A stretch of 52,704 bases of DNA from an uncultured Flavobacteriaceae bacterium (lineage in GTDB: Bacteria > Bacteroidota > Bacteroidia > Flavobacteriales > Flavobacteriaceae). The notes under the pieces are model-generated. The model made no database searches and was not told the DNA's origin. It worked only from the letters and a program-made list of their open reading frames with translations. The stretch is taken from NCBI GenBank assembly GCA_913030895.1, contig CAJWGK010000006.1:1-52704 (forward strand), read 5' to 3'. Position numbers and translations under genes: made by a program. Positions 1 through 52,704 of the stretch are shown here, piece after piece (within the stretch, counting starts at the first letter, position 1; each line of letters starts with the position of its first letter).

Positions 1-57
1 TATTTGTTATAAAGTAACATTAATGTAAGAAAATTCTTCAAATTCTGATTTAGAAAG

Positions 58-540
58 CTAGGCAGTAATCAGGTTTTTTTTCTGTAAGGCGTAAAAAGGA
101 TAGATCAATACGGCGCTGTAAACCAAATCTCCAAGAATGGTATTGAGAAAGAAAGGGATTGCCAAAGTGTAGCAACTTATCAACCCATCTATGGTGATTG
201 GGTATCCGACTAGCCAAACACCAAAATTACTTACCAAAAAGAAAATGGTTGAGGACAGTAACACAGTACCAACGCTAATTTTTTTGGCCGTCATCCCCAA
301 TAAAGCAATCAAGACAAAAGCACCATAAACAAAAGGTATTGTGGCGTGGAGTCCTAAAAATAGATCGGAAATAAATAGGCTAATGATAGGGATCGCTAGG
401 GTGACCCAACGATTGTTAAACCCCTTACTCGATAAAAGTGCTATGGCAGCAATGGGGGTAAAATTAGGTGGATGAGGAATAAATCTAGACAGTATGGCAA
501 TAAATATTACCGAAACTAAAAATACATTCTTATTAATCAT
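58..540 (-). CDS. DUF6580-like integral membrane protein (putative ECF-type transporter S component)
   Basis: 160-aa ORF, several hydrophobic segments, N-terminal 'SRFIPHPPNFTPIAAIALL' typical of this family. Confidence 0.75.
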   Translation of the reverse strand: MINKNVFLVSVIFIAILSRFIPHPPNFTPIAAIALLSSKGFNNRWVTLAIPIISLFISDLFLGLHATIPFVYGAFVLIALLGMTAKKISVGTVLLSSTIFFLVSNFGVWLVGYPITIDGLISCYTLAIPFFLNTILGDLVYSAVLIYPFYALQKKNLITA

Positions 541-579
541 ATTCCAATAATGGTTGTTATAAAGATAAAGAATTATCAG

Positions 580-3429
580 TTATTTTGTGAGATACATCTT
601 TCTTCTGGAATATAAATCATAAAACTCATCTTCTTTCAAGCTGTCAATAAACAGAATACTCTCTCCTGTGCTCTTCATTTCAGGACCCAGTTGTTTATTA
701 ACATTCGGGAACTTATTGAATGAAAAAACGGGTTGCTTGATGGCATAGCCCTTCAACTCTGGTTTAAAATCAAAATCAGTAACCTTATTATGTCCTAACA
801 TTACTTTTGTAGCATAATTGACATAAGGTTCCTTGTAAGCCTTTGCGATAAAAGGAACGGTTCTAGATGCTCTAGGGTTGGCCTCTATCACATAAACCTT
901 ATCATTTTTAATCGCATATTGTATATTGATAAGCCCTTTGGTATTTAATGCTAAGGCAATTTTGCGCGTGTGGTCTTTGATCTGTTGCAGAACAAACTCA
1001 CCAAGATTGAAAACCGGTAAGGTGGCATTAGAATCTCCAGAATGGATCCCACAAGGCTCGATGTGTTCCATAATTCCAATGATATATATATTCTCACCGT
1101 CACAGATAGCATCTGCTTCTGCCTCTATTGCACCGTCTAAATAGTGGTCTAGCAATAATTTATTGTTTGGGATTTTTTGGAGTAAATCGACAACATGGGA
1201 CTCAAGTTCCTCTTTGTTAATCACAATTTTCATTCCCTGACCACCCAAAACATATGATGGCCTAACTAATATGGGAAAATCCAGTTGATCCGCTAACTCG
1301 AGGGCTTGATCTGCAGTCTCTGCAACGCCGAACTCAGGGTAGGGAATATTGTTATTTTTTAGAAGAGTAGAAAAACTTCCTCTATCCTCGGCAAGGTCAA
1401 GAGACTCAAAGCTGGTTCCTATTATTTTTATTCCATATCGATCCAGTTTCTCTGCGAGTTTCAAGGCAGTTTGTCCTCCAAGTTGAACGATAACACCTTC
1501 CGGTTTTTCGAATCTTATAATGTCGTAAATATGTTCCCAGAACACGGGTTCAAAATACAGCTTATCTGCAATATCAAAATCAGTGGATACGGTTTCTGGG
1601 TTACAATTGATCATAATCGTTTCATAGTCACATTCCGAAGAAGCCAAAACACCATGTACACAGCAGTAATCAAATTCAATTCCTTGACCAATTCTGTTAG
1701 GGCCAGATCCTAAAACGATTATTTTTTTTCGATCACTTACTTTACTCTCATTATCACTAAAAGGTTCCCCGCCTTTAATTTGCATTTTTTCCTCAAAAGT
1801 GGAATAGTAATATGGTGTAGAAGCAGAAAATTCAGCAGCACAAGTATCTACCAATTTATAAACTCGCTGAACAGCCAATTGATCTCTTTTGTTGTAGACT
1901 TCGCTCTCTAAACAGTCTAACATATGAGCAATCTGTCTATCGGCAAATCCCTTTTGTTTGGCTTCAAGTAACAACTCCCTGTCTAAAGTATCAATAGTGA
2001 ATTTAGATATTTCTTTTTCCAATTCATACAGTTCTTGATATTGCTTGAGAAACCACATATCAATTTTGGTGATTTCATGAATCCTACTTAAGGGAATACC
2101 CATTTGAATGGCATCATAAATTACAAAAACTCTATCCCAACTGGCATGCGTGAGTTTTTCGATTACTTGATCATACTCGACATATCCTTTGCCGTCTGCG
2201 CCCAAACCATTTCTTTTTATTTCAAGTGATTGTGTGGCTTTATGGAGCGCCTCTTGGAATGACCTTCCAATTCCCATTACTTCACCCACAGATTTCATCT
2301 GTAAACCTAATTTACGGTCTGATCCTTCAAACTTATCAAAGTTCCAACGTGGAATCTTAACTATAACATAGTCAAGGGTTGGTTCAAATAATGCAGAAGT
2401 AGATTTTGTAATTTGATTTTCCAACTCATCGAGTGTGTATCCAATTGCTAGCTTGGCAGCGACTTTCGCGATGGGATATCCAGTAGCTTTGGAAGCTAGT
2501 GCAGAGGAACGGGAGACTCTAGGGTTAATTTCAATAGCTATGATATCTTCTTTTTCATCAGGACTAACGGCGAATTGAACATTACATCCACCAGCAAAAT
2601 CTCCAATACTCCTCATCATTTTGATTGCCATGTCGCGCATGCGCTGAAAAGCGGTGTCTGAAAGCGTCATGGCAGGAGCAACGGTAATGGAATCACCAGT
2701 ATGAATTCCCATTGGGTCCATATTTTCAATGGTACAAATGATTACAACGTTGTCATTTTTGTCTCGTAGTAATTCTAATTCGTATTCTTTCCAACCTAAT
2801 AGGGCTTTGTCGATTAGCACTTCGTGGATTGGTGAAGCCTCGAGACCTCTAGTCAGCAATTCTTCAAATTCACCTGCGTGGTGAACAAAAGATGCGCCAG
2901 TACCTCCGAGCGTAAATGAAGGTCTGATCACAAGTGGAAAACCGAATTTTTGTGCAATTTCTTTGCCCCTCAGAAAAGAGGTAGCTGTCTCAGCAGGCGC
3001 CACAGGTATGTCAATGGTCTTTAGTAACTTTTTAAAACGATCTCGATCTTCGGTAATATTGATGGCCTCAATATCAACGCCTATAATCTGTACATTAAAA
3101 TCATCCCAAATGCCCTTGTCATCAGCCTCAATACAAAGATTAAGTGCAGTTTGCCCTCCCATTGTTGGAAGTACTGCATCAATTTTATGCTTTTTTAGTA
3201 TTTCAATAATAGACTTTGTCGTCAGGGGTCGCAAATAAATATGATCCGCCATGGAGGGGTCGGTCATTATAGTTGCAGGGTTTGAGTTGATCAAAATGGT
3301 CTCAATTCCATCCTCCCTAATAGATCTTAATGCTTGGGTTCCGGAATAGTCAAATTCACAAGCTTGACCAATAATGATTGGGCCTGAACCAATAATTAAA
3401 ATACTCTTAATCTCTGATTGTTTAGGCAT
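580..3429 (-). CDS. carB: carbamoyl-phosphate synthase large subunit
   Basis: 949-aa ORF with duplicated ATP-grasp/CPSase halves: 'ILIIGSGPIIIGQACEFDYSGTQA' and 'IIVLGSGPNRIGQGIEFDYCCVH'. Confidence 0.97.
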   Translation of the reverse strand: MPKQSEIKSILIIGSGPIIIGQACEFDYSGTQALRSIREDGIETILINSNPATIMTDPSMADHIYLRPLTTKSIIEILKKHKIDAVLPTMGGQTALNLCIEADDKGIWDDFNVQIIGVDIEAINITEDRDRFKKLLKTIDIPVAPAETATSFLRGKEIAQKFGFPLVIRPSFTLGGTGASFVHHAGEFEELLTRGLEASPIHEVLIDKALLGWKEYELELLRDKNDNVVIICTIENMDPMGIHTGDSITVAPAMTLSDTAFQRMRDMAIKMMRSIGDFAGGCNVQFAVSPDEKEDIIAIEINPRVSRSSALASKATGYPIAKVAAKLAIGYTLDELENQITKSTSALFEPTLDYVIVKIPRWNFDKFEGSDRKLGLQMKSVGEVMGIGRSFQEALHKATQSLEIKRNGLGADGKGYVEYDQVIEKLTHASWDRVFVIYDAIQMGIPLSRIHEITKIDMWFLKQYQELYELEKEISKFTIDTLDRELLLEAKQKGFADRQIAHMLDCLESEVYNKRDQLAVQRVYKLVDTCAAEFSASTPYYYSTFEEKMQIKGGEPFSDNESKVSDRKKIIVLGSGPNRIGQGIEFDYCCVHGVLASSECDYETIMINCNPETVSTDFDIADKLYFEPVFWEHIYDIIRFEKPEGVIVQLGGQTALKLAEKLDRYGIKIIGTSFESLDLAEDRGSFSTLLKNNNIPYPEFGVAETADQALELADQLDFPILVRPSYVLGGQGMKIVINKEELESHVVDLLQKIPNNKLLLDHYLDGAIEAEADAICDGENIYIIGIMEHIEPCGIHSGDSNATLPVFNLGEFVLQQIKDHTRKIALALNTKGLINIQYAIKNDKVYVIEANPRASRTVPFIAKAYKEPYVNYATKVMLGHNKVTDFDFKPELKGYAIKQPVFSFNKFPNVNKQLGPEMKSTGESILFIDSLKEDEFYDLYSRRKMYLTK

Positions 3430-3460
3430 AAATTATAGTTTTAAAAAATTCCTTTAATAT

Positions 3461-3497
3461 AAAAAAAAAGGTGTCATTCTTAAAAGAATAACACCTT
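3461..3497 (-). terminator. Rho-independent terminator of rpmH
   Basis: On the minus strand AAGGTGTTATTCTTTTAAGAATGACACCTT forms a stem (one G-U pair) followed by a run of nine T. Confidence 0.85.
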
Positions 3498-3517
3498 CAA
3501 ATAATGGTTTTTTATTA

Positions 3518-3676
3518 TCATTTCTTGTGACGTGGCTCTGAGGATACGGAAATTTTTTTCCTACCTTTCGCTCTCCGGCTTGCCAAGACTTTTCTGCCAT
3601 TGGCTGAAGCCATTCTTTCACGAAAACCGTGCTTGTTTCTTCTTTTTCTTTTGGAAGGTTGAAAGGTCCTTTTCAT
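3518..3676 (-). CDS. rpmH: 50S ribosomal protein L34 (not in the supplied ORF track)
   Basis: Manual translation of the minus strand: [52 protein letters not shown], canonical L34. Confidence 0.97.
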
Positions 3677-3705
3677 TTTATTAATTAGGTTATCTTAAAG
3701 CCGGG

Positions 3706-3735
3706 CAAATATACAATATCTTTTTTCTAATACAA
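3706..3735 (-). promoter_or_regulatory. Bacteroidetes-type promoter of rpmH (TTG-N19-TATATTTG)
   Basis: Minus strand reads TTG, 19 nt, TATATTTG; matches the -33/-7 consensus of Bacteroidetes primary sigma. Confidence 0.7.
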
Positions 3736-3757
3736 ATGGTTTTAAAAGGATTCTTGT

Positions 3758-3765
3758 TAACTTTG
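3758..3765 (+). promoter_or_regulatory. putative -7 element (TAACTTTG) for the 3783 ORF
   Basis: TAnnTTTG match 18 nt upstream of ATG. Confidence 0.45.
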
Positions 3766-3782
3766 GGCACAAATCAAATAAT

Positions 3783-4298
3783 ATGTTTCCGAAAATCATA
3801 AAATTAATCCTCGCAGTTGCCACATTGGGATACGCAGGTTATCAATTTTACGAAAGTTATATAGGTAATGGAATCTTCTTAACACTCTTATCCGGAGTTT
3901 TTGTACTGATTTATTTCAAAAATGAAATGATTTTTCTTGCCTTTTTAAGATTGAGAAAACAAGATTTTCAAGGCACTGAAAAGTGGCTAAACAGAATCAA
4001 TAATCCAGAAAGTGCATTGATTCAAAAACAACTCGGATATTTTTACTATCTCCACGGTATCATTCAATCCCAAGCAAATCTGACCGTAGCTGAGAAACAT
4101 TTCAAAAAAGCTATCCAGTTAGGGCTAACGATGTCTCACGACTTGGCAATGGCCAAAATGAGCCTAGCGGGAATATTAATGCAAAAACGCAGAAAAAGAG
4201 AGGCAATTGCCCTTCTTGCTGAAGCCAAAAAACTGGATAAGCACAATATGTTGTCTGATCAAATGAGATTGATGCAACAACAAATGAAAAAAATCTAG
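3783..4298 (+). CDS. conserved membrane protein with TPR-like C-terminal helices
   Basis: 171-aa ORF with two N-terminal TM segments and TPR-like 'AEKHFKKAIQLG' region. Confidence 0.7.
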   Translation: MFPKIIKLILAVATLGYAGYQFYESYIGNGIFLTLLSGVFVLIYFKNEMIFLAFLRLRKQDFQGTEKWLNRINNPESALIQKQLGYFYYLHGIIQSQANLTVAEKHFKKAIQLGLTMSHDLAMAKMSLAGILMQKRRKREAIALLAEAKKLDKHNMLSDQMRLMQQQMKKI

Positions 4299-5218
4299 TA
4301 GTATCCCTCCTCTGGAATTGCGATCTCATAATATTTCCTTGATTTATTATTTAGATGATTTTGTATCAACCAAGGATTATGAATTTTTAATATTTTATAG
4401 TTTACCCCCATTTTTTTAGCAAAGCTAGCTATGTTATTAATAGGGGTGTCTAAGCCATGAAGTCTAACGGGAATAGACTTGTAAAGATCATTCTCATTGA
4501 ATATATAACCGTATCGAGAAGGGTTTTCAATGATTTCCTTTACAGCTAAAATTCTAAAAACATATCTCGAAGTTTCTTGCCCCAAAAGCAAATCAAAATA
4601 GCCATTTACTTTTTGAGTATTTAAATTTCGGTTAATTCCTGTCATTCCACGATTATAAGCAGCAGCCGCAAGTATCCATGAACCGAACTTTTTTTTGGCT
4701 TTTTTAAGATATGTTGCTGCAACCCTTGTCGATAATTCTAGGTGGTAACGTTCATCCACGTTGCTATTTATTTCCAGCCCATACTCCTTTCCTGTAGTAC
4801 GCATAATCTGCCAAAAACCCTTGGCTCCTGCAGGTGACCTCACATTTTCGAGACCACTTTCAATCACAGCTAAATACTTAAAATCAGTAGGTACACCCTC
4901 TTCCTCAAGAATGCGTTCTATCTCTGGGAAATATTTGTTACTTCGCTTATGCAGAAGCATCATATTGGACTGCCAATAAGTATTGACTAGCAACTCGCGA
5001 TCAAGACGTTCTCTCAAATCAGGAGAGGTCATCGGGATGGATTCATCAGCAAAATTTAATGTATCGGGAAGATGAAGCGCATACACCTTATATGATAAAT
5101 TATTACCAAGTGTATTGAAAGCAGAGAACAGATCGGACTTAAAAACAAATCCTGAAGTTATAACTAGTAATAATGGAACTACCCACCAAATCTTTTTAGA
5201 ATCCAAAAGCAGATACAT
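4295..5218 (-). CDS. lytic transglycosylase (SLT/MltD-like)
   Basis: 'AVIESGLENVRSPAGAKGFWQIMRTTGKEYGLEINSNVDER...AAAAYNRG', SLT catalytic domain motifs; N-terminal TM/signal. Confidence 0.9.
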   Translation of the reverse strand: MYLLLDSKKIWWVVPLLLVITSGFVFKSDLFSAFNTLGNNLSYKVYALHLPDTLNFADESIPMTSPDLRERLDRELLVNTYWQSNMMLLHKRSNKYFPEIERILEEEGVPTDFKYLAVIESGLENVRSPAGAKGFWQIMRTTGKEYGLEINSNVDERYHLELSTRVAATYLKKAKKKFGSWILAAAAYNRGMTGINRNLNTQKVNGYFDLLLGQETSRYVFRILAVKEIIENPSRYGYIFNENDLYKSIPVRLHGLDTPINNIASFAKKMGVNYKILKIHNPWLIQNHLNNKSRKYYEIAIPEEGYY

Positions 5219-5234
5219 TTAATATTATGCTAAT

Positions 5235-5900
5235 CTATGAAATTGTGGGGTTTCCTAGAATTATCTCTGGAAGGTTTTTATTAAACCATTGATGATATGT
5301 TAATATAATGGCATGATCACCAGGTACTTCAATGTATGGAGGTCTAACATTTTTGATAGGAAAAACAGTATCGTTTTTTCCATGAATATGAATAACATCC
5401 TGCTTGGGTTCACTTCTATCCCATTTAACCATTTTATCGATAGCCCAGCTGAGGTAATTCGGATCTCGCTCTGAAAGATATCTTTCGTATAACTCGAAAC
5501 GTTTTTTTAATTCATTTCCGAACACGAACAAAGCAAAACTTTCAATATTCTGAATCCATTGAGTGGGTAGTAATTTATGAGCATTGGTTACTTGAGCTAA
5601 CTTCATATGTACGGGTAACTCCTGATTACTTTTCACACTTGACACAATGATTATTTTTTCACAATCAATATAATTAGCCATTTCCTGAACCAAGACGCCT
5701 CCCATAGAGACACCAATGAGAATAGGTTTTTTGTGTTTGACCCTTTTACACATTCTTTTTGCGTATTCTTGAAGTGTTTCCGACTTTTCAGGGGGAAACC
5801 ATGAGAGATAATTCACTTCAAAAGTCTCGGAAAACTTCAGGTATTCAAATATTAATGGGTTGGCACCCATACCAGGCATAAGATAAACTGATTTAATCAT
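5235..5900 (-). CDS. alpha/beta hydrolase
   Basis: GVSMGG nucleophile elbow; late 'HIHGKNDTVFP' and 'VPGDHAIILT' Asp/His motifs. Confidence 0.8.
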   Translation of the reverse strand: MIKSVYLMPGMGANPLIFEYLKFSETFEVNYLSWFPPEKSETLQEYAKRMCKRVKHKKPILIGVSMGGVLVQEMANYIDCEKIIIVSSVKSNQELPVHMKLAQVTNAHKLLPTQWIQNIESFALFVFGNELKKRFELYERYLSERDPNYLSWAIDKMVKWDRSEPKQDVIHIHGKNDTVFPIKNVRPPYIEVPGDHAIILTYHQWFNKNLPEIILGNPTIS

Positions 5901-5919
5901 AAACTTTTCTTATTTAGAA

Positions 5920-5950
5920 TTGCCAATTATTCAAAAAATTGTTAAATTTG
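5920..5950 (+). promoter_or_regulatory. Bacteroidetes-type promoter (TTG-N20-TAAATTTG) for the 6019 ORF
   Basis: TTG at 5920-5922 and TAAATTTG at 5943-5950, upstream of ATG 6019. Confidence 0.55.
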
Positions 5951-6018
5951 TTGCCCCTCTTCAAATTATCAAACCTAATTTTATCAAATATTAATTAAAC
6001 CAAATTAGTAAGTATAAA

Positions 6019-6312
6019 ATGTATCCAGTTGAATTACAAAACAACGAATTTCTAAGACAATTTGAAACCTTTATTAATGGATCTCTCGCTAGAATAGAAT
6101 ACGCGGAGCAAGAAAGAAAAATTTTCCTCACAAAACTCGTTATCCCAGGAGAAGTTAGCGATGTGGAATTTGAAGAAAATTTTATCAAAAGTGTTTTAGA
6201 GTTCATTTCTGAAAAAAATTTAAGAGTAGTACCAACGTCACCCCAGATAGCTGGTTTTGTGAGACGTAATAAGTCATACAAATCACTATTACCTGTTGGG
6301 ATAAAGCTTTAA
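6019..6312 (+). CDS. short GNAT-type N-acetyltransferase family protein
   Basis: 97 aa, 'RIEYAEQERKIFLTKLVIPGEV...GFVRRNKSYKSLLP', typical of compact GNAT proteins. Confidence 0.7.
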   Translation: MYPVELQNNEFLRQFETFINGSLARIEYAEQERKIFLTKLVIPGEVSDVEFEENFIKSVLEFISEKNLRVVPTSPQIAGFVRRNKSYKSLLPVGIKL

Positions 6313-6321
6313 TTTTTAAGT

Positions 6322-7659
6322 TTAGAATCTAACAAACCCTTCTTGGTCAATTGTATCAAGGACTACTTCTTTGATGCTGTTAGCTAGAGATGGTTCCCAT
6401 GGTGCTCTCACCTTGACATAGTTTTCACTGAAACCTGTGATATAGCCCTTTTTGTTTTCATGTTCAAAAAGAATTTTCACTTTTTTTCCCAATTGTTTTT
6501 CATAAAACGCACGACGCTTTTTTACCGATAAACCTCGGAGCATTTTACTTCTTTTTGACCTTACTATTTGTGGAACAACATCATCTATTTCAATAGCCTC
6601 GGTATTGGGACGTTCTGAATAAGAAAAAACATGTAAATAAGAAATATCCAAATCGGCTAAAAATTGATAAGTATCCAGAAACATTTCATCGGTTTCTCCA
6701 GGGAAACCCACGATAACATCACCACCAGTACACGCATCGGGCATTTGGGTTTTAATTTGGCTAACCCTATCAATATAAAGATCACTCAGGTATCTCCGCT
6801 TCATTTTCTTTAAGATTTCATCATTACCACTCTGCAATGGAATGTGAAAATGTGGAACAAAAGCACGACTTTGAGCCACAAAATCTATAATCTTATCTGA
6901 CAATAAATTGGGTTCAATCGAGGAAATTCTAATTCTCTTAAGTGCCTCGATATCGTCTAATGCTTTAATTAAGTCAAGAAAAGTATGTTCGTGTTTTTTA
7001 TTTCCAAACTCACCTTTTCCATAATCACCAATATTGACACCTGTAAGTACAATTTCTTTGATTCCCCTAGCAGTGATTTCAAGGGCTTGATTGATTATGT
7101 TTTCTAATGAATCACTTCTTGAAATTCCACGAGCCCTGGGGATTGTACAATAGGTACATTTGTAATCACAGCCATCTTGAACTTTCAAAAAAGCACGAGT
7201 TCTGTCGTCTATGGAATAGGAACTTTCATAAAAGTTAGCGTCTGCAATTTCGCAAGAGTGAATAGCCCCACTAGTCTTTTTTGTCAAGTCTGCCAAATAA
7301 TCAATTAGCTTAAACTTCTCAGTCGCTCCCAGCACCAGATCAACACCATCGATAGCTGCAAGAGCCTTAGGTTGCAATTGAGCGTAACAGCCAATGGCAG
7401 CTATAAAAGCCTCAGGGTTTTGTTGAAGCGCTTTTTTTACGAGGCCCTTAAATTTCTTATCCGCATTTTCGGTAACTGAGCATGTATTAATTACATAAAC
7501 CTCGGCTGGTGATTCAAAATCAACACGTTCAAACTTATCACTACTAAAATCCCTTGCAATTGTAGCAGTCTCTGAAAAGTTTAGCTTACAACCCAAAGTG
7601 TGAAAAGCTACCCTCGGTTTGGTTTCAATTTCCGGTGTGTTTCCAAGATTAATCATCAA
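6322..7659 (-). CDS. mtaB: tRNA (N6-threonylcarbamoyladenosine(37)-C2)-methylthiotransferase MtaB
   Basis: UPF0004 N-terminus 'TLGCKLNFSET', radical SAM 'CDYKCTYCTIPRARG', C-terminal TRAM-like segment. Confidence 0.93.
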   Translation of the reverse strand: MMINLGNTPEIETKPRVAFHTLGCKLNFSETATIARDFSSDKFERVDFESPAEVYVINTCSVTENADKKFKGLVKKALQQNPEAFIAAIGCYAQLQPKALAAIDGVDLVLGATEKFKLIDYLADLTKKTSGAIHSCEIADANFYESSYSIDDRTRAFLKVQDGCDYKCTYCTIPRARGISRSDSLENIINQALEITARGIKEIVLTGVNIGDYGKGEFGNKKHEHTFLDLIKALDDIEALKRIRISSIEPNLLSDKIIDFVAQSRAFVPHFHIPLQSGNDEILKKMKRRYLSDLYIDRVSQIKTQMPDACTGGDVIVGFPGETDEMFLDTYQFLADLDISYLHVFSYSERPNTEAIEIDDVVPQIVRSKRSKMLRGLSVKKRRAFYEKQLGKKVKILFEHENKKGYITGFSENYVKVRAPWEPSLANSIKEVVLDTIDQEGFVRF

Positions 7660-7710
7660 TTAATTCGACTAAAAATGTCGTATTTTGTCACAAATATACA
7701 ACCTTTACTC

Positions 7711-9333
7711 ATGCGAAATAACCGATCAAAACAGCATTCGTCCTTGGTGATCTTTGCCCTTGTATTGATCCTTGTTTGTTTTTCCTGTGGAGCTGAAGTT
7801 AAGGAAGAAAAAGCTGGTCAGGTGTTTAGGTATAATGAATTTGCAAATATAACCTCCTTGGATCCAGCATTTGCAAGAGTTCTTCCAAATATTTGGGCAA
7901 CAACTCAGCTATTTAACGGATTGGTTCAATTGGACGATTCGTTAAATGTAACCGCAGATATCGCTAAAGATTGGTATATCTCAAAAGAGGGATTGCATTA
8001 TGAATTCCTACTTCGGGATGATGTTTATTATCATAAATCTAAAGTTTTTGGTGATGCCTTAACCCGAAAAGTAGTTGCTGATGATTTTGTTTACAGCTTA
8101 AATAGGCTTCGCGACCCAAAAGTAGCCTCACCTGGCGGATGGGTACTTCAGAATGTCGAAAAGATTGAGGCGACAAACGACTCCATACTCAACATTAAAC
8201 TAAAAAAACCATTTCCTGCTTTTTTAGGATTGCTAACGATGCGATATTGCTCTGTAGTACCCAAAGAAGCAGTTAAAAAGTTTGATGAAAACTTTAGAAG
8301 CCAGCCCATTGGCACCGGTGCCTTTTACTTTAAAAACTGGGAGGAAGACGTCAAATTGGTATTAAGAAAAAATCCTTTGTATTTTGAAAAGGACGATGAG
8401 GGCATTTATTTACCGTATTTGGAAGCAGTAGCCATCACTTTTATTCCAGATATTCAAAGTGAGTTCATGCTTTTCTTGCAGGGCAAACTCGATTTACTTA
8501 ACTCCTTGGATAGCTCCTATAAAGATGAATTACTGACCACCGATGGTGAATTGAGTCAGGATTATCAAGGGAGAATTAATATGCAAAAAGGTCCTTATTT
8601 GAATACTGAATACCTTGGATTTTACCTTGATGCTAAATCAGAAGCCATTCGCTCACCGCTAGTTCGAGAGGCAATAAATATTGGTTTTGACCGTAAAAAA
8701 ATGATTGCCTATTTAAGGAATAACATCGGTTTTATTGGAAATCGGGGGTTTATCCCTAGGGGACTACCTGGACACGGTGCAAGTACCGCTATTAGGTACA
8801 ACCCCGAAAGAGCAACTGCATTGATTGAGGAATTTAAAAGGAAAAAAGGAAAAATCCCAGAAATAACATTAGCCACAGATGCCAATTACTTAGATATTTG
8901 CGAATATTTGCAAAGGGCGTTGGAAAAAATCGGTGTAAAAATTAAAATAGATGTTATGCCACCAGCTACTTTAAAACAAGCTCGCTCCTCCGGAAAACTA
9001 GAAATGTTTAGAGCCAGTTGGATTGCAGACTATCCTGATGCAGAAAATTATCTTTCTCTTTTCTACTCAAAAAATTATAGCCCAAGCGGACCTAATTATA
9101 CGCATTACAAAAAAGATGAGTTTGACCTGCGCTATGAGAAAAGTTTTGAAATTACTGACCCAAAACTCAGAGCTTTAAATTATAGAGAAATGGATAGCCT
9201 TGCAATGATTGAGTACCCAATTGTACCTTTATATTATGACCAAGTAATTCGATTTACTCAAAAGAAAATTTCAGGCTTAAAAATAAATCCTGTCAACGTA
9301 TTAAAGTTAAAAAGCGTAAAAAAGAAGCAATAA
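7711..9333 (+). CDS. ABC transporter substrate-binding lipoprotein (DppA/OppA family 5)
   Basis: Long ORF (track start 7600 overlaps mtaB; more likely start ATG 7711 giving MRNNRSKQHSSLVIFALVLILVCFSCG lipoprotein signal); SBP_bac_5 features. Confidence 0.88.
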   Translation: MRNNRSKQHSSLVIFALVLILVCFSCGAEVKEEKAGQVFRYNEFANITSLDPAFARVLPNIWATTQLFNGLVQLDDSLNVTADIAKDWYISKEGLHYEFLLRDDVYYHKSKVFGDALTRKVVADDFVYSLNRLRDPKVASPGGWVLQNVEKIEATNDSILNIKLKKPFPAFLGLLTMRYCSVVPKEAVKKFDENFRSQPIGTGAFYFKNWEEDVKLVLRKNPLYFEKDDEGIYLPYLEAVAITFIPDIQSEFMLFLQGKLDLLNSLDSSYKDELLTTDGELSQDYQGRINMQKGPYLNTEYLGFYLDAKSEAIRSPLVREAINIGFDRKKMIAYLRNNIGFIGNRGFIPRGLPGHGASTAIRYNPERATALIEEFKRKKGKIPEITLATDANYLDICEYLQRALEKIGVKIKIDVMPPATLKQARSSGKLEMFRASWIADYPDAENYLSLFYSKNYSPSGPNYTHYKKDEFDLRYEKSFEITDPKLRALNYREMDSLAMIEYPIVPLYYDQVIRFTQKKISGLKINPVNVLKLKSVKKKQ

Positions 9334-9337
9334 AAAA

Positions 9338-9353
9338 GCCGTCATAAGACGGC
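9338..9353 (-). terminator. terminator of rpmE2, possibly weakly bidirectional
   Basis: GCCGTC-ATAA-GACGGC perfect hairpin; on the minus strand it is followed by TTTTTTA. Confidence 0.85.
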
Positions 9354-9385
9354 CTTTGATATTTTGAAAACAAAAAACAGTAAAA

Positions 9386-9637
9386 TTATTTTTTGAATTT
9401 TGAGTATTTGTTTTTGAACTTATCAATTCTTCCTGCTGTATCAACCAATTTAGATTTACCTGTATAATATGGGTGTGATGTACGAGAAATCTCAAGTTTG
9501 ACCAAGGGATACTCTACGCCTTCGTGCTCTATGGTTTCTTTCGTGTCTACAGTAGATTTGGATATGAAAATATCATCATTGGACATGTCCTTGAATGCAA
9601 CCAATCTGTAACTATCGGGGTGGATACCAGTTTTCAT
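9386..9637 (-). CDS. rpmE2: 50S ribosomal protein L31 type B
   Basis: [21 protein letters not shown]...[28 protein letters not shown], zinc-free L31 type. Confidence 0.95.
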
Positions 9638-9661
9638 TTTAATGTTTTATTAGAAAGTCTG

Positions 9662-9693
9662 CAAATTTAATGGTTTTTTGAATATTTTAGCAA
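9662..9693 (-). promoter_or_regulatory. putative promoter of rpmE2 (TTG-N21-TAAATTTG)
   Basis: Minus strand TTG (9691-9693) and TAAATTTG (9662-9669) upstream of the start at 9637. Confidence 0.5.
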
Positions 9694-9753
9694 AAAAAAA
9701 TAACTTTATTACTTTCACTCAACCTTACTTCGAATCTTGAATCTACTTATATC

Positions 9754-10278
9754 ATGAACAATCAAAAATTCTCTACTAAACAAATTGCCATTAATTTTGG
9801 CTTTTTACTCGCTGGTTACAACGTAATTACTGGTCTCATGCTGTTTTTTCTAGACATGCATTATCAAAACAATTCCACTGTTGGACTAGTCAATCTGGCT
9901 GTCATTGCAGCAGTAATCATTTATGGAATTACACAATTCAAAAAGTTCAATGACGGATTTATCAAATTGTCTGAAGCTTTAAAAACAGGATTGGGAATTG
10001 CCCTAATTTCTGGCATTGTCAGTGTTATTTATTCTATAGTTTTGATCACCTTCATTGATCCAGACTTCATAGATAAGATGCTTGAATTTCAAAAGGAAAC
10101 AATGTTGGAAAAGAACCCTAACATGTCCGTTGAAAATGCAAACAAAATGGTGGACATGCAAAGAAAGTTTAGTGGTCCAATGATCACGTCTGCATTTATT
10201 ATAATTTTTAATTTATTTTTTGGTTTTGTAATTTCACTCATTGTAGGTTTGATCGTTAAGAAATCTAAGCCCGAATAG
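9754..10278 (+). CDS. DUF4199 family membrane protein
   Basis: 174 aa, four hydrophobic segments, 'QKETMLEKNPNMS' segment typical of the family. Confidence 0.8.
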   Translation: MNNQKFSTKQIAINFGFLLAGYNVITGLMLFFLDMHYQNNSTVGLVNLAVIAAVIIYGITQFKKFNDGFIKLSEALKTGLGIALISGIVSVIYSIVLITFIDPDFIDKMLEFQKETMLEKNPNMSVENANKMVDMQRKFSGPMITSAFIIIFNLFFGFVISLIVGLIVKKSKPE

Positions 10279-10317
10279 CTTAAATTTCTTACTTTTGTTG
10301 GCGAAAATGACTTCTAT

Positions 10318-11262
10318 ATGGAACTTTCCGTTGTTATCCCACTGCTCAATGAAAGTGAATCGCTAGAAGAACTTCACCAGTGGATTTCTGCATCTCTTGA
10401 TGCAAATCAATACCTATATGAAATTATTTTTATTGATGATGGTAGTACAGATAATTCGTGGGAAATCATAAATGAATTAGCCGAAAAAAATACGAATACT
10501 CATGGTATTCAATTTTCAAAAAACTTCGGAAAGTCACAGGCATTACACGCTGGATTCAAAGCCACCAAAGGAGATTATATCATTACTATGGATGCAGATC
10601 TTCAGGACTCTCCTGAGGAAATACATCAAATGATAACCGCCTTAAAAGAAAAAAAATTAGACCTGATTTCCGGTTGGAAGAAAAAACGTTACGATTCAAT
10701 TTTATTCAAAAATATACCCTCAAAAGTATTCAACTGGGCTGCTCGAAAGGTTTCTGGTATTAGGCTTCACGATTTCAATTGTGGATTGAAAGCATATCGA
10801 ATGGAAGTGATCAAGACAATTGAGGTCTATGGAGAAATGCATAGGTATATCCCAGTCATTGCAGCTAATGAGGGTTTTACAAGAATTGAGGAGCAGATTG
10901 TAAAGCATAAAGCCAGAAAATATGGGAAAACAAAATTTGGAGGAGATCGCTTTATCAAAGGATTTTTAGATCTGATTACGCTTTGGTTTATAAAAAGTTT
11001 TGGGAAAAGACCGATGCACTTTTTTGGCTTGTGGGGAACTATAATGCTTATGGTTGGGTTTGGATTTACAATCTACTTGGGTATTGATAAGCTCTATTTT
11101 AATAAACAAGCCCGACTTATTACGCAAAGGCCCGAATTTTATATTGCCCTAACCACAATGATTATGGGCGCACAATTTTTCATAGCAGGGTTTTTAGGTG
11201 AAATTCTAATCCGAAACGGTAAAGATATTAAACGGTATAACATTATTAAAACAACCAAATGA
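10318..11262 (+). CDS. family 2 glycosyltransferase (DPM1/ArnC-like) with C-terminal TM segments
   Basis: 'ELSVVIPLLNESESL...DDGSTDNSW...MDADLQDSPEEI'. Confidence 0.93.
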   Translation: MELSVVIPLLNESESLEELHQWISASLDANQYLYEIIFIDDGSTDNSWEIINELAEKNTNTHGIQFSKNFGKSQALHAGFKATKGDYIITMDADLQDSPEEIHQMITALKEKKLDLISGWKKKRYDSILFKNIPSKVFNWAARKVSGIRLHDFNCGLKAYRMEVIKTIEVYGEMHRYIPVIAANEGFTRIEEQIVKHKARKYGKTKFGGDRFIKGFLDLITLWFIKSFGKRPMHFFGLWGTIMLMVGFGFTIYLGIDKLYFNKQARLITQRPEFYIALTTMIMGAQFFIAGFLGEILIRNGKDIKRYNIIKTTK

Positions 11263-12965
11263 CAATCGAATTTGAAGCGAAAATCGGGGAATGGTCTCAA
11301 CCACCATTTGATGAAGCGACTCGCTTAAAAATAATGGAATTAAAAAATAAGCCTGATCAACTAGAGGATGCTTTCTATAAAGATTTGGAGTTTGGAACCG
11401 GAGGAATGCGAGGTGTAATGGGAGTGGGCACCAACCGAATTAACCAATACACACTAGGAAAAAGCACTCAGGGGCTCTCCGATTATCTAAAAAAATGTTT
11501 TGAAGGTGAAATAAAAGCGGTCATTGCCTTCGATTGTAGAAATAACAGTAAAAGTTTAGCGAGAAAAGTCGCAGAAGTTTTTTCTGCCAATGGTATCAAA
11601 GTTTATCTTTTTTCAGATCTACGCGCAACTCCAGAATTGTCATTTGCAGTAAAACACCTCAAAGCTCAGTGTGGGATTGTTTTAACAGCTTCCCATAACC
11701 CCCCAGAATACAATGGCTATAAAGTCTATTGGGAAGACGGAGGACAAATTGTTCCTCCTCAGGATCGTGAGATTATAGATCAAATAGATAAAACTCAATT
11801 TAATGACATCTTATCTGAGCCCGATGAATCACTTATTGAAATTATTGACAATGAAGTAGATGAAGCTTTTTTAAGTACTTCGGTTGAATTAGGTAAATTA
11901 AATTTCGAACAAAGGGATAATTTTAAAATTGTTTTTACCTCACTGCATGGAACTTCAATCACTGCCGTTCCTAGAGTACTAGAAAAAGCAGGATATAATC
12001 AAGTGCATATTGTCCAGGAGCAGGCAAAACCAGATGGAAACTTTCCTACTGTTAAATCACCAAACCCAGAGGAGCCTGAAGCACTTAGACTAGCAATAGA
12101 ACAGGCTGAAAAACTTAATGCTGACATCGTCATTGGTACTGATCCAGACTGTGATCGACTTGGTGTGGCAGTGAGAGATAAAAATAATGCTTTCTGTTTA
12201 CTGAATGGAAATCAAACTATGGCAGTTATGACCTATTTTCTTCTGGAAAACTGGAAAAAAAACAATCGCTTAAACGGAAATCAATTCGTGGCAACAACAA
12301 TTGTCTCCACCCCAATGATCGAAAAAATGGTAACTGCCTACGGCGTAAAATACATGGAAACTTTAACTGGTTTTAAATGGATTGGTAAATTGATTAAAGA
12401 TTACCCAACACTTGAATTTATTGGTGGAGGCGAAGAAAGTTTCGGATACTTGGTAGGTGATCAAATAAGAGACAAGGATGCGGTAACAGCGACCCTGCTC
12501 GCTTGCGAAATTGGAGCCTATGCAAAGGAAATGGGGAAAAGTTTTTTTGAAATTCTTGAGGACTGTTACCGAAAATTTGGAGCACATAAAGAAAAGCTGC
12601 TTTCATTTACCCAAAAAGGAAAGGAAGGTGCCGAAAAAATTAAGTCGATGATGGATGGTTATCGAAAAAATCCTCCTAAAAAACTTGGCGGTATAAGAAT
12701 TATTGAAATTGAAGACTATTTAAAAAGCACCCGGGTAATGGTTGAGCAAAATATTTTGGAAAACATTACTTTACCCAAAGCGAATGTTTTAATCTTTAAA
12801 TTAGAGGATGATTCTAGAATTGCTATTAGACCTAGTGGCACAGAACCTAAAATTAAATTTTATTTTAGTGTCAACGGTAAAATAGATAAAAATGAATCTT
12901 GGCATGAGGTAGAAGAAAAGCTCGACCAAAGAATAGACGAAATCATTGAGTCATTAAATTTATAA
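11259..12965 (+). CDS. phospho-sugar mutase (phosphoglucomutase/phosphomannomutase family)
   Basis: 'GTGGMRGVMGVGTNRIN', 'TASHNPPEYNGYKVY' active-site Ser, 'GTDPDCDRLG', 'RPSGTEPKIKFY'. Confidence 0.95.
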   Translation: MTIEFEAKIGEWSQPPFDEATRLKIMELKNKPDQLEDAFYKDLEFGTGGMRGVMGVGTNRINQYTLGKSTQGLSDYLKKCFEGEIKAVIAFDCRNNSKSLARKVAEVFSANGIKVYLFSDLRATPELSFAVKHLKAQCGIVLTASHNPPEYNGYKVYWEDGGQIVPPQDREIIDQIDKTQFNDILSEPDESLIEIIDNEVDEAFLSTSVELGKLNFEQRDNFKIVFTSLHGTSITAVPRVLEKAGYNQVHIVQEQAKPDGNFPTVKSPNPEEPEALRLAIEQAEKLNADIVIGTDPDCDRLGVAVRDKNNAFCLLNGNQTMAVMTYFLLENWKKNNRLNGNQFVATTIVSTPMIEKMVTAYGVKYMETLTGFKWIGKLIKDYPTLEFIGGGEESFGYLVGDQIRDKDAVTATLLACEIGAYAKEMGKSFFEILEDCYRKFGAHKEKLLSFTQKGKEGAEKIKSMMDGYRKNPPKKLGGIRIIEIEDYLKSTRVMVEQNILENITLPKANVLIFKLEDDSRIAIRPSGTEPKIKFYFSVNGKIDKNESWHEVEEKLDQRIDEIIESLNL

Positions 12966-14786
12966 ATGAACTACTTTATAAAAATACTTCGATTTGGTAT
13001 CCCTTACAAGAGGTTTGCCTTTTTGAATATTTTATTTAACATGCTTTATGCATTGTTTTCTGCTTTGGCATATGTGGCTATGATCCCAATGATGCAAATA
13101 CTTTTTGGTACAACCAAAAAAACATATTCGCCGCCTCTTTATCAAGGAGTAAGTGAAATAAAATCTTTTATTGAAGGTTTTTTCAACTACAAAGTCACCC
13201 AGTATCTCGAAAAAGATAACGGTATGGCACTATTGTTTGTAATTGGGATGATAATAAGCCTATTTTTCCTTAAAAATATTTTCAATTACTTAGCAATGTT
13301 CTTTATTACTTTTCTTAGAAATGGGGTACTTAAGGACATTAGAAATAGTTTGTATAAAAAAACCACATCGCTCCCACTAGACTTTTTTTCAGAAAAGAAA
13401 AAAGGCGATTTAATGGCCAGAATTTCATCAGATGTACTAGAATTACAACACTCTTTCCTTTCGGTTTTAGAATTATTAGTAAGAGATCCGCTTACGATAA
13501 TTTTCTCCCTAGTTGTAATGTTTAGTTTTAGTGTTAAACTGACCTTGTTTGTCTTGATATTTATTCCTTTATCGGGCATAATTATATCTCAAATAGGTAA
13601 ATCTTTAAAGCGCAAATCTGCCCGCGTTCAAACAGAACAAGGAGAGTTTCTATCGATTTTGGAAGAAACCTTGGGAGGAATAAAGATTATCAAAGCCTTT
13701 AATGCTCAGGAAAGTTTCATCAAAAAATTCGCCAAATCAACACAGCGTTTTTTTAATTTTTCAAACAAACTCCTGAATAGACAAAACCTGGCCTCTCCCA
13801 TAAGCGAGTTTTTAGGTATTCTAGTAATAAGTGTTTTGCTATGGTATGGAGGCAGAATGGTTTTGGTTGACCAAACACTCAATGGGGCTATTTTTCTGTC
13901 TTACTTGGGATTAGCATACAATATACTTACCCCAGCCAAAGGAATTAGTAAGGCTTTCTACAACATTAAAAAAGGAGACGCAGCAGCACAGCGTGTTTTG
14001 GATATTCTGGAGGCCAAGGATGATATGGAAGACCATAAAGATGCGCAAAATTTAGCGCGTTTAAACAAGGAAATTAAGTTTGAAAAAGTTTCTTTCTCTT
14101 ATAAAAATAATAATGTGCTAGAAAACTTTTCACTCCAAATCAAAAAAGGGCAAACCGTTGCACTGATTGGACCCTCTGGAAGTGGAAAAACAACGGTGGC
14201 TAATTTAATTAATAGGTTCTATGACATTAAAGAAGGTCAACTAACGCTTGATGATATTCCAATCAACAAAATAAAAAAATCGGATCTGTACGCACTAACA
14301 GGCATGGTAACTCAAGATTCAATTCTCTTTAATGATAATGTAATTAACAACATTGCGTTGGGGAATTCAGAAGCAACTATTGATGAAATCAAAAAAGCTG
14401 CTGAGGTGGCAAATGCCGCAGAGTTCATTGAAAAACTAGAAAACGGGTATGAGACTGTTATTGGTGAGGGAGGCAATAAACTCTCCGGAGGTCAGAAACA
14501 AAGACTTTCAATTGCAAGAGCTATTCTAAAAAATCCAGATATTCTAATTTTGGACGAAGCCACATCAGCTTTGGACACAGCTTCGGAAAAATTGGTTCAA
14601 AATGCATTGGAAAACTTAATGAAAAACAGAACTTCTTTGGTTATTGCTCATCGACTATCGACTATTAAAAAAGCTGATTTAATTGTCGTGTTAAATCAGG
14701 GGAAAATTATTGAAGTCGGTACACATAAAGAACTATTAAAAGGTGAATCTACTTATAAAAAGCTTGTTGAATTACAAACTTTTTAG
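12966..14786 (+). CDS. ABC transporter, fused permease/ATPase (MsbA-like exporter)
   Basis: TM domain then Walker A 'GPSGSGKTT', signature 'LSGGQKQR', Walker B 'ILILDEATSALD'. Confidence 0.95.
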   Translation: MNYFIKILRFGIPYKRFAFLNILFNMLYALFSALAYVAMIPMMQILFGTTKKTYSPPLYQGVSEIKSFIEGFFNYKVTQYLEKDNGMALLFVIGMIISLFFLKNIFNYLAMFFITFLRNGVLKDIRNSLYKKTTSLPLDFFSEKKKGDLMARISSDVLELQHSFLSVLELLVRDPLTIIFSLVVMFSFSVKLTLFVLIFIPLSGIIISQIGKSLKRKSARVQTEQGEFLSILEETLGGIKIIKAFNAQESFIKKFAKSTQRFFNFSNKLLNRQNLASPISEFLGILVISVLLWYGGRMVLVDQTLNGAIFLSYLGLAYNILTPAKGISKAFYNIKKGDAAAQRVLDILEAKDDMEDHKDAQNLARLNKEIKFEKVSFSYKNNNVLENFSLQIKKGQTVALIGPSGSGKTTVANLINRFYDIKEGQLTLDDIPINKIKKSDLYALTGMVTQDSILFNDNVINNIALGNSEATIDEIKKAAEVANAAEFIEKLENGYETVIGEGGNKLSGGQKQRLSIARAILKNPDILILDEATSALDTASEKLVQNALENLMKNRTSLVIAHRLSTIKKADLIVVLNQGKIIEVGTHKELLKGESTYKKLVELQTF

Positions 14787-14834
14787 TTAAGCATTAAACT
14801 TTTTAGAAGAATAATAATCAAACAATAAAAACAT

Positions 14835-15374
14835 TTGAACCAGCAAAATCAATTTATTGATGCTCTAAATGATCCTGAGACTCAGGGAAGTGCATTTAAA
14901 AAATTAATTGCTGATTACAAAGAACGATTGTACTGGCATATCAGGAAAATCGTAATAGATCATAATGATACTGATGATGTTTTGCAAAATACTTTTTTAA
15001 AAGTTTTTGAAAACATCAATAAGTTTAAGGGAAATAGTAATATTTATACTTGGATGTATAGGATAGCGACAAACGAAGCTTTAAATTATTTAGGTAAAAA
15101 ATCGAGACAGGTCGGTGTTACCAGTGAGGAATGGATAGAGAAAAAAACTGAAAAACTTGAATCTGACGTTTATTTTGAGGGCGACGCTATGGAGCTAAAA
15201 CTTCAGAAAGCTATAGCATCTTTACCTGAGAAACAACGACTAATTTTTAATATGAGGTATTTTGAAGAAATTAAATATGAAAAAATGTCCGAGATTTTAG
15301 AAACTTCAGTAGGTGGATTGAAGGCATCTTATCATCATGCCGTTAAAAAAATTAAAAACAGAATTAATGAGTGA
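14835..15374 (+). CDS. RNA polymerase sigma-70 family (ECF-type) factor, TTG start
   Basis: Region 2 'DDVLQNTFLKVFENINKFKGNSNIYTWMYRIATNEALNYL' and region 4 'LPEKQRLIFNMRYFEEIKYEKMSEIL'. Confidence 0.93.
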   Translation: MNQQNQFIDALNDPETQGSAFKKLIADYKERLYWHIRKIVIDHNDTDDVLQNTFLKVFENINKFKGNSNIYTWMYRIATNEALNYLGKKSRQVGVTSEEWIEKKTEKLESDVYFEGDAMELKLQKAIASLPEKQRLIFNMRYFEEIKYEKMSEILETSVGGLKASYHHAVKKIKNRINE

Positions 15375-15837
15375 GATTGGCAAAAAACACTCGTTTAGAG
15401 TTCCAAAGGACTATTTCGATTCTTTTGAAGAGAAAATGTTAGATCAAATTGATTCAAAAGTTTCCGAATTTGGTTTTACAACCCCTAAAAACTATTTTGA
15501 AAAAGTTGAACGCGATATATTGAGCAGAGTAAACTATCCTTCGGGAAGTCGTTCTGTTTTAAAATATATGTATAGAGCTGCCGCAGTCGCTGCAATTTTG
15601 ATAGCCTTCATTTACAATGAAAACAATCAAAAAATACAATATGAAATGACGGAGCTATTTATTGAAGAATATATAATCGGAAGTTCTACCTACGAAATTG
15701 CTGATTATACCGATTTTAATGGTTTAAGTGTAGAGACATTACTCAATTCTTATGAGTCAACGGGAATTGAGGGTGTTCTAGATATTAGACTTTATGGAGA
15801 AAATCCAACGAATTTAAACATACTTGATGATGAATAA
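15367..15837 (+). CDS. putative single-pass membrane anti-sigma/regulator (track start 15337; likely ATG 15367)
   Basis: Overlaps the sigma stop; cytosolic N-terminus with duplicated 'FxxPKxYF' motif, one TM segment 'AAAVAAILIAFIY', extracytoplasmic C-terminus. Confidence 0.65.
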   Translation: MSEIGKKHSFRVPKDYFDSFEEKMLDQIDSKVSEFGFTTPKNYFEKVERDILSRVNYPSGSRSVLKYMYRAAAVAAILIAFIYNENNQKIQYEMTELFIEEYIIGSSTYEIADYTDFNGLSVETLLNSYESTGIEGVLDIRLYGENPTNLNILDDE

Positions 15838-16282
15838 GTTATTAACGATTGTATTGTTACTCAATTTGAGTATAGGTTTCGGTCAAAATAAAAAAATGAG
15901 TTTTGAACGCCTTAAAGCCTTTAAAATGAGTTATATAACTGAAAAAGTTGATTTAGACGAAAACCAAGAAAGTGTATTCTGGGAGATTTACGGTGAATAC
16001 GAAAAGAAGATTTATGAAAAATGCAGGAAAAAAATCAGAGAGGTACGTAAAAAATATCTTCTCACAGTCGACAGCATCACAAATGAAGAAGCTTTTGAGG
16101 CAATTAAACAAATCAATGATTTGGAACACTTAGCAATCAAACTTGAAGAGGAGCGAGATTTTAAACTACTTGAAAAATTTTCTCCAAACACCATTCTCAA
16201 AGTTCACCATGCCGAATATCATTTCAACCGTGATATGTTGAATAGAATGAAAAAAAATAAAACGAAAGCCAAAGAGGAATAA
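15824..16282 (+). CDS. periplasmic Spy/CpxP-like or sigma-associated hypothetical protein
   Basis: Signal peptide 'MMMNKLLTIVLLLNLSIGFGQ', highly charged helical body; third gene of the sigma operon. Confidence 0.6.
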   Translation: MMMNKLLTIVLLLNLSIGFGQNKKMSFERLKAFKMSYITEKVDLDENQESVFWEIYGEYEKKIYEKCRKKIREVRKKYLLTVDSITNEEAFEAIKQINDLEHLAIKLEEERDFKLLEKFSPNTILKVHHAEYHFNRDMLNRMKKNKTKAKEE

Positions 16283-16306
16283 TATTGAAGTAGTTTTGAA
16301 AGCTAA

Positions 16307-17524
16307 ATGAGACTACATCGAAATATTGCTTTGGGGATTGCATCAGGCCTAAATGAAACACTTATTGACAAGCGCCCTGCTTCTGATGTAATTAAAAAAC
16401 TTCTAAAAAGCAATCCAAGCTGGGGCTCAAGGGATCGGAGAACAATAGCCAAAATTTTTTATGATATCATTAGACAGAAGCGACTCATTGAGGGAGCTTT
16501 GGGGTTAGAGGGTAATGAATCAGAAGCCGTTCCTCTAAAATTAATTGCTGGCTGGATGATGCTCAATGATTTTGTACCTCCAGACTGGGAGGAATTTCAG
16601 GGTATTGAAAGTCAAAAATTCAATCAGACCGTCAATTCTTTGATTAAAGAAAGAAAATATAAATTTTCTATTCCAGACTGGTTAGATCAAATGGGTATTG
16701 CGGCATTTGGAGAACATGTGTGGAGTAAAGAGATTGAAGCCTTAGATCAACCTGCCCAACTAGTTATTCGAGTTAATCGACTTTTAATTTCAACCGTTGC
16801 GCTTAAAAAATTATTACAAGAAAAATATCAAATCAATACTGAAAAAATCCACCCTTACCCCGATGCATTAATTTTTGACAAACATCAATCTCTTCAGCCT
16901 ATAAAAGAATACCGTCAGGGCTTTTTTGAAGTGCAAGATGCAAATTCTCAAGCCATTACACCTTGGCTAAAACCTCAAAAAGGCAAGTACTATATTGATG
17001 CATGCGCTGGAGCTGGAGGAAAAAGTTTACATCTCGCAAGCCTAACAAATGATGAAGCTAGAATAATGGCACTTGATACCAACGGTTTAAAACTAAACGA
17101 ATTGAGGAAGAGAGCCCATCGTAACCAAACAGAATCGATAGAGACAAATTGTGTCATAAAGTCAGAAATATTAACGACCATTAAGGGCAACGCAGACGGA
17201 TTGCTCATTGACGCTCCATGCAGTGGCTTGGGTGTTTTAAAAAGAAATCCAGATACTAAATGGTTAATCAATCCAGACCGTATCCAGGAAATTATACTTA
17301 TGCAGGAAAAAATTTTACAAACTTATTGCTCGTCAATTAAAAAAGGAGGCTTGTTGGTGTATGCTACTTGTTCTATTTTACCTCAAGAAAACAGTCAGCA
17401 GATTGAAAAATTTTTGAATAGTGAACAAGGAAGAAGCTTTGAGATTGACGAAGAAAAAACCTATTTCTCTCACGAATCTGGCTTCGATGGATTTTACTGT
17501 GCTCGATTAATAAAGAAAATGTGA
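16307..17524 (+). CDS. RsmB/NOP family rRNA methyltransferase
   Basis: 'DACAGAGGKSLHLASL', 'LIDAPCSGLGVLKRNPDTKW', 'YATCSILPQEN'. Confidence 0.93.
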   Translation: MRLHRNIALGIASGLNETLIDKRPASDVIKKLLKSNPSWGSRDRRTIAKIFYDIIRQKRLIEGALGLEGNESEAVPLKLIAGWMMLNDFVPPDWEEFQGIESQKFNQTVNSLIKERKYKFSIPDWLDQMGIAAFGEHVWSKEIEALDQPAQLVIRVNRLLISTVALKKLLQEKYQINTEKIHPYPDALIFDKHQSLQPIKEYRQGFFEVQDANSQAITPWLKPQKGKYYIDACAGAGGKSLHLASLTNDEARIMALDTNGLKLNELRKRAHRNQTESIETNCVIKSEILTTIKGNADGLLIDAPCSGLGVLKRNPDTKWLINPDRIQEIILMQEKILQTYCSSIKKGGLLVYATCSILPQENSQQIEKFLNSEQGRSFEIDEEKTYFSHESGFDGFYCARLIKKM

Positions 17525-17614
17525 ATAAATTGCTGAAAAGTTGTGCAACGCGTACGATTTTGATAGCCTTTAAATGCTGGGAAAAAATTATTTTTATATC
17601 GATTTAAAACAATC

Positions 17615-20600
17615 ATGATTTATTTTTTCGGAAATCCCTCAACTGACGTCTACGCTGTCCAAACCTCTGTTAAGCTTGATAAGCTCAATCAAAAAAAACT
17701 AGTTTGGCTATTTGGAAACAGCCCTTTAATTCGTAAGGAAAAAATTAGTGGTGACTTTATAGGTCCTAGAGCTTCAATGGTTACTCCTTGGAGTACCAAT
17801 GCCGTTGAAATTACTCAAAATATGGATATCTCTGGCATCATTAGAATTGAATGCTTTAGAGCAAAAAAAACTAAGGATACTTTTGATCCCATGCTTTTTG
17901 ATGCCTATGCTGGACTAAATCAAACTGTTTTTGATATAGACATCAAACCAGAGCAAATTATATCTATTTCCGATATTGAGGCTTACAATAGAAAAGAAGG
18001 CTTGGCTTTAAGTGATGATGAGGTAAATTACTTGGAGCAACTTTCGCAAAAAATTGGACGAATGCTTACAGACTCGGAGGTCTTTGGATTTTCACAGGTA
18101 AACTCAGAGCACTGTCGCCATAAAATTTTCAACGGAAAGTTTGTGATTGATGGAGAAGACCAAAAAGAAAGTCTTTTTCAAATGATTAAAAAGACATCTT
18201 CGGTTCATCCCAACTCGATCATATCTGCATACAAAGACAATGTCGCATTTGTCTCTGGACCAGAAATAGAGCAATTTTCTCCCCGAGATGGTGCCATACC
18301 TAGTATTTATGAAGTGAAAAATATTAATAGTGTTATTTCACTAAAAGCAGAGACTCATAATTTTCCAACGACAGTAGAACCGTTTAATGGTGCAGCTACA
18401 GGCTCAGGTGGAGAAATTCGTGATAGATTAGCAGGTGGTCAAGGTTCGCTTCCACTAGCAGGTACAGCAGTTTACATGACCCCCTATTCAAGAGTAACTG
18501 AGGATCGTGAATGGGAGAAGGGTTTTCCTGAACGAAAATGGTTATACCAAACCCCAATTGATTTATTAATTAAGGCATCCAATGGAGCATCGGATTTTGG
18601 AAATAAATTTGGACAACCCTTAATCGCAGGATCTGTTTTGACTTTTGAACATCAGGAAAAGGATCATCGATTGAGCTATGACAAAGTTATTATGCTCGCT
18701 GGTGGTATCGGCTATGGTGTAAAAGAACAGGCGAAAAAGAAAAAACCCTCGAAGGGAGATCTTATTGTTATTTTAGGAGGGGATAATTATCGAATTGGAA
18801 TGGGAGGTGCTGCGGTTTCGTCCTCCAATACTGGAGCCTTCAGTAATGAAATTGAACTTAACGCTGTTCAACGTTCCAACCCTGAAATGCAAAAAAGAGT
18901 AGCCAATGCTATCAGAGCTTTAGTCGAAAGCTCCAAAAACCCCATTATCTCAATTCACGACCACGGAGCAGGAGGTCACTTAAATTGTCTGTCAGAATTA
19001 GTTGAAGAAACTGGAGGAAAGATTTTTTTGGATCAACTTCCTATTGGTGACCCAACGCTTTCTGCTAAGGAAATTATTGGAAATGAATCTCAAGAGAGAA
19101 TGGGACTTATTTTATCAGCAACCGATGCGGAGCGATTGAAAATAATCGCAGAACGAGAAAGAGCTCCTTTTTATATCGTTGGAAGTGTAACTGAGGACCA
19201 ACACTTTTCTTTCCTTAACAATGAAAATGGCGAAAAACCAATTGATTTAGAGTTAGAATCACTTTTTGGAAGTGCACCAAAAACTACGCTTACTGATCAA
19301 AGAAAAACGCCTCAATTTGATGAACTAAACTGTAATTTCTCACAATTTGATACGCTGCTAACTGCTGTTCTAAAGTTAGAGGCCGTAGCCTGCAAGGACT
19401 GGCTTACCAATAAGGTAGATCGCTGTGTGACAGGAAAAGTAGCCCAACAACAAACAATAGGGGAATTGCAATTACCGCTGAGTAATTGTGGTGTAATGGC
19501 TCTTGATTTTAAGGGAAATAAAGGGGTTGCAACTGCTATCGGACATTCCCCAGTAATTGGTTTAATTGACCCTGCTAAAGGAAGTGTGAATTCAATTGCA
19601 GAATCATTAACCAATATAATTTGGGCTCCTTTGGAAGAAGGATTAAAGTCCGTTAGTTTGTCCGCCAATTGGATGTGGCCTTGTAATAATGCAGGGGAAA
19701 ATGACAGGTTGTATCGCGCCGTAGAAGCTTGTGCTAATTTTGCGATAGAATTGGGGATCAATATACCTACTGGGAAGGATTCTTTGTCTATGAAACAAAA
19801 ATACCCTGAAGGCGATGTTTTAGCTCCTGGGACTGTAATTATCTCTTCAACAGGACAATGTAGTGACATAACCAAGACCATTGTTCCTACAGCAATTCCT
19901 GATAAGGGGGGGCTGTTTTACATTAACCTATCTTCAGAAAAACATAAACTCGGCGGTTCCTCTCTTGGGCAAGTTTGCAACAAAGTAGGAATGCAAGCGC
20001 CGGGAATAAGTGATATTGATGGATTTAAAAACGCTTTTAATTTTATTCAAGATTTAATTCTGGATAAAAAGATTGTAGCAGGTCACGATATTTCCTCTGG
20101 AGGATTGATAACAACCTTGTTAGAGATGTGTTTTCCATCTCAAAATGTGGGAATGGAAATTGACCTAGCCCCAATCCAAAATGATAATACTATAGAATTA
20201 ATGTTTGCTGAAAATTCAGGTTTGGTGATACAGTGTATGGAAAACTTACCAGAATTGCTAGAAACCATAGGAGTGAGCTGTATTAATTTGGGTGTGGTAA
20301 ATAACACTGGTAAATTGACAATAAAAAACCGTAATGATCATTTGAATCTTGATATTGCCAAATATAGGGATATATGGTATTCTACTTCAGCGGCATTGGA
20401 CGATCATCAGACAAGTAATGGACTTGCGAAGGTGAGATTCAACAATTACAAACACATTCCTTTGAATTTTAAATTCCCAAAAGGGTTTAATGGCAATAGC
20501 AACCAAAAAATTCAAAAAGGAATTAAAGCTGCGATTATAAGAGAGAAGGGAAGTAATTCTGAAAGAGAAATGGCTTATGCCATGCATGTTGTTGGTTTTG

Positions 20601-21268
20601 ATGTTTATGACATACATATGACTGATATGATCAACGGTAGAGAAACTCTTGAAGACTATCAGTTTATTGTCGCGGTTGGGGGCTTCTCAAATTCCGATGT
20701 TTTAGGCTCTGCAAAGGGTTGGGCAGGTGCTTTTTTGTACAACCCAAAAGCCAAGGAAAGTTTAGATAACTTTTTCGCAAGGGAGGATACACTTTCTCTT
20801 GGTGTTTGCAATGGTTGTCAACTTTTTATCGAATTAGGGTTAATTACCCCTGAACATTCAGAATTACCTAAAATGGGTCACAACTCCTCTGGGAAATTCG
20901 AGTGTCAGTTTACTGCTGTCAATATAAATATCTCATCATCAATTATGATGAAAGGATTGGAAGGAAGTACACTAGGGATTTGGGCCGCACATGGAGAAGG
21001 AAAATTTAATCTACCAATGAAGGAGTCTGACTATCAAATTCCCGCAAAGTACCACTATGATAAGTACCCTGCTAATCCAAATGGATCTGATAATAATGCA
21101 GCGATGTTATGCAGCGATGATGGCAGGCATTTGGTTATGATGCCCCATCTTGAACGATCTACTTTTTCTTGGAATTGGGCGCATTACCCCTCCGATAGGA
21201 ATGATGAGTTTTCCCCTTGGATTGTTGCCTTTGAAAATGCCATTGACTGGTTATCTAAAGGGCAATAA
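17615..21268 (+). CDS. purL: phosphoribosylformylglycinamidine synthase
   Basis: 1217 aa; '[13 protein letters not shown]', '[28 protein letters not shown]', C-terminal glutaminase '[14 protein letters not shown]'. Confidence 0.97.
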   Translation: [1217 protein letters not shown]

Positions 21269-21319
21269 AGTCTACTTTCATGTTAGAAAATAATTCTTAT
21301 TTTAGACTCAAAAAGTAAC

Positions 21320-23095
21320 ATGACTCCAAAAAGGATTTTCGATATCCTAGCTTTCCAAGCGAAAAGCAATCCCATAGAAAAGTGTTTGTCCATGAAAAAG
21401 AACGGGGATTGGGAGGCAACATCGACTCTGGAGTTTTTGGAGGCCGCAAACCAAATAAGTTCGGCATTATTAGAGTTAGGCGTTAAACCTCAAGATAAAA
21501 TTGCATTAATCACGACATCTAACAGAACAGAGTGGTCGATTTTTGACATGGGAATACTTCAGTTGGGAGGCGTAACGGTTCCAATTTACCCGACAATCAG
21601 CTCTAGCGATTATGAATATATATTAAATCATTCCGAAAGCACCTATTGTATTGTTTCCGATGAAGAAATTTATCTAAAATTATCCTCAATTAAGGACAAA
21701 TTAAAGAAATTAAAAGGCATCTATAGTTTTGAGGAAATAAAAGGCTGTAAACATTGGTCTGAACTCCTTCAAATCGGAAAGAAAACATTAAATGAGGAAA
21801 AGTTAGACAAAGTAAAATCGAGTGTCAACTCGGAGGATTTAGCTACCATAATATATACATCTGGAACTACTGGTGTCCCAAAAGGCGTAATGCTCAACCA
21901 CAGCAACATCGTATCAAACGTAATTTCCGCTTCTAAAAAAATACCATTAAATATTAACAGCTCCTGTACCTTGAGCTTTCTGCCTGTTTGTCATATTTTC
22001 GAGCGTACTTTTGTCTACTTATACATCTACAACAGTTTAGAAGTTTATTTTGCTGAGTCACTCGAGACAATTCCCGAAAACCTAAAAGAAGTAAAACCGC
22101 ATTTTATCACAGCAGTTCCAAGGTTGTTAGAAAAAATCTACGGTAAATTCTATGAAAAAGGAGATGCTTTAAAAGGTTACAAAAAAATCATTTTTAAATG
22201 GGCAATTAAAATAGCTGAGGTTTACGAACCCGACAATTCTAATGGATTTTGGTATAAACAAAAGCTCAAAATAGCACAAAAATTAGTTTTAAATAAGTGG
22301 AAAGCTGCGCTGGGCGATAATATCAAACTAATCGCTTCAGGAAGTGCTCCGCTTCAAACCCGATTGATTAGACTTTTTTCTGCTGCTAAAATGCCCATTG
22401 TGGAGGGGTACGGTCTGACTGAAACCTCCCCAGTTTTGAGCTTCAATGATATTCGAAATAATGATCTTAAAATTGGAACAGTAGGAAAATCGATTGAAGG
22501 AGTGGAAATCAAAATTGCAGAAGATGGAGAAATTTTATGCAAAGGCCCAAATATTATGGTAGGTTACTACAAGAATGACATACTCACCAGTGAGGTAATG
22601 AGCGGAGATTTCTTTCATACTGGTGATATAGGTACTCTGGATAGTGAAGGCTTTTTAAAAATAACGGATAGAAAAAAGCAAATGTTTAAAACATCAGGCG
22701 GAAAATATATTGCACCTCAGGTTATAGAAAATCAACTTAAAAAATCTCTTTTAATAGAGCAAATTATGGTGATCGGTGAGGGCGAGAAAATGCCTGCTGC
22801 ACTCATTCAACCCAATTTTGATCAATCAAGATTATGGTTTAAAGAAAATGGAGTGAGTTTTGAAGATACCCAAGCAGGTATATGCCAAAATAAAGAATTA
22901 ATTCAACAAATAACGGATGAAATAAGAGTCCATGATGACAAGTTTGGTAGTTGGGAATCTGTTAAAGTTATAAAGCTGACTCCAGATGTATGGTCGGTTG
23001 ACCAAGGACACCTCACTCCTACCATGAAGGTTAAGAGAAAAGCAGTTTTAGATAAGTACCAACCATTGGTTGATGAAATTTACAAGTATTTTTAA
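21320..23095 (+). CDS. AMP-dependent long-chain acyl-CoA synthetase
   Basis: 'TIIYTSGTTGVPKGVMLNHSN', 'GYGLTETSPVLSFN', 'FHTGDIGTLD'. Confidence 0.93.
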   Translation: MTPKRIFDILAFQAKSNPIEKCLSMKKNGDWEATSTLEFLEAANQISSALLELGVKPQDKIALITTSNRTEWSIFDMGILQLGGVTVPIYPTISSSDYEYILNHSESTYCIVSDEEIYLKLSSIKDKLKKLKGIYSFEEIKGCKHWSELLQIGKKTLNEEKLDKVKSSVNSEDLATIIYTSGTTGVPKGVMLNHSNIVSNVISASKKIPLNINSSCTLSFLPVCHIFERTFVYLYIYNSLEVYFAESLETIPENLKEVKPHFITAVPRLLEKIYGKFYEKGDALKGYKKIIFKWAIKIAEVYEPDNSNGFWYKQKLKIAQKLVLNKWKAALGDNIKLIASGSAPLQTRLIRLFSAAKMPIVEGYGLTETSPVLSFNDIRNNDLKIGTVGKSIEGVEIKIAEDGEILCKGPNIMVGYYKNDILTSEVMSGDFFHTGDIGTLDSEGFLKITDRKKQMFKTSGGKYIAPQVIENQLKKSLLIEQIMVIGEGEKMPAALIQPNFDQSRLWFKENGVSFEDTQAGICQNKELIQQITDEIRVHDDKFGSWESVKVIKLTPDVWSVDQGHLTPTMKVKRKAVLDKYQPLVDEIYKYF

Positions 23096-23103
23096 AAAAT
23101 ATT

Positions 23104-23121
23104 TATTATGCATGCATAATA
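23104..23121. promoter_or_regulatory. 18-bp perfect palindrome, candidate MarR-family operator
   Basis: TATTATGCATGCATAATA equals its reverse complement; immediately upstream of the TAAATTTG at 23127. Confidence 0.7.
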
Positions 23122-23126
23122 TTTTG

Positions 23127-23134
23127 TAAATTTG
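23127..23134 (+). promoter_or_regulatory. -7 promoter element of the MarR-acyl-CoA dehydrogenase unit
   Basis: TAAATTTG matches TAnnTTTG, 16 nt before ATG 23151. Confidence 0.6.
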
Positions 23135-23150
23135 AGTAATTGGTTAACAA

Positions 23151-23588
23151 ATGAAAAAAAATACCCTTGATGCTGTGTTGAGATCAACATGGAACTCTGT
23201 GAGTAAGATGTACAATCGAGAAGCATTGAAGTTTGATTCTACAATGGCAACAGGCTTTGCCTTGTTAAATATTGATTCGGAGGGTACCCCATCGACTGCC
23301 TTAGGCCCAAAATTGGGAATGGAATCGACTAGTTTATCTCGATTATTGAAAAGCATGGAAGAAAAAAAACTTATTATTAGAAAACCTAATCCCAATGATG
23401 GTCGTAGTGTTTTGATTTTTTTAACTCAATTTGGAAAAGAAAAAAGGGATTACTCTAGATCGGTTGTATTGAATTTTAACAATCATATTGAAAGCCAGCT
23501 AGACAATAAACAAGTGATGCATTTTCTTCAAGTGGCAGAGTGCATCAAGAAAGAAAGTAAAAAGTTTGAAAATTATATAATAAATTAA
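23151..23588 (+). CDS. MarR family transcriptional regulator
   Basis: wHTH 'TALGPKLGMESTSLSRLLKSMEEKKLIIRKPNPNDGRSVLIFLT'. Confidence 0.92.
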   Translation: MKKNTLDAVLRSTWNSVSKMYNREALKFDSTMATGFALLNIDSEGTPSTALGPKLGMESTSLSRLLKSMEEKKLIIRKPNPNDGRSVLIFLTQFGKEKRDYSRSVVLNFNNHIESQLDNKQVMHFLQVAECIKKESKKFENYIIN

Positions 23589-23600
23589 ACCCAAAGCCTA

Positions 23601-25397
23601 ATGGAAATATCACAAAATACTACTGTTAAAGGAGGGGAATTCATCATCAAAGAGTACAGTCCCGTCGACATTTTTACCCCTGAAGATTTTTCAGAGGAAC
23701 AAATTATGATGAAAGAAAGTGTCCAGGAATTTATAGACCGGGAAGTATGGCCTAATAAAGAACGCTTTGAAAAAAAGGATTATGAATTAACCAAAACCTG
23801 CATGCAAAAGGCAGGAGAACTTGGCTTTCTGGCCGTTGGCGTTCCTGAAGAATATGGTGGCATGGGTATGGGATTTGTCTCTAGTATGCTGGTCTGTGAT
23901 TACATATCTGGTGCTACTGGTTCGTTTTCAACCGCCTTTGGCGCTCATACAGGAATTGGAACGCTACCGATTTTGCTTTATGGAAGTGAAGAACAAAAAC
24001 AAAAATACGTTCCCAAATTGGCAAGTGGCGAGTGGTTTGGATCCTATTGTCTCACAGAACCTGGAGCAGGCTCAGATGCCAATTCGGGAAAAACAAAAGC
24101 GGTATTATCTGAGGATAAAACACACTATTTGATTTCTGGACAAAAAATGTGGATTTCCAATGCTGGTTTTGCTGACTTATTAATTGTTTTTGCTCGGATT
24201 GAGGATGATAAAAGTATTACTGGTTTTATTGTGCCCAATGATCCAAGTAATGGCATTACAATGGGTGACGAGGAAAACAAACTCGGTATTCACGCTTCAT
24301 CAACTCGTCAAGTATTTTTTAACGAAACAAAGGTGCCTGTTGATCATATGTTAGCCTCGCGTGGACAAGGTTTTAAAATAGCTATGAATGCGTTAAATGT
24401 CGGAAGAATTAAACTAGGTGCAGCATGTTTGGATGCACAGAGAAGGGTAATTGACAATGCTGTTCGGTATGCCAACGATAGAATCCAGTTTAAAACTCCG
24501 ATTGCAAAATTTGGTGCAATCAAAGAAAAAATTGCCCGCATGGCAAGCTCCTGTTATGTTAGCGAGTCGGCCAACTACAGGGCAGCTTATGATATTGAAA
24601 CTAAAATAAAAAACTTGCTAGCTGAAGGACACGATCAGCAAACAGCAGAACTAAGGGGGGTTGAAGCGTTTGCTATTGAATGTTCAATAATTAAAGTAGC
24701 AACATCTGAGGATATACAAAACTGTTCAGATGAAGGCATTCAAATTTTTGGAGGTATGGGGTTCTCAGCCGATACACCAATGGAATCCGCTTGGAGAGAT
24801 GCTAGAATTGGAAGAATATATGAGGGTACCAATGAGATTAATAGAATGTTATCCGTTGGAATGTTGTTGAAAAAGTCAATCAAGGGAGAGTTGGATCTTA
24901 TGAATGCTGTTATGAAGGTAGTAGGAGAAATAACCGAAGGAAAAGCTACAACATTAGAGAACCCTGTGAGTGAATTAGCGGAAGAACTCATCAAGTTAAA
25001 AGACCTAAAAAAAGTATTTCTGATGATTGCGGGTTCGGCTTTCCAAAAGTATGGGACAGAGTTCGACAAGCACCAGCAGACACTCCTTGGGCTTTCAGAT
25101 ATGTTGATTGAAATCTATTTTGCTGAATCGGCTTTATTGAGAACAATAAAAAATATTGACCGTGGTTTAGATATGACCTATCAAACCGATATGTCAAAAT
25201 TATATCTTTTTGAGGCTACCGAAATCGTGCTGAAAAGAGCCAAAGAAATCATTGGAAATATTTCGGATGGAGATGCCAAAAAAACACTTCTTAAGGGGGT
25301 TCATCGTTTGTGTAGATATGATGATTTACCAGATATAATCAGTTTAAAAAATCGTATTGCTGATAAAGTGATTGCTGAGAATAAATATTGTTTTTAG
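23601..25397 (+). CDS. acyl-CoA dehydrogenase family protein
   Basis: 'YCLTEPGAGSDANSGKTKAV', 'GGMGFSADTPMESAWRDARIGRIYEGTNEINRML', extended C-terminus. Confidence 0.95.
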   Translation: MEISQNTTVKGGEFIIKEYSPVDIFTPEDFSEEQIMMKESVQEFIDREVWPNKERFEKKDYELTKTCMQKAGELGFLAVGVPEEYGGMGMGFVSSMLVCDYISGATGSFSTAFGAHTGIGTLPILLYGSEEQKQKYVPKLASGEWFGSYCLTEPGAGSDANSGKTKAVLSEDKTHYLISGQKMWISNAGFADLLIVFARIEDDKSITGFIVPNDPSNGITMGDEENKLGIHASSTRQVFFNETKVPVDHMLASRGQGFKIAMNALNVGRIKLGAACLDAQRRVIDNAVRYANDRIQFKTPIAKFGAIKEKIARMASSCYVSESANYRAAYDIETKIKNLLAEGHDQQTAELRGVEAFAIECSIIKVATSEDIQNCSDEGIQIFGGMGFSADTPMESAWRDARIGRIYEGTNEINRMLSVGMLLKKSIKGELDLMNAVMKVVGEITEGKATTLENPVSELAEELIKLKDLKKVFLMIAGSAFQKYGTEFDKHQQTLLGLSDMLIEIYFAESALLRTIKNIDRGLDMTYQTDMSKLYLFEATEIVLKRAKEIIGNISDGDAKKTLLKGVHRLCRYDDLPDIISLKNRIADKVIAENKYCF

Positions 25398-25440
25398 TCA
25401 ATGAAAACAAGCTAAATCCTCATTCTTATACAGGAGATTT

Positions 25441-26335
25441 TTATCGGTAATTATCTGTTTGTAGGTGTTTAAAAAAACCTCGCTGATTTCTTCTAAACTT
25501 ACTAAAATCGAACGTTAGAATAATTTCAAAGATTGAGGGGGAATGAACCTTTGCCATAGATCTTACTGGGAAGGAGTAGCTAAAACCAAATTCAAAGTTC
25601 TCTAGAGACAGGGCAACAGAAAACCCAAGATTATTGAGGTTGAATTGATCTACATTTGAGATTTTTTGGTTCAATCCAACGGAAAATTCACCCATTCTGA
25701 TCTCCTCAATTAAGTTTAGATATAGGCTCTTATTAAAACTAGTCAAAGAAAAATAAGTAAACAGATAAGTGTGTCTGGGAAGAAAGCTTTGATCGTACGG
25801 ATTTACGTCAAACTCATAACCCGCTTGAAAGGATAAACTTATTGGCGTACTGTATTTTTTTTCCTTATTTAGACTTGTATTGGGTCGATTTAAGTGTTTC
25901 AATGAAAGACCAAGGATATAGTCTTCATTGTGAAGTATAAAAGATGCACCCAAATCAAAATAGTTAACATTTTCAATTATTTCTCCCAAAGGGTCAATGG
26001 TTTCAGTATTGATAAAACCAGTGGTAACATCAAGTTGATCCTCAAAAACTAAACTCTCTTTATCAAATTGATTGTTTCCTACCCCAAGTGTTAATGCTGG
26101 AAGAAAATAGGTCCTATTGGAAACCTGAATTTTATATACATAGGTGAATTTGAATATATTAATAGAAAGGTCATTGGAAACTACTTTGAGAGAATTGATA
26201 TCAAACCCCAAACTAAATTTACTGCGGTCAAAGGATAGGGTACCAAATAAGTATTTGTTATCCATCTCAGAGCTTTGACCCAAGGACAAAGAATTATAGA
26301 GGAGACCAACTTTATTTAGATTCTTGATTTGCCCC
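25441..26335 (-). pseudogene. N-terminally truncated PorP/SprF-like outer-membrane protein
   Basis: Collinear with the intact paralogue at 42659-43678 from its 'NQLNRVGVLFNSL' region to the C-terminus 'QIDNYY' (here 'QTDNYR'), but lacks signal peptide and N-terminus; ORF-track start 26361 lies out of frame inside the upstream adhesin fragment. Confidence 0.75.
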
Positions 26336-26914
26336 AATAATTTCATTCCACACCAAACCATCCAGTGAACTTATCCACTGATATCTTGAATCATTTGCTG
26401 CAAGAGCTACCCCCTTTACGGTTGCATTGGTATTGGATTCCAGTAAGAGGTCTGGATAGCCATTACAAATATTAATTATTGATTTATCTACCGGATTATC
26501 TTTAAAAAAAACTACACCTCCATCTTCGATCTCATTTAAAGTTAACACCAATGAAGCTGTCCCAGTGTCACCCCCCTTTTCCAGGGAAACCGTTACCCTA
26601 TCTCCATCAAAAAACAAGTCCGTATGGGTAAAAGTTGAAAGGTTATTAGGGCCTTGCTTTAAAATCCCGTTGATGTAAAACATGTAATTAATTCCATTAT
26701 TAGGTGTTGCCGTAAAGGTGATGGCATCTCCCTCGCAAAAAGTATCACTCGATACAGAACTTGTCAGTGAAGTCGTGACTGTTGCAGTGATACTTTCAAC
26801 GGTAAAATTCGGATTTTCTAGATGGGTGACTTCGCTAAAAACAAATATGAGCGGAGCTAAAAGGCATAAAGCCGTAAAGGAAATTAAGTAGGATTTCTTC
26901 ACAATATGGGGCAT
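26312..26914 (-). pseudogene. N-terminal fragment of a secreted Ig-like repeat protein (adhesin), lacking a T9SS C-terminal domain
   Basis: Signal peptide plus one Ig-like domain 'DTFCEGDAITFTATPNNGINYMFYINGILKQG' resembling repeats in the 4932-aa protein, then 'YQWISSLDGLVWNEIIGAN' followed at once by out-of-frame SprF-like sequence and a stop. Confidence 0.7.
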
Positions 26915-27094
26915 TGTTAAAGCTTTGGGACTCTGCTAATTTACTGAAAATTATTAAGTCGAATCAAATTTTCATTAATTGATCGTTTAAAAACTATATT
27001 TTGAGATGCATTGTTATTTATTTTTCTGTTTGACCGTAAATTCTTGGCTATTCTGATAAACTATTTACCGTAAATCTATTGAGCTTTTGTGAAA

Positions 27095-27718
27095 TTATTT
27101 CTTGTTTTCTTTACCTTCTTTACTATAACGTATTAAGCTGTCAATTATTTTACCTGATCGGTAAGATGTTTTCTGTTTAATTTTTCCACTGGGGTAATAA
27201 TCTATCCAATTTCCATCTCGGTTCCCATTAGAATCAAATTCAATTTGTTTTCTCATTTTACCATTCGAAAAATAAAATTTACTCTGACCGAATAAAATTC
27301 CTTTTTTAAATCCATTCTCTTCCTTTAGAAGACCATTGTTCCAAAAAGTCTTTCTTACACCATCAATCCTGCCGTTTGAATAAAACAGCTGCTCAGCAAT
27401 TTTGCCATTGGAATAATAGTTGATTTTTTCACCATTGAGAATGCCAGAATGGTATTCAGCAAATATTTTTTTACTGCCATTGGTATAAAATGCTTTGTAT
27501 ACTCCGTTTATCTTTCCGTTTTCCGTTGTAAAAGACTTAATTGTGTTTCCTTTTTCATCAAATTGAATAATCTCTCCTGAGAATAACTTTCCTTGAAAAG
27601 TATAAGAAGAGTCACGTGAAGTTCTTATAACATTTATATCCTCAATCTTGACAATTGTTTTTTTGTTAACACATCCTATGATGCTAATCGTTAAGAGTAC
27701 CGCTATGCTAAGTCTCAT
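27095..27718 (-). CDS. MORN-repeat lipoprotein (YwqK-type)
   Basis: Lipobox 'LLTISIIGC'; repeated 'YxNGxxKxxxxFxxGxxxG' units. Confidence 0.85.
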   Translation of the reverse strand: MRLSIAVLLTISIIGCVNKKTIVKIEDINVIRTSRDSSYTFQGKLFSGEIIQFDEKGNTIKSFTTENGKINGVYKAFYTNGSKKIFAEYHSGILNGEKINYYSNGKIAEQLFYSNGRIDGVRKTFWNNGLLKEENGFKKGILFGQSKFYFSNGKMRKQIEFDSNGNRDGNWIDYYPSGKIKQKTSYRSGKIIDSLIRYSKEGKENKK

Positions 27719-27860
27719 AAGTGTTTAGAAATCTTTTACAATACTAAAATAATATATAATAGAATAATGAAATTTTAACATTTACAGATTGCAAACTATT
27801 CCTTAAAAACAACAATAAAGTTGTAAATTTCGCGTTAATGTAAGTGATAGCACTATATCT

Positions 27861-30800
27861 GTGGGGAGATTTAAAAGTTTATTCATACTATCGATAATAT
27901 TATCGATTTGTTTTACCAATACCATGTTGGGTCAACAAACCAATTTAGAGTTTGATGAAGTTCGCATTACTGGTGAAACATCCCCATACGAGATATGTAT
28001 TGGTGAGGTACCAGCATTTGAATTGAGGCTCAGACTTCAGGATCCATCGAGTACCCTCACACTAAATGCAACCAATACACTTTCCTTTTTTGCAATTGTC
28101 ACCACTCCTGAAAACACAATTTCAAAAACGATTACTGGTGTAACCACCTTCAATGAGGGATCAAGTTTAGAAAGTTCTGGAGATGAAACCAAATCATTTA
28201 GTTGGCCAACAACAGGGCCTAACCTCATTCAATTACTCGATGAAGGAGCTACCAGTATCTTTTTTGGCGTCAGAATAGAATCGGGAACATTTACTGACCC
28301 GAATCAGTTAGACGCTGATGATTATGCTGCATCATACACCCTTAACCTGCAAACCTTATCCAATCCTCCGATTCTCACACCTACATCCTCATTGGGAGCT
28401 TTTGATCCAGTTACTGACGCTGTGGACTTATGTTCAGGACAGAGTATAACCATTAGCGTTACAGCAGGGTACACTAATTACCAAATGATTAGAACAGTTT
28501 CGGATACCGGACAAGTTACACAAGGCGCAATAACTACTTCTAACACTTTTACACTAACTGACGTTCATCCTGGTGGTGAAGAATTTAAAATTCGTGTTTT
28601 CAATCAGGATTGTCCACAAGATACTTCTACTTACTATATTAATGTTGTTAGTAATACGACGATCAATTTGTCGGCAAACAACAATCCCTCCTGTTCGGGA
28701 GAAAATCAGAATTTCACCGCTACAGGTTCAGGAAACTGGTTTGAGTTTTTAGTTTTATCTGGTGGGGTTTTAAGCTTACAGATTGCTTCGGAATCCAATA
28801 CTTGGAGCTCAACGAGCTTGCTCAACAATGATGTTGTTTATGTGAGAAGTTATTTTAGTTCCTCTTCCGTTTGTTATAGTGAAGATAGTGCTACAATAAT
28901 TATTAATAGTATAACTGGTAATAACTCAATCACTGGAAATCAAACGATTTGTCCCGATGAAACTCCTGCTTTACTTCAGTCTGATGAGGTTCCCTCTGCG
29001 GATCGAGCTGGAGCAACATCAAGTTTTGTTTGGGAATTAAATAACGGGACTGGATGGCAGACCATCAACGGCACCAATGGTGCCACCTTCCAACCTCCAG
29101 CATTAACTCAAACGACGGCCTATAAAAGGTATTTAAAAAGCGAATTAGGTACTTCAGAATGTCTGAGCTTGGAATCAAATATTGTTACGGTCACTGTGGA
29201 AGCATCACCGACTGTCAGTATATCCTCTGGTTTTTCTCAAAATATTATCTGTGATGATGAACCATTCACATTAACGGCCTCAGCAGGCGGAATTACTGGT
29301 GCAACTTATGAGTTTATAATCAATGAGTCCGATAGCCAGACCATAACGGCTACCAGCACAGAGACCTCTGTCGATTTTAATCCTGCAGCACCATATACCG
29401 CAACAACAACAGTAAGAGTTATTGTTACAACACCCTCAGGATGTTCTACCACTGCATCGCTTACAGTTATAGAAAACCTGTTAACACCTGGAAGTATTTC
29501 AGGAACCCAATCTGTTTGCCTTGAGGGAGTCCCCACTCAATTAACAAGTGTAGCAACTGCAAGCTCATCAAATGCTAGTGCTACGATAAGTTACCAGTGG
29601 CAAAGTTCTCCAAATGCAGATTTTAGTTCTCCCGTAATCAATATAGAAGGGGCTACGGGTGAAAATTTCCAGCCAGGATCTATCACGCAAACTACCTATT
29701 ATCGCAGGTTAGATATGTCCACAATTGAAAGTAAAACCTGTAGTGCGATAACAAATAAATTAACCATTGAAGTAAAAGAAGGGCCAGGAGGTCAATTGCT
29801 TATCAACGGAGAGGATATAGCCGCAAAAACACTTTGTCCAAGTGACGTTCCAGTATTTACTGTTAGCGGAGGAACTGGTCAGTCCTTCGAATTTAGAAGA
29901 GATGGAGCGGTAGTCGAAACCAATGAATCTGGAACTTACAGTCCCGATGATTTATCAGGAATTGAAAAGATTGATGTGGTCGTTTACGACCTACCACTAG
30001 ATGGAGGCAACATTGACCCTGAAGCTTGTTTGTCCCTTACCAACTCAATTACTGTGACAGTTCTCAACGAAGTAAATGTTGAGTTAGTCACTACCAATGC
30101 AATAAACAATGTATTTTGTGCTGGTGAAAATGTGATTTTTACGGTTAACGAACCAATAGGAAATAATTTTGAATTTATAATCAATGATCAGCAAATTGCA
30201 AGTGGAGCCATAAATACCACAAGCACTACTCTACTCTCAGATGATGATGAAGTCACCGTTATCGTCACCCTTCCGTCCGGATGTACTGCAATCACCTCTA
30301 TAACATTAACAGAAAATGGAATTACGCCTGGGAGTATTTCAGGAACTCAGTCTGTATGCCTTGGTGGTATACCAACTGAGATTACAAGCTTAGCTACACC
30401 GACGACTTCAAGTGGTTTGGCTAGCGTAACTTATCAATGGCAAAGTTCTGCCAACGCTGACTTCACCGCCCCGGTTATCACTATTGATGGTGCAAACAAT
30501 GTGAATTATCAACCAGGTGTAATAAACGAAACTACCTATTACCGTCGGGTCGATATTTCAACATTAAATGGGAAATCCTGTTCAAATACTACAAATAAAG
30601 TAACGGTAGCTGTTAAAAATGAACCTGGAGGTCAACTGTTAATTGATGGTGAAAACCTCGCTACCAAGACAATATGCCAAAACGACATTCCTTTTCTATC
30701 AGTTGATGGAGGAACTGGACAATCATTTGAATTTAGAAGAGACGGAACAGTGGTAGAAACCAATGAATCCGGATCCTACTCTCCAGATAATTTAGCTGGA

Positions 30801-33800
30801 ATAGAAACCATTGATGTAATCGTTTATGACCTTCCGCTAGATGGGGGTAATCTCGATCCTCAAGCTTGTACAACCTTTACCAATTCAATAACGATTACCA
30901 CAGAAGCACAAGCCAATGTTGAACTTGTTGTTACTGGTGCGATTAACAGCGTATTCTGCCCAGGGGATAATGTAGTTTTTACTGCCAATGTTGACGATCC
31001 GTTTGTCAACAACTATCAATTTACCTTAAATGGTCAACAAATTTATGACGGAGCAAGTGCTACGACCAGCTCCACAAATCTTTCTGATAACGCGGTTGTA
31101 TTTGTAACGGTTACCCTTGCCAATGGATGTACGGCTGTTTCCTCTGTCACCATGATTGAAAACACAATCACACAAGCTGGTGAAATTACTGGTACGCAGT
31201 CCATCTGCTTTAACGATCAACCTGACGAAATTGCCAGTATCACTGGTGCTACTACTGGAAACGCAAGCGCTTCGATTAGCTACCAATGGCAGAGTTCGCC
31301 TAATGCTAATTTTGATCCTCCTGTGATTGATATCGCAGGTGCGAATGGTGAAAACTATACCCCGGACCCTCTTGCGGAGACTACCTATTTTAGAAGGATG
31401 GCATTATCTACGCTTTTTGGTAAAACTTGCTCGTCAGCGACTAATGCTATAGAAGTTGAAATTAAACCAGATACCGGAGGTCAGCTACTAATAGATGGCA
31501 ATGCTTTAAGTAATGCTACTCTGTGTCCCGGAGATTTACCAGTTCTGAGTGTTAGCGGAATTGATTTGAACAATAAATCTTTTGAGTTTAGAAAGAATGG
31601 TACCGTAGTTGAAACAAATGAAACAGGGAGTTTTAGTCCTGACGGCTTAACGGGAACCAATCGTTTTGATGTTTTGGTGTATAACCTTCCTCTAAATGGT
31701 TCGGCTATAGACGCTGACGCTTGTTCTTCACTCACTAACTCAATCACAATCGTGATGGAGGAACAAGTCAATGTACAAATGGTAGTCACTGGGGCGGTGA
31801 ACAACGTGTTCTGTCCTGGGGACAATGTGGTCTTTGAGGTTATTGATCCTGTTGGGGCAACTTACGCGTTCAGTGTCAATGGTGTAAACCAGCAAACCTC
31901 TACCTCCAATCAATATTCCTCTACCCTACTAACGAATACTGCAAACATTGAGGTTACTGTCGTTTCGGCTGGGGGATGTTCGAGTTTGGCGAGTGTAACT
32001 TTAGTAAAAAATGAAATTGATTCAGCAGGAATAATTAGTGGAACTCAGGTCATTTGTTACGGAGAAACCCCTGATGAGATAACTAGTGTTGCAACTGCAA
32101 CCCACAGCAATCCATTAGCCAATATATCGTATGAATGGAGAACTTCTTTAGATGGAGCTTCTTATACAGCTACTGGAGCAACAGGGGAAACTTATCAACC
32201 TGGTCCTTTAACGCAAACGACCTATTTCCAGAGATTTGCAATTAGTGAACTTAGTGGTAAAATATGTGAACGGCCAACCGCAACTGCTATCGAGGTTCTG
32301 GTTACTGACAACCTAAATGGGGGCTTAATCAATCCAACAGATCCTCAGGTTTTATGTTTTGGACTAACTGTACAGCCTACAACACTTACAGTTTCTGGTG
32401 GAAACACAGGAGCTTTCATAGAGTATCAGTGGGAGATTTCTACTACTGGAAATAGTGGTTGGACCAGTATAAATGGTGCCAATGGTGCATCATACACTCC
32501 CCCGACATTAACTTCTACACAAACATTCTACTACAGAAGGGTCACCAAAGTCAATGGCGGGGGTGATGGCTGCGAAGAAGTAAGTGATATTCACTATATA
32601 CAGATAAATGATATTCATCCTGGATCAATTAATAATAATGCTACTCAAACTTATTGCTTTGGTACAGATCCCGAGCCTATATCAAGCGTCAGTGAAGCTA
32701 ATTCTTCTTTTGGACAAATTAACTATCAATGGGAGTATAAAACCGAAACACAAGAATGGGCGGACATCAATGGCGCTACAAATAACAACTATGACCCGGG
32801 GCCACTGACAGAGAATACTTGGTTTAGAAGATCAGTCACTGCTGAATTGAATGGGACTCAATGTTTCCAATCTACCAATGAAATTTTAATTACGATTCTA
32901 CCTGAGTTAGTGACAGGTGAGATTTTATCCAATCGAACAATCTGTGAAAACACACTTACCCCCGATCTGGTTCTTAATGGTGCTGCTACCGGTCCAGGGA
33001 TTACCTATCAGTGGGAAAATTCAATTGATAATGAAAATTGGGATATTATTGCAGGAGAAGTCAATGCAACACTTACCTTTAGTGAAGTAGCGACTCAAAC
33101 TATATACTATAGAGTTATTGTCACCAGTACGGTTAACAATCCTCAAATTCCTGACCCAAACCAAATGCAAATCAGTTTGTCAAGAACTAGTAACCCACTC
33201 GCTATAGGAGAAGATTATGTGGTTTATATAGGATCTGGAACCTATTCGTTTACCACAACAGGTGCAACTAGCGATACTGACAGCATTGGACTTGGGTTAG
33301 CAAACAAAATAACGAATGATGCACCAGGAATTTCAGCTTCATATAGCGCTGCAGCCAAATTAATTTCATTGCAACCCCGTCAAAGTCAAATTTCGGTGGG
33401 TATGCCCGATGCACCCTCACATAACCTGAGGGTATTGTCCTCAGTAACTGGAGAAGGATGTGTTGCCATTTCTGATGCTATAGTAGTCAATATTGAGCCT
33501 TCATCTTCGTTGGTACAAGTATCAGGAGATCCTAACTCAACAAATAATTTATGTCCAAATGATACTATTGGAATAAATCCTGGTGATCGCGACGCGATTG
33601 TATTTGAATGGGGAGGCGGGGCTACCTCAGTAATGATAGAAAATCTTAATCCTGCATACACTCCTAGCACTAACGGTGGAAATATAACACCCAGAGCAGA
33701 TCTTGGGGTCGGGTGGTATGAAGTCACCGCTCCAGATAACAGGGTAACAATTACTGGAACTGCAGGTCCAACCGATTTCTTTACCGTAAGAACACAGGGA

Positions 33801-36800
33801 AGTGGATGTCTTGAAGAGTCAATTAACTATTCCATCATTGTCACACCTCAGGCAATCGCTCCTCAAGTAATTATGAAAGACAATAATTCTATTTATAATG
33901 CAGTAATATACAATGGAGTAACAGACAAGTGGTATAATAACACCATTTGTCAAGAAAGAGCTACGATAGAGGGAGAGCCAACTACTGTCCCTACTGACTT
34001 TTATACTTGTTTTGTAGACAATAGCTTTAATCAATTATACAATACTTTCGAGTGGAAAATTGAACCTGAATCCGCAGGATCAATCTCTGCACAAGAACGA
34101 CAAAAAGCCAAGATAAAAATCACTTCAGCTACTGCAACGATTACGGGAGGAGCTACCTACATTGTGGTAGTAAACGGACAACAAATTCCCGTCGTTTCAG
34201 CTGTTGATGATACCACTGACGACTTGGGTCAGCGTTTAGCAGCGGCAATTCAACCTAGCGATATTGTCAATGCGAGTTATGACAATGAATTAAATTTGCT
34301 CACTGTAATTGCTGAACAGACAAGTCCCCCAGCTCCGCTTTACACATTCACTAGAATAAATCCCACCACAGCAGGAAACAATGCAGTACTTGATGTACCT
34401 GCAATATCAGTATCAACACAACAAATGACAGTAAATTGGGATCCCAATTACTCGGGAACTGCAACCATAAGTGTAAGGACAACTGGCTGTGGAACACCCT
34501 CCAATTGGTATAACGTAAATGTTGATGTTGTGGAAGAAACTGTCCCAAGCTTAGAGGCCAGTGATCTATTAGCGCCTATTGACATGAGTGACCTCAATGC
34601 GGAATTTGGCGCCATACTGTGTAACGGATCCTTCACAGGAGTTTTGCCAGATTGTCAAACAACAAATAGAACGCCAAGTACTCAATTTTTTACTGCAAGT
34701 AATGCTGCAACAAATGATTACGGCGCCTTGTTATGGGAAATTGAGGGTATTACCGCTGGTAACCCCGACGTACCTGTACCAGGGGTAATTGACGAAAATA
34801 CTGGTGTGGTGAATTGGAATAGTGGCTATTTTGGAGAGTTTCAAATTAAAGTCACCCCAGTATCATGTGATGCAGTAACAGGAACAACCGTAATCTCAAC
34901 TTTTAATATTGCAGAAAGAAATACTGATTTACCATTAATCGCTCCGATTGGAGGGGATTCAGTATTACCAAAGTGTCCTATTCCAGCTGCAGGTTTGGTA
35001 ACTACTACTTTAAGAAACTTTGACAACTATCCAGTAAGATGGTTTGTAGATGACTTAAGTGCCATAAGAACTGGAGGAGAAGACAATCAAAATACCGTAA
35101 TTAGTATCGCAAGTAGAGAGCTTCAAGCTGATCTAGGGTCTGATGATAAAGAATTGACTCTTAATTGGCAGCAAGGATACTCAGGAATTTTAGTCGTAAG
35201 AGCAATTCCAAGAGACTGCCCAGGAGCAGAACGAAAATATCCCGTTATTATACCTGGTCCTGCTGATATTCAACTCATTCCAGGTAGCAATAGTAACCAG
35301 CTAGTATGTGAGGGTGATCCGATTCAAAACATCAGTTATTCATTAAAAGGGGCAGCCACTGGAGTGGTTTCTCAAACCAGTATGAATCTACCAGATGGTA
35401 TTACGCCTTCAAGACAAGACTTTGTTCAAATAACCCGTTTACGACTTACAGAAAACATTAACCTCCCCATAACACCCTCAAATCGCTACGTAACCACCAT
35501 TGATGGTTTGGATTATTCTTATACCGTTCAAAATGGTGACGACCTTGATGGTGTTGGAAATGGAATATTGAATGCAATTCAAGGGGTGATTTCATCTACC
35601 TATGATGATAATTTAAATATATTGACTGTTGAGGGAGCTATCCCAGGTCAAAGCTTTAGTATTATTGTCAACCGACCCATTGACCCAGGCGTGAATTTCA
35701 CAGTGATTGACTCAACTGAGGTACTTACAATGATAACCCTCTCTGGAAACCCAGAAGGAGAAGCCACAACCTATAATTATACACTAACAACTACAGTTCC
35801 TGATGATTCCTGTACTGAAGATTCGATTAGTGGGTTTATAACAATCAGCCCATCCTCAAGCATACAGCTTACCGTAGGAAATACAATAACAGAAATATGT
35901 GATGACGGAGACCTTCCTCTGATTCAATTCACGGTTGAAAATGCATTAAGCGCAGATATTGATGACGCAGAATTACCAGCAGGCGTGACAGATTCATTTG
36001 CCGGGGGAATTCTTACCATTAGTGGTAGACCCAATATAAATCCTGTGCAGCCAACTTCCTTTGATTATAATGTAGTAACAGTTAATAATGTAAATGGATG
36101 TAAACCCGAAGCGTCATTTAGCGGTAGAATTATTGTTAACCCTTCACCGATAATCAGTGTTGTAGATGCCACTACTGTCAATCAAAACGTGTGTGCATTC
36201 CAAGAGATTACTCCCATAGAATTCACGGTTAATAACCCAGCTTTTGGATTAGAATTTGTCCCTGATGAAACCAATCTTCCAGATGGAGTAAATGGCGAAT
36301 TATTTGCAAGACAGCAAATAACACAAATCAATTTGGGTGGAACTGATGGAGCAGCTGGAACTATAAATGTGGTCATTAATAATCAAGAAACATTTACCTT
36401 CTCTCCCACTGATACTTCCACCTTTGATGAAGCGGGTAATCAACTTGCAATTGATATAGGGTTAAGTGCAAATTATGAAGCCACTTATAATTCCCCTGTT
36501 TTAGAAATCAGGCATGCATTGGATGGCATTCCATTTTTAATATCCACAAATAAAACTGGAACAAACCTAACCATATCGGAACCCAATACCATTCAGACCT
36601 CCACGTTTTTTATCATATCAGGTACTGCCTCAGAAACTGTCAATAACCCAACAGAATTCAGTTATGTTCTTAGACCTATAGGTCCAGCATGTACTGCCCA
36701 GACTTCAAATATCAGCGGAACGATTATTGTTGATCCTTCCAGTTTCGGTGTGTTTGATCAAACGAGTGGCCCAGAGCAACAAACAGTGTGTGATGAGCGA

Positions 36801-39800
36801 GCTATTCAACAAATTCGTTACGATATATTTGGCGCTACTCAAGTACTAGAGGGAGCTGACAATCCAGATTGGCTTCAATTCTCTTTTGATAATATTACCA
36901 AAGTACTCACTATTGATGGTACACCCCAAATTGGAAATACCCTTCAGCAATCCTTTGATTACAATTATAGTCTAAGCGGTAATTTCCTCTGTGGAACCAG
37001 TACGTTTACTCTTTCGGGTATAATTACAGTTAATCCTAAAGATCAATTAACATTGACTACTGCAGCAGGTACGGATAGCCAAGTCGTTTGTGCAGGTGGA
37101 GACCCAACATTAAGCGCCATCGAAACCATCACTTACCAGTTTGGTGGAAGTACTATTTTTGCCAACATTTCTGAAACTTTACCAGAAGGAGTAAATGTTG
37201 CCTTCGACGCGGTTTCAAATACTTTAAGTATAGTTGGCGTGGTTACCGCTGCTGTTACACAAACTACCCTGTATGACTATACCATAACCACCACAGGAAC
37301 ATGTGACCCAGTCACGCTCAATGGAAGTATTTCCGTCGTTCCTGCCGCTACTATTTCATTGACCTCCGGTATTACTAGTTTGGATCAAGAAATATGTGAC
37401 AATACTTCGATAACTTCTATTACATTTGATTTAGGAGGTTCGGCAGTGAATTATACTTATGATGGATTCCCACCTGGTCTTAACTTTGCACTAAATGGTA
37501 ATAATGCAGTCATTTCAGGGCAACCAAACCTCAACAATACTAGCCCACAGACCTATACTGTAACTGTTTCCATAGTTGGCAGTGGTAGTTGTCAAGAAGA
37601 ATTTTTAAGTGGAGAAATCACCATTCTACCCAAAGATCAGTTAACCCATATCTCAGGAGCTAAAAATCAAGTGATCTGTAATGGAGATGATCCTGCAAGT
37701 CCAAGTATAGATCCAATTGTATTTCAAATAGGCGGCGGTGCTGATTTTGCCTACGTAACAGGGCTTCCTGACGGTTTAATTGGGACTTTCACCTCTGCTG
37801 ATAATCGGCTAACCATCGATGGAAACCCAACATTAACGATAACACAAACTACTGATTTCTCTTATAATGTAATCACAACAGGGGCGTGTAGTAACACCAC
37901 TGATTTTGGTCAGATTAGGGTAAATCCAAATTCTTATATTGTTTTAACCTCGAATGCTTCAACTACAAATCAGGTCAATGATAGTGGTGTATGCGTAGGA
38001 GATGAAATAGTTCCTATAACCTTCACAATTGGAGGTCAAGCCAATGGCATCGACAGCTCATCTATACCAAGTTGGTTAACCCTCCAAAATACTGGTGTTA
38101 GTGCTGATCTGAATGAAAAGTTTTATCGAATTACTGGGTCGCCAAATACCAACGACACGGAAATCACTGTCTATACCTTTACCATTTCAACAACAGGAAA
38201 CCAATGCGGTCCAGAGGACAGCACTACTTTTAGCATTCAAGTCAATCCTAAACCTACCTTTAGTGATTTATCAGCTATTGCAGTTCAAGACATTTCATGT
38301 AATGGTTTGGCAGATGGAAGAATTATTGTACCAGAGAATTTAAATACTTTCCTTTCAGGAGGAGTTGGTTCTAACAGGGCTCAAGTCAATACACTCACAG
38401 TATCCGGAACATTTGATGCAAATGACAGAATAAGAATTCTTATAAATAATACCACAACCTACGAATATGTTATAAAATCCCTAGCCTTCGACAACCCTGA
38501 TGCTGAGGATAATATTGCTATTGCAATTGGATTAGCACAACAGATAAATAATAATATACCTGCTGAAGTTCCTGTTACTGCAGACACAAACCAAAATGAG
38601 GTAACCTTGACTTCAGATCAATCAGGTTTACCTTTCACGGTTGATTTACTAGATGGTAATGGGGTGCAATCTGCTCAAAATGGTGAAATTATTAATGAAG
38701 CAACCATTACGAACCTTACGCTAGATTACTCACTAATCTGGGAATATCGAAAGGAATCTTCATCTACTGCTTCAATGATAACATACAATGAAATTGGTGA
38801 GTCCGGCTTTTATGATCTAACTGTTGTATTGACAGGGGGCTGTACCTCCACAACCGAGACTTTCGAGATAACGGAGCCAGAGCCACTATCCATATCTAAA
38901 CCAGATACTTGCGGAGAAACAATTACGGCTCAAGCCTCTGGTGGAACCGCTAATTATATTTATACACTTCGGAACTTAACCACAAATAGTAGTTATGAGT
39001 TCCCTAATGCACTTCCTGCATCACAGCCCGTTGCATTTAATACCGCAGGTAGGGTGGAGATCGGTGATCTTATAAGGGTTGATGTGCGCGATGGCGCTGG
39101 ATGTGTAGTTCCAAGTGATGTGGTTACAATGGCAGGAACATTATCGATCACACTGGCAGCTAATACAAGAGTTGTCCATGATTATTGTAACGAAAACCCC
39201 GATGTTGGATTTGGTAGTATAGAACTAAATTATGGAGGGCAACTAGCAGTGACAGGTGGGTCAAACAATTACACCTATGCATGGTCAAACCCTGCTATTG
39301 GCTATACGAACAGCACAATGAATATTAATAATCTTCTTCCTGGAGTTTATAATTTAGAAGTAACAGATAATGAATTCGCCCGATGTATCTTAAGGGAGAG
39401 CTTCACCGTTCTGGGTGCAGACCCATTAGACGTCGCGCCCACCCCAGGAAACGCACCCAATGCAGTAAGCGGTGTTAGCAGTAATACTGCCATTGATGAA
39501 AAAATTTCCCTCAATTGTAGCACGTCGGCGCTGGTTCTTGAAGTTCAGGCAAGCGGAGGATTAAACTCTAATTATATTTATAACTGGGATAGAAATGGTA
39601 ACAACATTGGAAGTGGAGGAAATAAACTAACGGTTGACCCACCTGTGTCGGGAATATATACTGTTGAAGTTTCAATTGATGTCTCCTCCCTAGATGCACC
39701 TTTCGGTTACGACCAAAGTGACTTAGCTTGTACAAAAATTTATTCCTTTGAAGTTCTAGTCCCTAACGAATTGTCTGTTGTTGAGGATACTACCCAAAGA

Positions 39801-42659
39801 ATAGTGCCTGCTTGTCCGGGTGACTTTGCTCAATTGGTCTTTAATGTAAATGGAGGAGTCAATGGAGGTGGTCCCTACACCGTTAGGTTTGATAATGGAT
39901 TAAGTGGAACTTCTTCTGGACCTTCAGACAGAGAGATTATCATAACTGGAATTGATACAAGTAACCACAGTAGTTTTTCCAGTTACACTGTAACAGGTGG
40001 GGATACAAGTTGTTCTAAAGCAGGCAATCTTGTTTCACAAATAAGCCTCCCGAATTATAGCGAAATAGATATTCAAGCGACACCACAAAACATTGACTGC
40101 TCTGTTGGTCAAGAAGGAAACGTTACTTTCTCTTATACGGGCAATCCTAATCTAAACAGTTTGTCCATTCAACTTAAATCAACATTATTAAACTTCAACT
40201 ACTTTAATACTTGGCAAAACTTATCCTCTGGAGCAGGAGACGCAATCATTGAAATTGACCAAGCAGGAACTTATGAATACAAAATTTTTGGTACACCCGC
40301 TTCTGGAGCAACCTCCAACACAAACGTTTGTGAATTGGGTTCAGGAACCGTTGAAGTTCTAGATGAAGGCAACAATCAAATACTAATTCTAGATGTCAAA
40401 AAAGAAGATCCACCATGTGGATCCGATAGCGGTGGTTCCATATCACTCATTCTAGATGAGAATACCATTACGCCACAAATGTCTATAAAATGGCAAAAAA
40501 TAACTGCAATAACCTCAACCGTAACTTCATCAGGAAGTACGGAAACAACTGAGGTTATCACACAAGTTTGGCAATATATACCTTCGCTAGAAGGTAATCT
40601 ATCTATACAAAATCTTGCGAAGGGGTCTTATCGTGCTATTATCAACAGTAACAATCAGGGTAGTTGCGGAAACAACGAAATCATTACTAACACACAGGTA
40701 GTTGGAGGAAGAGGATTTGAAGTGCTTAATTTAAGGTATGTTGAAGCGCCCCCAGCAGATCCCAACGTAGACAGCTGTTCAATAGATAACTTGAGATATA
40801 ATATCTTATTTAGCCTGGTAAATGAAAAGATAAACGGTGGAAATATTACTATTGAGGTTACCAAAATCAGTAGTAACGGCGTTGGCTACAGTCAAATTTT
40901 CTTGGCTTCAAATTCCTCATCAGACGTCAGTAAAATCACTTGGCCATTGACCTCAGACAGATCCGGTAACTATGCCATCAAAGGCGTACCATTTGGTGAT
41001 TACAGCATTAGAATTAGTGAAACAGGGAGCGCAACAGCTACGCTCTGTGAACTCAACCAAATATTAATTATCCCTGAGCTTACTGAATTAGAATATATTG
41101 GCGAATCCTCTTTCGTACTGGATAAATGTGATCGAGAAGTCGAGATAAGTGCAGTAGTTCAAGGTGGCGTTCCTTTTGTAGGAATTGACGGAGAGCCATT
41201 CTACAAATACAACTGGCAGTTCGTTACTGGTTCTGGAGCTGATCAAATCATCTTCGAATATTCAGGGAAAAACATCACCGTTAATGATCCCGGTACCTTA
41301 TTTTTAACCGTTCAGGATAGTAAGGGATGCGAAAAAGACGTTACAGATCAAGTTCAAATTGAAATCCTCGATGAACTTAGTCCATTTATTCTTGAGCCAG
41401 ACTTAGTGGTAGGTCCTCAGTCCAACTCTTTGACAGTTTTTGCTGAAGAGCCTTCTTGTGATAACCCCAATAGAGACGATGGAAAAATTAAGTTCAATGT
41501 AATTGGGGGAACACTAAATAACTCAAATGTCCAATACCCCTATAGTGTAGTGTGGGAAAAATATGACGCTGGTACTTCTTCCTATCTTGAAATGGATGGA
41601 TCTAATGGTTTATCTAACCTTTCCAACCAGGAGTTTGCCAATAACTTAACACCAGGGCAATATAGAGTGACTGTTGAACCGATTAATTGGACTTGTACTT
41701 TAAATTCAATCGACTCTGGAATCGGAACAGTAAAAGTGATTACAGTCCCACAAAACCAAGACTTAGTCATTACTAATGCCCCACTAATTGATGTGAGTGA
41801 ATACAATTTCACCAATGGTTCAAGCACCATTTGTGAATCTGGTGGATCGGGTTATTTATATGTCAACGTATTTAATAATTACGATGGAAATATTGAATTC
41901 TATTATTCTGATGAAAACAATCCAGTTCCCTATCAGCAATTGGACAATACAACCTTTAAGGTAGAGATAAGTGAGTCCTTTGAAATAGCTGATCTCATCA
42001 TAAAAAACGAGGAAGGTTGTAGGGTAAGTGCAGAAATAGATCTTCAAATTGGTAAGCCAAACTTTACCTTCAGTTCATTTAACTCCCAAGTATCAGGGAA
42101 TTCTTCTGATACCCAACTCCCGATAATTCTCGCTAGAGAAGAAGTTACGTTTACCAATACTTCTACAGGAACATACAGTTATGCAGAATGGGATTTTGGA
42201 GATGGTGGACCAGTAGAGCGAATCTTTAGTCAAATTGGAACTGCATCTCCAGTAACCAATATTTATGGTGTATCCGGCACCTATTACCCCAGACTCAGAA
42301 TTTACAACGCACTGGGATGTTACAAGGAAGAATCAAAAACATTAGTGGTTGGAAAGGGTTACAACATAATGGTTCCAAATGTATTTACACCAAACAATGA
42401 CACCTACAATGACCGATTCACACCATTGTTTAGTGGATTCAAGTCCTTTCAAATGACGATATACGATTACCGTGGTAATTTGATTTATACAGAAGAAAAA
42501 GTAATAGATCCTAGTACCCCACTCCAATCAATGAATATAACGGGATGGGATGGAGACACACAGATTGATTCTCCCTATTATATCTATTCAATTTATGGAA
42601 CGACCTTATTTGGAGATATCGAGGTCCAAAAAAGTGGAACATTTGTTATTATAAGATAA
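27861..42659 (+). CDS. giant (4932 aa) secreted modular Ig-like/SprB-repeat protein with type B T9SS (gliding-motility) C-terminal domain; GTG start
   Basis: Signal peptide MGRFKSLFILSIILSICFTNTMLGQQ; many Cys-containing Ig-like repeats; PKD 'AEWDFGDGGP'; C-terminus 'NIMVPNVFTPNNDTYNDRFTP...YIYSIYGTTLFGDIEVQKSGTFVIIR'. Confidence 0.93.
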   Translation: MGRFKSLFILSIILSICFTNTMLGQQTNLEFDEVRITGETSPYEICIGEVPAFELRLRLQDPSSTLTLNATNTLSFFAIVTTPENTISKTITGVTTFNEGSSLESSGDETKSFSWPTTGPNLIQLLDEGATSIFFGVRIESGTFTDPNQLDADDYAASYTLNLQTLSNPPILTPTSSLGAFDPVTDAVDLCSGQSITISVTAGYTNYQMIRTVSDTGQVTQGAITTSNTFTLTDVHPGGEEFKIRVFNQDCPQDTSTYYINVVSNTTINLSANNNPSCSGENQNFTATGSGNWFEFLVLSGGVLSLQIASESNTWSSTSLLNNDVVYVRSYFSSSSVCYSEDSATIIINSITGNNSITGNQTICPDETPALLQSDEVPSADRAGATSSFVWELNNGTGWQTINGTNGATFQPPALTQTTAYKRYLKSELGTSECLSLESNIVTVTVEASPTVSISSGFSQNIICDDEPFTLTASAGGITGATYEFIINESDSQTITATSTETSVDFNPAAPYTATTTVRVIVTTPSGCSTTASLTVIENLLTPGSISGTQSVCLEGVPTQLTSVATASSSNASATISYQWQSSPNADFSSPVINIEGATGENFQPGSITQTTYYRRLDMSTIESKTCSAITNKLTIEVKEGPGGQLLINGEDIAAKTLCPSDVPVFTVSGGTGQSFEFRRDGAVVETNESGTYSPDDLSGIEKIDVVVYDLPLDGGNIDPEACLSLTNSITVTVLNEVNVELVTTNAINNVFCAGENVIFTVNEPIGNNFEFIINDQQIASGAINTTSTTLLSDDDEVTVIVTLPSGCTAITSITLTENGITPGSISGTQSVCLGGIPTEITSLATPTTSSGLASVTYQWQSSANADFTAPVITIDGANNVNYQPGVINETTYYRRVDISTLNGKSCSNTTNKVTVAVKNEPGGQLLIDGENLATKTICQNDIPFLSVDGGTGQSFEFRRDGTVVETNESGSYSPDNLAGIETIDVIVYDLPLDGGNLDPQACTTFTNSITITTEAQANVELVVTGAINSVFCPGDNVVFTANVDDPFVNNYQFTLNGQQIYDGASATTSSTNLSDNAVVFVTVTLANGCTAVSSVTMIENTITQAGEITGTQSICFNDQPDEIASITGATTGNASASISYQWQSSPNANFDPPVIDIAGANGENYTPDPLAETTYFRRMALSTLFGKTCSSATNAIEVEIKPDTGGQLLIDGNALSNATLCPGDLPVLSVSGIDLNNKSFEFRKNGTVVETNETGSFSPDGLTGTNRFDVLVYNLPLNGSAIDADACSSLTNSITIVMEEQVNVQMVVTGAVNNVFCPGDNVVFEVIDPVGATYAFSVNGVNQQTSTSNQYSSTLLTNTANIEVTVVSAGGCSSLASVTLVKNEIDSAGIISGTQVICYGETPDEITSVATATHSNPLANISYEWRTSLDGASYTATGATGETYQPGPLTQTTYFQRFAISELSGKICERPTATAIEVLVTDNLNGGLINPTDPQVLCFGLTVQPTTLTVSGGNTGAFIEYQWEISTTGNSGWTSINGANGASYTPPTLTSTQTFYYRRVTKVNGGGDGCEEVSDIHYIQINDIHPGSINNNATQTYCFGTDPEPISSVSEANSSFGQINYQWEYKTETQEWADINGATNNNYDPGPLTENTWFRRSVTAELNGTQCFQSTNEILITILPELVTGEILSNRTICENTLTPDLVLNGAATGPGITYQWENSIDNENWDIIAGEVNATLTFSEVATQTIYYRVIVTSTVNNPQIPDPNQMQISLSRTSNPLAIGEDYVVYIGSGTYSFTTTGATSDTDSIGLGLANKITNDAPGISASYSAAAKLISLQPRQSQISVGMPDAPSHNLRVLSSVTGEGCVAISDAIVVNIEPSSSLVQVSGDPNSTNNLCPNDTIGINPGDRDAIVFEWGGGATSVMIENLNPAYTPSTNGGNITPRADLGVGWYEVTAPDNRVTITGTAGPTDFFTVRTQGSGCLEESINYSIIVTPQAIAPQVIMKDNNSIYNAVIYNGVTDKWYNNTICQERATIEGEPTTVPTDFYTCFVDNSFNQLYNTFEWKIEPESAGSISAQERQKAKIKITSATATITGGATYIVVVNGQQIPVVSAVDDTTDDLGQRLAAAIQPSDIVNASYDNELNLLTVIAEQTSPPAPLYTFTRINPTTAGNNAVLDVPAISVSTQQMTVNWDPNYSGTATISVRTTGCGTPSNWYNVNVDVVEETVPSLEASDLLAPIDMSDLNAEFGAILCNGSFTGVLPDCQTTNRTPSTQFFTASNAATNDYGALLWEIEGITAGNPDVPVPGVIDENTGVVNWNSGYFGEFQIKVTPVSCDAVTGTTVISTFNIAERNTDLPLIAPIGGDSVLPKCPIPAAGLVTTTLRNFDNYPVRWFVDDLSAIRTGGEDNQNTVISIASRELQADLGSDDKELTLNWQQGYSGILVVRAIPRDCPGAERKYPVIIPGPADIQLIPGSNSNQLVCEGDPIQNISYSLKGAATGVVSQTSMNLPDGITPSRQDFVQITRLRLTENINLPITPSNRYVTTIDGLDYSYTVQNGDDLDGVGNGILNAIQGVISSTYDDNLNILTVEGAIPGQSFSIIVNRPIDPGVNFTVIDSTEVLTMITLSGNPEGEATTYNYTLTTTVPDDSCTEDSISGFITISPSSSIQLTVGNTITEICDDGDLPLIQFTVENALSADIDDAELPAGVTDSFAGGILTISGRPNINPVQPTSFDYNVVTVNNVNGCKPEASFSGRIIVNPSPIISVVDATTVNQNVCAFQEITPIEFTVNNPAFGLEFVPDETNLPDGVNGELFARQQITQINLGGTDGAAGTINVVINNQETFTFSPTDTSTFDEAGNQLAIDIGLSANYEATYNSPVLEIRHALDGIPFLISTNKTGTNLTISEPNTIQTSTFFIISGTASETVNNPTEFSYVLRPIGPACTAQTSNISGTIIVDPSSFGVFDQTSGPEQQTVCDERAIQQIRYDIFGATQVLEGADNPDWLQFSFDNITKVLTIDGTPQIGNTLQQSFDYNYSLSGNFLCGTSTFTLSGIITVNPKDQLTLTTAAGTDSQVVCAGGDPTLSAIETITYQFGGSTIFANISETLPEGVNVAFDAVSNTLSIVGVVTAAVTQTTLYDYTITTTGTCDPVTLNGSISVVPAATISLTSGITSLDQEICDNTSITSITFDLGGSAVNYTYDGFPPGLNFALNGNNAVISGQPNLNNTSPQTYTVTVSIVGSGSCQEEFLSGEITILPKDQLTHISGAKNQVICNGDDPASPSIDPIVFQIGGGADFAYVTGLPDGLIGTFTSADNRLTIDGNPTLTITQTTDFSYNVITTGACSNTTDFGQIRVNPNSYIVLTSNASTTNQVNDSGVCVGDEIVPITFTIGGQANGIDSSSIPSWLTLQNTGVSADLNEKFYRITGSPNTNDTEITVYTFTISTTGNQCGPEDSTTFSIQVNPKPTFSDLSAIAVQDISCNGLADGRIIVPENLNTFLSGGVGSNRAQVNTLTVSGTFDANDRIRILINNTTTYEYVIKSLAFDNPDAEDNIAIAIGLAQQINNNIPAEVPVTADTNQNEVTLTSDQSGLPFTVDLLDGNGVQSAQNGEIINEATITNLTLDYSLIWEYRKESSSTASMITYNEIGESGFYDLTVVLTGGCTSTTETFEITEPEPLSISKPDTCGETITAQASGGTANYIYTLRNLTTNSSYEFPNALPASQPVAFNTAGRVEIGDLIRVDVRDGAGCVVPSDVVTMAGTLSITLAANTRVVHDYCNENPDVGFGSIELNYGGQLAVTGGSNNYTYAWSNPAIGYTNSTMNINNLLPGVYNLEVTDNEFARCILRESFTVLGADPLDVAPTPGNAPNAVSGVSSNTAIDEKISLNCSTSALVLEVQASGGLNSNYIYNWDRNGNNIGSGGNKLTVDPPVSGIYTVEVSIDVSSLDAPFGYDQSDLACTKIYSFEVLVPNELSVVEDTTQRIVPACPGDFAQLVFNVNGGVNGGGPYTVRFDNGLSGTSSGPSDREIIITGIDTSNHSSFSSYTVTGGDTSCSKAGNLVSQISLPNYSEIDIQATPQNIDCSVGQEGNVTFSYTGNPNLNSLSIQLKSTLLNFNYFNTWQNLSSGAGDAIIEIDQAGTYEYKIFGTPASGATSNTNVCELGSGTVEVLDEGNNQILILDVKKEDPPCGSDSGGSISLILDENTITPQMSIKWQKITAITSTVTSSGSTETTEVITQVWQYIPSLEGNLSIQNLAKGSYRAIINSNNQGSCGNNEIITNTQVVGGRGFEVLNLRYVEAPPADPNVDSCSIDNLRYNILFSLVNEKINGGNITIEVTKISSNGVGYSQIFLASNSSSDVSKITWPLTSDRSGNYAIKGVPFGDYSIRISETGSATATLCELNQILIIPELTELEYIGESSFVLDKCDREVEISAVVQGGVPFVGIDGEPFYKYNWQFVTGSGADQIIFEYSGKNITVNDPGTLFLTVQDSKGCEKDVTDQVQIEILDELSPFILEPDLVVGPQSNSLTVFAEEPSCDNPNRDDGKIKFNVIGGTLNNSNVQYPYSVVWEKYDAGTSSYLEMDGSNGLSNLSNQEFANNLTPGQYRVTVEPINWTCTLNSIDSGIGTVKVITVPQNQDLVITNAPLIDVSEYNFTNGSSTICESGGSGYLYVNVFNNYDGNIEFYYSDENNPVPYQQLDNTTFKVEISESFEIADLIIKNEEGCRVSAEIDLQIGKPNFTFSSFNSQVSGNSSDTQLPIILAREEVTFTNTSTGTYSYAEWDFGDGGPVERIFSQIGTASPVTNIYGVSGTYYPRLRIYNALGCYKEESKTLVVGKGYNIMVPNVFTPNNDTYNDRFTPLFSGFKSFQMTIYDYRGNLIYTEEKVIDPSTPLQSMNITGWDGDTQIDSPYYIYSIYGTTLFGDIEVQKSGTFVIIR
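29210..32310 (+). repeat. tandem ~840-850 bp (about 280 aa) repeat block, about 3.5 copies
   Basis: '(P/T)GGQLLI(N/D)G' recurs at about 29785, 30625 and 31473; each unit contains 'FEFR(R/K)(D/N)GxVVETNE(S/T)G', 'V(F)CxG(E/D)NVxF' and 'GxISGTQxxCxxxxPxxI(T/A)S'. Confidence 0.9.
35270..38250 (+). repeat. tandem series of about eight ~100-aa Ig-like units; two units carry an extra ~100-aa insertion
   Basis: Recurring pattern 'xxQxVCxGxxxxxIxFxxGG...LPxGVxxxxxxxxLTISGxPxxxxxxxxxFxYxxxTxGxC...GxIxVxP'. Confidence 0.8.
42361..42656 (+). other. T9SS type B sorting domain coding segment (gliding_CTERM type)
   Basis: 'VPNVFTPNNDTYNDRFTPLFSGFKSFQMTIYDYRGNLIYTEE...GWDGD...YYIYSI'. Confidence 0.92.
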
Positions 42660-43678
42660 TGCAAAACAACTTGAAAAAAATTCTATGTTTAATCCTTTTG
42701 ATTTTAGCCCCGATAGTGGTTAGATCCCAAGAAGATTACATCGTTAATCAAGTGAAATTTTTGCAAAAATCCAATGCAAGCTTTTTTGGAATGAATCAAC
42801 TGAACAGGGTTGGTGTTTTATTCAATTCCTTGAAAATTAATGATCAAAGTAACATGGACAACAAATATGCTTTTGGTTCCATCGCTTTTCAAGACAAAAA
42901 CTTTTCAATTGGGTTTGATGTTAATTCCTTCAAAATAAACGATATAGGATTGACCAACTCACTGGTTAATTTATCCTATATCTATAAAATCCAACTTTCC
43001 AATTACACTTATTTTCTTCCTGGAGTAACATTGGGGCTAGGAAGTTCAAGTATTAATGTTGAAAATTTAATTTTTGCAGATCAGCTAAATATGTCAACAG
43101 GATTCATAAGTACTGAATCAATTGATCCTTTGGCACCTTTAATCACTGATATCAATTTTTTTGACCTGGGTGCGTCATTCATCATTCATAATGAATTTTA
43201 TATGTTGGGCTTGAGTTTAAAACATCTTAACAAACCCAATATTTCATTTAATAAAGAGGTCCCTTATACAAAACCCATCCGTATCTCACTTCAAGCTGGT
43301 TATGAATTTGATATTAATCCGTTTGAAAGAGGTTTTCTTCCGCAATATTCTTACTTATACACATTTTTAAATTTAGTCAAGTATGGTGAGGCTCTTTATA
43401 TAGGATTAAACGAAGAATTTCAATTAGGTGAGTTTTCTGTAGGATTCACCCAACAAACCGGATCGGTTAACTCCTTTAGCCTAAATAATTTTGGAATGAC
43501 TGTAGGTTTAGCATTAGAGAATTTTGATTTTGGATTGCACTATAACTTCTCCAATCAAAAAGTAGGAAAAGTGTTTTCCCCAAGCCTATTTGAATTAAGT
43601 ATTATATTCGATTTTAGTATCTACAGAAGAAACAATCGAGGAATATATAAGAAATTACAGATCGATAATTATTATTAG
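42659..43678 (+). CDS. PorP/SprF family type IX secretion-associated outer-membrane protein
   Basis: Signal peptide ending 'VVRSQ'; beta-rich 'FDLGASFIIHNEFYMLGLSLKHLNKPN'; start overlaps the stop of the giant gene (TAATG). Confidence 0.92.
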   Translation: MQNNLKKILCLILLILAPIVVRSQEDYIVNQVKFLQKSNASFFGMNQLNRVGVLFNSLKINDQSNMDNKYAFGSIAFQDKNFSIGFDVNSFKINDIGLTNSLVNLSYIYKIQLSNYTYFLPGVTLGLGSSSINVENLIFADQLNMSTGFISTESIDPLAPLITDINFFDLGASFIIHNEFYMLGLSLKHLNKPNISFNKEVPYTKPIRISLQAGYEFDINPFERGFLPQYSYLYTFLNLVKYGEALYIGLNEEFQLGEFSVGFTQQTGSVNSFSLNNFGMTVGLALENFDFGLHYNFSNQKVGKVFSPSLFELSIIFDFSIYRRNNRGIYKKLQIDNYY

Positions 43679-43694
43679 AAAATTACTTTTCTAA
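43675..43694. terminator. AT-rich hairpin between convergent genes, possible bidirectional terminator
   Basis: TTAGAAAA-TTAC-TTTTCTAA, 8-bp perfect stem covering both stop codons. Confidence 0.4.
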
Positions 43695-44666
43695 AAACCC
43701 TTTTTCGATCATCCAATCGTCATTGTAAATTTTGGCAATATATCGGCTTCCAGAATCATGTAGCAGCACTACAACTACATCATCAGCGGTAAAGTTCTCC
43801 TTCAACTGTAAAACTCCCTTAACAGCAGCGCCACAAGAGTTTCCCGCAAAAATACCCTCTTCTCGGGCAAGCTTTCGGGTGTACAAAGCTGCATCTTTGT
43901 CAGTGACTTTTTCGAAATGGTCAATACACTTAAAATCAACATTTTCAGGAAGAATATCTTCACCTATGCCCTCTGTCACATAAGGATAAATTTCATTTTC
44001 ATCAAAAATTCCTGTTTCGTGGTATTTTTTAAAAACAGAGCCATAAGTATCCACTCCCCAAATTTTTATAGAAGGATTCTTTTCTTTTAAGTATTTAGCA
44101 ACCCCCGAAATGGTTCCTCCTGTACCAACCCCAACCACAAAATGTGTTATTTTTCCGTTGGTTTGTTCCCAAATTTCTGGACCTGTTTGTTCATAATGAG
44201 CTACGCTGTTTGAGGGGTTATCATACTGATTTACATACCAAGAGTTGGGAGTTTCGTCCGCCAAACTTTTGGAAACACTATAATAAGATCGCGGATCATC
44301 TGGAGCAACCGCAGTGGGACAAACAACTACCTGAGCTCCCATGGCTCGGAGTACGTCAAATTTTTCTTTCGACTGCTTATCATTAGAAACACAGATCAAC
44401 TTGTAGCCTTTTACGATTGCTGCCAGTGCCAATCCCATTCCGGTATTCCCCGAGGTTCCTTCAATGATAACACCGCCAGGTTTCAATCTACCATCTGCCT
44501 CAGCATCTTCCACCATCTTTAGCGCCATGCGATCTTTGACAGAATTTCCTGGATTAAAACTCTCCACCTTCGCTAAAACAAGGGCAGGGATTTCTTTCGT
44601 GATAGTATTCAACCGAACCAATGGTGTATTTCCAATGGTTTCTAAAATATTTTTAGCGTAATTCAT
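43683..44666 (-). CDS. PLP-dependent cysteine synthase / cystathionine beta-synthase-like enzyme
   Basis: 'IGNTPLVRLN', 'FNPGNSVKDRMA', 'EGTSGNTGMGLA', 'GVGTGGTISGVAKYLKE'. Confidence 0.93.
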   Translation of the reverse strand: MNYAKNILETIGNTPLVRLNTITKEIPALVLAKVESFNPGNSVKDRMALKMVEDAEADGRLKPGGVIIEGTSGNTGMGLALAAIVKGYKLICVSNDKQSKEKFDVLRAMGAQVVVCPTAVAPDDPRSYYSVSKSLADETPNSWYVNQYDNPSNSVAHYEQTGPEIWEQTNGKITHFVVGVGTGGTISGVAKYLKEKNPSIKIWGVDTYGSVFKKYHETGIFDENEIYPYVTEGIGEDILPENVDFKCIDHFEKVTDKDAALYTRKLAREEGIFAGNSCGAAVKGVLQLKENFTADDVVVVLLHDSGSRYIAKIYNDDWMIEKGFLEK

Positions 44667-44727
44667 TAGTTAATTTTCACTTCAAAGATACCACATACTT
44701 TACAAAAAGGAAACAAGCTCAAATAAA

Positions 44728-45963
44728 CTAACGATATCGTAATACTCTAGCGGGACGAATACTACTTATTATCGCAAGCGGAATTAGCAAAAGAAGACTA
44801 CTAACGATCAAAACTCCAGCATTTATTGATAATAAATCAAATAAATTTAATGAAACGGGAGCAGTATTTACATAATAAGTCTCGGGATCAAGACGAATCC
44901 AACCAAAATATTTTTGACTGAAATAAAATAACAAGCCTGTAAGATTTCCCCAAAATAGACCATACCCCATAATAACGATTCCGTTGTACAAAAATATCTT
45001 ACGAATCAATCTATTTCCTGCACCGATTGTTTTAAATAAACCTATCATTCTTGTCCGCTCTAAAATCAAAACCAGTAAGGCAGTGGACATATTTATAACC
45101 CCAACTATAATCATTACAATAATTATGATTAGGATATTGAAATCAAAAAGTGATATCCACTGAAAAATAGTGGCATATTGTCTCGTGATTTCAACTGCAT
45201 CTAAGTCAGAAGGTAATTTAGCATAGATTGAATTTGCAATTGACTGTAAAGCGGTGATATCTGAAGTAAAGACTTCATAAGCCCCGATTTCCTCTGGATT
45301 CCACTTATTTATCCGCTGGACGTGTTGCAGATCACCAATTACAAAATTTTGGTCGAAATCTGGAAAACCAGACAAAAAGAGTCCGGTAACCTCAAATTTC
45401 CTAATATTGGGAACTTTCTGTTGTAATGAATTCTGAAAATAAGCTGTTAATTCGTCCCCTACTGCAACAGACAATCTATCAGCAATAACTTTAGAAATTA
45501 TAATTTCTTTCGAGGGACGATCCATAAACCTTGGGAAGCGACCTTCCACCATAAAACCCTCCAAATTTTCCCATTTATAATCGCTAGCTACTCCCTTGTA
45601 CACTATCCCCTCAAAATCTGCTTCAGACTTTAGTAACCCACCTTTCATCGCTACTTTTTGAACGTGCAATACACCCAGTTCATTTTGTAACATACCATAA
45701 AGATCAGAGTTATCCGCAATCGGGAGTACAGAAATTTGGGATTCACTATTTTCAAATGGAGACACCACGAGATGACCATTGAAGGCAGCTGTTTTATTTT
45801 GAATGTCTTTCTGTAAGCCTTTTCCCGTAGCTACAGCGATTAAAATCATCGCCATTCCCATAGCTACCGCCAGGATTGCTATTTTAATTATACGGGCAGA
45901 AACACTACCTTTAGCCATATGATCGAGCCGCATCCGACGAGCGATAAATAAAGGTAAATTCAA
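44728..45963 (-). CDS. FtsX/LolC-like ABC transporter permease
   Basis: N-terminal TM, MacB-like periplasmic domain, three C-terminal TM segments; 'LILERTRMIGLFKTIGAGNRLIRKIFLYNG'. Confidence 0.9.
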   Translation of the reverse strand: MNLPLFIARRMRLDHMAKGSVSARIIKIAILAVAMGMAMILIAVATGKGLQKDIQNKTAAFNGHLVVSPFENSESQISVLPIADNSDLYGMLQNELGVLHVQKVAMKGGLLKSEADFEGIVYKGVASDYKWENLEGFMVEGRFPRFMDRPSKEIIISKVIADRLSVAVGDELTAYFQNSLQQKVPNIRKFEVTGLFLSGFPDFDQNFVIGDLQHVQRINKWNPEEIGAYEVFTSDITALQSIANSIYAKLPSDLDAVEITRQYATIFQWISLFDFNILIIIIVMIIVGVINMSTALLVLILERTRMIGLFKTIGAGNRLIRKIFLYNGIVIMGYGLFWGNLTGLLFYFSQKYFGWIRLDPETYYVNTAPVSLNLFDLLSINAGVLIVSSLLLLIPLAIISSIRPARVLRYR

Positions 45964-45977
45964 ATTAAGTTTGTTTT

Positions 45978-47135
45978 ATGAAAGCCTCATTCAAAAGTAC
46001 ATTTTTATTTTTTCTTTTTTTAGGCTTTGGCTTTACCGCATGCAGTCAGCAAAAGGTCATTCCTGCAGCTGCGCAAATCCCCACTTATATAAAATTACTA
46101 GCAGAACACAAAGTCGGAGTAGTCGCCAATCATGCTTCAGTAATTTCGAAAAATAAACACCTAATTGACACCCTATTATCTCTAGGTATAAAGGTTCAAA
46201 AAGTCTTTGCGCCCGAACACGGCTTTAGAGGTGGAGCAGACGCAGGAGAAAAAATATCAGATCAAAAAGACCCACAAACAGGGCTTCCAATCATCTCACT
46301 TTATGGTAGTCAAAGAAAGCCCTCAAATCAAAATCTAGCAGGAGTTTCCATAATGCTATTTGACCTACAAGATGTCGGAGTAAGGTTTTATACTTACTTG
46401 TCCACCCTTCACTATATTATGGAGGCCTGTGCAGAAAATAATATCCCTTTGATCTTATTGGATCGACCCAACCCAAATGCTCACTATATCGATGGACCCG
46501 TATTAGAGCAAGACAGTAAAAGTTTTCTAGGAATGCATCCAGTTCCTATTGTCTATGGAATGACCATTGGAGAATACGCACAAATGATCAATGGTGAGGG
46601 CTGGCTAAAAAATCAAATAAAATGTGATCTAAACGTTGTCAAAATAAAAAATTACACTCACAATACGCCTTATGATTTGCCTTTAAGACCTTCCCCAAAC
46701 CTCCCAAATAGCCAAGCCATTGCCCTCTATCCGAGTCTCTGTTTACTGGAGCCAACCCAAATCAGTGTGGGCAGAGGAACTGAAATGCAGTTTCAGATAT
46801 ATGGTCACCCCGAACTGACTGAGGGAAAATTTACTTTTACGCCAAAATCCAATTTTGGAGCTAAATATCCCAAACTAGAAAATCAACTTTGTCATGGCTT
46901 TGACCTTCGCAGCTATAATGTGGCTGATAAAATTGAAATTAAATGGCTTTTAGATGCTTACAGCAGTTTTCCCAAGCCAAAAAGTTTTTTTAAAGAAGGC
47001 TTTTTCAGAATTGCAGGAACTAAAAAATTAAAAAAACAAATTCAAGATGGAAGGAAGGAAAAACAGATTAGGTCAACTTGGGATGAAGGTTTAGATAAGT
47101 TTAAAATAACAAGACTAAAGTATTTGCTTTATTAA
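45978..47135 (+). CDS. DUF1343 family lipoprotein (NamZ-type exo-beta-N-acetylmuramidase)
   Basis: 'FAPEHGFRGGADAGEKISDQKDPQTGLPIISLYG', 'FDLQDVGVRFYTYLSTLHYIMEAC', 'LDRPNPN'. Confidence 0.9.
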   Translation: MKASFKSTFLFFLFLGFGFTACSQQKVIPAAAQIPTYIKLLAEHKVGVVANHASVISKNKHLIDTLLSLGIKVQKVFAPEHGFRGGADAGEKISDQKDPQTGLPIISLYGSQRKPSNQNLAGVSIMLFDLQDVGVRFYTYLSTLHYIMEACAENNIPLILLDRPNPNAHYIDGPVLEQDSKSFLGMHPVPIVYGMTIGEYAQMINGEGWLKNQIKCDLNVVKIKNYTHNTPYDLPLRPSPNLPNSQAIALYPSLCLLEPTQISVGRGTEMQFQIYGHPELTEGKFTFTPKSNFGAKYPKLENQLCHGFDLRSYNVADKIEIKWLLDAYSSFPKPKSFFKEGFFRIAGTKKLKKQIQDGRKEKQIRSTWDEGLDKFKITRLKYLLY

Positions 47136-47143
47136 CGATTAGG

Positions 47144-47863
47144 TTGGTGGACGACAAACTAGATTTATTTGGGCAGGCGTTGTGGGATTATCAAAAAGAA
47201 CCTTTCTCAACAGCGTTAATAACATGGACAAGTCTCACCGAAGAAGATCCAATTGACCTCAGCTATTTTTTCAGGAGCTATTCCGAAATGCCCAAGTTAG
47301 AACAACAAGCTTTAAAATTGGCCAAGGGAAAAGTTTTGGATATTGGATGTGGGGCAGGGAGTCACAGTCTGTTTTTACAGAATGAAAAAAAACTTGAAGT
47401 TACAGGAATTGACATCTCCCCAGGAGCAATTGCTACCGCCAGCGCGAGAGGACTGAAAAAAACTATTGAACAGTCTGTTTTTGAGTATGAAGAAGAAACT
47501 TTTGATACCCTTTTACTATTGATGAATGGAACAGGGATTTGTGGCAAACTTGAAAATTTAAAAACCCTACTCGATCACCTCGTAAAACTCCTCAATACAG
47601 GAGGGCAAATACTACTGGATTCTTCTGATTTAATTTACCTATTCGACGAAACGGAAACAGGCGAAAAAATACTTCCTGCTTTGAGCTACTACGGAGAATT
47701 AGAATATGGAATACGATATGCTGACAAAACAGCCACTTTTCCGTGGTTATACGTTGACATTGGCAATCTACAGGGTATCGCTGAGCAAGTGGGGCTAAAA
47801 ACCCATCTCGAAATGACAGGAAATAACTGGGATTATCTAGCGCGATTAACTAAGGAATATTGA
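47144..47863 (+). CDS. class I SAM-dependent methyltransferase (TTG or GTG start)
   Basis: 'VLDIGCGAGSHSLFLQ', 'VTGIDISPGAIATA'. Confidence 0.88.
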   Translation: MVDDKLDLFGQALWDYQKEPFSTALITWTSLTEEDPIDLSYFFRSYSEMPKLEQQALKLAKGKVLDIGCGAGSHSLFLQNEKKLEVTGIDISPGAIATASARGLKKTIEQSVFEYEEETFDTLLLLMNGTGICGKLENLKTLLDHLVKLLNTGGQILLDSSDLIYLFDETETGEKILPALSYYGELEYGIRYADKTATFPWLYVDIGNLQGIAEQVGLKTHLEMTGNNWDYLARLTKEY

Positions 47864-48482
47864 GATATTTGTGGGTCTGAAGCGATACCTTCCATTTAGG
47901 ATTTTCCATAACGTAATCAACAATCAAAGGCATCATTTTTTCCCTTTTACTCCATTCTGGTTGAAGGTAAAGTTTACAATCACTACCTACCTTTTCGGAT
48001 TGAGATTCCGCAAAATTAAAGTCATCATTATTGTGAATAATCATTTTCAATTCGTCTGCCCTTGCGTAGGCAGGAGAAATTGGTAGCTTATTTTTTTTTG
48101 GAGAGAGGCAGAACCAATCCCAATGACCAGAGAGGGCATAGGCGCCAGATGTTTCAATATGAATTTTTAATCCTGAAGACTTCAATCCCTGTGTCAATGG
48201 ATTCATATTCCACATCAAGGGCTCTCCTCCAGTGACCACTACTGTATCCGAATATTTTTTGGCTGAATCAATAATTTCATGAATAGCCGTAACTGGGTGT
48301 ATATCGGGGTTCCAACTTTCCTTGACATCGCACCAATGACATCCAACATCACAACCACCGACTCTGATAAAGTAAGCTGCACTTCCTTTGTGGTATCCCT
48401 CCCCTTGAATAGTATAAAAGGCTTCCATCAACGGAAGCACCTCTCCTTTTTCCAGTTTGTGATCCTTTTTTGCAAGATCCAT
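47850..48482 (-). CDS. queE: 7-carboxy-7-deazaguanine synthase
   Basis: 'FYTIQGEGYHKGSAAYFIRVGGCDVGCHWCDVKESW', 'VVTGGEPLM'. Confidence 0.93.
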   Translation of the reverse strand: MDLAKKDHKLEKGEVLPLMEAFYTIQGEGYHKGSAAYFIRVGGCDVGCHWCDVKESWNPDIHPVTAIHEIIDSAKKYSDTVVVTGGEPLMWNMNPLTQGLKSSGLKIHIETSGAYALSGHWDWFCLSPKKNKLPISPAYARADELKMIIHNNDDFNFAESQSEKVGSDCKLYLQPEWSKREKMMPLIVDYVMENPKWKVSLQTHKYLNIP

Positions 48483-48573
48483 ATCGCAAAGATAAAGTAT
48501 AAGCCATCAAAGTTTTGTCAAAAAAAGTTATATTTGGATGTAATCGAGCAAACCATACAATTACTATTTTATT

Positions 48574-49467
48574 ATGAAACGATGGCATCAGGTTATTGAT
48601 TTGACTTACACCAGAGTTTTTTCTGCGGCAAATCAAAGAAGGATTGAATCTGCCACCCTTTGGCTCTCAGTTATCGGTTTTATAATTCACCTTGTGCTGA
48701 TTTACGCCAAAAAATTTGATTGGTTTCATTTTCCATTTGAAGCAAGCTTACTGATTGACCCTATTTCGGCAATTTACACCCCATTCTCTATCATTCTTGT
48801 CTATGAGATTTATCTTTTGGTTGTCAACCTACCCAGATCATTTACTACCTCCGTTTCCAAACAATTCGAAATTATTTCTCTTATTCTCATTAGAAGAATT
48901 TTTGCAGATATCCCTCAAATTGATCTAAAAGCAAATTGGTTATCCACCCCTGAAAATATTCAATTGATCTACGATGTAATGGGTGTATTGATTATCTTTT
49001 TTCTGATTTATCTTTTTAACAAGGGGAGGTCGAGATTACCTAAAAAACCTTTGAATCCTAACATTCAAAGTTTTGTAGCCTCAAAAAAAGCCGTAAGTCT
49101 CATACTGTTACCCATACTAGTAGTTATTTCTTTTATCAGTGTATACTCTTGGGTTTATGAACTTATTTCTAATAACGCCAGTTCAGATATCAATTCAATT
49201 TTTTACAATGAATTTTTTAGTATTCTTATTTTAGCTGATGTATTTATTCTTCTACTCTCTTTCCAATACACGGAAAGATATTCACAGTTGATAAGAAATA
49301 CTGGATTTGTCATATGCACCATACTTATCCGGCTATCATTTAGCGTTTACGGACTGACGAATGTTTTACTCGTTATCTCTTCAGTTGCTTTTGGTTTATT
49401 AATTTTAACCATCTACAATTTGGAGGAGAATCCAATAAAAAAACCTGTTAAATCGGCTGAAAATTAA
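48574..49467 (+). CDS. conserved multi-pass membrane protein (possibly ion-channel-like)
   Basis: 297 aa with about 6 hydrophobic segments; function not assignable by eye. Confidence 0.65.
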   Translation: MKRWHQVIDLTYTRVFSAANQRRIESATLWLSVIGFIIHLVLIYAKKFDWFHFPFEASLLIDPISAIYTPFSIILVYEIYLLVVNLPRSFTTSVSKQFEIISLILIRRIFADIPQIDLKANWLSTPENIQLIYDVMGVLIIFFLIYLFNKGRSRLPKKPLNPNIQSFVASKKAVSLILLPILVVISFISVYSWVYELISNNASSDINSIFYNEFFSILILADVFILLLSFQYTERYSQLIRNTGFVICTILIRLSFSVYGLTNVLLVISSVAFGLLILTIYNLEENPIKKPVKSAEN

Positions 49468-50342
49468 CCGTCACTTCTTTCACAAGAAAGCAAAGTATTC
49501 TGCAATAGCATCGCAATTGTCATTGGTCCTACCCCCCCAGGTACTGGCGTAATATAGCTTGATTTTTTCGCTACCGCCTTAAAATCTACATCACCTTTAA
49601 TAACATACCCCCTTGGATGATTTTCATCCGAAACTCTTGTAATTCCAACATCGATTACGATTACGCCTTGTTTTACCATATCTGCTTTAAGAAAATCTGG
49701 AACACCAAGCGCAGAGACAATAATATCTGCCTTTTGAGTGAGCGCAGCTAGGTTCTTTGTTCTACTATGGGCGAGTGTTACCGTTGCATTTCCAGGTTGA
49801 CCCTTCTGACTCATTAAAATACTGATAGGTCGACCCACGATGTGGCTTCTTCCTATAACCACACAATGTTTTCCAGAAATATCGAGATCATATCTTTTTA
49901 ACATTTCCATTATTCCAAATGGCGTAGCAGGAATAAAAGATTCCATTTCCAATGCCATACGTCCAAAGTTGGCTGGGTGAAAGCCATCTACATCTTTCTT
50001 GGGATCGACAGCCAATAGAATTTTCTCTTCGTTAATGTGCTTGGGTAAGGGTAATTGAACAATATAGCCATCTAAAGTATCATCTTGATTAAGTTCTTTA
50101 ATTTTTGACAACAAAGCTTCCTCAGAAATTGAATCCTCCAGTCGAATTAAAGTTGACTTAAATCCAACACGCTCACAGGATTTTACTTTGCTTCCCACAT
50201 AAGTTAGGCTCGCACCATCGTTTCCAACTAAGACCGCAGCCAAATGAGGAGTTTTTAAACCATTTTCTTTACGCAAGCTAACAGCCTGCTTGATTTCTTC
50301 TTTGATTTGTTCGGATAATTTTTTCCCGTCAAGTATTTCCAT
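49464..50342 (-). CDS. folD: bifunctional methylenetetrahydrofolate dehydrogenase/methenyltetrahydrofolate cyclohydrolase
   Basis: 'VGNDGASLTYVGSKVKSCERVG', 'CVVIGRSHIVGRP', 'TPVPGGVGPMTIAML'. Confidence 0.96.
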   Translation of the reverse strand: MEILDGKKLSEQIKEEIKQAVSLRKENGLKTPHLAAVLVGNDGASLTYVGSKVKSCERVGFKSTLIRLEDSISEEALLSKIKELNQDDTLDGYIVQLPLPKHINEEKILLAVDPKKDVDGFHPANFGRMALEMESFIPATPFGIMEMLKRYDLDISGKHCVVIGRSHIVGRPISILMSQKGQPGNATVTLAHSRTKNLAALTQKADIIVSALGVPDFLKADMVKQGVIVIDVGITRVSDENHPRGYVIKGDVDFKAVAKKSSYITPVPGGVGPMTIAMLLQNTLLSCERSDG

Positions 50343-50345
50343 AAT

Positions 50346-51674
50346 TTATTTTAGCCCCTGAAACATTTGCATCATTTGTTTTCCTTTTCCTCCTTGCATC
50401 ATCTTCATCATCTTACTCATCTGATTAAATTGTTTGATCAATTGGTTGACCTCGTTTATATCTCTTCCCGATCCTTTAGCAATTCTATTTTTTCGGCTAT
50501 GGTTGAGAATTGTAGGCTGAGAACGTTCTTTGGGTGTCATTGATCCTATAATTGCCTCTATGTATTTAAATGAGTCATCATCGATGTCCACATCCCCCAT
50601 CATTTTTCCGGCTCCAGGGATCATACCCATCAAATCTTTCATATTGCCCATTTTCTTTACCTGTTGAATTTGAGAGAGGAAATCATCAAATCCAAACTGA
50701 TTCTTGGCAATTTTTTTATTGATTTTACGTGCTTGCTCCTGATCGAATTGCTCTTGTGCTCGCTCCACCAATGAGACTACATCTCCCATTCCCAATATAC
50801 GGTCGGCCATTCGCTCAGGATAGAAAACATCCAATTCCTCCATTTTTTCACCAGTACCAATAAATTTTATCGGCTTGTCAACAACAGCTTTAATCGATAA
50901 AGCAGCTCCTCCTCGGGTATCACCATCTAACTTGGTTAAAATGACCCCATCAAAATTTAAAGTATGGTGAAATACTTTGGCGGTATTTACTGCATCTTGA
51001 CCCGTCATTGAGTCAACCACAAATAGCGTTTCATCAGGTATAACAGCACTATGGATATCGGAAATTTCCTGCATTAAAACTTCGTCTACTGCAAGTCGAC
51101 CAGCAGTATCAATAATCACTACATCATTATTTTTTTGTTTTGCTTCTGCAATCGCAGCTTTGGCAATGTTAACTGGATTTTTTTCCTCCAAATCACTATA
51201 AACCGATACTCCGATTTGTTCACCTAGCACTTTCAATTGATCAATCGCCGCAGGACGATATACATCACATGCCACCAATAATGGATTCTTTTGTTTTTTA
51301 TTTTTAAGATGAAGCGCTAATTTACCGCTAAAGGTTGTTTTACCCGATCCCTGAAGACCAGACATCAGTACCACAGAGGGGCGTGAGGAAAGATTTATAC
51401 CTGCTGCGCTGCTGCCCATCAATTTCGTCAATTCATCTTTGACAATCTTTATCAGTAATTGACTGGGTTGAAGACTCGTTAGTACCTTCGCACCGAGTGC
51501 CTTTTCTTTAATCGTATTGGTGAATTCTTTGGCGATCTTGAAATTAACATCAGCATCTAATAAGGCACGCCTGACCTCTTTTAAGGTTTCTGCGACATTG
51601 ATTTCAGTGATCTTTCCATGCCCTTTTAAAACTTTAAAAGCGCCTTCAAGTTTGTTACTTAAACTGTCAAACAT
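50346..51674 (-). CDS. ffh: signal recognition particle protein Ffh
   Basis: 'GLQGSGKTTFSGKLA', 'DTAGRLAVDE', 'TKLDGDTRGGAALS', Met-rich M domain. Confidence 0.97.
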   Translation of the reverse strand: MFDSLSNKLEGAFKVLKGHGKITEINVAETLKEVRRALLDADVNFKIAKEFTNTIKEKALGAKVLTSLQPSQLLIKIVKDELTKLMGSSAAGINLSSRPSVVLMSGLQGSGKTTFSGKLALHLKNKKQKNPLLVACDVYRPAAIDQLKVLGEQIGVSVYSDLEEKNPVNIAKAAIAEAKQKNNDVVIIDTAGRLAVDEVLMQEISDIHSAVIPDETLFVVDSMTGQDAVNTAKVFHHTLNFDGVILTKLDGDTRGGAALSIKAVVDKPIKFIGTGEKMEELDVFYPERMADRILGMGDVVSLVERAQEQFDQEQARKINKKIAKNQFGFDDFLSQIQQVKKMGNMKDLMGMIPGAGKMMGDVDIDDDSFKYIEAIIGSMTPKERSQPTILNHSRKNRIAKGSGRDINEVNQLIKQFNQMSKMMKMMQGGKGKQMMQMFQGLK

Positions 51675-51736
51675 ATCGTTTTTTGTTCGGTTAAGGCAAA
51701 TTTAATCTTTTCAGTGTTATTTAAAACCTTAAGAGA

Positions 51737-52621
51737 TCAAGCATTTTTGTATTTCATCATTCCAATCACTATAGTATGTGGGAATGTAATTGCGGCAAGA
51801 AATGAAAAAAACAAAGGCATAAAGTAATCCGCCTTAAAATCAACATAACGATAAACCAAAAAAAGCGAAACTAAAGCCGCAATCCAATAGATAAATGAAC
51901 TCTTAAAATATTTAAAAAAAGATTTGAGATTGAAATCACCATGGAGATATATCAATTGCTCTTTTAAAGAAGGTAAACTATGCCAAACGACAAAATAAAA
52001 AGCAAAAGCAAATAATAAGGAGCCAACTGAAAATAAACCACCTAATAACAATAGCAGTAGGCATTCATTAATAAAGAAAATCCTTAATTGTTTGACGAAC
52101 AATATCCATATTATTAGCGTTATTCCTAATCCTATGCAGGGGTATAAAAATAGTTCATAAGTGAGGGTATATCCTGAAATTCTATCGATTACTACAACAA
52201 CTTCATCATATTGAAGTGTAAATATCAAAAAGAAAATTAAAGCGCCGTAAATAGTATAAAACAAAAAATTATATCGGTACATCGCTAATTTATTTTCCCA
52301 ATGCTGTTCTCCAAAATGATAGCTACTAAATATGACAAAAATAAGCAACGCTAAAGAAGGAAGGGTGAAAAAGAAGATTGCTCCTAGTATCACAACCAGT
52401 AAATAAAGCATTAAAAACCTCAGATATAATTTATTTACCCCCCCTTTAAATTTTTTTGACAAAATTTCTAAATCATTAGCCCCATGTAAAATTCCGACAG
52501 TAATTACACCAAAACCCCAAAAAATATCCATAAAACTACCTGATAATAAGAATGCTAGCAACATAAACACAAAAGTGGTCAGAATGCCAATTTGGTAATT
52601 TTTAGTAGGTATTAATATCAA
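51737..52621 (-). CDS. Brp/Blh-like beta-carotene 15,15'-dioxygenase family membrane protein
   Basis: About 8 TM segments and His motifs in family order: 'HGANDLEIL', 'HFGEQHW', 'WHSLPSL', 'FPHTIVI'. Confidence 0.72.
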   Translation of the reverse strand: MILIPTKNYQIGILTTFVFMLLAFLLSGSFMDIFWGFGVITVGILHGANDLEILSKKFKGGVNKLYLRFLMLYLLVVILGAIFFFTLPSLALLIFVIFSSYHFGEQHWENKLAMYRYNFLFYTIYGALIFFLIFTLQYDEVVVVIDRISGYTLTYELFLYPCIGLGITLIIWILFVKQLRIFFINECLLLLLLGGLFSVGSLLFAFAFYFVVWHSLPSLKEQLIYLHGDFNLKSFFKYFKSSFIYWIAALVSLFLVYRYVDFKADYFMPLFFSFLAAITFPHTIVIGMMKYKNA

Positions 52622-52704
52622 ATTAGTATATTTTTTTTTAAAAAAATGTCACTTAAATAGTGAGTAAGTTTAATTTTTTTTAAATTTACCTAAACAAAAT
52701 AAAT

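What the first reader, a model, noticed from the sequence alone, without database searches (positions are those of the whole stretch)
25441..26914. Deletion scar: collapsed adhesin + PorP/SprF pair
On the minus strand, an adhesin N-terminus (signal peptide, one Ig-like domain, start of a second) runs directly into the middle of a SprF-like gene in another frame. The junction is around 26322-26335 ('...GAAATTATTGGGGCAAATCAAGAATCTAAATAAAGTTGGT...'). The SprF part is collinear with the intact 42659-43678 protein but lacks its first ~45 residues and signal peptide. The simplest reading is one large deletion removing the rest of an adhesin gene, its T9SS C-terminal domain and the SprF N-terminus. 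Standard annotation would list these as two overlapping hypothetical/PorP-SprF genes.
Basis: partly seen in the sequence, partly recalled or inferred. Interest (0 to 1): 0.62.

Follow-up and report, generated by a model that had tools for sequence, protein, structure and literature searches.

The report
Deletion scar of an adhesin–shuttle pair
In a Flavobacteriaceae genome, a recent large deletion has almost erased an old surface-adhesin gene and its secretion-partner gene, leaving the first 199 codons of one joined out of frame to the last ~295 codons of the other; it is an ordinary case of gene loss, but relatives show which pair was lost and that this chromosomal site keeps changing its adhesin genes.

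Summary
On the minus strand, ORF 26312-26914 (adhesin N-terminus, Ig-like repeats) runs directly into a PorP/SprF reading frame (25441-26361) that lacks the ~45 N-terminal residues of an intact homologue. The switch lies at about 26318-26328. The deletion-scar reading is supported, with one correction: the SprF piece is not a broken copy of the intact pair at 27861-43678. It is the relic of a different pair ("a"). In the SprF tree it groups with a relative (G010) whose intact adhesin-SprF pair faces acyl-CoA dehydrogenase (AcdH) just as the relic does (95/94), apart from the clade of the intact pair "b" (95/95). Another congener (G012) carries a smaller, more decayed relic at the same place. 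Five others, including the two closest, have only 6-95 bp there. The scar ORFs have no new stops and no excess of changes at conserved sites, so if neutral the deletion is recent (at most ~0.05 substitutions/site, against ~1.0-1.3 at fourfold sites to the nearest relatives). Misassembly is unlikely: no repeat over 10 bp overlaps the junction in the window, no missing parts were found elsewhere in the incomplete assembly, and G012 is independent; read-level proof is missing. Ordinary gene loss; mild interest lies in adhesin turnover at this site.

The parts
26312..26914 (-). Truncated adhesin N-terminus (200-aa ORF): putative signal peptide, one Ig-like repeat and most of a second; homology ends at codon 199, followed by AAA TAA
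25441..26361 (-). Truncated PorP/SprF-type shuttle gene (306-aa ORF; true SprF homology from residue 12), lacks signal peptide and first ~45 residues; lineage 'a'
26318..26328 (-). Deletion junction: last adhesin-homologous base 26318, first SprF-homologous base 26328 to 26322; possible microhomology of a few bases, not proven
23601..25397 (+). Acyl-CoA dehydrogenase, convergent flank of the scar; conserved anchor across the genus
27095..27718 (-). MORN-repeat protein, other flank of the scar; directly follows AcdH in congeners with an empty slot
27861..42659 (+). Intact 4932-aa adhesin with a weak CHU_C/type B sorting domain match (pair 'b')
42659..43678 (+). Intact PorP/SprF-type shuttle of pair 'b'
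43683..44666 (-). CysK-type cysteine synthase (named from sequence), distal anchor of the locus; in G010 it directly precedes an adhesin gene

Best explanation
The two ORFs are the two ends of one former adhesin-SprF gene pair (pair 'a'). Shown by sequence: an adhesin 5' end is joined out of frame to the 3' seven-eighths of an SprF-type shuttle gene of a lineage that stands intact, adjacent to the same AcdH gene and in the same orientation, in a congener. Inferred: a deletion, probably of more than 10 kb if the lost adhesin was as long as its homologues, removed the rest of the adhesin with its C-terminal sorting domain and the start of sprF. The products should be non-functional: the adhesin stub can be exported by Sec but has no CTD for the T9SS, and the SprF stub has no signal peptide to reach the outer membrane. 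The neighbouring intact pair 'b' presumably carries on a related role. The deletion is recent on the lineage's own branch.
For: Homologies meet within ~10 bp. SprF tree: fragment + G010 95/94; with the G012 relic 96/98; intact 'b' genes form a separate clade, 95/95. G010:C15 has adhesin (C-terminal 1589 aa) > SprF (339 aa) facing AcdH, and G010:C4 has CysK > adhesin N-terminal 3146 aa to the contig end, as does G086 of another genus on the CysK side; L113 and G006:C7 also have adhesin > SprF facing AcdH. G012 has AdhN (80 aa, 56%) and the last 47 aa of SprF-a (68% to the fragment, 47% to 'b') between AcdH and MORN. G002, G008, G013, G014, G016 have 6-95 bp there. The fragment has 4 of 73 conserved columns changed, fewer than intact G010 (7 of 76), and pos1/2/3 differences of 0.29/0.20/0.58 to G010, so it evolved under constraint until recently; no new stop in 1482 nt bounds neutral time to ~0.05 subs/site, against ~1.0-1.3 at fourfold sites to G014/G016. 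The missing adhesin 3' end and a second sprF 5' end are not elsewhere in the held assembly.
Against: No close strain with the undeleted pair was found, so the deletion itself and its size are inferred. G010's adhesin N-terminus differs from the N-terminus left in G000 and G012, so the lost adhesin is not exactly that one. The G010 locus is split over two contigs, and joining them is an inference. The MAG is 86.6% complete and no reads were available.
Confidence: 0.87

Rival explanations
1. The junction is a misassembly: the pair is intact in the organism and the assembler jumped from the adhesin to the shuttle gene, dropping the repetitive middle.
For: Adhesin repeats often break short-read assemblies: several congeneric adhesins end at contig ends. 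No reads were available.
Against: The junction lies in unique sequence: the longest repeat overlapping it within the window is 10 bp and the 211-bp junction stretch has a single match in the genome. Missing parts were not found on other contigs. G012, a separate assembly, has a different relic at the same site, and close relatives have lost the pair altogether.
Confidence: 0.08
2. The two ORFs are a functional reduced pair: a short secreted Ig-like protein and a shortened SprF-like protein, translated by coupling or by a frameshift.
For: Both ORFs are free of internal stops and overlap by 50 nt; SprF conserved positions are kept.
Against: No signal peptide for the beta-barrel, no CTD on the adhesin stub. 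The SprF frame opens with 11 residues that are out-of-frame adhesin sequence. No other genome searched has such a short pair; G012 has a decayed relic and other congeners nothing. A recent deletion explains the open frames equally well.
Confidence: 0.04
3. The scar was inherited from the common ancestor of G000 and G012 and only eroded further in G012.
For: Both species carry relics of the same two ends at the same place.
Against: Breakpoints differ (adhesin codon 199 vs ~80; SprF residue ~45 vs ~292). G000's ORFs are intact although neutral decay since the split would have given many stops. Species between them in the AcdH tree have empty sites, though that tree is weakly resolved at depth.
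Confidence: 0.1

Closest known systems
PorP/SprF-family shuttle paired with a type B CTD adhesin (SprB-SprF, Fjoh_3952-Fjoh_3951 of Flavobacterium johnsoniae; PMC12618676, PMC9143113)
   Same: Shuttle-type gene directly downstream of a large adhesin gene in the intact homologues (G010 and pair 'b'); the fragment belongs to Pfam PF11751
   Different: In the scar the shuttle has lost its signal peptide and start, and the substrate has lost its middle and CTD
Pseudogene formed by a large deletion that joins two neighbouring genes (ordinary bacterial gene loss)
   Same: Two gene ends joined out of frame, intact orthologue in a relative at the same position, complete absence in sister species
   Different: Both ORFs still look open, so gene finders would call two genes
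Intact pair 'b' of the same window (27861-43678)
   Same: Paralogous adhesin repeats and SprF (53% identity)
   Different: Opposite orientation, separate SprF clade, accompanied by a MORN-repeat gene; it is not the source of the scar

Membership tests
PorP/SprF type IX secretion membrane protein | Matches PF11751 above its cut-off | tested here: met
   73.4 bits vs 22.3
PorP/SprF type IX secretion membrane protein | Matches TIGR03519 above its cut-off | tested here: inconclusive
   90.5 vs 90.55 bits; the intact paralogue scores 90.3
PorP/SprF type IX secretion membrane protein | Complete N-terminus with signal peptide | tested here: not met
   Homology starts at residue 45 of the intact protein; upstream codons are out-of-frame adhesin sequence
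T9SS type B CTD adhesin | C-terminal CHU_C / gliding-motility sorting domain | tested here: not met
   The 200-aa ORF ends inside its second repeat; no CTD hit
T9SS type B CTD adhesin | Adhesin-type Ig-like repeats and signal peptide | tested here: inconclusive
   Repeats met by homology to the intact adhesin, Pfam only sub-threshold; signal peptide judged by eye
Deletion scar (pseudogene pair) | Intact orthologous pair at the same place in a relative | tested here: met
   SprF orthologue and a neighbouring adhesin at G010:C15; adhesin N-terminus not the same
Deletion scar (pseudogene pair) | Both ends truncated, joined out of frame, missing parts absent from the genome | tested here: met
   limited by 86.6% completeness
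Deletion scar (pseudogene pair) | Junction real in the DNA, no product made | not testable with these tools
   No reads or expression data

The most novel reading that the evidence does not exclude
The AcdH-CysK site in this Flavobacteriaceae genus is an adhesin exchange site: an ancestral adhesin/shuttle pair facing AcdH was joined by a second pair in the opposite orientation together with a MORN gene, and the old pair was then lost repeatedly by independent deletions, so that species differ in their main surface adhesin.
Probability: 0.45. Interest if true: 0.42.

Novelty: new member of a known kind. Interest (0 to 1): 0.25.

Why it matters
It warns annotators that two plausible-looking overlapping genes are relics. 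It also shows, by comparison of congeners, different stages at one locus (intact, freshly deleted, eroded with foreign filler, gone), which makes turnover of large adhesin/shuttle modules traceable. It does not reveal a new kind of system.

Tried and rejected
Broken copy of the neighbouring intact pair: rejected by the SprF tree. Duplicate of the missing parts elsewhere in the assembly: none found. Repeat-mediated assembly jump: no repeat over 10 bp at the junction within the window. A proven microhomology at the junction: no ancestor sequence; 'AATCT' or 'AATCAA' are possible but not shown. Intact adhesin with the MPHIVKKSYL N-terminus: not found in ~300 relatives; only G012's relic shares it. 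Genome-wide scan with the SprF fragment in genome contigs found nothing. The 480-520 bp slots of G004, G007 and G020 hold a small lipoprotein-like ORF, not a relic of SprF. Promoter/terminator scan uninformative.

Full report
WHAT WAS CHECKED. The window is the whole contig C6 of a 1.97 Mb, 110-contig genome, 86.6% complete. The two ORFs of the finding exist as described.

ANATOMY. The 306-aa ORF (25441-26361, minus) is a PorP/SprF protein by Pfam. It aligns gaplessly with the intact shuttle protein 42659-43678 from that protein's residue 45 to its end (53% identity). Its first 11 residues are the adhesin gene read in the +1 frame. The 200-aa ORF (26312-26914, minus) starts with MPHIVKKSYLISFTALCLLAPLIFVF, a plausible signal peptide by eye, and contains one full and most of a second Ig-like repeat, homologous to the repeats of the 4932-aa adhesin at 27861-42659. 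Adhesin homology runs to codon 199 (base 26318) and SprF homology begins between 26328 and 26322, so the two meet or overlap with no filler.

THE LOCUS IN RELATIVES. In the window the order is AcdH>, <SprF-a fragment, <adhesin-a fragment, <MORN, adhesin-b>, SprF-b>, <CysK. Congeners G002, G008, G013, G014 and G016 have AcdH> and <MORN with only 6 to 95 bp between; G004, G007 and G020 have 480-520 bp there with an unrelated small lipoprotein-like ORF. SprF-b next to CysK is seen in G002, G007, G012, G013, G014, G015, G016 and G018. G010 has no MORN match and one SprF only, which directly follows an adhesin and faces AcdH; its CysK is followed by an adhesin of at least 3146 aa that runs off the contig. 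The natural but unproven join is CysK> adhesin-a> SprF-a> <AcdH. Outside the genus, G086 has CysK> adhesin> and L113 has adhesin> SprF> facing AcdH with two genes in between; G006:C7 has SprF facing AcdH directly but is probably a contaminant contig. So orientation 'a' is probably the older one.

WHOSE RELIC IS IT? In a maximum-likelihood tree the SprF fragment groups with G010's intact SprF (95/94), and with the 47-aa relic of G012 (96/98 for the three), while all SprF-b genes form another clade (95/95). The scar is therefore what is left of pair 'a' and not a collapsed duplicate of pair 'b'. The adhesin end is less well placed: its N-terminus is shared only with G012 (56% over 80 aa), while the G010 adhesin starts differently. 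Adhesin domains may have been shuffled, or the lost adhesin was a different one.

AGE. In the fragment 4 of 73 columns conserved in eight homologues are changed, against 7 of 76 in the intact G010 gene. Codon-position differences from G010 are 0.29/0.20/0.58. There was thus little time without constraint. With 4.1-4.4% of random changes making a stop, finding none in 1482 nt limits neutral time to about 0.05 substitutions per site (P = 0.05), whereas fourfold-site divergence from G014 and G016 is about 1.0-1.3. If the ORFs are unconstrained, the deletion is a late event on the G000 branch. The AcdH tree places G000 with G014+G016 (100/99), both with an empty slot, and G012 near G002, also empty, so pair 'a' was lost several times; deeper branches are weak and the count is not firm.

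HOW IT WORKED. In F. [quoted passage not shown] PorP-like proteins are proposed to anchor their substrates (PMC9143113). G010's adhesin C-terminus carries the CHU_C sorting domain (40.2 bits, cut-off 27). By inference pair 'a' was such a substrate/shuttle module. In the scar the substrate has no CTD and the shuttle no signal peptide, so neither can do that work.

ARTEFACT? The longest exact repeat overlapping the junction in the window is 10 bp, the junction stretch matches once in the genome, no second adhesin C-terminus and no further SprF was found, and a second species has a different relic at the same place. Misassembly is therefore unlikely but not excluded without reads.

VERDICT. Ordinary gene loss; interest is modest and rests on the locus-level turnover of adhesin/shuttle pairs.

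Noticed in passing
L046 (G012:C20) 3836-4031: The G012 relic has ~190 bp of filler between its two ends; a minus-strand frame matches Carbam_trans_C (E 1.4e-8) and another weakly matches Fe-superoxide dismutase C-terminus (E 0.014), as if pieces of other genes had been captured at the deletion.
   Followed up: partly
L051, L052, L054 (G004, G020, G007), between AcdH and MORN: A small lipoprotein-like ORF (121-154 aa; Lipocalin_4 only at E 0.08 in the one tested) occupies the slot where G000 has the scar.
   Followed up: partly
L048 (G006:C7): AcdH and MarR on this contig are only about 60% and 55% identical to the window's while CysK on G006:C51 is 93%; the contig is probably a contaminant from another genus.
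   Followed up: no
window 27861-42659: The adhesin of pair 'b' is 4932 aa with a GTG start; its CHU_C domain scores just under the Pfam cut-off (26.4 vs 27).
   Followed up: no
L020/L045 (G002:C9): G002 has a second, divergent SprF of the 'b' side at another place (55% to SprF-b, long branch).
   Followed up: no
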